A stretch of 64,000 nucleotides of DNA from Colwellia sp. PAMC 20917 (GTDB lineage: Bacteria; Pseudomonadota; Gammaproteobacteria; Enterobacterales; Alteromonadaceae), in NCBI RefSeq assembly GCF_001767295.1, contig NZ_CP014944.1:992001-1056000 (forward strand). Direction: 5' to 3'. Numbering within the stretch: position 1 is the stretch's first letter; every line of letters starts with the position of its first letter. A program made the position numbers and the translations under genes. A model generated the notes under the pieces. That model did no database searches. It was not told where the DNA came from and saw nothing but the letters and a program-made list of their open reading frames with translations. Below are positions 1 through 64,000 of the stretch, one piece after another.

Positions 1-783
1 GAAGATGTTGACGGTTATAAATTATTTACTCACCTATGGCAGCAAGCCCATAAAGACTGGCAGGTAAAAGCAGAAAACCGTGGTCAAGGTACTTTTCACG
101 ACTGGGCCTATTTTCACGGTGGTCGTTGGTCAATAGCCACCAATGGCTGGAATTTTAAGCAAATAACCATTGCCCAATCAGCTGACGTAGAAAAAAACAA
201 AGAGGCTGATGTTGAAAAAAACAAAAACGCATCAGCAAGCGAAGATACCAAAGAAGCTCGTTTGGTTACTAACGCCAAGGAAAAAAATCTACAAGGGGCG
301 ATTATACCGTGGACAAATATTTCACACCCAGACTTTGTAAATGAAAAGGTGGAAGTGGGTGGTTTTCGACTTGCCTATTTAAATAACCCTGATATTGGCG
401 TATTTGCTGATACTAAAAGTTCGGAATATGTGGCTTCATTAACTACACTTTTTCCTAAGCTTAACGTGAGCCAGAGCGTAAAAAAAATAGGTAAAGATCT
501 TTACCGAGTGACCTTAAAAATAAAAAACATCGGCAAACTTCCAACACAAAGTGCCATGGGTAAACTCACCCGTTGGATGCTTCCCGTAAGAGTTCAGTGG
601 AATTTACCCAAAGAGCAATTTATTGGCGGTAGCAAGCGGACATTATTAGCGCCTATTGCCGCTCATGGCGGCCAACAAGAAATCAAGTGGCTGATCAATA
701 CCAAAGGCTTCAATGATGCCTCATTTGAAGTATCCTCACCTGTCATCGATGCGGTGACACAAACCGTTAATTTTGGAGCTTAA
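1..783 (+). CDS. M14-family carboxypeptidase homologue, C-terminal part (5' end outside window)
   Basis: The frame is open from base 1 to the TAA at 781-783, so this is the 3' part of a longer gene. It is a paralogue of the next gene: both share an 'IPWT..SHP/VPWT..KHP' segment followed by 'EVGGF' and a C-terminal beta-rich domain. The DWxY segment near residues 35-55 aligns with the catalytic-Glu region of the neighbour, but the 'TNELW' found there reads 'ATNGWNF' here, so the general-base glutamate appears absent. A charged linker near residues 61-85 contains ADVEKNK twice. It is probably periplasmic like its neighbour, but the signal sequence is not visible. It ends 2 bp before the next ATG, so the two are co-transcribed. 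It may be a pseudoenzyme partner; function not established. Confidence 0.8.
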   Translation, partial: EDVDGYKLFTHLWQQAHKDWQVKAENRGQGTFHDWAYFHGGRWSIATNGWNFKQITIAQSADVEKNKEADVEKNKNASASEDTKEARLVTNAKEKNLQGAIIPWTNISHPDFVNEKVEVGGFRLAYLNNPDIGVFADTKSSEYVASLTTLFPKLNVSQSVKKIGKDLYRVTLKIKNIGKLPTQSAMGKLTRWMLPVRVQWNLPKEQFIGGSKRTLLAPIAAHGGQQEIKWLINTKGFNDASFEVSSPVIDAVTQTVNFGA

Positions 784-785
784 TC

Positions 786-2540
786 ATGAAAAAAATATTG
801 CTCATCTGTATTTTAACGGCCACAGCTTTGTTAACTATAACGGCACAAGCCGCAGACAAACTCACTGGATTACAGGCATTAGGTGCGCCTTTAGACCCAA
901 AAGTAGATATACGCTGGAATCGTTTTTATGACTCAGAAAGTACTATAACGATACTCAAAAAAATAAATAAAGCTTACCCTAAACTTACTCGACTAGAATC
1001 TATTGGTCAGTCTTACGAAGGTCGCGATATTTTTGTTATTAAAATTACCAATTATAACAACGGTGATGATACGACAAAACCGGCGATGTATATTGATGGC
1101 AATATTCATTCTAATGAGATTCAAGGTACAGAGGTTTCTCTTTATACCGCTTGGTATTTAACTGAAAGCTACGGAAAAGTGAAGTGGATCACCGAGCTAC
1201 TTAACGATAAAGCTTTCTATATTGTCCCTACAATTAATCCTGATGGGCGTGACTGGTTTATGAAGCAGGCTAATACTGCGCACTCTCCTCGTTCGGGCAT
1301 GGTACCTACTGACAACGATCTTGACGGTGAAATCGATGAAGATGGTCCAGAAGATCTCAATAATGATGGCCACATTACTCGCATGCGCATTAAAGATAAG
1401 GTACGTGGTACTCATAAAGAAGACGAGAAATACCCAGGTTTAATGGTACCTGTTGAAGAAGGTCAAACTGGCGATTACCGCATGTTAGGAGCTGAAGGTT
1501 ACGACAACGATGGTGACGGTCTTGTCAACGAAGATGGTAAAGGGGTTTACGAATATGATCCTAATCGTGACTGGGCCCATGAATGGGAGCCAGCTTATAT
1601 TCAAAGAGGTGCACGCCGTTACCCTTTTTCATTAAAAGAAACCCGTGCAGTGGCAAAATTTGTTAAAGCTCATCGTAATATTGCTGCCGCGCAAAGTTAC
1701 CATAATACCGGTGGTATGATTTTACGTGGTCCGGGTAAAGCCAATAACAAATATACCCGTTCTGATATTAGCGTCTATGATTTTATCGCCAACCAAGGTG
1801 AGCAAATACTACCCAATTATCGCTACCTCGTCGCTTGGAAAGATCTTTATCAAGTCTACGGTGGAGAATTTGATTGGTTTTATGGCAACAACGGTATTAT
1901 GGCATTTACGAATGAACTTTGGACATCGGCTAATATGTTTCGTCCAAACGATAAAACAAGCGATAAATTAGGCAATCAAAATCACAACTTCAATAAGCAT
2001 ATTTTATTTGGTGATGCTTTTGTTCCTTGGACTAAAGTAAAGCATCCAATTTATGGCGATATAGAAGTCGGCGGTTTTAAGAAGAATTTTGGTAGAACGC
2101 CCCCTTCTTTCCTATTAGAAGAAGAAGCACACCGAAATATGGCCTTTACCTTATTTCACGCTTACCATATGCCACAGTTAGAAGTAACTCGTTCATCAAC
2201 GCGTAAGCTCAGTAATGGTTTGTATGAAATAACGGTTAATATTGCTAATGAGCGAGCAATTCCGACAAGATTATCACAAGACATTAATAATAATTTGTCG
2301 TTTGAAGACCGCATATCGATTCTCTCTGACGACTTTTCAATATTAAGTGGGTTAACCGTTATTAGTGAAGGTGCCAACACACATACTGATCACGACTTAA
2401 ACCCAGCAACGATTAAAGTCGCCACGCTTGCGGGTCACTCAACAACCATAGTGAAATGGATTGTCGATGGCAAAGGTACTTATAAAGTGACGGTAGACTC
2501 AGAGAAAGGCGGCAAGCACAGTAAAACGTTTAAGTTTTAA
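786..2540 (+). CDS. secreted zinc carboxypeptidase, peptidase family M14
   Basis: A 584-residue protein with a Sec signal peptide (cleavage likely after TAQA, about residue 22). Family M14 residues are visible: HxxE zinc ligands H108 and E111 in NIHSNE, the substrate-binding NR pair at 260-261, the third zinc ligand H306 in SYHNTGG, and the catalytic glutamate E377 in FTNELW. Residues about 176-250 carry two insertions rich in DxDxDG-type motifs (DNDLDG, DLNNDG, DNDGDG), which resemble calcium-binding loops. A C-terminal beta-type domain follows the catalytic core. It probably trims peptides in the periplasm or outside the cell. It follows the truncated paralogue by 2 bp and is followed by an intrinsic terminator. 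Confidence 0.9.
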   Translation: MKKILLICILTATALLTITAQAADKLTGLQALGAPLDPKVDIRWNRFYDSESTITILKKINKAYPKLTRLESIGQSYEGRDIFVIKITNYNNGDDTTKPAMYIDGNIHSNEIQGTEVSLYTAWYLTESYGKVKWITELLNDKAFYIVPTINPDGRDWFMKQANTAHSPRSGMVPTDNDLDGEIDEDGPEDLNNDGHITRMRIKDKVRGTHKEDEKYPGLMVPVEEGQTGDYRMLGAEGYDNDGDGLVNEDGKGVYEYDPNRDWAHEWEPAYIQRGARRYPFSLKETRAVAKFVKAHRNIAAAQSYHNTGGMILRGPGKANNKYTRSDISVYDFIANQGEQILPNYRYLVAWKDLYQVYGGEFDWFYGNNGIMAFTNELWTSANMFRPNDKTSDKLGNQNHNFNKHILFGDAFVPWTKVKHPIYGDIEVGGFKKNFGRTPPSFLLEEEAHRNMAFTLFHAYHMPQLEVTRSSTRKLSNGLYEITVNIANERAIPTRLSQDINNNLSFEDRISILSDDFSILSGLTVISEGANTHTDHDLNPATIKVATLAGHSTTIVKWIVDGKGTYKVTVDSEKGGKHSKTFKF

Positions 2541-2583
2541 CAAAAAATATAAAGGTAATATTCTGCTAATAACATAGTAATGT

Positions 2584-2607
2584 AAAACCGGCCTCTGTCG
2601 GTTTTTT
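2584..2607 (+). terminator. intrinsic terminator after the M14 pair
   Basis: The arms AAAACCG (2584-2590) and CGGTTTT (2599-2605) form a hairpin followed by a T-run. It lies 44 bp after the M14 stop codon. Confidence 0.8.
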
Positions 2608-2832
2608 ATTAGCCGTTATTTAACACTTCTCTCCTCTAGTGAAGTGCTAAAAATATTATAATACGCCTTACATACGAAACAGCATTGTTGGCATCAAAGC
2701 TTAGTCACCTTAAGCTGCTGACTTAATGATTGAACAGTTAATAAAAATTATTATTTCTTAGTCGTTAATACCTGATAATATTTGATAACTTAGTATATTT
2801 TCAAAAAATTAAAATAAAATAAGAAGTCTTTT

Positions 2833-3492
2833 ATGAATAATATGAAAAACATCATCACCAGTCTTTTGTTAATCATGATACTGGCCGCATGTTGCGGAAT
2901 AGATCCCGCATTAAACACTATTGATAGATTTATTACTAAACAAGCGGTTGATAAAACAAACCCTGCTTGGAAAACGACGTTAAGTAAACCGCCATTACTG
3001 ACCTTCACCGAAGGGAAAGATTACTTTTGGGAGCTGCAAACAAACCAAGGTAATCTGACCATCAAGCTATTCACTGACTCTGCGCCTATGCATGCTTCTA
3101 GTACTATTTACTTAACTAAATTGGGTTTCTATGATGAGCTAAGTTTTCATCGTGTTATTCCTGGCTTTATGGCACAAGGTGGCGATCCATTGGGTAATGG
3201 CACGGGCAACCCAGGTTATAAATACGATGGCGAATTTAATAGTGACATAGGCCACAGTGAACCGGGTATGTTAAGTATGGCAAATTCAGGTCCAAGTACT
3301 GATGGCAGTCAATTTTTCATTACTTTTAACGCGACACCTCATTTAGACGGTAATCATACTGTTTTTGGTAAAGTAGTGACTGATTTAGAAGATAGCTTAA
3401 CTAAAATTGAAGCCTTAGGTAGCCGAAGAGGTAAAACTAGAGAAGCGGTCAACATCATTAAAGCGTCGATCCGTATTGCTGACAAAGAATAA
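2833..3492 (+). CDS. cyclophilin-type peptidyl-prolyl isomerase, lipoprotein
   Basis: A 219-residue protein. The N-terminus is a lipoprotein signal with the lipobox LAAC at residues 17-20, so it is likely anchored in the envelope. The rest is a cyclophilin domain: [15 protein letters not shown], then [20 protein letters not shown], then [12 protein letters not shown], covering the catalytic Arg, Phe and Gln regions. It should catalyse cis-trans isomerisation of Xaa-Pro bonds in folding envelope proteins. The ATG at 2833 has a weak AAGAAG box about 10 bp upstream; the ATG at 2842 is an alternative. Spacing on both sides suggests a single-gene unit. Confidence 0.9.
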
Positions 3493-3819
3493 CTTAATAT
3501 TAATTCTTGCTGAACACATCAGATTGACCCGTGAGTAATAATCGCTTATTGGTGTTATCGGCAGATCAAAAAAATTAATGTTCAAGATATGCATTCACGC
3601 TTAAAAGCCATGAATAAAACAGTCTTCACCTTGATATAAGTAAACATTATTATGTCTCAAGAAAAATAACTCACCTTTACTAAATGGCTATTATTTATTA
3701 ACAAATTAAGATAGCCATTAACGTCTCTTTCTGACCATTTATTGTTCTACATCATATTTTTATTAAAGTTGAGTACTATAATATTTTTTACAATGTATTA
3801 ACTTAAAGAAAGGTCACTA
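3493..3819. other. intergenic, no gene seen
   Basis: 327 bp of AT-rich DNA between the cyclophilin and the alcohol dehydrogenase. The only identifiable element is the AAAGAAAGG ribosome-binding site just before 3820. It must hold the adh promoter, but no confident -35/-10 pair was found. Confidence 0.5.
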
Positions 3820-4830
3820 ATGAAAGCAGCTGTTATTCATCAATTCAAAGACAAGCTCGAGATTAAACAACTTGATAAGCCTACAATTTCGAGTCATGAA
3901 GTTTTAGTAAAGGTTCATGCTTGTGGTGTATGTCATACCGACTTACATGCGTGTCATGGTGATTGGCCAGTAAAGCCTAAGATGCCACTTGTTCCGGGCC
4001 ATGAAGGTGTTGGAGAAATCGTTGAAGTAGGCGAGCAAGTTAAACACCTTAATCTTGGTGACCGTGTAGGTATTCCATGGTTGTATAATGCTTGTGGATA
4101 TTGTGATTACTGCTTATCTGGTAATGAAAACCTCTGTTTGTTACAGCAAAATGCAGGGTACTCTGTTGATGGGAGTTATGCAGAATACTGTAAAGCAGAT
4201 GGTAACTATGTGGTAAAAATACCCGACGGGATCAGCTATGTAGATGCTGCCCCCTTGTTTTGCGCAGGTGTTACAACTTATAAAGCATTAAAAGTATCTA
4301 CGGCTAAACCAGGTGAATGGGTAGCTATTTTTGGTATTGGTGGCTTAGGGCATTTAGCTGTGCAATATGCTGTAGCAATGGGCTTAAATGTCATCGCTAT
4401 TGATACTGGCACTGAAAAATTGAAATTGGCTAAAGATTTGGGTGCCTCTTTTTGTTTAGATTTCAAGTGTGATGATGTTGTAGCAAGAGTTTTAGCTGAA
4501 ACAGGCGGCGTTCATGCCAGTATTTGTACCGCTGTTAGTAAAAGTGGCTTTGAACAAAGTTACCAAGTTATTCGTCGTGGGGGTAAGTGTGTACTAGTTG
4601 GCTTACCCGCCGAAGATATGCCGTTACCTATATTTGATACTGTTTTAAATGGTGTTAGCGTTGTCGGCTCTATTGTGGGTACGCGTAAAGATTTAGTTGA
4701 ATGCTTAGATTTTGCCGCTAGAGGAAAAGTTAAAGCGATCACCATTGAAAAGTCACTAGAAGATATTAATGATATCTTTGAAGATATGATCAACGGCGAA
4801 ATTACCGGTCGAGTGGTTATGAAGTTTTAA
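3820..4830 (+). CDS. adhP: zinc-dependent alcohol dehydrogenase (AdhP type)
   Basis: A 336-residue medium-chain dehydrogenase. The catalytic zinc region is [16 protein letters not shown] followed by [12 protein letters not shown]. The structural zinc site has four cysteines in [15 protein letters not shown]. The NAD-binding fold shows [13 protein letters not shown] near residue 170. It should interconvert primary alcohols and aldehydes with NAD. The start has a good AAAGG ribosome-binding site. It stands alone and ends at a bidirectional terminator shared with the convergent peptidase gene. The symbol is by family resemblance; the physiological substrate is not determined. Confidence 0.88.
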
Positions 4831-4980
4831 TCATTTCTATCTAGGTATAGGCATTTGCAACTAACGCTGCAATATTTTTGGTAACTTGAGTTGGAAAATT
4901 ATAATCACCGTTTATTAGTCCAATAACAGATATATCTAAACTCGATGCATAAAGCACAATTAATCGTTATTAATAAATAA

Positions 4981-5005
4981 AAAAACCGGCAGATGCCGGT
5001 TTTTT
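4981..5005. terminator. bidirectional terminator between adhP and the M16 peptidase
   Basis: The stem AAAAACCGGC / GCCGGTTTTT is flanked by A- and T-runs on both sides, which suits termination of both converging genes. Confidence 0.8.
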
Positions 5006-5096
5006 ATTTTTAACTACATGCGTTATTCTTATTAAGTTATTTGTAATCTTCAATAAGATAATAACGAATATCTATTAAAGTGAACGTAAACGCAAT

Positions 5097-7988
5097 TTAT
5101 TGAAAAACATCATCTATTGCAATCACTTCAACATTTTTCGACGGCAGTGTTAACTTGTAACTTTCGATGATTTTATCGGTCGCTAAAAGCTCTGCTGGCT
5201 TATCACTGTTATATGTTAACGGTGATACTTGTTCAGACAACAAACGTTGCTTCATGTCTTTACCATCGCCTGAAATGAAAACATAATGAATATCATCTGT
5301 TTGTAAGTTTTCTTTGATAACACGATTAACATCATCTAATGATAGTTTTGCAAATTGATCGCGAACGTACTTAACAAACTCTTCTGTTTGATAAAACTCA
5401 CTATCAAGTGCATAACCTAACTGCTGATCTTGGCTAGCCACTAATTGCGGTGCATAGTTCGTTAAGTAATTACGTGTTGCTTGAAAGTCTTTTTCGCTCA
5501 TACCCTTTTCAATCAAGTTGTCCAATTCATACAAAGCGGCACGCGTTGCAAAATGAGCATCATTATTTGAACGTAAAGGACGCAACCACACTTGAAAAAT
5601 TTGACTAGAACGACCTAAATTTGCATCAGGTTTAGTTTGGTACATCCCTCGTGGAAAATATTCAATATAAGAATAATCACCATAGTTCATGCCACGCGCT
5701 TGACGAATTTGTTGATACAAGTAGCTGTTAGAACTACGATGTTCACCAAAGTATGAACGCACTAACCAAAGAGCCGCCCAGTCTTTATCACTGCGGATAG
5801 TATCAATGGGAAAACCAAAAGATACTGCTGTAGATTGCGCACTTTTTTCTATAATTGTCGCATGATGACCTTTTAAAACCGGTGCTTTAGCAATCGTTAA
5901 GCGCTTTTCATCACCGACGGGTAAAGTCGCTAAATCTGTCATTAATTGTGCTTTTAAAGCACTAGGCATAGCGCCAGTTATACCTAAGTTTAATTTTGCT
6001 TGGGTAAGTTGAGTGTTGTAGAACGCTTTAACATCTTCAAGAGTAATTGCGGCTAAATCAGACAAATCACCACTATTGTAGTTTTCGTAAACATGCCCTT
6101 GATAAAGTTCGCTATAAAGCACCTCTTTACCTAATTCTTCATCATTAGAAGATTTAAGACCTGATTTAATACCGTCAACAAGCTCTTTTTTCAGACGCTT
6201 AAAATCGTCTTCACGCCATCCTGGATTCAGTAATTGATCGCTAATAAGTTCGTACCACTGAGTAGCATTATCTTTATGCACCCGGCCAGTAAATGACATC
6301 ATTTCTTTATCAAGCTGCGACGAAAATCGTCCAGCTAAAGGGTATAAACCTTTCTTAATGTCTTGATAGCTTTTTGTTGCCGAGCCGCCTTGAGTTAACA
6401 TACGAGCAGTTAAAGCCGCTACCCCTTTTTTACCAACGGGATCTGCTGCAGCACCGGTATAAAATAGGAAATTAACATCAATCAACGGTGAGTCATTGGT
6501 CTTATCTAATACCGTAAACTGTGGAGTACTCGGCTGCGCATTTTTCATAACTATTTTTGCAACAGCGCCATTTAAGTCAACTTCTTGTTCAAAGTCGGCA
6601 ATCTCATCTAATGCTGATAAAGTCACTGTTGTACGGTTTTCATCAATAAAATATTCATTAGCAATACGTTGAATATCTTCAGCTGTAATATTGTCAAAGC
6701 TATTGTAGAGGTGATTAATCGTTTCGGGATCGCGATCAAAATGCATATAACTCGCCAATGTTGAAGCGATAGACTCTGATGAATCTAAACTATTAACAAA
6801 ACTATATTTTAAGTTAGACTTTAAGTTATCAAGTTTTTCTGAAGAAACGAGCTCAGTTCTTACTTGTGCGTAAGTACGGTTTACTGCATCACGAACCGTT
6901 GCTAGGTCTTTTTCATCATTCACTTTGATAAATACGTGACGTAAGCCAGCATCTTTTGTTTCAGGGTTGTAGTTAAACATTTGGCTAGCCAACTGCTTAT
7001 CAACAACGAGTTCTTGATACAATGCTGAGTTGTTGGAAAAATATAATTCAGAAATTAAATCTAAAGCCGCGCGATCTTTTTTCTTGGGTTGCCAATCAGC
7101 ACCTTTATAAGAAACGAGTAACCAGTGACCCGGTAAGCCATCGAATTTTTCATGAACATATTTCGCAGCTTCCTGTTTTGGCTCAGGTGCTATAGTGCTA
7201 ACAAAATCACCTTTTTGCCAATTTCCCCAATGCTTCTCGACCATGGCCATTGTTGCTTCTGGTTCAACATCACCGACAATTACTAAAGAAACGTATTCTG
7301 GCTTATAGAATTGTTTAAAGAACTGTTCACCGTATGCAACTTGATCAGGCATTGCTTCTACATCTTCAAAGAAGCCCATAGTGGTATGCTTATAAGTATG
7401 AGTATCGAATGCTTCTTTTCGCACCGCCGCTAACAACTTTCGAGTTGGATTAGCATTATTTTTTAAATACTCACCTTTAACCGTTAAGGCTTCTGTTTTA
7501 AATTGTGCTTCGGTGTACTTTAGGTTTTTAAAGTGATCCGCTTGAATCTCTAATACTTTATCTAAATGATCTTTAGAAAAATCTAAATGATAGTTAGTGT
7601 AATCGTTGGTGGTGTAAGCACCGTTATCAACACCGGCATTCTTAAATAAATCGGCATAAACAGCTTGCGGAAATTTTTCAGAACCTTTAAACATCATATG
7701 TTCAAAGAAGTGGGCAAAGCCTGTTTTACCTACTTCATTTTCATCGCGAGAACCTACAGACACGGGTATTTGTACTGAAACAAGATCTGGATAGTCTGTT
7801 TTTACCACTAAGACACGTAAGCCATTAGCCAACTCTTTGAACAAGTATTTTTGGCTAAAGACTTTGTTTACACTCTCTTGGCTTGATTGCTGTGACATAC
7901 TATTGCCAGAGTCGCTACTGGTTGCCATACAGGCGGATAACGTTAAACTTGCAGCTATGACAGCCGCTAAATATTTCTTTTTCATCAT
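5097..7988 (-). CDS. M16-family zinc metallopeptidase, lipoprotein
   Basis: A 963-residue protein with a lipoprotein signal (lipobox LSAC, Cys20). The inverted zinc motif HFFEH is at residues 93-97, and the distal zinc ligand is E173 in KGEYLKN, the usual spacing for M16. The length fits a two-repeat (N-active, C-inactive) clam-shell peptidase such as pitrilysin or PqqL-type proteins. It is probably an envelope-bound peptidase degrading short peptides. AAGGGAA precedes the paired ATG codons at 7988/7985. It is monocistronic and converges on adhP. Whether it belongs to the core genome or to the accessory region to its right cannot be decided here. Confidence 0.9.
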   Translation of the reverse strand: MMKKKYLAAVIAASLTLSACMATSSDSGNSMSQQSSQESVNKVFSQKYLFKELANGLRVLVVKTDYPDLVSVQIPVSVGSRDENEVGKTGFAHFFEHMMFKGSEKFPQAVYADLFKNAGVDNGAYTTNDYTNYHLDFSKDHLDKVLEIQADHFKNLKYTEAQFKTEALTVKGEYLKNNANPTRKLLAAVRKEAFDTHTYKHTTMGFFEDVEAMPDQVAYGEQFFKQFYKPEYVSLVIVGDVEPEATMAMVEKHWGNWQKGDFVSTIAPEPKQEAAKYVHEKFDGLPGHWLLVSYKGADWQPKKKDRAALDLISELYFSNNSALYQELVVDKQLASQMFNYNPETKDAGLRHVFIKVNDEKDLATVRDAVNRTYAQVRTELVSSEKLDNLKSNLKYSFVNSLDSSESIASTLASYMHFDRDPETINHLYNSFDNITAEDIQRIANEYFIDENRTTVTLSALDEIADFEQEVDLNGAVAKIVMKNAQPSTPQFTVLDKTNDSPLIDVNFLFYTGAAADPVGKKGVAALTARMLTQGGSATKSYQDIKKGLYPLAGRFSSQLDKEMMSFTGRVHKDNATQWYELISDQLLNPGWREDDFKRLKKELVDGIKSGLKSSNDEELGKEVLYSELYQGHVYENYNSGDLSDLAAITLEDVKAFYNTQLTQAKLNLGITGAMPSALKAQLMTDLATLPVGDEKRLTIAKAPVLKGHHATIIEKSAQSTAVSFGFPIDTIRSDKDWAALWLVRSYFGEHRSSNSYLYQQIRQARGMNYGDYSYIEYFPRGMYQTKPDANLGRSSQIFQVWLRPLRSNNDAHFATRAALYELDNLIEKGMSEKDFQATRNYLTNYAPQLVASQDQQLGYALDSEFYQTEEFVKYVRDQFAKLSLDDVNRVIKENLQTDDIHYVFISGDGKDMKQRLLSEQVSPLTYNSDKPAELLATDKIIESYKLTLPSKNVEVIAIDDVFQ

Positions 7989-8481
7989 AGTTCCCTTTAT
8001 TTTTATTGCTGTATTTTATGTAACTCTGAGAATTTTTTCATTAAATTTTTGAGGATAAGCCGCTACATCATGTAACAAAATAAGTACGGGTTATAAATAA
8101 AGGAATAAAATGGGAAGGCAATTATTTTCTGTTTGGGCTGTTTATATTTAATTGGCGTTTTTTAGGCGCATTGTTGCTGTAAAGATAGCACTAACAAAAA
8201 GTGCCAAGCCTATTTTTCTCACACATAATCATTAACGTTAGCGATAAAACCCTTCTAGATTGATTAACTATGCTGATTAACCTTGCCACCCATAATAATG
8301 GCTAAGTTCTTTGCACACTTAAGTAGGTATTATGTTTATTATGAGGAGTAAAACTAATCTGAGTTAATTAATTTCTCTATTTCAACCATATTGTCTAATA
8401 TAAGATCAACGACCTAAAGGCTCACGCTGTGCGTAAAATAACTTAATGCGTTATTTTTTCTAGTACCTACTTGTATCTAGA
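7989..8481. other. intergenic with one solo REP-like copy
   Basis: 493 bp without a convincing gene. It holds the promoter region of the M16 gene and a single copy of the 13-bp sequence that borders the two REP-associated transposase units (8286-8298). No transposon left end could be recognised here, although one for the upstream Tn7-like copy was looked for. Confidence 0.5.
8286..8298. repeat. solo copy of the REP-like border sequence
   Basis: CCACCCATAATAA is identical to the left border of both transposase units (10351-10363 and 22524-22536) and inverted relative to their right borders. It occurs here without a transposase. Confidence 0.6.
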
Positions 8482-10239
8482 TTAACTCTTTTGGTCGCTT
8501 TGTAAGAGCTTTGAAATGGTTCGATATAATAGATTCATATCTACAGGCTTAGGGATAAAGTCATTCATTCCGTTTGCTAGGTAGTGTTCTATATCACCTT
8601 TCATTACGTTTGCGGTGAATGCAATTATGGGCTTATTAAATTGCTTATTCCTGAGTTCAATACTTGCTGTAACACCATCCATCTCTGGCATTTGAATATC
8701 CATTAATATAATATCTGGGGTAAAATCAAAGGCTAAGTCTACGGCTTCTTTACCATTATTTACACAGTGCAATAATGCATGAGTCGGCTTTAACATGGCA
8801 CAAATTATTTTTTGATTAATTCTATTATCTTCTGCAATTAATATTCTTTTATTTGACCAGTCTGGTGCTAAGTCGTTAACGGTAAATTTTGGATGTTTAG
8901 CTGCCACTAAAGGTGAGATAATAGGTCTAGATTTAGATTTAATTGTAAAAATGAATGTTGACCCTTCCCCTTTTTTACTGGTGACTGTTAAATTACCTCC
9001 CATTAATGTTGCTAAGCGTTTTGCAATTGATAGACCTAGCCCAGTTCCACCAAACTTCCTAGTGATCGACGCATCTGCTTGGCTAAAATTTTGGAAAAGA
9101 TTATTGATTTCTTCTGTGCTCATGCCTATACCTGTATCAGTCACTTCTGAAGTTAGGTACGACACTCCACTGATGCTCTTTTGAGTAATATAAACATTAA
9201 TGGCACCGGTATCAGTAAACTTAACTGCATTGGTTACAAGATTAAGTAATACCTGATAAAAACGAGTAGGGTCACCTGTCCACAACGTATTTTTACTGGT
9301 TTTATTGATAAAATTGAGCGATATACCTTTCATATCTATATCTAACTCTACGTTTGAATAGATTGAATCTAGAATAGGCTGTAGTTCAAATTCGATATTT
9401 TCAATGTCTAATTTATTTGCTTCTATTTTTGAAAAATCTAAAATATCATTCAAAATTCTTAATAAATTTTTGGCTGAAAAAATGGCGGTGTCGATCAGGG
9501 TGTTTTGTTTTTCGTTGGGATGTTCTAAACGCAATAACTGCATCACCCCCAATACACCATTCATAGGGGTTCTTATTTCATGAGACATATTAGCTAGAAA
9601 CTGCGATTTTATTTCACTAGCTTCTTCTGCTTTAATTTTTTCAGCTTCGTAAGCCTTTGTTCTTAATTTAACTTGTTTATCTAACTCAGTTAATGATTGT
9701 TGATACTGAGAAGACATAAATGTCAGCACAATATATAAATTTGTCGCGACAAAAATCGTGGTACCCAACATGAGTAACCATGCATTAACAGAAGTATGAT
9801 ACTCCTGAGCATTGACTATATAAGTAAGATGGCCGGTAATATAAGCAATGCCAATAGACGTAATAATGATAAATCCAACAGCAATACTTATTAATGCAGA
9901 AATACGATCAAAAAGTAAACTGCATAAAGCAGTGTACATAATCATCAGTAATATCCCTGCACCAAATAAACCAAATTGAATCATGCCGCCAATGGCTAAT
10001 AATAGAAAACAACTGGTAATGAAATAAGCTTTTATTTTGTAGAAGACTTGCTGACGAAAAACTAATATAGCTGCTGAAATAAGGTACATACTAATTTGAA
10101 TGCCCATTATGGGCTGGAAACCAATATTAGAAATTCTAAGAAGAGAGCTAATTAAGGCCGGAGTGGAAAATATTATAATCACTAATAGTAATCGATTAGC
10201 CAGATTATTATTAATTTCCATACTCGGTGTGTTTAACAT
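8482..10239 (-). CDS. membrane hybrid sensor histidine kinase with receiver domain
   Basis: A 585-residue protein. About six hydrophobic segments span residues 15-178 with no obvious periplasmic sensor domain, followed by a coiled coil (180-212). The HisKA box is FLANMSHEIRTPMNG with phospho-acceptor H220. The ATPase domain shows DTGIGM and GTGLGLSIAKRLA. A C-terminal receiver domain (about 465-580) has D514 in LMDIQMPEMDG and the conserved lysine K564. The stimulus is not predictable and no response regulator with an output domain lies next to it. It borders the duplicated transposon block and could be its cargo, but no transposon boundary was found on its left. Confidence 0.9.
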   Translation of the reverse strand: MLNTPSMEINNNLANRLLLVIIIFSTPALISSLLRISNIGFQPIMGIQISMYLISAAILVFRQQVFYKIKAYFITSCFLLLAIGGMIQFGLFGAGILLMIMYTALCSLLFDRISALISIAVGFIIITSIGIAYITGHLTYIVNAQEYHTSVNAWLLMLGTTIFVATNLYIVLTFMSSQYQQSLTELDKQVKLRTKAYEAEKIKAEEASEIKSQFLANMSHEIRTPMNGVLGVMQLLRLEHPNEKQNTLIDTAIFSAKNLLRILNDILDFSKIEANKLDIENIEFELQPILDSIYSNVELDIDMKGISLNFINKTSKNTLWTGDPTRFYQVLLNLVTNAVKFTDTGAINVYITQKSISGVSYLTSEVTDTGIGMSTEEINNLFQNFSQADASITRKFGGTGLGLSIAKRLATLMGGNLTVTSKKGEGSTFIFTIKSKSRPIISPLVAAKHPKFTVNDLAPDWSNKRILIAEDNRINQKIICAMLKPTHALLHCVNNGKEAVDLAFDFTPDIILMDIQMPEMDGVTASIELRNKQFNKPIIAFTANVMKGDIEHYLANGMNDFIPKPVDMNLLYRTISKLLQSDQKS

Positions 10240-10350
10240 TAATTCGCGGCCTTAATAAATAATCTTTTATATATGTGAACAATATTAACTTAATTGTATT
10301 TGTGTATAGTCATTTAAGCAAAATTTGAAGTAATAAATAAAATGACTATG

Positions 10351-11603
10351 CCACCCATAATAACCACAAATAATAAAGATAAGCCATTGCTTATCTTTTT
10401 AGCTTATGAGATTACCTATTGATAAGGTCAAGCGAGTTTATATGGTCATTTATCGCAACTACTTTCTTAAAACATCAAATGATAGCCAAATTAAACCCAC
10501 CACTTTGAAATAGTAGTAAGGTTTCGTCTTATTCATCAAGAGCGTTATGCGCTATTCAAACAGGCCTGAGCATTCGCTATACCATGTGTTCGCTGTAAAC
10601 CAACATGCTCACTAAATTCACATAAATGCTCAGCAGTACCGACAGCGCCTGTGAAGATAGTTTCAAAATCCGTCGTAAGCTTTAGCCAACTTTCATCATT
10701 GATGTGTAACCTCGCGAGAATATTTACCGTCGTCGTGTCGATGGCGCCACGTTTATCACGCAGGAGGCGTCCTGTTTCATCAACCAGTGTTAAGTAATCG
10801 GCTAAGCTAAAATAAATACCCGCGCCAGTTGATTTTTGATGGGGTTCATTACCTGTAAAAGGTAATAAACAGGTCGGTTGCTCACCGGTTATAGCCGCTT
10901 TAATGCGTCGTTGAATACTGGTGAAGTCAGACTGCTCTGGGGTAACCGCAATACCTGCTCGTATAGGGTTTAAATCAACATATGCCATACACGACAGTAA
11001 CGCCCCTTCATCAAGCAGTGCTTGTGATTTAAAGCGCCCTTCCCAAAAATGTCCAGTACATTGGTCTTCTCGGTTAGCTTGTCGGGCTATCGGCTCGTTC
11101 AATGAGCGCATAAACCAACTGATATCAATTAAACGCTGCTTATATATCTCAGCCGTACTTTCAACCGTCGCTAATTGACACTTATCAAGCGGTTGTTTGT
11201 TCGAATATTTTTGAGTTAATAATGTCCCTTTGAATAATTGATGCCAACGTTGCAATACCTCATCGGTTGACCAGCTCTCTATTGGCTCACTATCAACATA
11301 CAAGACAATATGTAAATGATTATGCATGACAGCATAGGCACAGATATCTATCGAAAATACCTGAGATAATGTAAATAATCGTTTTTCAATCCATCTGCGT
11401 CGATGCTCGAAACTGACACCCGTCTCCTTATCTACGCCACACAAAAAAGCCTTGCGTACCGTGCGACTGCAAATGTGATAATAAGGTGTATCCAATAAAC
11501 TAATTTGTTGTGAACGAGGCTTAGGCATAACAATCACCTGACTGAATAAAGGTAACTTAAGTCTAGTTTATTGAACGAAAACTGCATGTGTTATTATGGG
11601 TGG
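10351..11603 (-). mobile_element. REP-associated tyrosine transposase unit, copy A
   Basis: A transposase gene bordered by inverted copies of a 13-bp sequence, CCACCCATAATAA (10351-10363) and TTATTATGGGTGG (11591-11603). This matches the organisation of RAYT genes flanked by their REP sequences, which are usually domesticated and non-mobile. A second, degenerate right-hand border follows at about 11647-11660. Confidence 0.65.
10545..11528 (-). CDS. REP-associated tyrosine transposase (Y1/HUH family), copy A
   Basis: A 327-residue single-strand transposase of the IS200/IS605-related RAYT group. The HUH metal motif is seen in HNHLHIVL. The C-terminal block WEGRFKS followed by YVDLNPIRAG is the typical RAYT signature. 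The N-terminal PYYHICSRTVRKAFLCG is also family-typical. The ATG at 11528 is preferred over the in-frame GTG at 11537 because AGGTGA lies about 8 bp upstream of the ATG. It is nearly identical to the protein at 22718-23701. It probably acts on the REP-like border sequences rather than moving itself. Confidence 0.88.
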   Translation of the reverse strand: MPKPRSQQISLLDTPYYHICSRTVRKAFLCGVDKETGVSFEHRRRWIEKRLFTLSQVFSIDICAYAVMHNHLHIVLYVDSEPIESWSTDEVLQRWHQLFKGTLLTQKYSNKQPLDKCQLATVESTAEIYKQRLIDISWFMRSLNEPIARQANREDQCTGHFWEGRFKSQALLDEGALLSCMAYVDLNPIRAGIAVTPEQSDFTSIQRRIKAAITGEQPTCLLPFTGNEPHQKSTGAGIYFSLADYLTLVDETGRLLRDKRGAIDTTTVNILARLHINDESWLKLTTDFETIFTGAVGTAEHLCEFSEHVGLQRTHGIANAQACLNSA

Positions 11604-11667
11604 CCTATTAAGAAGGAGGAAGCGTCTCGAACAAAAACTGTACAAGTTGTTATGGGGGGCTATTAAG
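11574..11667. repeat. imperfect tandem repeat of about 53 bp carrying the REP border
   Basis: GAACGAAAACTGCATGTG followed by TTATTATGGGTGGCCTATTAAG is repeated as GAACAAAAACTGTACAAG followed by TTGTTATGGGGGGCTATTAAG. The same arrangement occurs in copy B near 23747-23838. Confidence 0.65.
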
Positions 11668-11810
11668 AGATTTTGTGATTATTTGGTCAGTGAACGCTAT
11701 TCGAAAAAGCAGACATTTAAATGTTTCGTCTTGCACAGCAGCAAACCAGTCAGAGGGAAAACAGATACCCTAACTGGCATTTACAGTAACCAATAGTAAT
11801 GCATTTTGGG

Positions 11811-12440
11811 CTATTTTACTTCAATTAACACTTCGTTGTGGCGAAGCCATGGGATAGTGAAAGGACCATTGTAGGCTGCGTTAATAGGCTCGCTAACTGC
11901 GGTATAGCCGTTTTTCGCAATCCAGTTATTAAGGATTTGGGTTTGTGTTTCAACATTACTATCACTGAGTAGCCCGCTGAACTTTATCACCACGACTTTG
12001 TAATCCTTTACTTCTGTTATCCATACGTCTGGATTGGTTGGCTTAGGGGTACTTTGTATTGTAAAGTCGGCAGGCATTACAAATGACATTACTTGTTGTT
12101 CTGATCGCTCTTTCATAAACACCGGAGCGGTCATAGTGATTTTGGTCCCCTTAGATACTGCCTCTGATTCATCCATCAGTACAGGTGCTGTCATGGCTAT
12201 TTCTGTGGAGCCTTCATTCTCACCAGTAATATATCTGAACAGATTCCTGAAAGCACCGTTCATTCCGTCGGCTGACATGTCGGAGGACACTAGCACTAAC
12301 GATTCATAGTTACGCACTTCAATTTTCTGTACCTGATCAGATTTCAATAGTGTATAAGGCGCGTTTTCAACTCCACTTTCTCCAAACACGGAGCAACCGG
12401 CCAAAATAAGTGGAACAAGAAGTGTGAAAAGTAATTTCAT
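11811..12440 (-). CDS. SOUL-family haem-binding lipoprotein, copy A
   Basis: A 209-residue protein. The N-terminus has lipobox LAGC (Cys15), so it is likely membrane-anchored. The body is a SOUL haem-binding domain: PYTLLKSDQVQKIEVRNYE, two EIAMTAPV/KITMTAPV segments, and a C-terminal YNGPFTIPWLRHNEVLIEV. The family is known for haem or tetrapyrrole binding; its bacterial role is poorly defined. AAGGAAA precedes the ATG. The near-identical copy at 23977-24606 differs at roughly ten residues. It lies between the transposase and the right end of the Tn7-like element, so it is transposon cargo by position. Confidence 0.88.
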   Translation of the reverse strand: MKLLFTLLVPLILAGCSVFGESGVENAPYTLLKSDQVQKIEVRNYESLVLVSSDMSADGMNGAFRNLFRYITGENEGSTEIAMTAPVLMDESEAVSKGTKITMTAPVFMKERSEQQVMSFVMPADFTIQSTPKPTNPDVWITEVKDYKVVVIKFSGLLSDSNVETQTQILNNWIAKNGYTAVSEPINAAYNGPFTIPWLRHNEVLIEVK

Positions 12441-12633
12441 AGAATTTCCTTGAGGTCTTATAAAACAGTGTTTCTCACTGTTTTAATTTTTTATTTAGAC
12501 TAGATACGTAAAACTGGGAAATTAGTTCAATTCAACATTAAATTTTATCTTCAATAAAACCTTTTGGTTACCGTTGATTAGAGCTGAATTACAAGAAAGC
12601 CGATATCGGCTCTCTTTTCTAACCGTAATAAGT

Positions 12634-12665
12634 AAAAAGGCGAATCATTGCTGATTCGCCTTTTT
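12634..12665. terminator. terminator inside right end, copy A
   Basis: A near-perfect hairpin AAAAAGGCGAATCA / TGATTCGCCTTTTT, duplicated at 24801-24832. It works in either direction and isolates the SOUL gene from transcription entering through the right end. Confidence 0.8.
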
Positions 12666-12670
12666 AAATT

Positions 12671-12715
12671 TCACAAACTTAATTAAACTTTCACAAACTT
12701 AATTAACAGATGACA
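12671..12715. mobile_element. Tn7-like right end of the left-hand element (element A)
   Basis: Two 20-bp-spaced copies of TCACAAACTTAATTAA (12671-12686 and 12691-12706) lead to the tip CAGATGACA. Read inward from the tip this is TGTCATCTGT, then TAATTAAGTTTGTGA. Closely packed sites at one end are typical of Tn7 right ends. The assignment rests on pattern, not on a matched reference. Confidence 0.65.
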
Positions 12716-12720
12716 ACAAA
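12716..12720. repeat. putative 5-bp target-site duplication (ACAAA)
   Basis: It separates the right-end tip (12715) from the left-end tip (12721). The matching 5 bp beyond the other right end (24901-24905) is TCAAA, 4 of 5 identical. Tn7-like elements duplicate 5 bp. Confidence 0.5.
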
Positions 12721-12885
12721 TGACAACAAGTAATTAAAATTGTGACTAGGCAGTTCTCTTTTTCATATACTTAGCTCAGTACAAAAATGAATTAAGTTTG
12801 TGACTAAACTAACTTTTACTCAATTTTAGTAAACCAACATTAGTAATTAAATTTGTGACTGAAAATTAGAGTTCAAGTTTTGACT
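12721..12885. mobile_element. Tn7-like left end of element B with spaced TnsB-type sites
   Basis: The tip TGACAACAAG is followed by TAATTAAAATTGTGAC (12731-12746), GAATTAAGTTTGTGAC (12789-12804), TAATTAAATTTGTGAC (12844-12859) and a degenerate fourth copy (12869-12885). The tip plus first site aligns without gaps to the inverted right end (TGTCATCTGT then TAATTAAGTTTGTGA). Widely spaced sites at one end and packed sites at the other is the Tn7 pattern. Confidence 0.7.
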
Positions 12886-13475
12886 CTATTTAGCTCTTTA
12901 ACCATATTGATAATACCTAATCATTGATGATGCCCTATCAATTTCAAATGTACATAAAGTAACTGAAACGCCATTTTAGTTTTTGGCTAAAAGCTTTTAC
13001 TTAGTACAAATACTCTAAGGTGCTAACGCCCCCATTGTGAGATAGAAACTAACCATCACTTTCCACATTGAAGACCTATTTTATAGGTCAAAATCACCTA
13101 CTCTAATGTTCACTTAGATACGATAGCGGACATTAATGAATTCAAGAGTAAAGACTCCTCCGTGCGCTAAGTGGAATAAAAATGTTGAAATTGTTTGTGT
13201 TTGTCGAGGTCAACTGAGCATCAGTTAGTTGACCTCGACAAGTCAACAGTGGAATTAAAAATAATTTAAAAAACGCCACATGGCTTTATATGTAGTTTAA
13301 TTGTCTCGTTAAGCAAGGTTGTTTTGTATGTAAGTTAATCTCGTGTGCTTTGATTGTTAATAACCTATTAAATAACGAATTAGTTAGTGAATATGACTTT
13401 TTATTAGATAAATACTATATTATAATTCACTAATTTAATGATAGCTAAATTAGCAAACCCTAATAAAGGAATGTG
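12886..13475. other. intergenic inside element B, with inverted repeat
   Basis: 590 bp between the left-end sites and the chemoreceptor gene. No gene is apparent. It contains the 15-bp inverted repeat at 13201-13241, listed separately, and the AAAGGA box of the next gene. Confidence 0.5.
13201..13241. repeat. perfect 15-bp inverted repeat
   Basis: TTGTCGAGGTCAACT (13201-13215) and AGTTGACCTCGACAA (13227-13241) surround an 11-bp loop. There is no T-run afterwards, so a terminator is unlikely. It could be a regulator site or the scar of a small element. Confidence 0.75.
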
Positions 13476-15014
13476 ATGAGTCACACCTCAAATAACGAAC
13501 AAGTTTTCTCGGAAACTCAGCAATTAGTTTCTCTTACCGATCTCGATGGTAGAATAACTTACGCGAATAAGGCGTTCTGTGAAATTGCCGGATACTCTCT
13601 TGATGAACTCGTTGGACAACATCACAATATAGTGCGACATCCATCAATGCCTAAAGCTGCTTTTGCTGATTTATGGAGTAAACTTAAACAAGATAACTCT
13701 TGGCGAGGCATGGTTAAAAATCGTTGTAAAAATGGTGATTACTATTGGGTCGATGCCTACGTAACCCCCGTCTATGAAAATGGAAAAGTTATTGGCTATC
13801 AGTCCGTTAGAACATTGCCGAGTCACGAGCAAAAACAAAACGCTCAACAGCTATACGATACCCTGAACAATGGGCGTTCAGTCTCAGGTTTAGAGACTAA
13901 CGTTAACCTGAGAAGGTTATTTGCTATTGTTCTCATTACTCTGGCATCTTTTGGTGTTTGGGCATATACAAGTTCAATCGTTCCATCTATCATGTTGCTA
14001 ATTTTTATCGCTTTGCTTTCTCTGGTTTTTTCACCCGAACTGTTCACCTTTCCAAATTATGTCACGACCACGAAAAAACTATTTGATAGTCCGTCACGTC
14101 TAATTTTCTCGGGAAAGGGAGCATTGGGTATTATCGCTTACCCTCTCGAATTATATAAAGCTCGGATAAGAACAATACTAGGACGAAGTCATGATTCCGG
14201 ACAGGAACTGGTAAGGCTTGCTACTAAATTACAGAGCGCTTCAATAGAAATGCTCGAAAGTATAGAAGAAGAGAACTCACATCTTGCACAATTTGCAACC
14301 GCGATCACTGAAATGAGTGCGACGATTGCTGAAGTCAGTTTAAATACCAATCAGACACATGACAAAGTTTTAATCGTACAAAACGAATGTCGGGAAAATA
14401 TCAATGTTATCGAAATCAGCCAAAACAAAATTAATTGTTTGGCGGATGATGTTGAAAAAGCTGCCAGTAATGCGCTTGAATTGGTAACCGATGTCAATAA
14501 AATTTCAACGATCATGTCTGAAATTCAGGGAATCGCGGATCAAACAAATTTACTTGCCTTAAATGCTGCAATTGAAGCGGCAAGAGCGGGTGAACAGGGT
14601 CGAGGTTTTGCTGTTGTTGCCGATGAAGTAAGAACTCTTGCGAGTAGGACTCAGGGAGCAACAGTTCAGATCCAAAGCTCAGTAACGGAATTACAAAAAA
14701 CGTTAGAAAATTGGAGTCAGGTGATGCTTGCTAGTAAAGCTAATGCCGAAGAATGCTCTGAAGATAGCACTAAAATAAAACAAGCCATGGAAAATATTAT
14801 TGACAATGTTAATGATGTTAGCGATATGACAGCTCAAATTGCAACGGCGGCTGAAGAGCAAAGTGTTGTTGCCAATCAAATAACGCATAGTGTTCATACC
14901 ATAGATGATCTTTCTAAGAAAAACACCATACTTGCTTCGCAAGTTAATAACTATGGAATAGCCGTAAATAAAAGTGCTGAAGACATAGGAAAACTAAGTA
15001 CAACCTTTAAATAA
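13476..15014 (+). CDS. PAS-domain methyl-accepting chemotaxis protein (Aer-like)
   Basis: 512 residues from the ATG at 13476, preferred over GTG 13473 because AAAGGA lies 5 bp upstream of it. The order is: PAS domain of the Aer type (about 15-115, with [15 protein letters not shown] and [13 protein letters not shown]), two hydrophobic segments (about 148-190), then a cytoplasmic signalling module. The hairpin tip is [20 protein letters not shown] followed by [14 protein letters not shown] (about 355-390). There is no periplasmic domain, so it likely senses redox or energy state through a PAS cofactor, as Aer does. No C-terminal CheR/CheB tether pentapeptide is seen. The next gene, 15 bp downstream, carries a closely related PAS domain, so they probably work together. 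Confidence 0.9.
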
Positions 15015-15029
15015 GAAACCCTTACACTT

Positions 15030-16580
15030 ATGATAATTGAACTCATCAAGGCTACAGCTCTACTAATGTCACTTTGTTTATTACAAAGCTTTACCGTTCG
15101 TTTTATAAAAAAAAATGGACTTATAAAACAAGTAGTGTCAGGGGGGATTTTTGGAGGGATTTGCATTATAGGCATGATGCTGCCAATTGAAATTAACCCA
15201 GGAGTCATTTTTGACCCCCGTACGGTAGTCCTGAGTATGGCGGGCTTATTCGGTGGCCCAGTCGTTTCAGTTATTGCTGCTGCCCTTACAGGTGGCTATC
15301 GGTTATTTCTTGGTGGTGGGGGCGTTTATGTTGGTGTTGCAGTCGTTATCGCATCTACCTGCCTTGGTTTAGGTTATCGTTATTGTGTTCATAAAGGCTT
15401 GATGAAAGTTAACATCATACAGCTCCTGTTATTTGGCCTTTTGGTGCACGTTGTCGAAGTACTATTTATTACTCAGCTACCAGCAGATGTTGTTGTGGGG
15501 TTAGTGTCATTGATTGCTTTTCCGCTCATTTTTGTTTTTACACCCGCTACAGCATTCCTAGGCATGCTTTTAAAAGACGTTGAAGACCGTATTAATACAG
15601 AGCAGGCATTAAGTAAAACACTCGATGATTTTGATAGGAATGTTATTTTTTCAAAAACAGATTTAACAGGAAAAATAACGCATGCTAGCAAAGCATTTTG
15701 TGAAATAAGTGGTTTCGAATTGAATGAGTTGGTGGGACAATCACATAGTATCGTAAGGCATCCAGATACGCCTTCATCAGTATTTGAAAACTTATGGAAA
15801 ACAATACAGCAAAAAAAGAGTATCCACATTGTATTGAAAAATAAAAAGAAATGTGGGGGACATTATTGGGTAGAGTCCCAAATAGAACCTGAATTCGATT
15901 CTGATGGAAAGCATATTGGATATATAGGCACAAGATTCGATATTACAGATAGAAAAGAAATCGAACAACTCCACGAAGAAATAGAAGAAACTCAGCGTGA
16001 AGTTATTTTCAGGATGGGGGAAATTGGTGAAACTCGTAGCAAAGAGACAGGTAATCACGTAAGAAGGGTTGCTGAGTATTCAAAGTTGTTGGCTCTTTAT
16101 TCTGGTTTAGGTGAAGATGAAGCAGAGCTTATCAAACAGGCGAGTCCAATGCATGATATTGGAAAAGTAGGCATACCCGATGCTATCTTAAATAAGCCAG
16201 GTAAACTTGATGCTGAAGAATGGATAATCATGCAAACACATGCGCAGATTGGTCGTGATATGCTAATGGACTCATCAAGACCACTTCTAAAAGCGGCAGC
16301 TATCGTAGCTTATGAACATCATGAGAAGTATGATGGTAGTGGCTACCCGCAAGGTCTTAGTGGCGAAAGTATACATATATACGGGCGTATAACGGCATTG
16401 GCCGATGTGTTTGATGCTCTTGGTAGCGAACGTTGCTATAAAAAAGCATGGGATGAAGAAAAAATATTCAACCTATTTAAAGATGAGAAAGGAAAGCACT
16501 TCGATCCCAAGTTAATTGATATATTTTTTGATAATCTAGATGAGTTTTTAGCTATTAGGGATAAATTTAATGATAGCTAA
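15030..16580 (+). CDS. 5TM-PAS-HD-GYP cyclic-di-GMP phosphodiesterase
   Basis: 516 residues. The N-terminal membrane domain (about 1-182) is the 5TM-5TMR type, with NPGVIFDPRTVVLSMAGLFG and the AALTGGYRLFLGGGG segment. A PAS domain follows (about 200-308; LVGQSHSIVRHPDTP), strongly resembling the PAS of the chemoreceptor before it. The C-terminal HD-GYP domain (about 325-510) has H375-D376 and HHEKYDGSGYP at 430-440, all key residues intact, so it should hydrolyse cyclic-di-GMP. Start: ATG at 15030 with no strong ribosome-binding site, so translation may be coupled to the gene upstream. By position it is cargo of element B. Confidence 0.9.
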   Translation: MIIELIKATALLMSLCLLQSFTVRFIKKNGLIKQVVSGGIFGGICIIGMMLPIEINPGVIFDPRTVVLSMAGLFGGPVVSVIAAALTGGYRLFLGGGGVYVGVAVVIASTCLGLGYRYCVHKGLMKVNIIQLLLFGLLVHVVEVLFITQLPADVVVGLVSLIAFPLIFVFTPATAFLGMLLKDVEDRINTEQALSKTLDDFDRNVIFSKTDLTGKITHASKAFCEISGFELNELVGQSHSIVRHPDTPSSVFENLWKTIQQKKSIHIVLKNKKKCGGHYWVESQIEPEFDSDGKHIGYIGTRFDITDRKEIEQLHEEIEETQREVIFRMGEIGETRSKETGNHVRRVAEYSKLLALYSGLGEDEAELIKQASPMHDIGKVGIPDAILNKPGKLDAEEWIIMQTHAQIGRDMLMDSSRPLLKAAAIVAYEHHEKYDGSGYPQGLSGESIHIYGRITALADVFDALGSERCYKKAWDEEKIFNLFKDEKGKHFDPKLIDIFFDNLDEFLAIRDKFNDS

Positions 16581-17190
16581 CCAGCAGAGCTTGCTGTATG
16601 ACTCTGAATGGCTATAACGTACCTGCTCACTTTCATCCAAACTGAACTAGCACCCTCCCATCATTTAAACTAATGCAGCTAAATGAGTGCTATATCCGAT
16701 AAAGTTGTCGCGAGATGTTAAAGATTAATAATGGTTCTATAGTGATTTTAGCGTTTTAATTTATTACGAACAGGTCAACTATTACAGCGTTCAACGGAAG
16801 TATTATTGTCGCTGTGTAACTTTTTAAGTTAGCGCCCAGTTTAATGACGAATGACCGTTTTGTGGCTTAGTTGTCTGCCATGGTAAAGGTAAACCTAGGC
16901 CTTCTAAACACTGCAAACAGATAAAAAATCTATTGATGGTAATGTCCGCTTAATTTGTGTTTGAATCAAGAATTAGGTTCAAGTAGTGCTAAAAACTTAC
17001 CTGTTTGACCCAAGAAACCTTTATTAATTTGGTTTAGCATGCATTACTAGTAGGTAAATATTCAGAAACACAGCAATATTTTATATGTGAGAATAATATT
17101 CTTGAAAAAACTATCAGATAATAAATTCAAATTCATTTATTATCATGAAGCAACTATGCTTTTAAAATGGAAGAATTCCCTAATTAACGT
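16581..17190. other. intergenic, no gene seen
   Basis: 610 bp between two signalling genes. All frames are short and broken, and no RNA gene or terminator with a T-run was recognised. It is presumably promoter DNA plus remnant sequence. Confidence 0.45.
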
Positions 17191-18684
17191 ATGAAAATAA
17201 ATACCCAAACAATTTTTCTTGTTGAACATGTAGCCGAGTGGAATGATGCCATCTTATCGATTTTGCATGAATTGAAGTTTGAAAATATTCAAATATTCAA
17301 TAGTTCTCATACTGCATTTGATGCTTTTGTTAAGAAACAACCAGATTTAATTATCTGCGATTGGTATACAGGTAAAAGTAACTCTCTGGAGTTTCTCAAA
17401 AAGGTAAGAAACCATAGTGTTGCACCTGATACTCCATTTATAATGGTGTCAGGTATCATAGAGCAAATTATGATTAAACAAGCTGTTGCAATTGGTGTTA
17501 ACGAATATATTGTAAAGCCATTTAATACTAAAATTTTTAAAGATAAAATTGATCATGCCCTGAAGTTTGGACGACTAGGTAAAACTAAAAAAGCTAAGAG
17601 TGAATATTTTAAGACCAAAATAGCAGTATGTAATCAAAAAGGAAGCATATTACGGGTTATTAAAGATAGCTTTGAAAACTATCAATATGAAGTATTTCAA
17701 GATTTGAAGACAACTATCGAACAAGCCAAAACGGACAAGTTCCTTGATATATTAATCATCGATGAACATACTATTTATACTCACAGAGAAACACATAAAT
17801 CACTTTTAAAATTAATAGCTACAGGGCAAATTGAAGTAGTAATAATCAGAAATATTGATATAAACAAAGAAGTCTACAGCACATTAAAAGCTATTGGCTT
17901 TAAACATTTTGTATATCCATATATAGATTCACAAGATATCAAGACGAAAGTAGACTTATTGATAGAACTGAAAAAAGCGTTATTACAAACAAAAGATACC
18001 GTTAAACAAGCAACAGTTGAAAAAGATAATGAATTACAGCAACAATTATTACAATCTATTAAGCTTGAATCCAATAATATAGGTAAGCTTGGAGAAAAAA
18101 TCATTTCCTCATCAAAAAAATCCAGTTTTATTAATCAGTTAGCTCAAGAAATCAGTGATAATAGCAAAAGCATAAATTCTATTACTGAAGCAATAGCATC
18201 GACTGCTATGAGCATAAAGGAATTACAACAGAGTTCTAAAGAAAAAATATCAATTTCTGATCTTTTTAATAACACCAATAAAGTTTTTGCTCACTCATTA
18301 AAGCAGAGGAAACTAACGATTAACTTTTCTTCACGAGAATGTAAGTACTTAAAAGCAAACCCAACCCTATTTTCTAGTTTATTTATGTTTATAATTAAAG
18401 CGTTAATAAAAGACGTCAAGTTTGAAAGTACGTTGTATATTAGTGTCAGTGAAGAAAATAATAATCAATTTATTGAGATGGAAATAGTAGTCAGCATGAC
18501 TGGTTATCCTCACTTAGAAGATATAATGGAACGTGTTTGGTTTAACAAAGATGGGGAAATACAGTTTGAATTAAAAAATACAATCAAGGAATTATCCGAC
18601 TCTCAGTTAACAAAATATGAGTTTCGTTTTGATCAAAGAAATGGTTTGTTTACCGCTGTACTCATTGTTCCCAAAGACACTTAG
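17191..18684 (+). CDS. response-regulator-like protein with two receiver-type domains
   Basis: 497 residues. Residues 6-120 form a receiver domain with phospho-acceptor D57 (LIICDWYTG), S87 and K109 (YIVKPFN). The N-terminal acidic pair is reduced to a single Glu (LVEHV), so phosphorylation chemistry may be altered. Residues about 140-255 look like a second, degenerate receiver fold (FLDILIIDEHTIYTH). A helical, Gln-rich coil follows (260-330). The last 120 residues are placed like a kinase ATPase domain, but the N and G boxes are not recognisable. It is 25 bp from the following HD-GYP gene and likely controls it. Function is otherwise unassigned. Confidence 0.75.
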   Translation: MKINTQTIFLVEHVAEWNDAILSILHELKFENIQIFNSSHTAFDAFVKKQPDLIICDWYTGKSNSLEFLKKVRNHSVAPDTPFIMVSGIIEQIMIKQAVAIGVNEYIVKPFNTKIFKDKIDHALKFGRLGKTKKAKSEYFKTKIAVCNQKGSILRVIKDSFENYQYEVFQDLKTTIEQAKTDKFLDILIIDEHTIYTHRETHKSLLKLIATGQIEVVIIRNIDINKEVYSTLKAIGFKHFVYPYIDSQDIKTKVDLLIELKKALLQTKDTVKQATVEKDNELQQQLLQSIKLESNNIGKLGEKIISSSKKSSFINQLAQEISDNSKSINSITEAIASTAMSIKELQQSSKEKISISDLFNNTNKVFAHSLKQRKLTINFSSRECKYLKANPTLFSSLFMFIIKALIKDVKFESTLYISVSEENNNQFIEMEIVVSMTGYPHLEDIMERVWFNKDGEIQFELKNTIKELSDSQLTKYEFRFDQRNGLFTAVLIVPKDT

Positions 18685-18709
18685 GTCTCTAAACTTTCAA
18701 GGTTGAATT

Positions 18710-19327
18710 ATGGAAAACCGTACATTATATCAATTAATTAATACTATAAGCGCTGCAATTGAAGCTAGAGATTTTTATACATCAGTTCACCAGAATAGAG
18801 TTTCAAATATTGCTCGACTAATAGCTCAAGAACTTCAGTTACCTAAAGAGCAAATAGAAAATGTCCGGCTTTCTGGGATTTTACATGATATTGGTAAGTT
18901 AGGAATTCCTACAGCGCTCCTTTCTAAAGCAGGAAAGCTAAGGAAAGAGGAGTTTGAGTTAATAAAGCAGCAATCCGTAATCGGTGAAGAAATCCTAAAA
19001 CATATAGATTTCGCTTTTCCTCTTGCAACTATTGTTCGGCAACATCATGAAAGGATAAATGGATCTGGTTACCCCGATGGTCTATCAGGAAGTGATATAC
19101 TACTAGAGGCTAGGATTATCGCTGTAGCAGACGTTGTTGATTCAATGACCTCATCAAGAGCATATAGAGGAGCATTAGGCTTGTCTGCTGCTATGGATGA
19201 GCTCAATAAGAATAGTGGTATTTTATATGATTCGGAGGTTGTAGATGCCTGCTGCCAACTCTATAAGAACAATAAAATTAACGACTTGCACTCAAATGAT
19301 ATATGGGGAAGCTCCAGAAAGCAGTAG
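18710..19327 (+). CDS. stand-alone HD-GYP domain phosphodiesterase
   Basis: 205 residues, essentially only the HD-GYP domain. H59-D60 lies in ILHDIGKLGIP, HHERINGSGYPDGLSG is at 112-127, and the ARIIAVADVVDSMTS metal region follows. All catalytic residues are present, so cyclic-di-GMP hydrolysis is expected. AAGG lies 7 bp before the ATG. It has no receiver of its own, so the response-regulator-like protein just upstream is the likely input. Second HD-GYP gene in the cargo of element B. Confidence 0.9.
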   Translation: MENRTLYQLINTISAAIEARDFYTSVHQNRVSNIARLIAQELQLPKEQIENVRLSGILHDIGKLGIPTALLSKAGKLRKEEFELIKQQSVIGEEILKHIDFAFPLATIVRQHHERINGSGYPDGLSGSDILLEARIIAVADVVDSMTSSRAYRGALGLSAAMDELNKNSGILYDSEVVDACCQLYKNNKINDLHSNDIWGSSRKQ

Positions 19328-19710
19328 TGATGCACTCTCAGTTGGCAATCAAATTCAATTTTGTGGAAAACGCTCTTCGAATTACGCTAAGAGTTAAAGT
19401 TCATTACTTAAATTCTAACGACTACTTTTAGCTGAAAATTGCCTCACAAAATAACAGAGCATTTCCCTAAGTGCTGAATGGTTTCACAAAAGTTTGGTAT
19501 TTTTTATGTTCAGATTTACCGTAATGCTCGCAAAGTCAAATATCTGCTTATTAGAACAATTTAAAAATAAAGACAACTAACCGTATAGCTGAGATTGGCA
19601 CTGAACGGCCCCACAAACTTTTCTAATGACCGCTTTTGGCTAGGAGCGGAACAAAATGGGGTTAAAGATCCTAAGGCGCTATGTGCCCCGTAGTCATAGG
19701 ACAAAGAAAG
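19328..19710. other. intergenic, convergent, no gene seen
   Basis: 383 bp between the HD-GYP gene (+) and the small gene at 19711 (-). No clear hairpin with a T-run and no coding frame was recognised. Confidence 0.45.
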
Positions 19711-20025
19711 TTAAGTCAGCTTTTTGACGAGATAAATGTCTCTCATATTTTTGTGTTCACTGAAAGCATCATTTAGGTATCTTTGAATTTTTTGTTCAAA
19801 GTAATCCATATCTTTTTCATACCGGCAATGAAACCCGATAACTAGCTTCCCATCTTCATCATCTAACTTTGCACGTATATCATTAAGCCCACCATCAATT
19901 GAAAATTGACCGGAAGATAAATCAACAACTCCCAGCGCATTAAAACAAGTTCGGCTAATATCATCTAAGATAAGGCACACATTCTTAGCATCTTTGACTA
20001 GTATTCTAGTAGGTAAAATAGGCAT
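19711..20025 (-). CDS. hypothetical protein, 104 residues
   Basis: Not recognised. The start chosen is the ATG at 20025 because GGAGA lies about 6 bp upstream; an in-frame ATG at 20037 would add four residues. The protein is soluble, acidic in the middle (KLDDEDGKLVIGF) and ends in a basic YLVKKLT. The pattern of short beta-strands (RILVKDAKNVCLILDD, GKLVIGFHCRY) suggests a compact alpha/beta fold. It follows the HigA-like gene by 42 bp on the same strand, so the two probably form one unit, possibly toxin-antitoxin-like, but nothing in its sequence identifies it as a toxin. Confidence 0.6.
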   Translation of the reverse strand: MPILPTRILVKDAKNVCLILDDISRTCFNALGVVDLSSGQFSIDGGLNDIRAKLDDEDGKLVIGFHCRYEKDMDYFEQKIQRYLNDAFSEHKNMRDIYLVKKLT

Positions 20026-20067
20026 AAGAGTCTCCATTAGTTTTATTTTAGTCTAATCATTATTACG

Positions 20068-20445
20068 CTATTCAAAACCGCCATTTTCAATGAGATCAAC
20101 ATATTCCAGCAATACTCCAGCTTGCCCTGTTTGACACAATTCTACTGGTGTTAAATTGCCACAGGACGGGATTTTGTAGTGTTCAAACCAGTGGATAGCT
20201 AAAACATTACAACCTGACCAAGACATAAGTTTAGGGAACAGTTTGTTTTGCTGTTCTTGAGTAAATAGATGCCCAAAGCGTGAGCTAAGCTGTGCACACA
20301 TCTCTGGTCTGCTTGCTTCAAACATCCTCACTTTTTCACTAAGTTTTCTAAGATTATCGATAGAGCCAGCCTCAGATAACTTTCCCCATAATCGCTCAAT
20401 ACGTTCAAGTACGGCTATTAGTTCTTGCTCATTTTTTATCATCAT
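20068..20445 (-). CDS. small protein with HigA-like N-terminus, possible antitoxin
   Basis: 125 residues from the ATG at 20445, chosen because GAGGT lies just upstream; the longer frame from 20526 would overlap the TniQ gene. The N-terminal MIKNEQELIAVLERIERLW resembles the start of HigA-type antitoxins. The C-terminal LTPVELCQTGQAGVLLEYVD recalls the toxin-binding tail of the MbcA/ParS/Xre (DUF2384) group. No helix-turn-helix was confirmed. It sits between the TniQ gene and the 104-residue gene, all on the minus strand. The antitoxin assignment is inference from these resemblances. Confidence 0.55.
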   Translation of the reverse strand: MMIKNEQELIAVLERIERLWGKLSEAGSIDNLRKLSEKVRMFEASRPEMCAQLSSRFGHLFTQEQQNKLFPKLMSWSGCNVLAIHWFEHYKIPSCGNLTPVELCQTGQAGVLLEYVDLIENGGFE

Positions 20446-20473
20446 TTCAACCTCATAGGTTAGCTGTAATTGG

Positions 20474-21934
20474 TTATTGTCCTTTGTACCTATCTTTTCT
20501 TGGTATTGCTTTGGGTAAAGTTTCATAAAGCCATGCTTTATCGTGTTTAAAAAGCCAGGTATAAGAAGCTCTGGCTAATTTTTGTAGGTTACCCCTGGTG
20601 ATGCCAGGGTCTTTTGTGATTAAGCCTAAAATACACTTTCTGTGGCATTGCTGAAGTTTGAAATAACGTAAGTTTGTCCGAATGGTTTTTATTGCAGGGT
20701 GTTGAGTCAGAACTTGCTCTACAGCCGCAGTTGAACATTTCATCTTTGCCGCTATTTTTTCTGTAGAAGTGCCTTTTTTCAACATGCTTTTAATCTTGCT
20801 ACGCTCTGGAGAAAAAATACGTTGTGCTCGCGTATTTATTGAAATACTTTCTTGGATGGCGATGTTCTTTACAAAAGTAACACTAACACCAAAGCCTTTA
20901 GCTACAGACCTTAAGCTAGCACTAGTCTTTAATTGCTGAATAATTTTTAGCTTCAAATTGTTAATACGTTGAAACGCACTTTGCTTTGGCTGAACCTTCA
21001 TTAAATCAACCGCATTTCTGAAGCTAAATTGAGGGTCATGGTAGCAACTAAAAAATTCATTCAATGAGCCAAATAAATATCCAATAATGAGTAAGTGCTT
21101 TACTGGATGGTGTTGTGCATGAGGCTGATAAATCAAGCAAGTTGGAAAAGAAGTAGAACTACGTTGCTCAATTAACTGCGAACTTAACTCTGTGGATAGT
21201 GAGCCTTCCCAATACTGCTTTATATTTTCAAACCATTGGGCTTGCCTGATTGAACCCGTATTTGTACTTAACTCATGAGATACAAGTCTAGCTAGGTAGC
21301 ACTCGACTAATCGAGAAAGGTTTAAAGAATCATTTCCCTGTTCAAGTAAGTCCTGACTTAATTGAGCAAAAAGGTTTACACGCTCAGGTATTTCGAATCC
21401 TACTAGCTGTAGCTCCAGAGTTTGTTCAGGAAGGAGCAACGCTCGTCTATTGCAGGTTTTACTCACTAACCATTGTTGATGTTCAATACAAATAACCATC
21501 CAAGGTAATTGGTGATTGATATGCCAATACGCAACTCCATAAGTGTTGATATCATTGATGGCACAAACAGGGCAATACTTAAGCTGTTTAGCACACTTTA
21601 ATCGATTGGCGGTCAATGATAGTTGACTATGTAATTCCTTAGCATTTCCTTGCAATAAGTACGAATAGGTTTGCTCGGCAACCTGTGGATTTAAAAAGGC
21701 TTTGAGATATGAAAATAGCGTGTGTTGTTCGATAAGCACTTGAGCGCTTACCTGAGTTTCTTGTGCTAATTGAGGAATAAAGCTTGGTAGCACTGCAGAT
21801 AACTGACAATGTGCACTACCAATAAACTCTTGAAGAAAATCTCTAGATGATGGATATCCACTTAACAGCCTAGAGCGCACCAAATAACTATATAACGTTT
21901 CATTCGGATATAACTCTAGGCTGAAGGACTTCAT
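20474..21934 (-). CDS. TniQ/TnsD-family transposon target-selection protein
   Basis: 486 residues. The N-terminal ELYPNETLYSYLVR is a typical TniQ opening. A CCCH zinc site is formed by C121, C124, C149 and H152, the spacing reported for Tn7 TnsD. PVKHLLIIGYLFG is a TnsD-type segment. Two helix-turn-helix-like stretches follow (SLRSVAKGFGVSVTFVKNIA and STEKIAAKMKCSTAAVEQ). TnsD proteins bind a fixed chromosomal site and recruit TnsC/TnsAB there. The ATG follows the TAA of the truncated gene directly (TAAATG), so the pair was translationally coupled. By position its target should be the gcvP 3' end; that is inference. No TnsA, B or C is encoded in this window. Confidence 0.85.
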   Translation of the reverse strand: MKSFSLELYPNETLYSYLVRSRLLSGYPSSRDFLQEFIGSAHCQLSAVLPSFIPQLAQETQVSAQVLIEQHTLFSYLKAFLNPQVAEQTYSYLLQGNAKELHSQLSLTANRLKCAKQLKYCPVCAINDINTYGVAYWHINHQLPWMVICIEHQQWLVSKTCNRRALLLPEQTLELQLVGFEIPERVNLFAQLSQDLLEQGNDSLNLSRLVECYLARLVSHELSTNTGSIRQAQWFENIKQYWEGSLSTELSSQLIEQRSSTSFPTCLIYQPHAQHHPVKHLLIIGYLFGSLNEFFSCYHDPQFSFRNAVDLMKVQPKQSAFQRINNLKLKIIQQLKTSASLRSVAKGFGVSVTFVKNIAIQESISINTRAQRIFSPERSKIKSMLKKGTSTEKIAAKMKCSTAAVEQVLTQHPAIKTIRTNLRYFKLQQCHRKCILGLITKDPGITRGNLQKLARASYTWLFKHDKAWLYETLPKAIPRKDRYKGQ

Positions 21935-22507
21935 TTAGATATGCCTGTTTGATATTGACTCTACACCAAAGAACCTTAACCAAAGTAATACACTTATCGG
22001 TGGCCAATTTCTCGCTTGATAGCGACCAGCATCGATACTGAGCACCCTTTCATCAACTGCAAGCTCTGGTTGTTTAAAAAACACGGATAAGCCGTTACTA
22101 AATAACCAGTCTTTAAACTCATTTTGCAAACTGTCTGCAAGGTAGATAGGCGCTTTTCTGGAGATGCTTGAAGCCTTAGCAAAAAAGCCTGCAACTCCAT
22201 TTTTCATTTGGTGACTATATTGTGGCGAACTCAGCGTTCCTTGCTGTTTAAGAAGTCGCATACTATTTTCAAGGAGCCACTGGGTATGCTCATTTAACGC
22301 ATATGTTTTAGGCGCTATCTTTGCACTACATACAGGACACTTATCATCGACTGGAGGGACTGAATGATTTCTGATATCTGTATAGCTAAAACCACAATCA
22401 TGACATCCTTCACTCAATATTTGGTGATGGTGCTGATAACAAGTAATAGCCGAGGGTAATTGATGGGCAACATGCCAAAAGCTTGTACCACTTCTCAAGT
22501 TATCAAG
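21935..22507 (-). pseudogene. 5'-truncated second TniQ/TnsD-family gene
   Basis: An open frame of about 190 codons with no proper start: an in-frame TAG lies at 22508-22510, and the REP border of the RAYT unit begins at 22524. Its first residues (TSFWHVAHQLPSAITCYQHH) align with residues about 134-153 of the intact TniQ (VAYWHINHQLPWMVICIEHQ), so it begins in the middle of the zinc site and lacks roughly the first 130 residues. A second zinc pattern (CHDC...CPVC) follows. The gene was cut where the duplicated RAYT-SOUL block joins. It was probably the first of two coupled TniQ genes. Confidence 0.8.
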
Positions 22508-22523
22508 CTAACAAATAATTATG

Positions 22524-23776
22524 CCACCCATAATAACTTCAAATAATAATGATAAGCCATTGCTTGTCTTTTTAGCTTATAACAATACCTATTGATAAGG
22601 TAAAGCGAGTTTCTATAGTCCTTTATCGCAACTACTTTCTTCAAACATCAAATGATAGCCGAGTTAAACCCACCACTCTAAAAGAGTAGTACGATTACGC
22701 CTTATTCATAAAAAACGTTATGCGCTATTCAAGCAAGCCTGAGCATTCGCTATACCATGTGTTCGCTGCAAACCAACATGCTCACTAAATTCACATAAAT
22801 GCTCAGCAGTACCGACAGCGCCTGTGAAGATAGTTTCAAAATCCGTCGTAAGCTTTAGCCAACTTTCATCATTGATGTGTAACCTCGCGAGAATATTTAC
22901 CGTCGTCGTGTCGATGGCGCCACGTTTATCACGCAGGAGGCGTCCTGTTTCATCAACCAGTGTTAAGTAATCTTGTAAGCTAAAATGAATACCAGCGCCA
23001 GTTGATTTTTGATGGGATTCATTGCCCGTAAAGGGTAATAAGCAGGTCGGTTGCTCACCGGTTATAGCCGCTTTAATGCGTCGTTGAATACTGGTGAAGT
23101 CAGACTGCTCTGGGGTAACCGCAATACCTGCTCGTATAGGGTTTAAATCAACATATGCCATACACGACAGTAACGCCCCTTCATCAAGCAGTGCTTGTGA
23201 TTTAAAGCGCCCTTCCCAAAAGTGCCCGGTACATTGGTCTTCTCGGTTAGCTTGTCGGGCTATCGGCTCGTTCAATGAGCGCATAAACCAACTGATATCA
23301 ATTAAACGCTGCTTATAAATCTCAGCCGTACTTTCAACCGTCGCTAGTTGACACTTATCAAGCGGTTGTTTGTTCGAATATCTTTGAGTTAATAAGGTCC
23401 CTTTGAATAATTGATGCCAACGTTGCAATACCTCATCGGTTGACCAGCGCTCTATTGGCTCACTATCGACATGCAAGACAATATGTAAATGATTATGCAT
23501 GACAGCATAAGCACAGATATCTATCGAAAATACCTGAGATAATGTAAATAATCGCTTTTCAATCCATCTGCGTCGATGCTCGAAACTGACACCCGTCTCC
23601 TTATCTACGCCACACAAAAAAGCCTTGCGTACCGTGCGACTGCAAATGTGATAATAAGGTGTATCCAATAAACTAATTTGTTGTGAACGAGGCTTAGGCA
23701 TAACAATCACCCGACTGAATAAAGGTAACTTAAGTCTAGTTTATTGAACGAAAACTGCATAAATTATTATGGGTGG
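22524..23776 (-). mobile_element. REP-associated tyrosine transposase unit, copy B
   Basis: Bordered by CCACCCATAATAA (22524-22536) and its inverse TTATTATGGGTGG (23764-23776), with a second degenerate border near 23819-23833. Same organisation as copy A. Confidence 0.65.
22718..23701 (-). CDS. REP-associated tyrosine transposase (Y1/HUH family), copy B
   Basis: Same length and motifs as the protein at 10545-11528 (HNHLHIVL metal motif; WEGRFKS; YVDLNPIRAG), differing at only a handful of residues. The reading frame is intact. ATG 23701 is preferred to the in-frame GTG 23710, with GGGTGA as ribosome-binding site. Both copies staying intact suggests recent duplication or selection to keep the protein. 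Confidence 0.88.
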   Translation of the reverse strand: MPKPRSQQISLLDTPYYHICSRTVRKAFLCGVDKETGVSFEHRRRWIEKRLFTLSQVFSIDICAYAVMHNHLHIVLHVDSEPIERWSTDEVLQRWHQLFKGTLLTQRYSNKQPLDKCQLATVESTAEIYKQRLIDISWFMRSLNEPIARQANREDQCTGHFWEGRFKSQALLDEGALLSCMAYVDLNPIRAGIAVTPEQSDFTSIQRRIKAAITGEQPTCLLPFTGNESHQKSTGAGIHFSLQDYLTLVDETGRLLRDKRGAIDTTTVNILARLHINDESWLKLTTDFETIFTGAVGTAEHLCEFSEHVGLQRTHGIANAQACLNSA

Positions 23777-23976
23777 CCTATTAAGAAGGAATAAGTGTCT
23801 CGAACAAAAACTGCATAAGTTATTATGGGGGGGCTATTATTGTGACTATTTTGTCAGTGAACGCTATTCGAAAAAGCAAACATTTAAATGTTTCGTCTTG
23901 CACAACAGCAAGCCAGTCAGAGGGAAAATAGATACCTTAACTGGCATTTACAGCAACCAATAGTAATGAATTTGGG

Positions 23977-24606
23977 CTATTTTACTTCAATTAACACTTC
24001 GTTGTGGCGAAACCATGGAATGGTAAAAGGACCATTGTAGGCTGCGTTAATAGGCTCACTAACTGCGGTATAGCCGTTTTTCGCTATCCAGCTATTGAGG
24101 ATTTGGGTTTGTGTTTCAACATTACTATCACTGAGTAGTCCGCTGAACTTTATCACCGCGACTTTGTAATCCTTTACTTCTGTTATCCAGACGTCTGGGT
24201 TGGTTGGCTTAGGGGTACTTTGTATCGTAAAGTCGGCAGGCATTACAAATGACATTACTTGTTGTTCTGATCGCTCTTTCATAAACACCGGAGCGGTCAT
24301 AGTGATGTTGGTCCCCTTAGATAATGCTTCTGATTCATCCATCAGTACAGGTGCTGTCATGGCTATTTCTGTGGCGCCTTCATTCTCACCAGTAATGTAT
24401 CTGAACAGATTCCTAAAAGCACCGTTCATTCCGTCGGCTGACATGTCGGATGACACTAGCACTATCGATTCATAGTTACGCACTTCAATTTTCTGTGCCT
24501 GATCAGATTTCAATAGTGTATAAGGCGCGCTCTCAACTCCACTTTCTCCAAACACGGAGCAACCGGCTAAAATCAGTGGAACAAGAAGTGCGAAAAGTAA
24601 TTTCAT
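23977..24606 (-). CDS. SOUL-family haem-binding lipoprotein, copy B
   Basis: 209 residues with lipobox LAGC (Cys15) and the SOUL domain features EIAMTAPV, NITMTAPV and YNGPFTIPWFRHNEVLIEV. It is nearly identical to the protein at 11811-12440; substitutions are mostly conservative (for example WLRHNE versus WFRHNE). AAGGAAA-type ribosome-binding site before the ATG. It lies between the RAYT and the right end next to gcvP. Haem binding is the family property; its role here is unknown. Confidence 0.88.
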   Translation of the reverse strand: MKLLFALLVPLILAGCSVFGESGVESAPYTLLKSDQAQKIEVRNYESIVLVSSDMSADGMNGAFRNLFRYITGENEGATEIAMTAPVLMDESEALSKGTNITMTAPVFMKERSEQQVMSFVMPADFTIQSTPKPTNPDVWITEVKDYKVAVIKFSGLLSDSNVETQTQILNSWIAKNGYTAVSEPINAAYNGPFTIPWFRHNEVLIEVK

Positions 24607-24800
24607 AGAGTTTCCTTGAGGTCTTATAAAACAGTGTTTATCACTGTTTTCATTTTTTATTAAGATTAAATACGTAAAACTGGGAAATTAGTTCAATTCA
24701 ACATTAAATTTTATCTTCAATAAAACCTGTTGGTTGCAGTTGACTAGTGCTGAATTACAAGAAAGCCGATATCGGCTCACTTTTCTAACCGTAATAAACC

Positions 24801-24832
24801 AAAAAGGCGAATCATTGCTGATTCGCCTTTTT
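24801..24832. terminator. terminator downstream of gcvP, inside right end copy B
   Basis: The hairpin AAAAAGGCGAATCA / TGATTCGCCTTTTT lies about 80 bp past the gcvP stop codon, so it is the likely terminator of gcvTHP although it sits inside the transposon end. Confidence 0.8.
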
Positions 24833-24837
24833 AAGTT

Positions 24838-24900
24838 TCACAAACTCAATTAATTTTTCAAACTTAATTAAACTTTCACAAACTTAATTAACAGATGACA
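24838..24900. mobile_element. Tn7-like right end of element B, next to gcvP
   Basis: Three packed sites, TCACAAACTCAATTAA (24838-24853), a shortened TTCAAACTTAATTAA (about 24858-24872) and TTCACAAACTTAATTAA (about 24875-24891), lead to the tip CAGATGACA at 24900. The tip is followed by 8 bp and then the gcvP stop codon (24909-24911, minus strand). Confidence 0.7.
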
Positions 24901-24908
24901 TCAAAAAA

Positions 24909-27800
24909 CTAGTCTTGATAGCTTTCAATTGGAGGACATGAACAAATTAAGTTACGGTCTCCGTATACATCATCGATGCGATTAACTGTTGGCCAAAATT
25001 TATTTTTGGCTGCAGCAGGAACTGGGAATACAGCTTCTTTAATAGAATAACCACGTTCCCAAGTATCAGTAATATCCGCTAACGTATGAGGAGCATTATG
25101 TAATGGATTGTCGTCACTTGACCATTCACCCGATTCAACTTTACGTACTTCGTCGCGAATAGAAACCATGGCTTCAACAAAACGGTCAAGTTCAACTTTT
25201 GACTCAGATTCTGTAGGTTCAATCATGAAAGTACCCGCTACTGGGAACGACATCGTAGGTGCATGGAAACCATAATCAATTAAGCGTTTTGCTATATCAA
25301 CTTCACTAATACCTGATGTGGCTTTAAGTGGACGTAAATCGATAATACATTCATGAGCAACACGACCATTTTTTCCTGCGTATAAAAGTGGGTAATGTTG
25401 GCTTAACTTTTTAGCTAAATAATTAGCATTAGTAATAGCATATTTAGTCGCATCTGTTACGCCCTGCTTACCTAGCATTGCACAGTAAAGGTAAGAGATA
25501 CATAAAATACCCGCACTACCAAATGGTGCTGCTGCAACGGCTCCATTGCCTTTAGTACTTTCATTAACGTTAATTAATGCATGATCAGGCAAAAATGGTG
25601 CAAGGTGTGCTTTAACGCCGATAGGTCCCATACCTGGGCCACCGCCACCGTGTGGAATAGCAAACGTTTTATGCAAGTTTAGGTGAGAAACGTCAGCGCC
25701 AATATAGCCTGGCGACGTTACGCCTACTTGTGCGTTCATGTTTGCACCGTCAAGATAAACTTGACCGCCATGTTCGTGAACGATGTTACAAATTTCTGCT
25801 ACTGTTGTTTCATATACACCGTGCGTTGACGGGTATGTGATCATAATACAGGCAAGATTGTCGGCCATTTCGCTTGCTTTAGTACGCAGGTCGTTCATGT
25901 CAACGTTACCTTCTTTATCACAAGCAACAACAACAACTTTCATACCAACCATTTGCGCAGACGCAGGGTTTGTACCGTGGGCAGAAGATGGAATTAAACA
26001 AATATTACGATGTGCATCGCCACGACTTTCATGATATTTAACAATCGCGATTAAACCCGCATACTCGCCTTGAGCACCAGAGTTAGGTTGCATTGAAATG
26101 TTGTCGTAACCCGTTAGTTCAACTAACCAATCGCCTAACTCGTCAATCATTTGCTTATAACCTTGAGCTTGGTCAATGGGTGAAAATGGGTGCATGTTAG
26201 CGAATTCAGGCCATGATACTGGGATCATTTGTGCTGTTGCATTTAACTTCATCGTACAAGAACCCAAAGAAATCATTGAATGGTTCAATGCTAAATCTTT
26301 GTTTTCTAATCTTTTGATATAACGAAGCATTTCTGTTTCGCTGTGGTATGAATTGAATACCGGGTGAGTCAATATTTCAGATTCACGTACTAATGCTGCA
26401 GGAATTGAAGAATGACCGCTACTGACTATTTTGTCGTCAAGGGCGCTAACGTCTAAACCATGGCCTGCGCCTAATAATATATCGAATAAACCAGCAATAT
26501 CAGTACGAGTCGTTGTTTCATCTAGAGAAATACTAATTTGACCCGCAACATCAGTGCGGAAGTTAACACCTGCAGCTAGTGCGCGTGCAACGATTTCTTC
26601 TTTATTATCTAAATTGAACGTTAAGGTGTCAAAGTAGTTAGCATGAATAGCTGTTAAGCCTTTTGTGGCTGTACCTAAGCATAAAATATCTGCGAAACGA
26701 TGAATACGATTAGCAATGATTTTCAAGCCCTTTGGACCATGATAGACCGCGTAAAACGCCGCCATGTTAGCTAAGAGTACTTGGGCAGTACAAATGTTTG
26801 AGTTAGCTTTTTCTCGGCGAATATGTTGTTCGCGAGTTTGCATTGCCATACGCAATGCAGCGTTACCACGGGTATCTTTAGAAACACCAATAATACGACC
26901 AGGCAATGAACGTTTGTATTTCTCAGAGGTAGTAAAAAATGCAGCGTGTGGTCCGCCGTAGCCCATTGGAACACCAAAACGTTGGCTTGAACCAATAACG
27001 GCATCGGCACCTAATTCACCCGGTGCTTTTAACATCACTAAACTCATGATATCGGCGGCAACCGCAACAATACCTTTGTTTGCGTGAATTTTTTCAATTA
27101 ACTCACTAATGTCTGTAATTTCACCCGATGCACTTGGGTATTGTAGCAAAGCACCAAAAACATCATGGTCAGCGGCTTCATGAGCAGGAGCAACGATAAC
27201 GTCAAAATCAAACATTTCTGCACGTTGTTTAACAACGTCGATAGTTTGTGGATAAACATCACTTGAGATAAAGAACAAGTTTGATTTTTTGTTTTTAGAA
27301 ACACGTTTTGCTAATGCCATGGCTTCAGCAGCCGCAGTTCCTTCATCTAATAATGAAGCAGAAGCTAGTTCAAGACCGGTAAGGTCGATACACATTTGCT
27401 GGTAGTTTAATAATGATTCTAAACGACCTTGAGCAATTTCTGGTTGGTAAGGCGTGTAAGCCGTGTACCAGCCTGGATTTTCTAACACGTTACGCAAAAT
27501 TACGTTCGGTGTTAATGTGCCGTAGTAACCTAAACCAATGTAGGTGTCGTTTACTTTGTTCAAGCTTGCAACCGCTTTTAAATCACTTAAGGCTTGCGCT
27601 TCTGTTTTACTTTCTTCAATCGCAGGCAATGCTGATAAACGAATATCACTTGGTACGATTTCATTGATAAGTGCGTCAACCGACTCTGCGCCAATGTCTT
27701 TTAACATCGCTTGAGTTTGTTCGGCATTAGGGCCAATGTGACGACGAATAAAGTCTTGAGTTTGCTCTAAATAAGCAAGTGATTTTGATTGAGTAGTCAT
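24909..27800 (-). CDS. gcvP: glycine dehydrogenase (decarboxylating), P protein
   Basis: 963 residues, a full-length homodimeric-type P protein. It decarboxylates glycine with pyridoxal phosphate and passes the aminomethyl group to the lipoyl arm of GcvH. The PLP-lysine segment [16 protein letters not shown] is present, as are the N-terminal FIRRHIGP and [10 protein letters not shown] regions. It is the last gene of gcvT-gcvH-gcvP, 243 bp after gcvH. Its 3' end abuts the right end of the Tn7-like element and is the presumed attachment site; the coding sequence itself is undisturbed. Confidence 0.97.
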
Positions 27801-27960
27801 AAAACAGCTTCTCTTAAGTGGGTAATTAATTTACTGGGTCTTTAGTTACGGCGTAACTAAAATAAAGCCCCAAACAAGCAGTTGGAGGCTTAATAACAGA
27901 TTTCGTAAACAGCTAGCTTTTTGGTAAGGCGCTAAATTTATCAGTCTTATAAGCTTAATA

Positions 27961-27978
27961 AGCCTTTAGCTAAAGGCT
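27961..27978. repeat. perfect palindrome between gcvH and gcvP
   Basis: AGCCTTTAGCTAAAGGCT is an 18-bp perfect palindrome in the 243-bp gcvH-gcvP gap. It has no T-run in the gcv direction, so it may be an RNA-stabilising hairpin or attenuating structure rather than a full terminator. Confidence 0.55.
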
Positions 27979-28043
27979 ATTAAGCAAGTGAGATTAGACG
28001 AGTATCAAAAGCAACGCAGCATAAAAGCTAAATGTGCCCGAAA

Positions 28044-28433
28044 TTAGTCTTCGTCAATAGAATTCGCGTAACCTTCAGCATCTAATAAAGCATCTAACTC
28101 TGCTTCATCAGCTAACTGAACCTTGAATAACCAACCAGCGCCAAAAGCGTCTGAGTTAACTAATTCAGGAGAATCTTCTAAGTCTTCATTTACTTCAATA
28201 ACTTTACCTGAAACGGGTGCGTAGATGTCTGAAGCTGCTTTTACAGATTCTGCTACTGCAACGTCGTCACCAGTACTGATTTCGTCATCAACATCAGGTA
28301 ATTCAACAAATACCATGTCACCTAATAAGTCTTGTGCATGTTCAGTGATACCAACTGTAACTACGCCGTTACCTTCTTGACGTACCCATTCGTGTGATGT
28401 TGCATATTTTAGTTCTGAAGGAATGTTGCTCAT
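28044..28433 (-). CDS. gcvH: glycine cleavage system H protein
   Basis: 129 residues. It carries the lipoyl arm that shuttles the aminomethyl group from GcvP to GcvT. The lipoylation lysine is K65 in [16 protein letters not shown]. The N-terminal YATSHEWVR is family-typical. Second gene of gcvTHP. The 184-bp gap from gcvT is larger than in many relatives, and no extra gene is seen in it. Confidence 0.97.
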
Positions 28434-28617
28434 TTTTTATTTTCCTGAGGTTAATTATTGTTTATCGTAAACTCAATTTCAATTGTCGCTATTGGCTAAC
28501 AATTAAATACTATAGCTTAATTATTCTTCTATATTGGACAAGCGCAAATAGATTTACCCTCGACCAACATTGTCATTCTACTTGCTTTTAAAACAAATTT
28601 TTATGATTAAAAATTAA

Positions 28618-29706
28618 TTAAAAAACTTTTTTGCCATTGCGAACAAAGCCAGCTTTGATCACTTTAACGTTAACTGATTTTTTACGCATTTCTACTTCAA
28701 CAGTGTCGCCTAAGCTTACGCTGCGAGGAACACGAGCCATAGCAATACTATGACCTAATGTTGGCGAGAATGTACCTGAGGTAATAATACCTTCACCAAA
28801 TGGCGTAATCACTTTTAAGCCAGTGCGTAATACGCCTTTTTCTTCAAAGACTAAACCAACAAGTTTAGGTTGGTCGCCAGCAGCTTTTTGGGCAGTTAAT
28901 ACTTCACGGCCAATAAAGTTACGATCTGTTGGTTCCCAGCTAATGGTCCATGCCATGTTAGCCGCTAATGGCGAAACAGTTTCGTCCATATCTAAACCAT
29001 AAAGATTCATGCCTGCTTCTAAGCGCAAGGTATCACGAGCGCCTAGACCACAAGGTGCAACACCTGCGTCGAGTAATTTTTGCCATAAATCTGCTGCTTG
29101 GTCTTCTGGAACCACTATTTCATAACCATCTTCACCGGTATAACCCGTGGTGGCAATGAATAAATCGCCGGCTTGAACACCAAAGAATGGCTTCATACCT
29201 TCAACAGCTTGAGTTTGCTCTGGTGTTAATAGTGAAGCTACTTTAGCTTTAGCTTGAGGACCTTGCACGGCAATCATGCCAAATTCAGGACGTTCGGTAA
29301 TTGTAATGTCGAAACCAGCCGATTGTTCATTCATCCACGCTAAATCTTTTACGCGCGTTGCTGAATTAACAACCAAACGATAATAAGTTTCAGTGAAGAA
29401 ATAAATGATCAAATCATCAATAACACCACCTTCGTGATTGAGCATACCGGTATAAAGGGCTTTACCTTCAACGGTTAATTTTGCAACATCGTTGATCACT
29501 AAACGGCGTAAATATGCTTTGGCATCAACACCTTTAATATCAACAATGGTCATGTGTGAAACATCAAACATGCCGGCATCAGTTCGAACAGCATTATGCT
29601 CTTCTATTTGCGAGCCGTAGTTAATTGGCATTTCCCAGCCGTGAAAATCAACTAGTTTTGCGCCAGCTTCAATATGCTTAGCATGTAATACGGTTTTATT
29701 AGTCAT
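28618..29706 (-). CDS. gcvT: aminomethyltransferase, T protein of glycine cleavage
   Basis: 362 residues. It transfers the methylene group from GcvH-bound aminomethyl to tetrahydrofolate, releasing ammonia. Family segments visible are [32 protein letters not shown] and [16 protein letters not shown]. First gene of gcvTHP, as in E. coli. No glycine riboswitch consensus was found in its upstream region. Confidence 0.97.
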
Positions 29707-30182
29707 CGTATGTATTCCACTTTAATTGTTGAATTCACCATTAAGCCAAGCTTAAAGGTAGTATATTTACAAAATAATTGGCCAGATTATAGCCGCGCAA
29801 AGCAACCTATTCAACTAAAAACAAAGAAAACAGTCAATAATACAAATTTTAAACCAGATAAATATTTTAATCCAAATTTAATTTTTAAAACCACATGTTT
29901 TGAAAATTATAATCAGTTTTACTTCGTAAAAAAATAGGATCTTGGGTTTTTATTTTGTGTTTTTTACTGACATTTTTTTTCAGGAAAACTTATTAATTTA
30001 AAAGCTAATAATATCAAAAGGAAGGAGGAATATTAGGACGTTTATAAAATTATTTTTCATCGATTAACCATACACTTAAAAGACAATCATTAGATAAGTT
30101 TTATAAAACAGAGCAAACGTTATTACAAGCTCTTACGGTCATGTCAAAAGCGTTTGCTTAAATGCTCAAAGCAACGTTAATT
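29707..30182. other. intergenic upstream of gcvT
   Basis: 476 bp between the end of ubiI and the start of gcvT, both on the minus strand. It should hold the gcv promoter. It has a short inverted repeat AGCAAACG (30112-30119) / CGTTTGCT (30151-30158) with a 31-bp loop. No glycine-riboswitch core (such as CTCTCAGGCAAAAGGAC) is present on the gcvT strand. Confidence 0.5.
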
Positions 30183-31451
30183 TTAAAATAACTTGTCTTT
30201 GAGTTTTGCAAGTTTAGGTAAATCACTTTTCAAACCCAATGCTTGTTTAATTAAGACTTGCTTAACGGGCTTTAAGTTATTAATTAAAGACAAACCCAGA
30301 CCTCTCAACAATTTTATAGCGCCTTGTTGAGGCGTAAACACTTGTTTAATTGACTCCATTGCTGCAACCATTTCGGTTGCTTCGGCTTTACGCCAACGCG
30401 AATATTCATTTAACAAACGAGTGGTTAACCAAGCATCATTAGGGGATTTTTGTTGGGTTATTTTGTCATTAATAATTTGCGCCAATGATACCGCGTCAAG
30501 TAAACCTAAATTAACGCCCTGGCCTGCTAATGGATGAATGGTATGAGCAGCGTCACCAACTAAAGCAATACGCTCTTGAACAAAGCTTTGGGCGATACGC
30601 ATAGTTAGCGGATGAGTAAAACGTTTACTCTGCAGTTCAATATTCCCTAATTTTCCATCACTTGCTGCCGTTAACGCTTTTGAAAACTCTGCTGGGGTTA
30701 AGCCATTTAAACGAATTGCATCTTCGGGGGATGTAGACCAAACAATCGAGCATAAGTCTTGCGTTCCAAGAGCGTCGTTAAGTGGTAGTAGCGCTAGAGG
30801 GCCAGTTTCTAGAAAAACTTGCCATGCGGTATTTTGGTGTCCTTGTGAACATTTTACCGTAGCAACAATAGCATGATGATCATAATCACGAAAAGTTAAA
30901 GGGAACGCCATTTGACGTCTAACCCAAGAATTTGCGCCATCAGCACCAACCACTAATTTAGCGGTTATTGGCATAGGGTTGCCGTTAGTTGATGTAAAAC
31001 TAACAAAAGCCTCACTTTCACCAATACTTATATTACTTAAGGTATTCTCAGTATAAAAAATTATACCTTGATCTGCTTGTGCTTTTTGCCAAAGACTTTG
31101 ACGTATAACGCTATTTTCAACGATCCAACCTAGCTGTTCATTGGCTGAGGTATCGGCTAAATCGTCACAAGAAAAAAGTAACTTGCCAAAGCCAGCTTTA
31201 TCCCAAACATGCATATCAGTATAAGCTTGAATACGTTTTTGTTGAATTAATGGCCAAACATCAAGATTATCAAAAATTTGTTTACTGGCGACATTGAGCG
31301 CACTAACTCGAACATCAGGCTGTTCTGATAATTCATCCGGCGGTGAAGTGTCAACAATAGCAACGGTTAACTGTGTTTGCTGACGTAGCGCTAAAGCTAA
31401 GGTTAAGCCCACCATGCCGCCGCCAACAATTAATACATCAAATTTTTGCAT
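30183..31451 (-). CDS. ubiI: FAD-dependent ubiquinone biosynthesis hydroxylase, UbiI type
   Basis: 422 residues. The N-terminal FAD site is LIVGGGMVGLTLALAL and the second FAD motif is LVGDAAHTIHPLAGQGVNLG. The family (UbiH/UbiI/UbiF/Coq6) hydroxylates the ubiquinone ring. Assigned UbiI (formerly VisC) because it follows ubiH and precedes gcvT, the E. coli order. The protein is 72 bp from ubiH and likely co-transcribed with it. Confidence 0.9.
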   Translation of the reverse strand: MQKFDVLIVGGGMVGLTLALALRQQTQLTVAIVDTSPPDELSEQPDVRVSALNVASKQIFDNLDVWPLIQQKRIQAYTDMHVWDKAGFGKLLFSCDDLADTSANEQLGWIVENSVIRQSLWQKAQADQGIIFYTENTLSNISIGESEAFVSFTSTNGNPMPITAKLVVGADGANSWVRRQMAFPLTFRDYDHHAIVATVKCSQGHQNTAWQVFLETGPLALLPLNDALGTQDLCSIVWSTSPEDAIRLNGLTPAEFSKALTAASDGKLGNIELQSKRFTHPLTMRIAQSFVQERIALVGDAAHTIHPLAGQGVNLGLLDAVSLAQIINDKITQQKSPNDAWLTTRLLNEYSRWRKAEATEMVAAMESIKQVFTPQQGAIKLLRGLGLSLINNLKPVKQVLIKQALGLKSDLPKLAKLKDKLF

Positions 31452-31523
31452 GTTATTCTTCTTAATTTTAAAATGGCTTTACGTTAGGTTAACTGGGTAT
31501 TTTTAGTCACCTTGGTTTCACCC

Positions 31524-32747
31524 TTAATAACCCATCGTTTTTCTAACGAGGCGACTTTTTAATGGTGATAAATAATTCATGACTTTCAAACCAACATTAC
31601 GACCTATAACTAAAGGGGGCAATTTATTTGAAAAAAGTGTCACTAACGAATCGGTTAAACCAATGACTTGCTGATGATCTAACTTTCGTTGCGAGGCATA
31701 ATGACTTAACAGAGAAAATTGTCCAATGTCTTGATTGTTATTTAAGGCTACTTTGATCAGCTCCACCATTTGCTTAACATCTCTTACACCCAAATTAAAA
31801 CCTTGTCCGGCAATAGGATGAATAGTGTGAGAAGCATTACCAATAAGTGCCATGCGATGAAAAACCTGTTCATCTGCCATTAATAATTTAAGCGAATAAA
31901 CATCGCGCTTACCCACTTGGGTTATTGCGCCAAGCCAACTACCAAAAGCATTTTCAAGTTCATCTTGGAATTGTTTATCGCTAAGTGCTAGCATTTTATC
32001 TGCTTGTTCAGGCGGTAATGTCCATACCAAAGAACAACGACTATCACTTGTTGCGCTCCCCTGTTTTGACAGCGGTAACATCGCAATAGGACCAGTATCA
32101 GTAAAGCGTTCAAAAGCCAAATTGTTGTGGGGAATCGCCGTACTTACATTGGTAATAAGTGCCGATTGACCGTAGTGAGACTCTTGCACCGCAATGTTAG
32201 CAAATTTTCGACAGGCTGAATGAACACCATCACAGGCTAATAGTAATTTCGCGCTAAGCTTTGCTGTTGAATTAAGCGTCAGTTCAACCTGCTCTTTTTG
32301 CCAAGTAATATCGGTTATTTTATCGGGAGTGAACCAAGTGATATTATCTGTTATTTTGTTTTTCTCTTTTAAACTGCTTAATAATGCTTGCCCAAGCAAT
32401 GACATTTCAACAACAAAGCCGAGTGCATTAACTTGATGATGCTCAGCATAAAGTCGAGCTTTACCGTAGAAGCCTCGATCAGAGATATGAATATTTTTAA
32501 TGGGCTCGGCTAGGTGCTTTAATTGTTGCCAAACGCCTAAACGTTCTAAATAGGTTGCTGTGCCATGTGAAAGCGCTAACACACGATCGTCAAAAGTTAA
32601 TCTTGGATCTTCTAATACCGGATTAGCTTCAACAATGGCAATAGACAGTGGCTGACCCTGTTGTTTTTTGCAGTCGATCAAACTCAGTGCCATTAATGCA
32701 CCAGATAAACCACCACCAGAAATTACGATATCGAATTCTTTTTTCAT
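31524..32747 (-). CDS. ubiH: 2-octaprenyl-6-methoxyphenol hydroxylase
   Basis: 407 residues with FAD motifs VISGGGLSGALMALSL and ALIGNASHTIHPIAGQGFNLG. The GN in place of GD in the second motif is, as I recall it, also seen in E. coli UbiH. It hydroxylates the ring of a late ubiquinone precursor at the membrane. Position between pepP and ubiI matches E. coli and supports UbiH rather than UbiF. Confidence 0.9.
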   Translation of the reverse strand: MKKEFDIVISGGGLSGALMALSLIDCKKQQGQPLSIAIVEANPVLEDPRLTFDDRVLALSHGTATYLERLGVWQQLKHLAEPIKNIHISDRGFYGKARLYAEHHQVNALGFVVEMSLLGQALLSSLKEKNKITDNITWFTPDKITDITWQKEQVELTLNSTAKLSAKLLLACDGVHSACRKFANIAVQESHYGQSALITNVSTAIPHNNLAFERFTDTGPIAMLPLSKQGSATSDSRCSLVWTLPPEQADKMLALSDKQFQDELENAFGSWLGAITQVGKRDVYSLKLLMADEQVFHRMALIGNASHTIHPIAGQGFNLGVRDVKQMVELIKVALNNNQDIGQFSLLSHYASQRKLDHQQVIGLTDSLVTLFSNKLPPLVIGRNVGLKVMNYLSPLKSRLVRKTMGY

Positions 32748-32935
32748 AGTTACTTTTTTTAGCTATTTAATACAGTCGCTTAAGATAAAGCGTTAAAGTG
32801 AAATGCTAAGTTCATTGCCAATTCATCATTGAACTGTGAAATAAAACATTGATTAATGATTGCTGCCTGAATGTAAATACGTAAATCTATGATGACAAGT
32901 TCATATGGCAATGTGAATTGACGATAAAAAATCAG

Positions 32936-34303
32936 TTAATTATTCGCAGTCATTAGTTGTTCAATTTCAGCAATTGATTTTGGCGCATTTACCGTTAAGT
33001 TTTCATGACCTTGATCAGTTACTGCTATATTATCTTCAATTCTTATTGCTATACCGCGCCATTTTTTATCAACACTATAATCATCAAGTGGAATATAAAT
33101 ACCCGGCTCTATGGTCATCACCATACCTTGTTCAAACGCTCGACATTGCTCGCGTTTATCATTTGACTGATAATCACCAACGTCATGAACATCTAAACCC
33201 AACCAGTGCCCTAAACCATGAATAAAATACTTTTTACAGGCTTTGTCCTCGAGTAACTGAGCTAAATTCCCAGACAATATACCTAAACGATGTAAACCTG
33301 AAGTTAGGAAGTTATTCACTAAAACATTAAGCTCGACAAAGGTTGCGTGTGGCTTTATTGCATCAATCGCTAAGTTCTGTGCATCTAGCACCAGTTGATA
33401 GACTTCTCGTTGTGCTAATGTGAACTTGCCATTTGCAGGAAAGGTGCGAGTAATATCAGCCGCATAGCCGCTAAGTTCACCACCGGCGTCAATCAACACC
33501 AATTCGTTATTTTTCAGTACGTCATCATTGTTGGTGTAATGTAAAATATTGCCATTATCACCACAGGCAACGATACTGCCATAAGCGGGGTGCCTTGCAC
33601 CATTACTGGCAAATTCATGTAGTATTTCCGCTTCTAATTGATATTCAAATTTACCAATCGCTGACTGTTTCATCGCTCTGGCATGAGCCGCACCGCTAAT
33701 AATATTTACTTGGCGCATAATATCTAGCTCGCCAGCACTTTTAATTAAACGCATTTCTTCAATAATATTTCGACAATCAACCAGTAGTGTCGGTGCTTTT
33801 ACGCCAAGGCGGTTTTGCGCTTTAACTGCTGATAACCATGCATATATTTGGCTATCAAAGCGGCTACTTTTTCCTTGGCAAAACAACAAGTGACTTTTAT
33901 CCGCAATATAATCAGGGAGATATTGATCTATTTCAGTTAGTGGAAAACATTCATCTACACCATAATGCTCTACCGCTAACGCTTGTCCTACTCGCCTACC
34001 GTGCCAGACTTCTTGAAGGGCATTTTTTTCAAGGTTAAATAAAATACTTTGTTGATTTTCTTCGCCCTTACCAACAGATTTAATCAGCACTAAAATAGCA
34101 TCAGGTTCGTTATATCCTGTTAGATAATAGAAACTTTTATCTTGGCAAAAAGCATATTCGGTATCATTGCTACGCGTGACTTCTTGTGCAGCGGAAAATA
34201 TCGCAATAGAATTTTCTGGCATCGAGGTAAAAAATTGAGCACGACGTTGGATAAATTCTGCCAAAGGTAATAAAGTATTTTTAACTAAAGTTGATGTATT
34301 CAT
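32936..34303 (-). CDS. pepP: Xaa-Pro aminopeptidase II
   Basis: 455 residues of the M24 pita-bread family. The two-metal ligands are visible: DAGGELSGYAADITRTF (two Asp), the His in HGLGHWLGLDVHD, and Glu in TIEPGIYI and RIEDN. It removes N-terminal residues preceding proline. An aminopeptidase-P N-terminal domain (about 10-140) precedes the catalytic domain. It is 14 bp after ygfB and belongs to the ygfB-pepP-ubiH-ubiI group. Confidence 0.95.
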   Translation of the reverse strand: MNTSTLVKNTLLPLAEFIQRRAQFFTSMPENSIAIFSAAQEVTRSNDTEYAFCQDKSFYYLTGYNEPDAILVLIKSVGKGEENQQSILFNLEKNALQEVWHGRRVGQALAVEHYGVDECFPLTEIDQYLPDYIADKSHLLFCQGKSSRFDSQIYAWLSAVKAQNRLGVKAPTLLVDCRNIIEEMRLIKSAGELDIMRQVNIISGAAHARAMKQSAIGKFEYQLEAEILHEFASNGARHPAYGSIVACGDNGNILHYTNNDDVLKNNELVLIDAGGELSGYAADITRTFPANGKFTLAQREVYQLVLDAQNLAIDAIKPHATFVELNVLVNNFLTSGLHRLGILSGNLAQLLEDKACKKYFIHGLGHWLGLDVHDVGDYQSNDKREQCRAFEQGMVMTIEPGIYIPLDDYSVDKKWRGIAIRIEDNIAVTDQGHENLTVNAPKSIAEIEQLMTANN

Positions 34304-34317
34304 GACTTAATCTTTTT

Positions 34318-34887
34318 TTAGTGGACAGTATCTTCTGCGCTTTTACTTTCTGGCGGTGAGCCGAGCTCGGTAAAACACAATAAAGCAGAAATTCTGACAT
34401 ATTCAGCTATTTCAAAATAGGCTTGCTCGGTATCTTCGTCTTCTTCCATTTCGTCAGACAAATTAGAGATTTCAGCAAAATCAATAAGAACTTCTTTAAC
34501 GTCTTCTGATAATACCGCTTTGTTTTTTTGTTGTAGGCCGAACCCTAAATTGAAGCCTTGTACCCAAACACTTAAAGCATGGCCACGTTCAACTATACTA
34601 TCGTCATCATCGGGTAACGTTAATTGAAAACCATAAGAGTCATCAATAATGTCATGCCAAACTTTTGCAAACATTGATTTGACCAACGACTTAACGGCAC
34701 GAGGTAAACCTTCACCATTGTTAAACAAGTCATTAATCATCACGATATAGTCCTCACTTTCAAAGGTAAACCCGGCACAAACTAAGCCAGTTAATACCCC
34801 ATGTAATTCAGCGCCATGGACGGTAATACTTTCTGTTGTAAGAATTGCTTGCACTGAGGCAAAGTCTAAAGAGGTTTCGTTGGACAT
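34318..34887 (-). CDS. ygfB: UPF0149 family protein YgfB
   Basis: 189 residues, acidic. Family segments are HGVLTGLVCAGF near residue 25 and WVQGFNLGFG near 108. First gene of the ygfB-pepP-ubiH-ubiI unit and divergent from zapA, as in E. coli. The biochemical role of the family is not well defined. Confidence 0.9.
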   Translation of the reverse strand: MSNETSLDFASVQAILTTESITVHGAELHGVLTGLVCAGFTFESEDYIVMINDLFNNGEGLPRAVKSLVKSMFAKVWHDIIDDSYGFQLTLPDDDDSIVERGHALSVWVQGFNLGFGLQQKNKAVLSEDVKEVLIDFAEISNLSDEMEEDEDTEQAYFEIAEYVRISALLCFTELGSPPESKSAEDTVH

Positions 34888-35072
34888 GTTTTAATCATCA
34901 ATAAAATGCGTGAGTTAATGCAAGGTATCGTAACATTCACGCTTTTATGATGCTAGAGATTAAAAGGAGAAAACCCCAGAGAACGCTTGCATAGTGTACT
35001 GCTCATCGCTATAGTGCTCAGATATGTATATATTACTATTAATTAAGATGTTTTTTTGAGAATCAGCCTGTT

Positions 35073-35381
35073 ATGAGTCAACACTCGGTTACCATTGAAG
35101 TTGCTAATAGAAGACTAAAGATTTCATGTCCTAGTGGGCAAGAGTCGTCTTTACTATTAGCTGCGGAAGAGTTAAACCAACGTTTGCTAACAGACAGTAA
35201 AACTTGTTCTATAAAGACACCTGAACAATCATTAGTAATGACTGCACTTAACTTATCTAATGATTTATTAGCTGCTCGTAAAGAAATTATCGATGAACGT
35301 GCTGCGCTGCAAAGTAAAATTGATTTACTACAAGCGACTATCAAACAAGCTGTAATTTCCGAATACCTCAAGAAAGCTTGA
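35073..35381 (+). CDS. zapA: cell division protein ZapA
   Basis: 102 residues: an N-terminal beta region (VTIEVANRRLKISCPSGQE) and a C-terminal coiled coil, the usual ZapA layout. ZapA cross-links FtsZ filaments at mid-cell. It lies just before the 6S RNA gene, the conserved zapA-ssrS arrangement. The ribosome-binding site is weak. Confidence 0.93.
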   Translation: MSQHSVTIEVANRRLKISCPSGQESSLLLAAEELNQRLLTDSKTCSIKTPEQSLVMTALNLSNDLLAARKEIIDERAALQSKIDLLQATIKQAVISEYLKKA

Positions 35382-35439
35382 TTTTTCAGCAACCTCTGTT
35401 CACTAAAAAAACAAACAAACTTAAGTTACAAAAAAACAC

Positions 35440-35468
35440 TTAAATCGCTTTGAAAAATTAGCTATACT
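35440..35468 (+). promoter_or_regulatory. predicted promoter of 6S RNA
   Basis: TTAAAT (35440-35445), a 17-bp spacer and TATACT (35463-35468) place transcription start at about 35475-35477, where the 6S closing stem begins. Confidence 0.55.
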
Positions 35469-35476
35469 AACTTCGT

Positions 35477-35651
35477 CTTCTGGGGTGTTTGTATGTTAAC
35501 TATGTCCCTGAGCCGATAAGTTTTAACTAAGGAAGTTGATTATTAACTATTGTGCAAGCCCGGCTCGTATCGGGAAGCCTACGGTTGAAATGATACCTCC
35601 GCCCTGAACACCCGGTGTTCAGGACTAAAGTCGACTGCGGCACCTTGGAAG
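35477..35651 (+). ncRNA. ssrS: 6S RNA
   Basis: About 175 nt. The closing stem pairs CTTCTGGGGTG (35477-) with CACCTTGGAAG (-35651). Conserved 6S blocks are visible: TCCCTGAGCCGATAAG, GGGAAGCCTACGG, CCTGAACACCCGGTGTTCAGG and ACTGCGGCACC. 6S RNA mimics an open promoter and binds the sigma-70 RNA polymerase holoenzyme in stationary phase. It is next to zapA as in E. coli, but the usual downstream ygfA is missing here. Confidence 0.92.
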
Positions 35652-35844
35652 CATCCTTTTTATATTCATACTAGTCATACTAGGTTTAAACATATTAGGC
35701 TTAAACCTGATACCTCCGCGCAGCATCTAACAACACCCGATTTATCAAATATTAGTCATACGGTTACAAGTAAAATAAAGAATAAAAGGCTAACTTACTA
35801 TATACTTAAAAGACTTATTGTTATTAATTAGGTTACTTGTTTAT

Positions 35845-36582
35845 ATGCCTATAAAATACCTCTGTGTAATGCTGTTGCTAATGCTAAATACTTCATCAAG
35901 TATCGCTAAGCAACTTGTTGTTACTGAAATATTACCGCCCTACCAATTCTATCAAGAGAATACTGCGCTTAGTGGATTCTCCGTAGAAGTCATGCAGGAA
36001 ATATTCAAAATTACCGGTGATGAAATTAATTTACAAGTATTTCCTTGGGCTCGAGCTTATAAAACCGCACTTAACCAACCCAATACCCTTATCTTTTCAC
36101 TATCTCGCACCAAAGCTCGGGAAAATTTATTCATTTGGGGTGGAAAATTAATGAAAGAAGATATTTATGCTTGGGGCTTAAAAGAAGATTTTAAAACATC
36201 AATAACTGATATAGAGCAACTCAAAAAATACAAAATAGCCGTGACTAATTCATCAAGCACCGCTCAATACTTTCAGCAACAAGAATATCCCTTTATTTAT
36301 ATGGTCGTTTCACCAGAGCAAAGCTTACAGATGCTCTACCTCAATAGAGTTGATTTTATAACGGGGACGAAGAGCACCTTAGTGGCGCGAGCGAGTAAAT
36401 TAAATTTAGAGGTAAGTAGATTAAAAAAAATCATGCCTCTCTCAGTCGTTAATCATGACTTATATTTTGCTTTTAGTCTAAATAGCGATAAAAAGATTGT
36501 CACTAAATATACCAACGCTTATAAAATAATAGAGAAGAATGGCACTTTAGACAAACTGAGAAATAAGTGGCAAGTGCAGTAA
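35845..36582 (+). CDS. periplasmic solute-binding protein, family 3 type
   Basis: 245 residues from the ATG at 35845; a TTG at 35818 would give a less convincing signal peptide. A Sec signal ends near SSIA. The rest resembles family-3 amino-acid-type binding proteins, with PPYQFYQENTALSGFSVEVMQEI and FPWARAYKTAL, a subgroup common in Alteromonadales and often found without ABC-transporter genes. No permease or ATPase is next to it, so ligand and partner are unknown. A related protein is encoded at 61465-62235. Confidence 0.8.
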   Translation: MPIKYLCVMLLLMLNTSSSIAKQLVVTEILPPYQFYQENTALSGFSVEVMQEIFKITGDEINLQVFPWARAYKTALNQPNTLIFSLSRTKARENLFIWGGKLMKEDIYAWGLKEDFKTSITDIEQLKKYKIAVTNSSSTAQYFQQQEYPFIYMVVSPEQSLQMLYLNRVDFITGTKSTLVARASKLNLEVSRLKKIMPLSVVNHDLYFAFSLNSDKKIVTKYTNAYKIIEKNGTLDKLRNKWQVQ

Positions 36583-36685
36583 ACGCTACATACTTATTAA
36601 ATAATGGCTAGTGCGCTTTACTTTTCTCTAAAAAATCAATATAACAAAGACGAATTTTATCCGTTAGTTAATAACCATAGACAAA

Positions 36686-37534
36686 ATGACCCAAAATCAT
36701 CTAGCCACCAAATCAAAAAAACCACAAGGGCAAGTTTGTGCTGCCACACAAGCGATCGGTATTTTCGACTCTGGCATTGGTGGTTTGTCGATTGCTAAGT
36801 GTATCCATCAGCATTTACCCAATGAAAATCTTATTTATGTGGCTGATAGTCAATTTGCACCTTATGGCGATAAGTCGTCAGCAGAAATTATTGAACGGGT
36901 AAATAAAATTGCTGACTGGTTGATTAGCCAACAGGTAAAGGCCATTGTTGTTGCCTGTAATACCGCAACAGTTAGCGCTATTGATCAACTGCGTTTAAGG
37001 GTTTCAATTCCAATTATTGGCGTTGAACCAGCGATAAAACCCGCAGCGTTGCACAGTAAAACAAAGAAGATAGCCTTGTTAGTAACAGGGGCAACCGCAA
37101 TAAATACTCGGTTTTTGTCTTTAGTGAATAAGCATAAAAATGGCGCTGAAATTTATATCCAACCATGCCCTGGCTTAGTAGAGCTTATCGAGCAAGGCCT
37201 TCATGAAAGTGAACAGTGCCTTGAAATACTGAATACTTTTTTGCAACCTCTTCTGCAAATTAATATAGATACCTTAGTCTTAGGCTGTACACATTACCCC
37301 TTTGTTCGTTCGCTTATACAAAGGATTGTTGGTGATAAAATTACCATCATGGAAACCGCTCAACCCGTAACTGAGCAACTTACTCGGCAACTTGCAAGCC
37401 AAGGATTATTAGCAAGTACTCAATCTATTTCGCAACAACACTTTTTTAGCTCTAAGCTATCTCAGCAACAAGCCAGATTGATGTCAGTACTTTTTGGTCA
37501 GAATGTTACCCTTCAGCAATTTCCTGCTCTATAA
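36686..37534 (+). CDS. murI: glutamate racemase
   Basis: 282 residues. It makes D-glutamate for peptidoglycan. Catalytic cysteines C91 (VVACNTAT) and C201 (LGCTHYP) and D28 in IFDSGIGGLS are present. The first 22 residues precede the conserved domain and may be dispensable. No strong ribosome-binding site is seen, so the exact start is uncertain. Confidence 0.95.
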   Translation: MTQNHLATKSKKPQGQVCAATQAIGIFDSGIGGLSIAKCIHQHLPNENLIYVADSQFAPYGDKSSAEIIERVNKIADWLISQQVKAIVVACNTATVSAIDQLRLRVSIPIIGVEPAIKPAALHSKTKKIALLVTGATAINTRFLSLVNKHKNGAEIYIQPCPGLVELIEQGLHESEQCLEILNTFLQPLLQINIDTLVLGCTHYPFVRSLIQRIVGDKITIMETAQPVTEQLTRQLASQGLLASTQSISQQHFFSSKLSQQQARLMSVLFGQNVTLQQFPAL

Positions 37535-37557
37535 ATGAACAATTAATAATTATTTTT

Positions 37558-37581
37558 AGCCGTTTAGCCATCTAGGCGTAA
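37558..37581 (+). promoter_or_regulatory. predicted MetJ operator (three met boxes)
   Basis: Three adjacent 8-mers, AGCCGTTT, AGCCATCT and AGGCGTAA, each resemble the met-box consensus AGACGTCT. They lie 84-107 bp upstream of metK, a classic MetJ target in E. coli. Confidence 0.55.
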
Positions 37582-37664
37582 AAAAACTAGAAAATAGTTA
37601 ATCTTGCAGTTAGAATAACTCCAATTCGAAAATATTTTAAACTATTACATTTTTCTGAGGTTAT

Positions 37665-38852
37665 ATGTCTACTCAATTTTTCACTTCTGAATCAGTTTCT
37701 GAAGGTCATCCGGATAAAATCGCCGATCAAATTTCTGATGCGGTACTTGATGCTATTATCGCTAAAGATAAGAATGCTCGTGTCGCTTGTGAAACTATGG
37801 TGAAAACTGGTGTAGCTATTATTTCAGGTGAAGTTTCTACCACTGCATGGGTTGATCTAGAAGCGATTACCCGTAATGTTATTAGTAATATTGGCTATAC
37901 GTCGTCTGACGTTGGTTTTGATGGTGAAACTTGTGGCATAATGAATTTAATTGGCCAGCAATCACCTGAGATTGCCCAAGGTGTTGACCGAGCAAACCCT
38001 GAAGATCAAGGTGCTGGTGACCAGGGATTAATGTTCGGTTATGCGACCAATGAAACTGAAACGTTAATGCCTGCGCCAATATTTTATTCTCATCGTTTAG
38101 TAGAGCGTCAAGCTGAAGTGCGTAAATCAGGGGTCTTACCTTGGTTGCGTCCTGATGCTAAATCTCAAGTCACTTTTGTTTATGAAGATAATAAGCCGGT
38201 AGCGATTGACGCGGTTGTTTTATCAACTCAACATAATCCAGAAATTTCTCAAGAAGATTTACACGAAGCTGTGATGGAAAATATCATCAAAGCTGTGCTA
38301 CCTGCCGAGTTATTAACTAAAGATACTAAATACTTTATTAATCCTACTGGCCGTTTTGTTATTGGTGGTCCGGTAGGTGATTGTGGTTTAACGGGTCGTA
38401 AAATTATTGTTGATACCTATGGCGGCATGGCTCGTCATGGTGGTGGTGCTTTCTCAGGAAAAGATCCATCAAAAGTTGATCGCAGTGCGGCTTATGCTGG
38501 TCGTTATGTAGCAAAAAACATCGTTGCGGCTGGTTTAGCTGACCGTTGTGAAATTCAAATCTCTTATGCCATTGGTATTGCGGAGCCAACGTCAATTTCA
38601 ATTGAGACTTTTGGTACCGGTAAAGTCTCTGAAGCAAAATTAATTGAATTGGTAAGAGCACATTTTGATTTACGACCTTACGGCATTACTAAGATGCTTG
38701 ATTTATTGCACCCTATGTATCAGATGACAGCAGCTTACGGACATTTTGGTCGTGAACCTGTTGAAGTCACTGTTGGTGATGATACTTTTACTGCATTTAC
38801 GTGGGAAAGAACTGATAAAGCTGACGCACTTAGAAAAGCTGCTGGTTTTTAG
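37665..38852 (+). CDS. metK: S-adenosylmethionine synthetase
   Basis: 395 residues, the usual length. It makes SAM from methionine and ATP. Motifs: [17 protein letters not shown] (His15), [12 protein letters not shown] and the [20 protein letters not shown]-loop-like region. GAGG ribosome-binding site before the ATG. It is alone in its unit, with a MetJ-like operator upstream and a strong terminator downstream. Confidence 0.97.
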
Positions 38853-38887
38853 TTTTAACAACTAAATATCAAGGCTCCTGCTCAATA

Positions 38888-38917
38888 AAAAAGCGACTTA
38901 ATAAGTCGCTTTTTTTA
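38888..38917. terminator. bidirectional terminator between metK and trhO
   Basis: AAAAAAGCGACTTA / TAAGTCGCTTTTTT forms a strong stem with A- and T-runs on both sides, between convergent genes. Confidence 0.85.
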
Positions 38918-38947
38918 TGTTCAAAGGGTAAATAACAACCTAGCTCG

Positions 38948-39928
38948 TCACGACTTAGTCGACTGTGCTTTTTTGCTGGCAACTTTATCTTTTCGTCGCT
39001 GTTCGATAACATCTTGAACATTGCCACCAATATGCTTTTCACCTCGTTGGTTCGCTAAATTTATTTGACGCTCACGCTCAGCGAAACCACTGCGCTGTTC
39101 GTCGGTATACTTGTCATAACAACGATGACAACTCACACCTTTAACATAGTGTTCGCTTTGCATTTCTTCGCTTGTTATCGGGTAGCGACAAGCAAAACAT
39201 TGGTCGTACTGCCCTTGCTCTAAACCATGTCCAACGGCAACACGGCCATCAAAAACAAAACATTCGCCTTCCCACATTGAATTATCTTGTTCAACTTCTT
39301 CTAAATATTTAAGCACACCTCCCTCAAGATGATAAACGTCTTCGAAGCCTTGCTCTTTCAAGTAAGCTGTTGATTTTTCACAACGAATACCACCCGTACA
39401 ATACATAGCCACTTTTTTGTGTTTATTTTTATCTAAATGTTGGGCAACATATTCTGGAAATTCACGGAACGTTTCAGTCTTAGGGTTAACGGCGTTTTTA
39501 AAGGTCCCAATTTCAATTTCATAATCGTTACGCGTATCAATCAATAAAACTTCTGGATCTGAAATAAGCGCATTCCAGTCTTTTGGTTTCACATAAGTAC
39601 CAACAGTTAATAATGGGTCAATGCCTTCAACACCCATAGTAACAATTTCTTTTTTTAATTTGACTTTGCTACGTTGAAAAGGGTTTTCATCAGCATATGA
39701 ATATTTATGAGAAACATTAATTAAACGTTCATCCGTCTCTAAATGAGCTAAAAGCAGATCGATACTGGCTTTTGTACCGGCAACCGTACCGTTAATACCT
39801 TCGTTAGCGAGTAATAACGTACCTTTGATGTCGTTTTCTAACATAACGCTTAATAAAGGTGATTTAAGTTGTTCGAAGTTTTCTAAGCGCACAAATTTAT
39901 AAAGTGCACAGACAGTAATATTTTGCAT
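38948..39928 (-). CDS. trhO: tRNA uridine(34) hydroxylase (rhodanese family)
   Basis: 326 residues from the ATG at 39928; this start ([12 protein letters not shown]) fits the family better than the in-frame ATG at 39943. TrhO (YceA) makes 5-hydroxyuridine at the tRNA wobble position. It has an N-terminal domain with [10 protein letters not shown], a rhodanese domain with the active-site Cys in [12 protein letters not shown] (about residue 177), and a C-terminal four-cysteine cluster (CFACRYP, CHRCYDK). Single-gene unit converging on metK. Confidence 0.92.
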
Positions 39929-39943
39929 AGTAATAATACCCAT

Positions 39944-40469
39944 TGAGCCAGCCAGAACGTAAATCCGGAGCTGTAGATTAATATAAAACCAACACCTGCT
40001 ACTGGCAGTGTTAGTCGAAAGATGCGCATTCTATCAAAAGTGCTTATTTAGATAAAGTACCTCGTCGCTCCCCTTAATTATAAAGTTGTTATCTATGGTA
40101 TTATTTAGAGGATTTAATCCTAAAACAAGGACTTAACACCACAGTGAAAAATCTTTCAAAAGGCAAAGTAATATCAATAAAAACTCGTTAACTCGGTGAG
40201 ACTTTTAGTTTTTCGCGCAGCCTTGGAATAATCATATGAACGACTCGCACTAAAGTACCGCGTTTTCTCGACGATACTGATAAATTGGCTAAAAAATATA
40301 TGATTACATCAGATGATAGTTAATTCGGTCTGAAAATGTATTTAAACATTGAAAACGCCCTTATGATTTTTTAAATAGCCGTTTTTACGCTATTTTATAA
40401 AATCATAATTGAAATATGGGCAAGTCGCCCTTATATTTCTTGATAAGATAATAAAAAATATTAATAAAA
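39944..40469. other. intergenic, with an imperfect inverted repeat
   Basis: 526 bp between divergent trhO and rsmE. No gene is supported. The repeat TATGATTTTTTAAATAGC (40362-40379) / GCTATTTTATAAAATCATA (40389-40407) could form a hairpin, and GCCCTTAT occurs on both sides of it (about 40357 and 40427). Confidence 0.5.
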
Positions 40470-41231
40470 ATGAGCAATCCTAGAATTTTTCAGCAACAAT
40501 CATTTTCTGTTGGCGACACTATCACCTTAAGTGAAGATGCCTTTGGCCATACCATAAGAGTTCTGCGTTTAAAAAGTGGTGATGATTTAACCCTTTTTAA
40601 TGGCGAATTAAACCAAGGTGTACTTGGCGATTATCAAGCTGAAATAACCGATGTTAGTAAAAAAAATGCCCAAGTCGTTATAAAGTCATTCAACGAAAAA
40701 AATGTTGAATCACCATTAAATATTCATTTAGGACAAGGTATTTCACGTGGCGACCGAATGGACTTTACCTTACAAAAATCGGTTGAGCTGGGTGTTAACA
40801 CCATTACCCCGCTATTTACCGAACGTTGCGGAGTAAAGCTAACCGGAGATCGCTTACAGAAAAAAATAGACCAATGGCAAAAAATAGTGGTCAGTGCTTG
40901 TGAACAAAGTGGCCGTTGTTCGGTCCCTATTGTTATGCCTGCTGTTTATTTAGATGAATGGCTGACTCAACAAACTGGTTCATTAAAACTAAATTTACAC
41001 CCAAAAGCGCAATACTCAATAATGAATTTGCCTGAAAAAAATATCAGTGACTCAAATCAGCGAGTGCGTTTACTTATTGGTCCAGAAGGCGGTTTAAGTG
41101 ATGATGAAATTAAACGAGCCAATCAAGCCTCTTTTGTTGATGTTTTATTAGGGCCAAGAATATTAAGAACAGAAACGGCAGCATTAACGGCAATTACCGC
41201 ATTGCAATGCCGCTTTGGCGATATTAATTAG
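40470..41231 (+). CDS. rsmE: 16S rRNA m3U1498 methyltransferase
   Basis: 253 residues, SPOUT superfamily. The knot region is LLIGPEGGLSDDEI and LGPRILRTETAALTAI, and the N-terminus has a PUA-like domain. It methylates U1498 in the 30S subunit. First of the rsmE-gshB-yqgE-ruvX group. No clear ribosome-binding site is seen before the ATG. Confidence 0.95.
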   Translation: MSNPRIFQQQSFSVGDTITLSEDAFGHTIRVLRLKSGDDLTLFNGELNQGVLGDYQAEITDVSKKNAQVVIKSFNEKNVESPLNIHLGQGISRGDRMDFTLQKSVELGVNTITPLFTERCGVKLTGDRLQKKIDQWQKIVVSACEQSGRCSVPIVMPAVYLDEWLTQQTGSLKLNLHPKAQYSIMNLPEKNISDSNQRVRLLIGPEGGLSDDEIKRANQASFVDVLLGPRILRTETAALTAITALQCRFGDIN

Positions 41232-41255
41232 TAACGAACACATTAGGAAATAAAG

Positions 41256-42212
41256 ATGACAATTAAACTTGGCGTAGTAATGGACCCTATTTCACAGGTC
41301 AATGTAAAGAAAGATTCATCTATGGCGATGATGTTCGAAGCTCAAAAGCGCGGTTACGAAATTTATTACATGGAAATGAAAGATTTATACCTTGACCAAG
41401 GACAATGCCGTGCCACAGCACAAAAATTGAAGGTTTTTGACGATCCTCAACATTGGTATGAACTAGACGAAGTAAACGACATAGCTGTTTCAGAACTTGA
41501 CGCGGTTTTAATGCGTAAAGATCCTCCTTTTGATACCGAATTTATCTACGCAACCTACATGCTTGAGCGAGCAGAAGTTGAAGGCACATTAATTGTAAAC
41601 AAACCACAAAGCTTACGTGACTGTAACGAAAAACTTTTCACCGCTTGGTTTGCAGAGTTGACACCACGTACCTTAGTGACACGTAACAATGATAAAATTC
41701 GTGAATTTCATCAAAAAGAAAAAGACATTATTATCAAGCCACTTGATGGCATGGGCGGTGCGTCAATTTTTCGTATAAAAGAAAATGATGCTAATGTTGG
41801 TGTTATATTAGAAACACTCACCAACCACGGCAATCAGTACGCCATGGTGCAAGAATTTATGCCTGAAATTAAAGATGGTGATAAACGTATTCTTATTGTT
41901 AATGGTGAACCTATGCCTTATTGCCTTGCACGTATCCCTGCACAAGGTGAAACGCGTGGTAATCTAGCTGCCGGTGGCCGTGGTGAAGCAAGACCCCTTA
42001 GTGCTACCGATAGGTTAATTGCTGAAACTATTGCACCAGAATTGAAGAAACGTGGTCTATACTTTGTTGGGTTAGATGTTATTGGTGACAAAGTTACCGA
42101 AATTAACGTTACCAGTCCCACCTGTATCCGAGAAATTGAAGCTGCATATCCTATTAATATCAGTGGAAAATTAATGGATGCAATAGAAGAAAATATTCGT
42201 CCTAGAGTATAA
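41256..42212 (+). CDS. gshB: glutathione synthetase
   Basis: 318 residues, ATP-grasp enzyme joining gamma-glutamylcysteine and glycine. N-terminal KLGVVMDPISQVNVKKDSS, the KPLDGMGGASIFR loop, and the RNLAAGGRGEAR-type segment (here GNLAAGGRGEARPLSATD) are diagnostic. GGAAA precedes the ATG; 24 bp after rsmE. Confidence 0.96.
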   Translation: MTIKLGVVMDPISQVNVKKDSSMAMMFEAQKRGYEIYYMEMKDLYLDQGQCRATAQKLKVFDDPQHWYELDEVNDIAVSELDAVLMRKDPPFDTEFIYATYMLERAEVEGTLIVNKPQSLRDCNEKLFTAWFAELTPRTLVTRNNDKIREFHQKEKDIIIKPLDGMGGASIFRIKENDANVGVILETLTNHGNQYAMVQEFMPEIKDGDKRILIVNGEPMPYCLARIPAQGETRGNLAAGGRGEARPLSATDRLIAETIAPELKKRGLYFVGLDVIGDKVTEINVTSPTCIREIEAAYPINISGKLMDAIEENIRPRV

Positions 42213-42352
42213 ACATTTTAGTTATATTTTTTACCATTTAAAGTTATGAGTCTCTACTAGCGGTGATCCTTTGAAATAAACGATCACCATACCTCTATAA
42301 AAACAATGATACATAGAGTTTTTTTAAAACTTAAAGTGTAAAAGGTGATGGT

Positions 42353-42907
42353 ATGGAAAGCTTAGAAAATCAACTATTAATTGCAATGCCTGCATTAGAC
42401 GATGCCTATTTTAATAAAACCGTAACTTATATTTGTGAGCACAATGAAGAAGGCGCTATGGGTCTTATTATTAACTTACCCGTTAACGTCACTTTAAACG
42501 AATTGCTCATCCAGATAGATGCTAAAAAAGAACAAGCACCTGAGTTAGGTCAACAAGTGCTAACCGGAGGTCCTGTTTCTCAAGACCGAGGTTTTGTTCT
42601 ACATAGCCCACAAGATTGCTGGAAACAATCATTATCGCTAAGTAAAGAGGTCATGATCACCACCTCTAAAGATATTTTAATGGCGTTAGGGACAGAAGGT
42701 GCGCCTGAAAAATATATGGTTACCTTAGGTTATGCTGGTTGGGGGCCTGGTCAATTAGAAGAAGAAATAAAAACTAACGCCTGGCTTTTAACCCCTGCTG
42801 ATGGTGATATTGTTTTTAATACACCGATTGAGCAGCGCTGGAAAAAAGCCACAGAAAAACTAGGTATTGATATGGCTCATTTATCTACGGATATTGGCCA
42901 TGCTTAA
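42353..42907 (+). CDS. yqgE: UPF0301 family protein YqgE (AlgH-like)
   Basis: 184 residues. Family features: LLIAMPALDDAYFNKTVTYI at the start and a GYAGWGPGQLEEEI segment near residue 125. AAGGTGAT ribosome-binding site. It lies between gshB and ruvX, the conserved gammaproteobacterial order. Function not firmly known. Confidence 0.94.
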   Translation: MESLENQLLIAMPALDDAYFNKTVTYICEHNEEGAMGLIINLPVNVTLNELLIQIDAKKEQAPELGQQVLTGGPVSQDRGFVLHSPQDCWKQSLSLSKEVMITTSKDILMALGTEGAPEKYMVTLGYAGWGPGQLEEEIKTNAWLLTPADGDIVFNTPIEQRWKKATEKLGIDMAHLSTDIGHA

Positions 42908-42926
42908 CAACATTGAGGAATAATAA

Positions 42927-43361
42927 GTGTCAAAAGATGTCGGCCAACGCACCGTTTTAGGTTTTGATTTTGGTAAAAAATATATTGGCGTTGCTGTTGG
43001 CCAAGAAATGACCGGAAGTGCCTCTCCTTTAGGCTCGATTAGAGCTAAAGAAGGTATTCCTAATGAGATGGAATTAACAAAATTTATTAAAGAATGGCAA
43101 CCTGACTATTTAGTAGTGGGATTACCCTTAAATATGGATGGTAGTGAGCAACAATTAACCCTTGATGCCAAAAAATTTGGTAACCGCTTATCGAATAAAT
43201 TCGCCCTGAAGGTAGAATTTCAAGATGAACGTTTAACCACAGCGGATGCCAAAGAACGTTTATTTGCCGCTGGAGGCTATCGTAATTTAAAAAAGGATAA
43301 TATTGATGCTGAGTCAGCAAGATTAATTATTGAAAGCTATTTTGAAACGCTTTACGACTAG
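42927..43361 (+). CDS. ruvX: Holliday junction resolvase-like protein RuvX/YqgF
   Basis: 144 residues, RNase H-like fold: [13 protein letters not shown] carries the first acidic residue, [13 protein letters not shown] the middle, and DERLTTADA the second. The family is involved in 16S rRNA 5'-end processing. Starts with GTG at 42927, with GAGGA about 8 bp upstream. Last gene of its operon. Confidence 0.94.
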
Positions 43362-43372
43362 AAAATAGCAAT

Positions 43373-43416
43373 ATAGTCAAACCACATAAAGCTCATGCCT
43401 CAAGTGGTTTGACTAT
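43373..43416. terminator. hairpin between ruvX and pilU
   Basis: ATAGTCAAACCAC (43373-43385) and GTGGTTTGACTAT (43404-43416) are perfect 13-bp arms between convergent genes. No long T-run, so it may terminate weakly or protect the mRNA 3' end. Confidence 0.55.
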
Positions 43417-43480
43417 CTATTGTTACACTGTTCAAGAAACTTAGCTTAACACCTAGCAATGTTTCTTAAGTATCTGTTAA

Positions 43481-44608
43481 CTAAACATCTTTAGGGCCAA
43501 AACCGTCAATGGTCACGCCACTTAATGCACCTGTGCCTCCTTGCTCATTACTGCGCAACTTAATCATCAAGCGTAAATCATTAGGTGAATCAGCATGATG
43601 CAATGCATCAGCATAGTTTATTGAGCCTTTTTGATACAACTCAAACAAAGCACCATCAAAGGTCTGCATGCCAAGTTCTTTAGACTTTTCCATCACTTCT
43701 TTAATACTACCAATATCACCTTTTTTAATAAGTTCAGCGATATAAGGCGAGTTAAGTAAGATCTCAATCGCCGCAACACGCCCGTTACCGTCGCAGGTAG
43801 GGATCAGTTGCTGAGCTATAATACCGCGTAAATTTAACGCTAAATCAAACAATAACTTGCCATGTTGATCCGCAGGCACTAAATGCATAATACGGTCAAT
43901 CGCTTGGTTAGCATTATTTGCATGCAAGGTTGCGATACATAAGTGCCCGGTTTCAGCAAAGCTTAACGCATGTTCCATGGTTTCTTGGTTACGGATCTCA
44001 CCAATTAAGATAACATCGGGTGCTTGGCGTAATGAGCTTTTTAAGGCCGCATCGAAACTTTCAGTGTCTAAGCCAACCTCTCGTTGCGTTACCATACAAC
44101 GCGCATGTTCATGAACAAATTCAACAGGGTCTTCAATGGTAAGAATATGGCCACGCGAATTTTTATTACGATAGCCAATCAATGAAGCCATTGATGTTGA
44201 TTTACCCGTACCCGTGCCACCAACAAAAAGTACTAAACCGCGCTTTGACATGACTACATCTTTTAAGATTGGCGGTAAACCGAGTTCGTCAGCATCAGGA
44301 ATTTCTGTGACGATACGTCGGACAACCATACCTGCCATATCGCGTTGCCAAAAGGCTGAAATACGGAAGCGGCCAATGTCGTCAATTGAAATGGCAAAGT
44401 TACATTCTTTTTCTTCAGTAAATTGCTTTTTCTGTTTATCGTTCATTGCGTTATGAACAAGCGCTAACGATTCATCGCTTGTTAAAAGGTGATCATCGAT
44501 TGCTTGTAACTCGCCATTTACTTTGGCGCTTACCGCAAGCTTAGCGGTAACAAACATATCAGAGGCACCTTCTTTTACCATCTTTTGTAATAAGTCATGA
44601 AAATTCAT
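43481..44608 (-). CDS. pilU: type IV pilus retraction ATPase PilU
   Basis: 375 residues, PilT-like secretion ATPase. Walker A GGTGTGKST, Walker B region DVILIGEIRNQETM and His-box ETGHLCIATLHAN are present. The PilT signature AIRNLIRE is replaced by a PilU-type segment (SPYIAELIKKGD). It assists PilT in pilus retraction. It lies downstream of pilT with 442 bp of repetitive DNA between. Confidence 0.93.
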   Translation of the reverse strand: MNFHDLLQKMVKEGASDMFVTAKLAVSAKVNGELQAIDDHLLTSDESLALVHNAMNDKQKKQFTEEKECNFAISIDDIGRFRISAFWQRDMAGMVVRRIVTEIPDADELGLPPILKDVVMSKRGLVLFVGGTGTGKSTSMASLIGYRNKNSRGHILTIEDPVEFVHEHARCMVTQREVGLDTESFDAALKSSLRQAPDVILIGEIRNQETMEHALSFAETGHLCIATLHANNANQAIDRIMHLVPADQHGKLLFDLALNLRGIIAQQLIPTCDGNGRVAAIEILLNSPYIAELIKKGDIGSIKEVMEKSKELGMQTFDGALFELYQKGSINYADALHHADSPNDLRLMIKLRSNEQGGTGALSGVTIDGFGPKDV

Positions 44609-44640
44609 TGATTTTTCTCTTATCTTTTAAACCGTAATGT

Positions 44641-45050
44641 GAAGTAATAGACACCTAGGGTTTGAGCTGGCTTTAGAAGCCTCTAAATTGATTTTTATCA
44701 ACCGCTTTTTCCATCGCATCTTGCTTAGTTATCAAGCCTCTATTCACTAGACCTTGAAGACAATAGACACCCATGGTTTGAGCTGGCTTTAGAAACCTCT
44801 AAATTAGAAACCTCTAAATTGATTTTTATCAACCGCTTTTTCCATCGCATCTTGCTTAGTTATCAAGCCTCTATTCACTAGACCTTGTAAGCAATAGACA
44901 CCCATGGTTTGAGCTGGCTTTAGAAACCTCTAAATTAGAAACCTCTAAACTGATTTTTATCAACCGCTTTTTCCATCGCATCTTGCTTAGTTATTAAGCC
45001 TCTATTTACTAGACCTTGTAGACAATAGACATCCATGGTTTGAGCTGGCT
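44641..45050 (-). repeat. three decayed tandem copies of the pilT 3' end
   Basis: The last roughly 115 bp of pilT (coding from about CLQGLVNRGL to NQFRGF) recur three times after its stop codon. The shared block GATTTTTATCAACCGC begins at 44690, 44821, 44952 and, within pilT itself, 45068: periods of 131, 131 and 116 bp. The 131-bp units hold an extra 15-bp repeat of the terminal FRGF codons. Copies carry stop codons and a changed upstream part (MGVYCLQGL instead of MDQCLQGL). Confidence 0.9.
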
Positions 45051-46094
45051 TTAGAAACCTCTAAATTGATTTTTATCAACCGCTTTTTCCATCGCATCTT
45101 GCTTAGTTATTAAGCCTCTATTCACTAGACCTTGTAAGCACTGATCCATGGTTTGCATGCCATGAGACATACCAGTTTGAATGGCACTGTACATCTGCGC
45201 TATTTTGTCTTCACGAATTAAATTTCTTATAGCAGGAACACCTAACATTATCTCATGAGCGGCAACACGACCCCCACCCACTTTTTTAATCAAGGTTTGT
45301 GAAATAACCGCACGAAGTGATTCTGACAACATTGAACGCACCATAGATTTCTCTTCACCGGGGAAAACATCAATGATACGGTCGATGGTTTTTGGTGCAG
45401 AGGTTGTATGTAAAGTACCAAAAACTAAGTGACCGGTTTCTGCCGCTGTCATCGCTAAACGAATAGTTTCTAAGTCGCGCATTTCGCCAACAAGAATAAC
45501 ATCAGGGTCTTCACGTAAAGCACTGCGCAGAGCAGCTTCAAAACTTAGTGTATCGCGATGGACCTCACGTTGGTTTATTAAACATTTTTTGTTTTCGTGA
45601 ACAAACTCAATAGGATCTTCAATGGTAAGAATATGATCGTGTTTGTTGTTATTAATATAATCGACCATAGCCGCTAAAGTGGTTGATTTACCTGAGCCTG
45701 TTGGACCCGTCACTAAAACTAAGCCTCGAGGTATATCAGAAATTTCACGAAAGATATCAGGACAGCCTAAATCATCTAAGGACAATATCTTGCTTGGAAT
45801 AGTACGAAATACTGCTGCAGGGCCACGATTTTGATTAAAAGCATTGACACGAAAACGTGCTAAATTTGGCACTTCAAAAGAGAAATCGACTTCTAAATTT
45901 TCTTCATACTCTTTCCGTTGACGATCATTCATAATATCATAGACCAGAGCATTAACATCTTTCTCGTCAAATGCTGGGATATTGAGTTTACGTACGTCAC
46001 CGTCAACACGAATTGAAGGCGGAGTGCCTGCAGATAAATGTAGATCAGATGCATTATTTTCCACACTAAAGGCAAGTAATTCGGTAATATCCAT
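45051..46094 (-). CDS. pilT: type IV pilus twitching motility ATPase PilT
   Basis: 347 residues. Walker A GPTGSGKSTT, Walker B DVILVGEMRDLET, His-box TGHLVFGTLHT and the retraction signature PAIRNLIREDK are present. It powers pilus retraction. Divergent from yggS, an arrangement common in type IV-piliated gammaproteobacteria. Its 3' end is repeated downstream. Confidence 0.97.
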   Translation of the reverse strand: MDITELLAFSVENNASDLHLSAGTPPSIRVDGDVRKLNIPAFDEKDVNALVYDIMNDRQRKEYEENLEVDFSFEVPNLARFRVNAFNQNRGPAAVFRTIPSKILSLDDLGCPDIFREISDIPRGLVLVTGPTGSGKSTTLAAMVDYINNNKHDHILTIEDPIEFVHENKKCLINQREVHRDTLSFEAALRSALREDPDVILVGEMRDLETIRLAMTAAETGHLVFGTLHTTSAPKTIDRIIDVFPGEEKSMVRSMLSESLRAVISQTLIKKVGGGRVAAHEIMLGVPAIRNLIREDKIAQMYSAIQTGMSHGMQTMDQCLQGLVNRGLITKQDAMEKAVDKNQFRGF

Positions 46095-46162
46095 AAAAAG
46101 ACCTCTTAATAATTATTTTTTATAATATAAAGTAAGTTGAAACTAAATTGACACAAAACAAT

Positions 46163-46843
46163 ATGACACCCATTAAAGATAATCTTGCTAAGATAAATCT
46201 GCAAATTTTTAATGCTTGCGAGCTAGCAAAACGTCCATCTTCACAGGTGACCTTACTCGCGGTAAGTAAAACCAAAACCAGTGCCATGATCGAACAAGCT
46301 TATTTAGCAGGCCAACGAGAATTTGGTGAAAACTATATTCAAGAAGCCGTTGAAAAAATAGCAGAATTACAAAGTTTGTCCGACATTACTTGGCATTTTA
46401 TTGGTCCTATACAGTCAAACAAAACACGATTAATTGCCGATAACTTTGCTTGGGTACATAGTGTTGACCGCATTAAAGTAGCAAAACGCCTTAATGATCA
46501 TAGGTCTAGCCAAGATACTCCCCTCAACGTTTGTTTACAAGTCAATATTAGTGGCGAAGAAAGCAAGTCTGGCATAGCCGTTAAAGATATTAAAGCGTTA
46601 GTTGATTGTATTGAGCATTGCCCACATTTAACCCTGCGCGGCTTAATGGCTATCCCTGAGAAAAATGCCTCTGAAGAAAGTTTTGAAAAAATGAAGCAAC
46701 TTTATACGCAATTAAAAAAAGACCATCCTAGTATGGATACTTTATCGATGGGCATGTCAGGAGACTTGAGTGACGCCATTGTTAAAGGTTCGACTATGGT
46801 CAGAGTTGGCTCAGCCATTTTTGGCGCTAGAGAAGATAAATAG
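46163..46843 (+). CDS. yggS: PLP homeostasis protein YggS
   Basis: 226 residues from the ATG at 46163; a TTG at 46148 is possible. PLP-binding lysine in LLAVSKTK, then FGENYIQEA and WHFIGPIQSNK, and the C-terminal MGMSGDLSDAI...VRVGSAIFGAR. The family controls pyridoxal phosphate balance. First of the yggS-proC-yggT series. Confidence 0.95.
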   Translation: MTPIKDNLAKINLQIFNACELAKRPSSQVTLLAVSKTKTSAMIEQAYLAGQREFGENYIQEAVEKIAELQSLSDITWHFIGPIQSNKTRLIADNFAWVHSVDRIKVAKRLNDHRSSQDTPLNVCLQVNISGEESKSGIAVKDIKALVDCIEHCPHLTLRGLMAIPEKNASEESFEKMKQLYTQLKKDHPSMDTLSMGMSGDLSDAIVKGSTMVRVGSAIFGAREDK

Positions 46844-46934
46844 TTATATTCGGATACAATCTATTTCACTTTCTTTAAGTATAATTCGTTACAATAGTTA
46901 AAATATTCACATTCTTATTTATCATAGGTATTTC

Positions 46935-47750
46935 ATGACAAAAATTGCTTTTATTGGCGCTGGTAACATGAATGGCGCAATTATTTCTGGCTTAGTAAAC
47001 ACAGGCTTTGCCGCTCAAGATATTATCGTATCAAATCCTTCACCTGAGAAGCGACTGGCTTTACAAGAGCAACTCGGTATTAAAGAAACCGCAGACAATA
47101 TCGTTGCAGCTAATTTTGCAGATTTTATTGTACTTGGTGTTAAACCTCACTTTATTGCTGAGGTTTGCCAAAAAATCAGCCAAGAAATTGATATTAGCAA
47201 CAAGTGCTTTATTTCCGTTGCTGCTGGCTGCACTGTTGCACAAATGCAAAAAGCCTTAGCCAAACCTTGTGGCATTATTCGTACTATGCCCAATACCCCC
47301 TCGCAGATTGGTTTAGGTGTTACTGGTTTATATGCCGACGAAAATGTTAATACTCAACAAAAACAGGTTGCCGAAGAACTAATGAGTTCGGTGGGTATTA
47401 TCAAGTGGTTAGCCACTGAAGATGAAATTGACAATATTATTGCAGTTTCTGGCTCGGCGCCTGCCTATTTCTTTTTGTTTATGGAAGCAATGGAAAAACA
47501 AGCGATAGCGTTAGGTTTTTCAGCAAAAGAAAGCCGTGAATTAGTGCAGCAAACCGCTTTAGGTGCTGCGCAAATGGTGGTTAACAACGATATTCCAATC
47601 AGCGAATTACGTGCTAAGGTCACCTCAAAAGGTGGTACAACCAATGCTGCTATTAATTCTTTTATAGATGATGGTTTGGATAAAATAGTAACAAATGCAA
47701 TGAACAGTGCATTGCATCGCGCTAAAGAAATGGCGCAAAATAACGTTTAA
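46935..47750 (+). CDS. proC: pyrroline-5-carboxylate reductase
   Basis: 271 residues. Last step of proline synthesis. N-terminal NAD(P) site IAFIGAGNMNGAIISGL, RTMPNTPSQIGLG, and the C-terminal signature region VTSKGGTTNAAI. AGGT ribosome-binding site. Between yggS and yggT as in many gammaproteobacteria. Confidence 0.97.
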   Translation: MTKIAFIGAGNMNGAIISGLVNTGFAAQDIIVSNPSPEKRLALQEQLGIKETADNIVAANFADFIVLGVKPHFIAEVCQKISQEIDISNKCFISVAAGCTVAQMQKALAKPCGIIRTMPNTPSQIGLGVTGLYADENVNTQQKQVAEELMSSVGIIKWLATEDEIDNIIAVSGSAPAYFFLFMEAMEKQAIALGFSAKESRELVQQTALGAAQMVVNNDIPISELRAKVTSKGGTTNAAINSFIDDGLDKIVTNAMNSALHRAKEMAQNNV

Positions 47751-47792
47751 TACCGTTTGAATTTTATTAATTATTAAGTTTTGGAGAAGTAG

Positions 47793-48341
47793 ATGGAAGC
47801 CATTAATTATTTGCTGAGCTTTGCCTTTGACGCATTATTAATGTTGTTAGTTTTACGTGTATGGTTACAATTGGTCCGTGCTGATTTTTATAACCCGTTA
47901 AGCCAGTTTATTGTAAAAGTAACCAACCCAGCCGTTATTCCGCTTCGCCGGGTTATACCTGGTTTTGGTGGTATTGATGTATCAACATTGTTATTAGCTT
48001 TTGCCGTAGCAGCGTTAAAGTTTATTCTTATCCCATTACTTAATGGTGGAGATATCAATATTATTTCGGCGCTATACTTAGGTCTTATCTATTTAATTAA
48101 ACAAACGGGTGTATTGCTATTTATGTTAATGCTCGTTATGGCATTAATGAGCTGGGTAGTTCAGGGTTATAACCCTACGCAAGCTATCTTCCAGCAGTTA
48201 ACTGAACCGTTTTTAAAACCGATAAAACGTATTGTACCCAGCATTGGCGGTTTAGACTTATCTATACTTATTGCTTTCTTATTACTAAACGTAATTAATA
48301 TTTTCCTATCTGGCGCCATTCCAGGTTGGGCAATGCTATAA
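47793..48341 (+). CDS. yggT: YggT family membrane protein
   Basis: 182 residues with two YggT repeats: each has hydrophobic helices and a P-x-x-x-P-x-R/K-R segment (NPAVIPLRRVIP and EPFLKPIKRIVP). An inner membrane protein; the family has been linked to ion or osmotic tolerance. GGAG ribosome-binding site. A weak hairpin, ACAGGTTTT / AAAACCTGT (48360-48393), follows. Confidence 0.92.
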   Translation: MEAINYLLSFAFDALLMLLVLRVWLQLVRADFYNPLSQFIVKVTNPAVIPLRRVIPGFGGIDVSTLLLAFAVAALKFILIPLLNGGDINIISALYLGLIYLIKQTGVLLFMLMLVMALMSWVVQGYNPTQAIFQQLTEPFLKPIKRIVPSIGGLDLSILIAFLLLNVINIFLSGAIPGWAML

Positions 48342-48435
48342 TAACGTAGAAACAATAAAACAGGTTTTGTAATAATTTGGCTATAAAACCTGTCTTATTA
48401 AATGTATGGATCATTAAAACAAAAAGGAACACATT

Positions 48436-48876
48436 ATGAAAAATATCTTTCAAACCTGTTTATTTATTATTTTAGTTTCATTGACCCTAGTCAGTAACGT
48501 TTTTGCTGAAAACATGAAAAAATTGGGTTCGATGCAAGTTCATTATATGGCAATAAATGCCACATTTTTAACCCCAAAAGTAGCAAAAGCTTATGATATT
48601 GAACGTAGTCGTTTTAACGGTTTAATTAATATTTCGGTTTTAGACGATACTAAACCGTCAACGCCAGCTAAAGCAGTAACTATTCAAGGAAAAGCTCGAA
48701 ATGATATCGGTCAAATCAAAACCCTTGAATTTGACGAAGTAAAAGAAGGTGATGCTATTTATTATTTAGCACAAGTTAATTACACCAACGAAGAAACCTT
48801 TTACTTTGATATCACCATTAGTGACGGCAAAGAAACCCACCAGCTTAAATTCAAACAGAAATTTTATGTTGATTAA
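48436..48876 (+). CDS. DUF4426 domain protein, exported
   Basis: 146 residues with a Sec signal peptide (cleavage near VFA, about residue 24) and a single beta-rich domain: LGSMQVHYMAINATFLTPKV, RFNGLINISVLD, and a C-terminal HQLKFKQKFYVD. Matches the DUF4426 family found at this locus between yggT and rdgB. Periplasmic; role unknown. AAGGA ribosome-binding site. Confidence 0.85.
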   Translation: MKNIFQTCLFIILVSLTLVSNVFAENMKKLGSMQVHYMAINATFLTPKVAKAYDIERSRFNGLINISVLDDTKPSTPAKAVTIQGKARNDIGQIKTLEFDEVKEGDAIYYLAQVNYTNEETFYFDITISDGKETHQLKFKQKFYVD

Positions 48877-48906
48877 TCACTAATTGCACACAAATAATTA
48901 ATATAT

Positions 48907-48936
48907 AAAATCAGGTTTACCTGATTTTATTTTTTC
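48907..48936 (+). terminator. terminator after the DUF4426 gene
   Basis: AAAATCAGG / CCTGATTTT (48907-48928) is followed by ATTTTTTC. Confidence 0.7.
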
Positions 48937-48960
48937 ATTTCTACACGCTCAAGGTACAAA

Positions 48961-49554
48961 ATGTCAACCATCGTATTAGCCACAGGCAACCCAGGTAAAG
49001 TTAAAGAACTCAGCCATTTATTAGCCGCACATAGCATTGAAATAAAACCCCAAAGTGAATTTAATGTCAGTGAAGTGGCAGAAACAGGCACTACTTTTGT
49101 TGAAAATGCCATTATTAAAGCGCGTCATGCAGCTAAAATAACGGGCTTACCGGCAATTGCTGACGACTCTGGTTTAGAGGTTGATGCATTAAATGGCGCA
49201 CCAGGGGTTTATTCGGCGCGTTATGCGGGTGAAAACGCTAGTGATAGTGACAATACGGATAAACTGTTAAAAGCATTACAGAACATACCTGATGAACAAC
49301 GTACCGCTCGTTTTCATTGTGTACTGGTTTATATGAAACACGAGCACGATCCAACGCCGATAATTTGTCATGGCGTTTGGGAAGGCACAATTACCCATGA
49401 AAAATTGGGCGAACAAGGTTTTGGTTATGATCCTATTTTTTGGCAAGAGCTACAGCAACAAACCTCAGCACAATTGCCTCGCGATTTAAAAAATAGTTTA
49501 AGCCACCGCGGCCAAGCACTTGCTAAACTTGTACAACATTTTGGTGTTAAATAA
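48961..49554 (+). CDS. rdgB: XTP/dITP pyrophosphatase
   Basis: 197 residues. Cleaves non-canonical purine triphosphates such as dITP and XTP. Motifs: VLATGNPGKVKEL, ADDSGLEVDAL and FGYDPIF, plus the C-terminal SHRGQAL. AAGG ribosome-binding site. Its stop is 2 bp before hemW. Confidence 0.97.
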   Translation: MSTIVLATGNPGKVKELSHLLAAHSIEIKPQSEFNVSEVAETGTTFVENAIIKARHAAKITGLPAIADDSGLEVDALNGAPGVYSARYAGENASDSDNTDKLLKALQNIPDEQRTARFHCVLVYMKHEHDPTPIICHGVWEGTITHEKLGEQGFGYDPIFWQELQQQTSAQLPRDLKNSLSHRGQALAKLVQHFGVK

Positions 49555-49556
49555 TA

Positions 49557-50705
49557 ATGCTACAAGCGCCCCCGCTTTCTTTATATATCCATATCCCTTG
49601 GTGTGTTGAAAAATGCCCATATTGTGATTTTAACTCACATGCTTTGAAATCAGCGGTTCCAGAAGAAGAGTATGTAAAACATCTTATTGATGATTTAGAT
49701 GCAGATATCGCCAGGTTCTCTCTAAGTGATCGCCCATTACACACTATTTTTATTGGTGGTGGTACACCGAGCTTATTTTCTGCACAGGCCATTGAAAGCT
49801 TATTAACTCAAGTGCTTGCGCGCTTCGAACATAAAGATGACATTGAAATAACATTAGAAGCAAACCCAGGCACTGTTGAAGCTGAAAAATTTATTGGTTT
49901 CTTTAATGGGGGTGTTTCAAGACTATCGATTGGTGTTCAAAGTTTTGAATCTGACAAACTAATAAAATTAGGTCGAATTCATGACAGTAACCAAGCAAAA
50001 AAAGCAGCCGAATTAGCCTATTCTTGTGGTATAAAAACTTTTAATCTTGACTTGATGCATGGCTTACCGCAGCAAAACATTGCTAACGCCCTTGATGATT
50101 TAACCACCGCTATTTCACTGAATCCAACCCATTTATCTTGGTATCAGTTAACAATAGAACCCAATACCGCTTTTCATTCTCGCCCGCCTAAATTGCCGGA
50201 AGACGAAGTACTTTGGGATATTCAAGATCAAGGTATCGCCTTATTAGCTGCTGCGGGTTATCAGCAATACGAAATCTCGGCTTACAGTAAACCCGGCTTT
50301 GAATGTCAGCATAATATCAATTACTGGCAGTTTGGTGATTATCTGGGCATTGGCTGTGGCTCGCATGGCAAAATAACAGACCCACTTAATGGTAAAATTT
50401 TCCGTACCATCAAAGTAAAACACCCTAAAGGTTACTTAGACGAGAGTCGTCCACACTTAGATCATTTAGTTGAAGTTAGTGCACAAGAATTACCTTTTGA
50501 ATATATGATGAACAGACTGCGCTTACATGAACGTTTTAGTTTAACGGAATATCAACAAAGAACAGGCTTATCAATTGAAACTGTCTTGCCAACATTGCAA
50601 GTCGCTAAACAAAAACAATTGATGCAAGAAAACACTGATTGCACTTGGCAAGTCAGTAAATTAGGTCATCGCTATTTAAATGACTTACTCGAGATGTTTT
50701 TATAG
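49557..50705 (+). CDS. hemW: haem chaperone HemW (radical SAM)
   Basis: 382 residues. The radical-SAM cluster motif C-x3-C-x2-C is C16, C20 and C23 (WCVEKCPYCDF). FIGGGTPSLF and the HemW C-terminal domain follow. It resembles coproporphyrinogen oxidase HemN but is shorter and acts in haem delivery. Directly coupled to rdgB and overlapping the tadA region. Confidence 0.95.
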   Translation: MLQAPPLSLYIHIPWCVEKCPYCDFNSHALKSAVPEEEYVKHLIDDLDADIARFSLSDRPLHTIFIGGGTPSLFSAQAIESLLTQVLARFEHKDDIEITLEANPGTVEAEKFIGFFNGGVSRLSIGVQSFESDKLIKLGRIHDSNQAKKAAELAYSCGIKTFNLDLMHGLPQQNIANALDDLTTAISLNPTHLSWYQLTIEPNTAFHSRPPKLPEDEVLWDIQDQGIALLAAAGYQQYEISAYSKPGFECQHNINYWQFGDYLGIGCGSHGKITDPLNGKIFRTIKVKHPKGYLDESRPHLDHLVEVSAQELPFEYMMNRLRLHERFSLTEYQQRTGLSIETVLPTLQVAKQKQLMQENTDCTWQVSKLGHRYLNDLLEMFL

Positions 50706-50707
50706 TG

Positions 50708-51220
50708 ATGGATAGTGAAGCACAACAAGCATTAGACCAAGTGTTTATGCAACGAGCTTTTGAGCTTGCCCAACAAGCAGAAACGATTAACGAAATCCCC
50801 GTTGGTGCTGTGGTTGTCGCTAATAATCAAGTGATAAGTGAAGGCTACAATCAATCGATTACACTTAACGACCCATCAGCCCACGCTGAAATGGTTGCGA
50901 TACGCCGAGCTGGCTTAGCTTTACAAAACTACCGTCTGCTCGACTGTACGCTCTATGTAACATTGGAGCCTTGCCCAATGTGTGCTGGTTTATTGGTACA
51001 TAGCCGAATTAAACGCGTGGTGTACGCGACACCAGACTTAAAAACAGGCGCTGCAGGTAGTGCCTTTAATTTATTGTCTGATGAAAAGCATAATCATCAA
51101 ATTGTGCTGTCTTGTGGCATAATGGCAGAACAGTGTAGCCAATTACTGTCTGCTTTTTTTAAACGCCGCAGAGCTGAGAAAAAAGCGCTAAAACAGCAAG
51201 CGAAGTTAGTACAAAAATAA
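50708..51220 (+). CDS. tadA: tRNA-specific adenosine deaminase
   Basis: 170 residues from ATG 50708; the GTG at 50705 overlaps the hemW stop and is an alternative. Deaminates A34 to inosine in tRNA-Arg. Zinc and proton-shuttle motifs HAEMVAI and PCPMCAGLLVHSRI are intact. The C-terminal tail is basic and helical. Confidence 0.95.
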   Translation: MDSEAQQALDQVFMQRAFELAQQAETINEIPVGAVVVANNQVISEGYNQSITLNDPSAHAEMVAIRRAGLALQNYRLLDCTLYVTLEPCPMCAGLLVHSRIKRVVYATPDLKTGAAGSAFNLLSDEKHNHQIVLSCGIMAEQCSQLLSAFFKRRRAEKKALKQQAKLVQK

Positions 51221-51264
51221 GCGCTATACTCAGTATTATTGTTACTTCAATCTAGAGCGTTTTA

Positions 51265-51903
51265 TTGAAATTATCTTGCGGCTTATTGTTCCTATTTATG
51301 TGCTTCACTCATCATGTCATTGCAGAAGATAGTGTGAGAGTTTACCAATATCAATCAGAAAAAGGCATCAGCTCTTTTTCTGATATTCCCCCTAGTACCT
51401 CAAGTTATCAACAGGTCAGCATAGGTTGCTTTGCCTGTAAACTTAACGCTATGGTTAACTGGCATAACACGCGCTTATTTATTGATCATTTCAGAACAAC
51501 CATTAATCAACAAGCAAAACTTTATAAAATAGACCCTGCCCTTATTCTTGCGGTCATTCATGCCGAATCACACTTTGACCCACAGGCTTTGTCTAAAACT
51601 GGCGCACAAGGGCTCATGCAGTTAATGCCGGCAACAGCTAAAGCGTTAGGCGTTAGGAATTCATTCGATGCTAAACAAAATATTAGCGCAGGCAGTAAAC
51701 ATTTAGCACGTTTAATAAGAAAGTACGGTGGTAATATTACGTTAGTTTCAGCGGCCTATAACGCAGGCGAAGGTGCTGTTAAAAGGTATAACGGCGTGCC
51801 CCCTTTCCCTGAAACTGAAATTTATGTTGAACGGGTAAAAATTTTACATCAGCGCTATTTAACCCACATCACCACTTCGCCCTTTTTTGTACCAACGAAT
51901 TAA
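51265..51903 (+). CDS. lytic transglycosylase, SLT domain
   Basis: 212 residues starting at TTG 51265, which directly precedes a good Sec signal peptide (cleavage near VIA). After an N-terminal region with two Cys (CFACK), the Slt domain shows the catalytic Glu in HAESHFDPQALSKTGAQG, then LMQLMPATAKALGV and AAYNAGEGAVKRYNG. It cleaves peptidoglycan in the periplasm. Its 3' end overlaps the convergent MarR gene by 45 bp. Confidence 0.92.
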   Translation: MKLSCGLLFLFMCFTHHVIAEDSVRVYQYQSEKGISSFSDIPPSTSSYQQVSIGCFACKLNAMVNWHNTRLFIDHFRTTINQQAKLYKIDPALILAVIHAESHFDPQALSKTGAQGLMQLMPATAKALGVRNSFDAKQNISAGSKHLARLIRKYGGNITLVSAAYNAGEGAVKRYNGVPPFPETEIYVERVKILHQRYLTHITTSPFFVPTN

Positions 51904-52449
51904 TTCTTTTTGATCGCCAGGAGCATCTTCACCTTGTGCTATTTTAGTGAGCGCTTGTTTCGCTAGTAATTGTTCAACTTTATCTTCAATTTTACTGAGC
52001 GTATTATAAAAAGCACTAGTTTCATCAGCGGTTAAAACACTTTCAAGCTCTTTTGAACGCAACTCCATCGCGGTAGTAAGCTGTTGATATAATGCCTTAC
52101 CTTGGTCATTTAGGGCTAAAATTTTAATGTTTTTACTTTTTTCATCTCGACGAATGTCGATTAAACCTTTTTTATCTAATGCTTTTACTGCACGACTAAC
52201 ATTATAAGAATCAATACGAGATTGATAAGCAATGTCCGCTGATTTAATCGGCATGTATGAGCCAATATTTAATAGAACGCGCATTTCTCTGGGTTCTAGA
52301 TCACAGAGTTCACGAATTTTCCAGTCACGATTTAAAGCGAGTAAATTGCTAACAACTGCGACTCTAAACGGTAAGTGCTTGGTTAAATCTAAGGGTTCAG
52401 CTATTTCTTTCGTTAGTCTAAACGCTTTATTTCTGGCAGATATAGTAAT
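51859..52449 (-). CDS. MarR-family transcriptional regulator, apparent ATT start
   Basis: 196 residues if started at ATT 52449. Homology extends well upstream of the first ATG (52284): the frame continues as NKAFRLTKEIAEPLDLTKHL and VSNLLALNRDWKIRELCDLEPREMR. No ATG, GTG or TTG occurs in this frame between 52284 and the upstream stop, but ATT at 52449 has GAGGT 6 bp before it. The winged helix spans DIAYQSRIDSYNVSRAVKAL and GLIDIRRDEKSKN. It lies 29 bp downstream of the nitroreductase on the same strand and probably binds the palindrome upstream of that gene. Confidence 0.75.
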   Translation of the reverse strand: MTISARNKAFRLTKEIAEPLDLTKHLPFRVAVVSNLLALNRDWKIRELCDLEPREMRVLLNIGSYMPIKSADIAYQSRIDSYNVSRAVKALDKKGLIDIRRDEKSKNIKILALNDQGKALYQQLTTAMELRSKELESVLTADETSAFYNTLSKIEDKVEQLLAKQALTKIAQGEDAPGDQKELIRWYKKGRSGDVG

Positions 52450-52478
52450 GAGAGTACCTCGGGCTTTTAAAATAAGGA

Positions 52479-53153
52479 CTACAAAAAAGTCGCAATTTCA
52501 TTCAGTGGTTTTTTAACTAAAGCATGCTCAGGCACAGTAGCATCTTCGCTTGGATAGCCGGTAATAAGTAACATATAAGCGCGATCATTTTCTGGACGTC
52601 CACACACTTTACTTAAAAAAGACATAGGTTTTGGTGTATGGGTTAGCGTCACTAAACCAGAGGTATGTAAGGCATTAATTAAAAAGCCCGTCGCGATCCC
52701 AACAGATTCATGAACATAATAGTTAGTGTTTTTCTCTGTTGAACTTATGCCACCTTTCTTTTGGCTGAATATGGCGATAAGCCATGGTGCATTTTCTAAG
52801 TAAGGTTTATTAGCATCTGTGCCGAGCGCTTTTAAAGCACCTAGCCACTCTTCACCGGCTCGGCCTTCATAAAAGCCTCGTTCATGAAATTCAGCCTGTT
52901 CTCTAATTTTCTTTTTTATATCGCTACTATGCACAGCGACAAAGTGCCAAGGTTGATGATTAGCACCACTTGGCGCCGTTGCAGCCGCTTTTATACAGTT
53001 TTCTATAATCTCTTTAGACACAGGGCGATCGCTAAAGCTGCGAATGCTATGGCGACGTTTTATATCCAAGTAGAAGTTTTCAGAACGCAAGCGCATTTCT
53101 TCAACGGGGTATTCAATGTAATCGGTGAGCGGGCTTGAGTCATGATCTTGCAT
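52479..53153 (-). CDS. nitroreductase-family flavoprotein
   Basis: 224 residues. FMN-dependent family: RRHSIRSFSDRPVSKEI at the start, APSGANHQPWHFVAV, and a C-terminal LLITGYPSEDA. Such enzymes reduce nitro groups, quinones or, in some branches, dehalogenate; the substrate is unknown here. First of a two-gene unit with the MarR regulator, with a TTGCA-N2-TGCAA palindrome 60 bp upstream. Confidence 0.9.
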   Translation of the reverse strand: MQDHDSSPLTDYIEYPVEEMRLRSENFYLDIKRRHSIRSFSDRPVSKEIIENCIKAAATAPSGANHQPWHFVAVHSSDIKKKIREQAEFHERGFYEGRAGEEWLGALKALGTDANKPYLENAPWLIAIFSQKKGGISSTEKNTNYYVHESVGIATGFLINALHTSGLVTLTHTPKPMSFLSKVCGRPENDRAYMLLITGYPSEDATVPEHALVKKPLNEIATFL

Positions 53154-53529
53154 CGAGATTTATCCATTTTATTTAATACCAATAGCTAGCAGGATATAAC
53201 ACTGTACAGATATTGCAAGTGCAACAACAATTATAGTCAGCATGCTATTTTCCGTACCTATATTTTTACACTATTGTCGATAAGTTAAATAAATTGAAAT
53301 CAAATCAGTTAAGTAAAATTACGCTTTATAATTAATTTTACAATTAACGCTAATATTTTCAATAAACTAAAATCAACAATTAAAATCTGTATATATGTTC
53401 TACTTTTTATGATTATTTTATTATAAATCCTTCCTTTTTAAGTTTAAATAAGTCTTGTGGCTACATAACCTATTTTCATAAATAAACTATATTTAATTAT
53501 TTGCTTTTAAAGTAACTGGAGACACTTCC
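53154..53529. other. divergent intergenic region
   Basis: 376 bp, AT-rich, between the nitroreductase (-) and the universal stress protein (+). It contains the palindrome at 53213-53224; nothing else was recognised. Confidence 0.5.
53213..53224. promoter_or_regulatory. predicted MarR operator upstream of nitroreductase
   Basis: TTGCAAGTGCAA, a palindrome of TTGCA half-sites with a 2-bp spacer, inside the 18-bp sequence GATATTGCAAGTGCAACA. It begins 60 bp upstream of the nitroreductase start. The same 18 bp occurs upstream of the AhpD-like gene (61041-61052). Confidence 0.6.
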
Positions 53530-54420
53530 ATGGATAGCTTCTCAAATATATTAACGCTAGTTAAACCTAGAACGAGCGATTTAATTTCACTAAAAAAATC
53601 GATACTTTTGGCTAAAAATAATCACGCTCGCGTCACTGTTTTAGCAACAAAAGAAAAACCTTCTCGCTATCAACGCTGGCTTAATCATAAAACAACGACT
53701 GAGTTAGGCAATGAAGAGCAAATTAATAGCTTAATTCATCTTGCCGAACTAGAAGGTATTTCTATTAACTATAAAATATGCGAGGAGCGCGATCAATTTA
53801 TCACGCTAAAAAAGCAACTAAAGGAAAATCAGTATGACTTGGTGGTAGCAGAGAACCTAAAAAAAGCACCACACCTTTGGACGTTTGAACAAGCAGAGTA
53901 TACGCATTTATTACGTGTTTCAGATACGTCAGTTTTATTCGTTGGTGACCATCAATGGTTAAATAATGGCAATGTACTAGCGGCTATTGAAACAGAGGAA
54001 AATACCGTAACGCATAAAACATTTAATAATGAAATTATTGAAAAATCATCTGATTTAGCAAAACTATTAATGAGTGATATTCATTTGTTTAATTGTTATT
54101 TAGAAAGTTGCAGTGTTTCCTTTCAGCCAATGAACTCAATGAAACAATCTAAAAATCATTTAGATCATCTGACATCATTCGTTAAACCCTATCATTTTAA
54201 AGGTGAAAATTTACACGTTGAGGAAGGGTTAGCCGATGATATTATTCCATCTTTAGCAAATAAATATAATGCCAATGTTGTGGTTATGGGATATGGGGAA
54301 CACCAAGGATGGTTATCTAGAATTAAAGGTCACACGCTTGATTATGTTTTAAATAACTTACATTGTGACTTGTTAGCATTAAAGCAATCTAATAACCATG
54401 CAAATAAACCACACCACTGA
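53530..54420 (+). CDS. tandem universal stress protein (UspE-like)
   Basis: 296 residues made of two Usp-type domains (about 1-140 and 150-285). The first has ILTLVKPRTSD and ARVTVLAT; the second ends in ANVVVMGYGEHQGWLSRIKG and LHCDLLALK, a typical Usp C-terminus. The classic ATP-binding G-2x-G-9x-G is only partly kept, as in UspE. Cytoplasmic stress protein. GGAG ribosome-binding site; single gene. Confidence 0.82.
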   Translation: MDSFSNILTLVKPRTSDLISLKKSILLAKNNHARVTVLATKEKPSRYQRWLNHKTTTELGNEEQINSLIHLAELEGISINYKICEERDQFITLKKQLKENQYDLVVAENLKKAPHLWTFEQAEYTHLLRVSDTSVLFVGDHQWLNNGNVLAAIETEENTVTHKTFNNEIIEKSSDLAKLLMSDIHLFNCYLESCSVSFQPMNSMKQSKNHLDHLTSFVKPYHFKGENLHVEEGLADDIIPSLANKYNANVVVMGYGEHQGWLSRIKGHTLDYVLNNLHCDLLALKQSNNHANKPHH

Positions 54421-54484
54421 GCAAAAATTATTTTCTTATTAAAACAACCCTATAAATAATTTTCTGATTAAAATAATTTTAGAC

Positions 54485-54514
54485 AAAAAAATACCGTTCA
54501 CTTTAAGTGAACGG
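54485..54514 (-). terminator. terminator after purL
   Basis: On the minus strand the stem CCGTTCACTT / AAGTGAACGG is followed by TATTTTTTT. It lies 47-76 bp after the purL stop codon. Confidence 0.8.
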
Positions 54515-54560
54515 CATTAAATGGTTAAGTGCTTTATTTTTAACTAGACACTAAAATAAA

Positions 54561-57500
54561 TTAACCAATAAAAGCACGCGCATTACGGAACATACGTACC
54601 CAAGGTGAGTCTTCTTGCCATTCATCTGGGTGCCATGAGTTAGCAACCGTTCTAAACACACGTTCAGGGTGTGGCATCATAATGGTAACGCGGCCGTCTG
54701 TCGTGGTTAGAGCGGTAATACCGTCTGGCGAGCCATTCGGGTTAGCTGGGTAAGTTTCAGTAACTTGACCATAGTTATCAACATAACGCATTGAAACCGT
54801 ACCAGAATCATTAGCTGCGCCAATAGCATCTTCAGAACTAAATTCTGCATGACCTTCACCATGAGAAACAGCAATCGGCATACGAGAACCTGACATGCCT
54901 TTAAATAATACTGAAGGGCTTTCTTGAATTTCAACTAATGAGAAACGTGCTTCAAAACGTTCAGATTTGTTTTGTACGAAATGTGGCCACGCAGCTGAAC
55001 CTGGAATAATTTCTTTCAGGTTAGATAACATCTGACAACCATTACAAACACCTAAAGTAAAAGTATCTTGGCGTTCGAAAAAGGCTTTGAACATGGCTTT
55101 AGCATCTTTCTTAAACAAGATAGATTTTGCCCAACCTTCACCAGCACCTAATACATCGCCGTAAGAGAAACCACCACAAGCGACTAAACCGTTAAAGTCA
55201 GCTAAATCGGCACGTCCTGATAAAATATCAGACATATGCACGTCAATGGCAACAAAACCAGCACGGTCAAAAGCGGCCGCCATTTCAACATGAGAGTTAA
55301 CGCCCTGCTCACGCAATATCGCAATTTTAGGGTTAGTGCCCTGCAATGAATCTTGTGCAATTAACTTAGCAACAATATCCTCATTAATATCAAAAGTAAG
55401 CTCAGCATGTAAACCTGGGTCTTCGGTATCGTACTTAACATCATGTTCTTGTTGAGCACATTCAGGGTTATCACGTAGTGACTGCATTCTGTAGGTGGTT
55501 TGTGCCCAGACGGTACGATAGTAAGTACGAGAATTTTCAAGTACTACTTTGCCATCACGGCTAAAGCGAAGCGTATCTTCGTTATTAATGCGGCCGATAT
55601 CAGTACAACAATCTAAAATTCCATGAGCCGCTAAAATAGCATCAATGGCTGCAACATCGCTTTCACGAATTTGAATAACAGCGCCGAGCTCTTCATTAAA
55701 CAATACGTCAATGTCATTACCTGAAACTGAGCTTAATTTTGTTAAATCAATATCAACACCGGTGTGACCAGCAAAAGCCATTTCAACGACAGTTGTGAAT
55801 AAACCACCATCAGAAATATCGTGATAAGCAATAAGCTTTTCATCACGAACCAAGGTTTGCATAGCATTAAAGAAGCCTTTTAAGGTTTCAGGACAATCTA
55901 CATCGGGGGTTTCATTACCCAAATGCTTATAAACCTGTGCTAAACATGAGCCACCTAAGCGCTTTTTACCTTTTGATAAATCAATAGCTACAAGTCGAGT
56001 CTCGCCTTGATCTATTCTTAACTCAGGAGTGACTGTTTTTCGAATATCTTCAACAACACCAAAAGCAGTAATGATTAATGACATAGGTGAAGTGACTGAT
56101 TTTTCTTCGCCGTTATCTTCCCATTTGGTTTTCATTGACATTGAGTCTTTGCCAACCGGAATAGTTAAGCCAAGTGCAGGACAAAGTTCTTCGCCAATGG
56201 CTTTAACCGCTTCGTATAAACCAGCATCTTCACCTGGGTGACCTGCGGGTGACATCCAGTTAGCAGACAATTTAATACGATTTAAATCACCGATATCTGT
56301 ACCGGCAATATTAGTTAGTGATTCAGCGACTGCTAAGCGAGCAGAAGCGCCAAAGTTTAATAATGCGACCGGTGTACGTTCACCTAAAGACATCGCTTCA
56401 CCATGGTAAGAGTCAAGCGCAGAGGCGGTAACACCACAATCGGCGACAGGTACTTGCCAAGGACCAACCATTTGATCACGATTAACCATACCCGTTACCG
56501 AGCGATCGCCAATGGTGATCAGGAACGTTTTTTCTGCAACTGTCGGTAATGATAATATGCGGTCCGCGGCATCTGCTAAGCTAATGTCCGTTAAAGAGAA
56601 CACATCACCCGCTGCTTTAGCTGTGGTGACATCTTTAAATATTTTAGGCGTTTTACCTAATAAGACTTCAAGCGGCAAATCAATCGGGGTATCGCATTTC
56701 GCATTACCAGAAAAATGTGCATCAGTAACCGTTAAGTGTTCTTCTTCGGTAGCACGCCCAACTACGGAAAATGGTGCGCGTTCACGAAGACATATTTGTT
56801 CAAAAGTTGCTAAATTCTTGTCTGATACCGCAATAACATAACGTTCTTGAGATTCGTTACACCAGATTTCATGAGGAGCCATGCTACGTTCATCATTAGG
56901 AACATTACGCAGTTCAAAAACACCGCCACGTCCGCCATCAGACACTAATTCAGGAAATGCATTTGATAAACCACCTGCGCCAACATCATGAATAAAAGCG
57001 ATAGGGTTGTCTTCGCCAAGCTGCCAACACTTATCGATAACTTCTTGGCAACGACGTTCCATTTCAGGATTTTCACGTTGCACAGAAGCAAAATCAAGGT
57101 TCTCGGCTGATTGGCCAGAAGCCATTGATGATGCTGCCCCGCCACCTAAACCGATATTCATTGCCGGACCACCGAGTGCGATTAAGTGAGCACCAACAAT
57201 AATTTCACGCTTTTGTACATGTTCGTCACGAATATTACCCAATCCACCGGCTAGCATGATGGGTTTATGGTAACCACGAACCTCTGAGCCATTAAACGAG
57301 TTAACTTCTTCTTCGTAAGTACGGAAATAACCTAAGATAGCTGGACGACCAAATTCATTATTAAATGCCGCTCCGCCTAAAGGACCTTCCAACATAATGT
57401 CTAATGCTGAAACAATACGATCTGGTTTACCAAAATCAGTTTCCCAGGGTTGAACAAAATTAGGAATGCGTAAATTTGATACTGAAAAGCCCACTAAACC

Positions 57501-58499
57501 TGCTTTGGGCTTAGAACCAATACCTGTCGCGCCTTCATCACGAATTTCACCACCTGAGCCTGTTGCTGCTCCAGGGTAAGGAGAAATAGCTGTTGGGTGA
57601 TTATGCGTTTCAACTTTCATTAAAATTTGAATGTCTTCGTGATGATAACTATAAACGTTGGTTGCTGGATTAGGGAAGAAACGACCGCCCTTATTACCAA
57701 CCATAACAGCAGCATTATCTTTATAGGCACTTAAAACAAAGTCAGGGTTTATTTCATGGGTATTACGGATCATTTTAAACAGCGACTTCGGCTGTTTAAC
57801 GCCATCAATAGTCCAATCCGCATTGAATATTTTATGACGACAATGTTCAGAGTTTGCTTGAGCAAACATGTAGAGTTCGATGTCGTGAGGGTTTCTACCT
57901 AATTTGGTAAAGTTTTCGAATAAATAATTTACTTCATCTTCTGCTAGCGCTAAGCCTAATTCGACGTTGGCAGCCATTAATGCGTTTTTACCACCATTTT
58001 CAATATCTATAACGGTTAACTCACTGGGTTCAGCCGTCGCAAAAAGCGCAGTAGTTGCTGACATCTCAGTAAAGACCGTTTCCATCATTCGATCTGAAAT
58101 TAAATGATTGAGCTGAGCCTGCTGCTTTGCATCCAAAGGTTTACCGGTAATATAGTAAGCAATACCTCGTTCTAAACGGTTAACTTTCGCTAGACCACAA
58201 TTATGAGCGATATCTGTTGATTTTGAAGACCAAGGAGAAATAGTACCCGGACGCGGAGTAACCAATAAAAACAGACCAACAGGTTCATGTTCTTCAATGT
58301 TTGGTCCATACTTAAGAAGTTGCTGTAAAACTTGAAACTCTTCGTCGCTAAGATCAGCTGAAATATGTGCAAAGTGTGTGAATTCAGCGTAAATATCTGT
58401 CACAGGAAGTTCTAATTCAGCGCATTGAGCCAATAACTTTTTAACTCGAAAGTCTGAAAGAGCAGGAGCGCCGCGAAGGGTTTTCATCAACATCGTCAT
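54561..58499 (-). CDS. purL: phosphoribosylformylglycinamidine synthase
   Basis: 1312 residues from ATG 58499 (GGTGA about 8 bp upstream); in-frame starts at 58511 (GTG), 58493 and 58487 also exist, and the conserved sequence begins at [11 protein letters not shown]. Fourth step of purine synthesis. Domains: N-terminal PurS-like, linker, two AIRS-like halves ([29 protein letters not shown]), and a C-terminal class I glutaminase with the nucleophile in GVCNGCQML and the catalytic His in PHPERVFRT. Large single-gene unit. Confidence 0.96.
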
Positions 58500-58689
58500 A
58501 AACGTAATCACCAGTTTAGTTTTATTTTAGTTGCGTTTTCGCAGTTAAAATAATGGAAGAAAAATCGCGCATATTATAGTTTATATAAAGGGTTTTGATA
58601 AGCGTTAAAAGTTTAACTTAAACAGTTAATCTTGATAATTGATAAAAAGTGCTTTGAATAAAGCTGGAATCACGCCACAATGACCTTAT

Positions 58690-60120
58690 ATGATAAAGAT
58701 GAATTTTAAAATAGTTAAAAAAATCAGCAAGTTTGTAAGTGTATTCTTCTTGAGTACTTTTTTGCTATTCGGCTGTCAGCCAACAGAAAATAATGCCAGT
58801 TTGCAGCGAATAATTGAGCGTGGCTATATTAAGGTCGGTACTATTTATGGCTTAACCAGTTATTATCTAGAAGCTGAAGATGCTGCAGGTTTTGAATATG
58901 AGCTGGTAAAAAATTATGCAGACTCATTAGGTGTTGAATTAAAAGTAGTGCCTAGCTACAGCCTTGAAGAACTTTTTGATAAATTAGATAGCGGCCAAGT
59001 CGATATATTAGCAGCCGGCTTAGCGGTAACCGAAAAAAGACGTCAAAAATATAATTTCTCTCCTAGTTATGATGATATCAGCCAAAAACTTGTTTTTAAA
59101 CAAGGTGGCATTCGACCTCGTGACATAGAAGATTTAACGGGGAATTTACTGATCATGGCGCATTCAAGCCATGAAGAAAATCTTATTCAATTAAAAAATA
59201 GCCATCGTGACTTAACTTGGCAAATCAGCGATGAATTTGATAGTGAAGAATTATTACTGAAAGTATTATCAGAAGAAATTGACTACACCATTATCGACAG
59301 CAATACCCTAGCAGTTAATCGCCGCTATTATCCTGAAATCAGCATTGGCTTTACCATAAAAAAACCACAACCTTTGGCTTGGGCAGTTAGAAAAAATAAT
59401 GACCAATCAATCTATGCCAGTCTTGTTGAGTTTTTTGGCAAAGTACATCACGACGGTACATTATTAGCACTTAATGACAAATATTATGGTCATGTTGAAG
59501 AGTTTAATTATGTTGATACCCGCATGTTTATTAAAGCGGTTGAAGGTAAGCTGCCTCAATACCAACCCCTCTTTCTAAAGTATAGCCAAGAGATTGACTG
59601 GCGATTGTTGGCCGCGATTAGTTATCAAGAATCTCATTGGGAACCTCACGCACGTTCTTATACGGGTGTGCGTGGTATGATGATGTTAACTTTGCCAACG
59701 GCTAAGCAAATGGGTATTAAAAGTCGCTTAGATGCTGAACAAAGTATTCGTGGTGGTGCTAAATACTTTAAACAAATGATCGATAGAATGCCCGATAGAG
59801 TGCCTTTCCCCGACCGTTTATGGTTTGCTCTTGCCTCATATAATATTGGTTTAGGCCATTTAAATGACGCACGAAAAATAACAGAAAAACAAGGTGGCGA
59901 TCCTGATCGCTGGGTAGAGGTTAAAGATCGCTTACCATTACTAAAACAAAAAAAATATTACAAACCAACTCGATACGGTTATGCCCGTGGTGATGAAGCG
60001 GTAAATTATGTTGAAAATATCAGACGTTACTACGACACCTTGACTTGGATGGATAATAAATCAAGAGAAAATGTTCTTCCTCAACCGTTGGAAACTGAAG
60101 CAATCGCTATAATAGAATAA
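58690..60120 (+). CDS. mltF: membrane-bound lytic transglycosylase MltF
   Basis: 476 residues. Lipoprotein signal with lipobox LFGC (Cys29). A family-3 solute-binding-like domain follows (about 40-270: [34 protein letters not shown]), then an SLT domain (about 290-420) with catalytic Glu in [19 protein letters not shown] and [13 protein letters not shown]. The combination is diagnostic of MltF. Cleaves peptidoglycan from the outer membrane. Divergent from purL, the usual neighbour. Confidence 0.95.
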
Positions 60121-60198
60121 CTTAAGTTGATAATCTGTGTTAATGTGAAGTTACCTGTTGTTTCACTGAATAACTTTTAGGTTGTCATCAAAGTGAAA

Positions 60199-60204
60199 TA
60201 TAAT
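60199..60204 (+). promoter_or_regulatory. -10 element of the small basic gene
   Basis: A perfect TATAAT about 43 bp before the small gene's ATG. No good -35 at 17 bp spacing (TTTTAG/TTTAGG only). Confidence 0.4.
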
Positions 60205-60246
60205 TAAGCAATACTCAGTAAGTAGATAAGTTTAAGGAGAGGATAA

Positions 60247-60363
60247 ATGAACAATAAAATTAGACGACAAGTACAAAGTACCCATAGAAAAAGACAGTTA
60301 CAACGACAAAAGCAGAAGATAAGCACCCGTCGCTTGGGACATTTCCTAATAGAAAACCAATAG
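60247..60363 (+). CDS. small basic protein, 38 residues
   Basis: A short gene with strong expression signals: AAGGAGAGG directly upstream of the ATG, a perfect TATAAT further up, and a hairpin terminator overlapping its stop codon. The product is extremely basic and Gln-rich (RRQVQSTHRKRQLQRQKQK), ending in LGHFLIENQ. No hydrophobic segment. Composition suggests binding to nucleic acid or the ribosome, but this is inference; the family is not recognised. It lies between mltF and the convergent AhpD-like gene. Confidence 0.7.
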   Translation: MNNKIRRQVQSTHRKRQLQRQKQKISTRRLGHFLIENQ

Positions 60364-60381
60364 AAAATCACTATTGGTTTT
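60353..60381. terminator. hairpin terminator of the small basic gene
   Basis: AAAACCAATAG (60353-60363) and CTATTGGTTTT (60371-60381) are perfect arms; the stop codon is inside the left arm. It can also serve the convergent AhpD-like gene. Confidence 0.7.
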
Positions 60382-60392
60382 CACCAATAACC

Positions 60393-60983
60393 TTAAGTAT
60401 GTTTACCTTGAGTCCATGTTGACTCGTTCAATAGCCGATTACCTGCATCAACAGCCCCTGTTTCCATGGTTGTCCCCATAGAGTCATTCCAACGATTTAA
60501 AAAGCCAAATAAAGATATAACGCTAAGGATTTCAATAATTTCACCGTTATCCCAGTATTTATGTAGTTCGCCAGATATACTATCGTCAACAGCATTAGGT
60601 ACACTTGAAGCCGCAAGCGCAAATTCAAACGCTGCTTTCTCCGCTTTACTGTAGCTATCACTGGTTCGAAAAGACCAAATATCAGCTAATCTTTGGTCAG
60701 TTCCACCATAGCGCTCTGCCGCTAAAATTGTATGTGCCTCGCAATATCGACAACCTGTATTAGCACTGGTTATATAGCCCACCAAACGCTTTTGTTCAGC
60801 GGTTACTCTACCTTCATTTGCCATTACAGCAATATTTAAACTAATAAATGCCTTAGCTATAGCTGGTCGCCGTTGCATGGTCAGCACACTATTCGGACAA
60901 AAACCTAACGTTTCATTAAAGAAACGGGCAAGCTCAGCAATGTTTTCATTTTCATCGCCAGCAAGTGGCTCAACTAACGCCAT
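60393..60983 (-). CDS. AhpD/carboxymuconolactone decarboxylase-like protein
   Basis: 196 residues from ATG 60983, chosen because GGAGA lies just upstream; a TTG at 60995 would overlap that box. The alkylhydroperoxidase-like core has the redox CxxC followed by His in CRYCEAHTILAAERYG, and an all-helical pattern. Such proteins act in peroxide or electrophile defence, though the substrate is unknown. The same 18-bp palindrome-bearing sequence that precedes the nitroreductase lies 57 bp upstream, suggesting shared MarR control. Confidence 0.88.
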   Translation of the reverse strand: MALVEPLAGDENENIAELARFFNETLGFCPNSVLTMQRRPAIAKAFISLNIAVMANEGRVTAEQKRLVGYITSANTGCRYCEAHTILAAERYGGTDQRLADIWSFRTSDSYSKAEKAAFEFALAASSVPNAVDDSISGELHKYWDNGEIIEILSVISLFGFLNRWNDSMGTTMETGAVDAGNRLLNESTWTQGKHT

Positions 60984-61464
60984 AACTATCTCCAAGTTGT
61001 AAACTAACCGTTAAATATACATTAGTACAAACTCATGATATTGCAAGTGCAACATCATCAACTTATTTAGCTGATAGGAAAGTATCAAATAATAAGGCGT
61101 TATACGCCATGGAAACGGCGGTGAGATCCAGCAAAATTGACTTTAGCGATAATAAAGTTAACGCGTTCGTTGTTAAGCAGCGAAAAACTACAGAGCAGGC
61201 TAAATCTACCCGTGTTACTCATCATCTAGCGGATAATTAATAGGCTCAACGCCAGTAATAATTTATTTTTATCGACAAAAAATGCCATTTTTTGCTTTTA
61301 AATTAAGCTTATGTCAATGTAGATGTAACAAATTGTTGCTGTTGGTACCATTGATAGTGCAGTATGATGATATAAATTTGTCTACAATCCACTTCTAGGC
61401 AAATAAAGTTACCGTAATATCAGGATCTCGATTCATTAATTAGCTGATGCATGGAAGAAAGAGA
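60984..61464. other. divergent intergenic region with MarR-type site
   Basis: 481 bp between the AhpD-like gene (-) and a solute-binding protein (+). The palindrome at 61041-61052 is the only clear element. Short frames here are not supported. Confidence 0.5.
61041..61052. promoter_or_regulatory. predicted MarR operator upstream of AhpD-like gene
   Basis: TTGCAAGTGCAA within GATATTGCAAGTGCAACA, identical over 18 bp to the site at 53213-53224 and at nearly the same distance from its gene. Confidence 0.6.
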
Positions 61465-62235
61465 ATGAAAAAATATATACTCTTAGTTCTATTATTGATT
61501 GTAAATAGTCCTGCTCACACTGCTCCTTCAAGAGATTATGCGGTTGGTTGGGAGTTATGGTATCCCTATCAATATCACAATAAAAAACAAGAACTTGTTG
61601 GTTTAGATTTCGATATTTTCAATGCGATTATTAAAGAAACTAATTTCAAGGTAACCTTCACTGAACTGCCTTGGAAAAGACATTTACAATACATAAAAAC
61701 AGGCAAAATGGATATGGCGATGGGTGCATCCTATACGCTTGAACGAGAAGAAAACGCCTATTTTTCTCTACCTTATCGTCTTGAGAAAGTTAATCTTTTT
61801 GTCAAAAAAGGCATGGCTGATAAAATTAAGCTCGAGACATTAGCTGATCTGGCTAATTCTAATTATATGATTGGTGTTGAAGGGGGATATTTTTATGGTG
61901 AGGAATTTCAAAAACTTATTACAACCAAAGACTTTCAAAGCCATATTAATAACGTTATCGACCTAGAGCAAAATGTAGCACTATTGCTAAAAGGTCACAT
62001 CGACGGATTTTTGGTCGACCCTGTAACGATGAAAGTTTTCTCTGAAAAATACTTTTTGCAAGATGAGTTTGAGATGCACTCATTAAAAATATACCAAGAT
62101 AATATTCATATTATGTTAAGCCGTGAATCCTGTACTATTGAAACCCTTAATCTTATTAATAAAGCCATTACCAAATTAAAACAAAGTGGCGAAATTGCTA
62201 AAATAATTAACCGCTGGACAGCAAACAATCAGTAA
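61465..62235 (+). CDS. periplasmic solute-binding protein, family 3 type
   Basis: 256 residues from ATG 61465, preceded by GGAAGAAAGAG; an ATG at 61447 would precede that box. Sec signal peptide ending near AHTA. Binding-protein features: WYPYQYHNKKQELVGLDFDI, ELPWKRHLQYIKTGKMDMAM and ASYTLEREENAYFS. No transporter genes adjoin it. Same broad family as the protein at 35845-36582. Confidence 0.83.
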   Translation: MKKYILLVLLLIVNSPAHTAPSRDYAVGWELWYPYQYHNKKQELVGLDFDIFNAIIKETNFKVTFTELPWKRHLQYIKTGKMDMAMGASYTLEREENAYFSLPYRLEKVNLFVKKGMADKIKLETLADLANSNYMIGVEGGYFYGEEFQKLITTKDFQSHINNVIDLEQNVALLLKGHIDGFLVDPVTMKVFSEKYFLQDEFEMHSLKIYQDNIHIMLSRESCTIETLNLINKAITKLKQSGEIAKIINRWTANNQ

Positions 62236-62295
62236 TTAACACATTATTGTATTTCGTAAATCATCTAATTTAAAAAGTAACATCCCTTTTAAAAC

Positions 62296-62340
62296 AAAAA
62301 ACCTCAATAACAATGTGTTATTGAGGTGTCATTTTTTTTA
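62296..62340. terminator. bidirectional terminator before cysS 3' end
   Basis: AAAAAACCTCAATAACA / TGTTATTGAGGT with an A-run on the left and a long T-run on the right, between convergent genes. Confidence 0.85.
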
Positions 62341-62366
62341 TCAACTGGCTGTTAACCGGCTATAAA

Positions 62367-63752
62367 TTAGCTTTTACGCCAAGTGGTTTTGCCAGCACTG
62401 TCTTCAACGATAATATTCATCGCCGCTAATTTATCTCGAGCTTCATCAGCTAATAACCAGTTTTTACTTGCTCTCGCATCATTACGTTGTTTTATTAACG
62501 CTTCAACTTCAGCGACTTCATCGCTGTCACCTTTTCCTTGTAAAAAACTTGCTGGAGATAGTTGTAATAAACCAATCAATTCTCCCAAACCTTTAAGCGT
62601 TGCAGCTAAATAAGGCGCCTTATCACTACTTTCATTTTTAGCGACATTTAACTCTTTGGCTAAATCAAATAATACCGCTAACGCTTGTGGTGTATTAAAG
62701 TCGTCATTCATTACTTTAATAAATTGAGCAACAAACGAGTCATCCTTATCTAGTGAAAAATCAGCAAGCACCTCAACATCACGCAAAGCCGTGTAAATTC
62801 GTTCTAGAGCAGAACGTGCCTGCTCCAAATTATCTGTAGAATAGTTTAGCTGACTACGATAATGTCCAGAGGTTAAAAAGAACCGAACGGTTTCTGAGTC
62901 ATACTGGCTGAGCACATCACGAATTGTAAAAAAGTTATTGAGTGACTTTGACATTTTTTCTTGGTCAACTTGCACCATACCCGTATGGATCCAATAATTC
63001 ACATAAGGGGAATCAAGCGCACAACAACTCTGTGCTACTTCATTCTCATGGTGTGGAAACTGTAAATCTGAGCCACCACCGTGAATATCAAAATGATGAC
63101 CTAGTTCTTTAGCGCTCATCGCTGAACATTCAATATGCCAACCAGGACGCCCTGCTCCCCAAGGTGATTCCCAACTTGGATCGCCTGGTTTAGCTGACTT
63201 CCACAAAACAAAATCCAGTGGTGACCTTTTACTTTCATCGACTTCTACACGAGAGCCGGCTTGTAATTGCTCTAAATTTTGACCGCTGAGTTTGCCATAG
63301 TCTGCAAAGCTCGACACAGCAAACAACACATCGCCACTAGCGGCGACATAGGCATGCTCTTTTTCGACAAGTGTGACGATCATGGCAATAATTTCGTCCA
63401 TGTGCGTCGTTACTCTTGGTTCTATATCTGGTCGTTCAATATTCAAACTATCAAAGTCTTCATGCATTAATGCAATAGTACGCTCGGTAAGCTCGTCTGG
63501 TGTTTCGTTATTTTCTTGTGCCCGTTTAATTATTTTATCTTCAACATCGGTGATATTACGGACATAATTTACGTCATAACCAGAAAACCTTAGGTATCTA
63601 GCAATGTTGTCAAAGCTAATATAAGTACGTCCATGACCGATATGACATAAATCGTAAACCGTACAACCACACACATACAAACCGACTTTACCTGCTTCAA
63701 TTGGGGTAAAAACTTCCTTCTGGCGGGTCAATGTATTGTATATCTGTAACAT
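62367..63752 (-). CDS. cysS: cysteinyl-tRNA synthetase
   Basis: 461 residues, class I synthetase. Zinc and ATP motifs: [20 protein letters not shown] region with the HIGH box, [18 protein letters not shown], and [10 protein letters not shown]. Loads cysteine on tRNA-Cys. Divergent from ppiB, as in E. coli. Confidence 0.97.
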
Positions 63753-63942
63753 AAGATTTTCTGGCTCCGATCACGATTAAAATAGGGGTAATTAATAGTT
63801 AATAAAAATTATATCAATTTTCGATAATTGTACCCGAACAAAGCGCTAGGGTCATTATTTACCTACACATTATCCATAAGTTTGCTTTACAGTTCTGTGC
63901 TTTCGTTTACAATTCCCACATCGAAATTGAAGAGTAAATAAA

Positions 63943-64000
63943 ATGATCATTTTAAAAACAAACTTAGGCGATATCAAAATTGAATTAAATTTTGATAAAG
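63943..64000 (+). CDS. ppiB: peptidyl-prolyl isomerase B, 5' end only
   Basis: The first 19 codons (MIILKTNLGDIKIELNFDK) run off the window. This opening is typical of cytoplasmic cyclophilin PpiB, and divergence from cysS is the E. coli arrangement. GAAGAG lies upstream of the ATG. Confidence 0.85.
   Translation, partial: MIILKTNLGDIKIELNFDK

Follow-up and report, generated by a model that had tools for sequence, protein, structure and literature searches.

Downstream of gcvP in the Colwellia genome

The 64-kb window, by which we mean the whole stretch of DNA analysed, contains a Tn7-like element, E2, directly beyond the 3′ end of gcvP, and the right-end part of an older one, E1, beyond that. 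The features are listed by position.

10340-12720: E1, older element, first copy of the right-proximal segment with the right end
12671-12685, minus strand: E1 right-end site, exact motif
12691-12705, minus strand: E1 right-end site (outermost), exact motif
12706-12715, minus strand: E1 right-end tip, TGTCATCTGT
12716-12720: left copy of the candidate 5-bp target duplication, ACAAA, between E1 and E2
12721-24900: E2, Tn7-like element, 12,180 bp, with its left end at 12721 and its right end at 24900 beside gcvP
12721-12730, plus strand: E2 left-end tip, TGACAACAAG
12731-12745, plus strand: E2 left-end site 1 (outermost), exact motif
12789-12803, plus strand: E2 left-end site 2, one mismatch
12844-12858, plus strand: E2 left-end site 3, exact motif
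13473-15014, plus strand: cargo, PAS and methyl-accepting chemotaxis protein
15030-16580, plus strand: cargo, 5TM-LYT, PAS and HD domain protein
17191-18684, plus strand: cargo, response-regulator domain protein
18710-19327, plus strand: cargo, HD domain protein
20474-21934, minus strand: tnsD, 486 aa, intact, TniQ and TnsD domains, target selector
21935-22498, minus strand: tniQ, 3′ part only, 187-aa ORF, N-terminal part missing
22513-24905: right-proximal segment with REP transposase unit, SOUL gene, terminator and right end, 94.1% identical to 10340-12720
22718-23710, minus strand: REP-associated tyrosine transposase-like ORF, copy 2 (41.3 bits, under the family's curated cut-off of 80)
23977-24606, minus strand: SOUL heme-binding family protein, copy 2
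24801-24833, minus strand: intrinsic-terminator-like hairpin in the E2 right end, which would end the gcvP transcript
24838-24852, minus strand: E2 right-end site 3, one mismatch
24856-24870, minus strand: E2 right-end site 2, two mismatches
24876-24890, minus strand: E2 right-end site 1 (outermost), exact motif
24891-24900, minus strand: E2 right-end tip, TGTCATCTGT, read from 24900 to 24891
24901-24905: right copy of the candidate target duplication, TCAAA
24909-27800, minus strand: gcvP, 963 aa, stop codon at 24909-24911, its 3′ end being the proposed attachment site

A motif scan of the window reveals that the two ends of E2 are inverted relative to one another, with three spaced sites on the left, three packed sites on the right and a 10-bp tip outside each set. 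The initial annotation had placed spaced motifs at 12731, 12789 and 12844 and inverted packed motifs from 24838, and the scan recovers all of them; the gap-free alignment of the outermost tips that it described, the Tn7 layout of spaced and packed ends and the distance of 8 nt between the packed end and the gcvP stop are likewise borne out. A degenerate fourth copy on the left is absent from the plus strand between 12859 and 13473 at up to two mismatches, and the extent given for the element, 12671-24908, is corrected to 12721-24900, positions 12671-12720 being the neighbouring element and the 5-bp junction. At up to two mismatches the motif matches 20 times in the window against 7.0 expected, a number reached in none of 100 shuffles, while the exact motif occurs five times in the whole 4.68-Mb genome, always at the gcvP locus, compared with two occurrences of a backwards control. 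From their layout, and from the TnsB carried by relatives, these repeats are predicted to be TnsB-binding sites. The flanking pentanucleotides agree at four of five bases, a near-perfect candidate duplication.

The second packed right end, at 12671-12715, had been overlooked; it comprises two exact minus-strand copies (12671 and 12691) and abuts the E2 left end directly, so that two elements stand in tandem. A search for the left end of E1 did not find one, and comparing gene order on the left flank with that of relatives gave little information.

The single TniQ/TnsD gene reported inside the element is indeed present, but proves to be two genes: tnsD, which is intact, and a tniQ of which the 3′ part is left. 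The encoded TnsD matches PF15978 (E 1.3e-25) and PF06527 (E 1.7e-18) in Pfam, and the solved Tn7 TnsD, 8glu, at E 2.3e-15. No significant match to tnsA, tnsB or tnsC lies within the 64-kb window, nor does the host genome contain a close tnsB; the top match there, at another locus, reaches 31% across residues 315-475 of 744 (E 1.1e-5). As tnsABC is absent, E2 is a defective derivative of Tn7-like transposons rather than a complete member. This defect is not mentioned in the initial annotation. The SOUL gene was considered as a native neighbour of gcvP and dropped, being matched in two of six same-genus genomes, the source genome included.

Tn7-like elements at gcvP in other genomes

Linkage was checked in 34 family genomes, mostly the better-scoring part of 72 other family genomes with a TnsD match, and in 17 of them the gene for a TnsD relative shares a contig with gcvP and lies downstream of it. 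Matches to tnsA, tnsB and tnsC occur in 16 of the 17 (the queries came from G270 and G021, which both match themselves); G040 has a TnsD fragment only and no tnsABC match, and in G294 the nearer TnsD is oriented opposite to gcvP. In the 17 unlinked genomes, tnsD and gcvP are widely separated on a single contig (G052, G075, G247) or on different draft contigs (14 genomes). Outside the family, linkage is found in 12 of 23 genomes from six other families, these 23 being the best of 37 with a match; the 11 unlinked genomes comprise three with both genes far apart on one contig (G702, G498, G558) and eight with them on different contigs. Packed repeats accompany 10 of these 12 linked loci at a score of 13, and 11 at a score of 12, versus two of the 11 unlinked ones (score 13); in G465, which is linked, the repeat end lies further from the gcvP stop. 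On a TnsD tree, whose unlinked rows include drafts where linkage cannot be judged, gcvP linkage needs two changes, while shuffling gives 9.8 on average and, in 500 shuffles, never so low a number.

These relatives are distant, at most 38% identical to E2 TnsD over the full length, with 43% over one fragment. This distance explains why a single-protein scan of genome contigs with E2 TnsD returned 68 pattern stretches and no relative by tblastn. Plasmid records gave TnsD matches below 27% identity among the matches listed (15 of 388), and phage records gave no TnsD match. The complete elements that the initial annotation proposed to look for do exist, relatives carrying tnsABC-tniQ-tnsD with like ends directly 3′ of gcvP. 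The G270 element has the site sequence TAATAAAGTTTGTGA, nearly the same as the E2 motif, and a TnsB that matches Tn7 TnsB (7pik) at E 4.5e-37. Sites lacking packed repeats were found as well: in the same-genus genomes G025, G101 and G150 the stop codon is followed directly by a short spacer and a terminator.

Of 70 gcvP 3′ flanks surveyed, 24 have packed repeats after the stop codon, as do only 3 of 479 control ORF ends. The 70 flanks comprise the 30 gcvP copies most like that of the source (itself included) and 40 more, approximately every third of those listed next, drawn from about 155 listed of 380 genomes with gcvP. Several end types occur at the gcvP site, often stacked, and by eye the repeat sequence falls into seven types among genomes. 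In 12 tabulated genomes the right tip, assumed to be 10 bp, lies 5-12 nt past the gcvP stop. A search for left ends at 16 loci located clusters in seven (the source, G021, G202, G129, G024, G276 and, weakly, G058) and none in nine, the inverted spaced copies lying 12-51 kb from the packed repeats and accompanied by 5-bp duplications. Duplications were examined at E2 and in five relatives, with G058 left out. In all five (G021, G129, G202, G024 and G276) tnsABC and TniQ/TnsD lie between the two ends and the duplication is exact, although the outer left site of G276 was located via the inverted right tip, making its duplication less independent than the other four.

Of 45 gcvP flanks with repeats (the survey plus loci chosen for TnsD, with G069 and G130 counted twice), 41 have terminator-like hairpins, against 11 of 300 control ORF ends; so do 36 of 40 gcvP flanks that lack repeats. 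Because the hairpin lies inside the element, behind its right end, gcvP would keep a terminator after insertion.

Origin of the locus and competing explanations

The reading that we hold with high confidence is that E2 is a defective Tn7-like transposon whose site-specific insertion, most likely guided by TnsD, placed it 8 nt beyond the gcvP stop codon, and which has lost tnsABC and is stacked on an older element. Its packed right end faces gcvP. By analogy with TnsD at glmS, the element-encoded TnsD most likely recognises the conserved 3′ end of the gcvP coding sequence, where it would recruit TnsC and TnsAB; this would account for the near-fixed distance and orientation of insertion, and linkage and the TnsD tree are consistent with such recognition. 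Later, tnsABC and the first part of tniQ would have disappeared from E2. The most likely route is that the REP-transposase unit, SOUL gene and right end of a neighbouring or incoming element recombined in, with REP-transposase copies at one border of the exchange and gcvP at the opposite one. Successive insertions at one site would displace earlier elements from gcvP, and this may be why the E1 right end lies directly beyond the E2 left end.

The repeats could instead be native to the gcvP 3′ region, as regulatory or REP-like sequences that have nothing to do with transposition. The initial annotation had named repeats beside gcvP without any element as evidence against its proposal, and these were found in part. 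In G251 two exact packed copies adjoin gcvP, and 30 kb of sequence contain neither a tns match nor a left end; G328, G336 and G323 also have packed copies, with no tns match in the stretches read, of 10, 10 and 0.7 kb respectively. Away from gcvP, the packed repeat is found in Paraglaciecola mesophila (G225) and, within the 8-kb stretches covered, in Psychromonas. Since the same kind of repeat pairs with tns elements elsewhere, we read the tns-less copies as solo or partly read ends. A native feature is hard to reconcile with the repeat-free flanks of G025, G101 and G150, the differing repeat types, the rarity of such repeats at control ORF ends and the distant inverted copies; it is largely refuted by the exact duplications, and we regard it as very improbable.

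An integrase-type genomic island with its att site at the 3′ end of gcvP, and with TnsD as mere passing cargo, would fit the displaced gcvP 3′ fragments seen in G025, G026, G477 and G558 and the listing, in the part of the source consulted, of gcvP among the places where plasticity regions of Photorhabdus and Xenorhabdus integrate (PMC3091717). The source genome, however, has a single gcvP match and no second fragment, none of the 10 larger E2 ORFs, those scanned with Pfam, is an integrase, the ends are laid out as in Tn7 and tnsABC-tniQ-tnsD are present in comparable elements, so that we give this origin of E2 scarcely any credence; a second type of island may share the gcvP hotspot in other genomes. 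That a CRISPR guide rather than TnsD directs insertion has precedent in CAST elements that target conserved genes by guides (PMC11406308, consulted in part). No Cas operon was found among the 10 E2 ORFs scanned with Pfam or the five window ORFs scanned with PADLOC, whose Cas3 matches to the E2 HD protein are weak (best E 5.3e-6), and relatives have tniQ and a large tnsD, with linkage following the TnsD tree; we regard guide-directed insertion as very improbable.

The Tn7-like transposon, by contrast, is consistent with linkage, end surveys and duplications in relatives, which together support the initial proposal of the gcvP 3′ end as a Tn7-like attachment site, as far as sequence comparison can. 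A broader reading, which we favour on balance, is that this is a major order-wide attachment site, at which at least two separate TnsD lineages and many specificities of TnsB operate. Where the transposases of two elements fail to recognise one another's ends, both would escape target immunity; such elements would pile up in order of arrival, with the latest adjoining gcvP and every one bringing a substitute terminator. E1 and E2 would be such a stack, its newest member stripped of its transposase by recombination.

Relation to known systems and significance

E2 and its relatives resemble Tn7 in having three spaced sites at one end of E2 and packed sites at the other, a 5-bp duplication in five relatives (exact there, with a candidate one of four matching bases at E2), a right end that adjoins a conserved gene on its 3′ side, a TnsD with a TniQ domain in E2 and TnsB proteins homologous to that of Tn7 in the relatives. 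E2 is not Tn7 proper, as its right end adjoins gcvP instead of glmS; the gcvP elements have two or three right sites where Tn7 has four, and two TniQ-family proteins. Tn7 inserts approximately 25 nt past the glmS stop, compared with 5-12 nt for the gcvP elements.

A short tniQ and a tnsD of more than 400 aa after tnsABC recall the dual TniQ-TnsD loci of Faure et al. 2023, a survey in whose main text, as far as consulted, gcvP does not appear (PMC10293859). Other Tn7-like elements likewise have their own chromosomal attachment genes, in the parts of these sources consulted: yhiN for Tn6230, comM for Tn6022, and SRP-RNA, guaC/IMPDH, yciA and parE for I-F3 CASTs (PMC11406308, PMC6360697, PMC10293859). 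These differ in their target genes, and in some the target is chosen by CRISPR guides or TnsF, not by a TnsD of this clade. No paper on gcvP as a Tn7-like attachment site was found in the open-access literature, and the gcvP 3′ end is apparently an undescribed, recurrent landing site of different Tn7-like elements.

As a recurrent safe-site target, gcvP would extend the small set of Tn7 attachment genes that are selected by protein guidance. Comparing the DNA-binding parts of the gcvP-linked TnsD family may help to reveal how TnsD specificity is encoded and changed, and the gcvP 3′ end suggests itself as a further protein-guided landing pad to be used in DNA insertion tools. Stacks with differing end sequences at one site would record how target immunity does, or does not, exclude competitors.

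A defective element beside gcvP and its older neighbour

The 15-bp motif, a putative transposase-site repeat, was found where the initial annotation had placed it, spaced at the left end and packed at the gcvP side, and occurs as five exact copies in the 4.68-Mb genome, all at the gcvP locus.

Repeat features at the locus
12671 and 12691, minus strand: packed motif copies, right end of the older element
12716–12720: ACAAA
12731, 12789 and 12844, plus strand: spaced motif copies, left end of the window element
24838, 24856 and 24876, minus strand: packed motif copies, gcvP-side end
24901–24905: TCAAA, gcvP-side counterpart of ACAAA

The annotation had overlooked the packed pair at 12671 and 12691; both are among the five exact copies, and their tip matches that of the gcvP-side end. 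Exactly 5 bp, ACAAA, lie between that tip and the left tip of the window element; the tips together with ACAAA and TCAAA therefore place the element at 12721–24900. Its left-end sites are spaced by 55/58 bp, and the right end of a second element abuts it.

Inside the window element, Pfam identifies four signalling genes (PAS-chemotaxis, PAS-HD, response regulator and HD). The tnsD gene is free of internal stops, carries PF15978 and PF06527, and its product matches the Tn7 TnsD structure 8glu (E 2.3e-15). Only the 3′ part of tniQ is present, aligning to residues 136–312 of the 326-residue TniQ of the relative G270. No significant match to tnsA, tnsB or tnsC was found within the window, and no close TnsB in its genome. 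The right 2.4 kb of the element, comprising a REP-associated transposase-like ORF, a SOUL gene, a terminator and the right end, is 94.1% identical to 10340–12720, left of the element, and by eye the duplicated block starts at the REP-like border of the transposase unit. Recombination through these copies probably removed tnsABC from the window element and gave it the older element's right end, which would also explain why ACAAA and TCAAA match at four of five positions.

Two small ORFs follow tnsD (19711–20037 and 20068–20526) and have no Pfam or NCBIfam matches; the latter weakly matches G202 (E 0.001). Elsewhere in the window, self-comparison reveals imperfect direct repeats of ~120–130 bp at 44642–45155, near two pilT-like genes named by eye. 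The genome holds two more TnsA-like genes (G000:C1, 2979–2985 kb, L070, and 2925–2932 kb, L071); the first of these, together with ORFs resembling TnsB, TnsC and TniQ, is located upstream of a hemE-like gene (neighbours named by eye).

TnsD linkage to gcvP in related genomes

A search with TnsD gave matches in 73 of 295 family genomes, including that of the window, and gcvP was located in 34 of the 72 others as well as in four genomes with pattern hits. In 17 of these 34 family genomes TnsD shares a contig with gcvP and lies 3–38 kb downstream of it; the other 17 show no such linkage.

Linked family genomes
G112, G021, G024, G155, G012, G270, G148, G276, G202, G129, G058, G103, G109, G122, G040, G046, G294

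Relatives of tnsA, tnsB and tnsC occur in the same stretch in 16 of the 17, the exception being G040, where none matched. The clearest anatomy is that of G270, in which gcvP is followed by a right end whose sites are of TAATAAAGTTTGTGA type, then by a single large cargo ORF and tnsA-tnsB-tnsC-tniQ-tnsD, with TnsB matching Tn7 TnsB 7pik (E 4.5e-37). Across six other families of the order, TnsD was downstream of gcvP in 12 of 23 TnsD genomes checked; among the 28 unlinked genomes (17 from the family, 11 from other families), six have the two genes distant on one contig.

In G294, a tnsD with tns matches (C22:46868–48208) lies 3 kb from gcvP in the opposite orientation, and a second tns set farther out has the usual one. 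Cargo ORFs match candidate anti-phage defence families in G129 (L086:14–1993, PDC-S56, E 2.6e-239) and G270 (L060:1741–3858, PDC-S06, E 1e-277).

Packed repeats, duplications and stacking

Packed repeats were found in 24 of 70 gcvP 3′ flanks against 3 of 479 other ORF ends at the same score, a threshold met by ~0.3% of 1400 shuffles, and outside the family they scored ≥12 in 11 of 12 linked against 2 of 11 unlinked genomes. The TTTGTGA-type packed-pair pattern hit 7 of 395 family genomes (backwards control, 0); besides the window it directly follows gcvP in four of six (G328, G336, G251 and G323), and lies within a stack in G129 and elsewhere in G225. Scanning a named genome collection, which may leave out the window's own record, gave the exact pair in seven stretches from six genomes: beside gcvP in two Alteromonas and one Rheinheimera, in a stack in A. 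profundi, away from gcvP in Paraglaciecola mesophila, and with no gcvP recognised within 8-kb stretches in Psychromonas sp. Same-type packed ends with no gcvP recognised nearby lie in L083 (G225, ~9979–10032) and in L122 and L124 (Psychromonas sp.); in L124 a left end immediately adjoins a right end.

G251 has repeats beside gcvP, yet no tns match or left end within 30 kb, and in three further such genomes the span is too short to judge tns presence. At least a dozen others of the 70 gcvP flanks have, by eye, a plain conserved spacer and hairpin and look like the empty site, as in the same-genus G025, G101 and G150.

Most linked genomes have two or three packed repeats right after the gcvP stop, then a hairpin. 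Repeat sequence varies by genome (by eye, TTTGTGA, TTTGAAA, TTGGAAAC, GGTTAA, TTTGGGAA, AAGTCGTTTA and TTAGACAAA types), with 5–12 nt from tip to stop in the 12 genomes tabulated, assuming a 10-bp tip. Left-end spacings are 55/58 bp in G021, 53/57 in G202, 53/56 in G129 and 53/49 in G024, and G276 also has a left end with spaced sites. Exact 5-bp duplications were present in all five relatives examined (TTTGT, ATTGA, GGTTG, GTTTG and TGATT).

Beyond six left ends, those of five relatives and the window, lie more right-end-like sites; in G021 this is one site accompanied by a hairpin, in the other five packed repeats (all by eye). The elements at gcvP are stacked. Multiple ends can arise from adjacent insertions, as described in a passage of PMC8649781.

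In the same-genus G130, a SOUL gene is all that lies between a left end and a right end of different types (L049, ~2230–2335 and 1080–1145), as if recombination had swapped right ends and left a transposase-less mini-element. Second, displaced gcvP 3′-end fragments lie about 1.5–18 kb from the intact gene in G025 (L051:9798–10058), G026 (C2:74612–74809), G477 (C2:3016134–3016283) and G558 (C1:1748657–1748782), as if another kind of island carries its own gcvP end.

gcvP as probable attachment site, TnsD phylogeny and terminators

Full-text literature searches, mainly of open-access main texts, found no description of gcvP as a Tn7-like attachment site; the novelty of the site is provisional. 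The main texts of PMC10293859, PMC8649781 and PMC11406308 do not mention gcvP, nor does that of PMC6360697 mention gcv. A table in PMC3091717 includes gcvP among plasticity-region integration sites of Photorhabdus and Xenorhabdus, in a passage that gives no element type.

On a tree of 31 TnsD proteins with 19 gcvP-linked rows, linkage requires 2 changes against 9.8 expected by shuffling, and 0 of 500 shuffles needed so few. A 100/100 branch sets apart 13 linked rows along with G195, in which the TnsD contig is not long enough for linkage to be judged and repeats of the same kind come after gcvP (by eye). The window TnsD groups with that of G021 (93/98), another genome with TTTGTGA-type end sites. 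We infer that TnsD binds gcvP. A second linked group of six rows (90/86) points to an older target common to both groups or else to a second origin.

Of 45 repeat-bearing flanks, 41 have a terminator-like hairpin after the repeats, compared with 11 of 300 other ORF ends; such hairpins also occur in 36 of 40 gcvP flanks without repeats. In TTAGACAAA-type ends (G148, G058 and G040) one end repeat doubles as an arm of the hairpin stem. With hairpins in flanks both with and without repeats, insertion would therefore supply a replacement for what it displaces.
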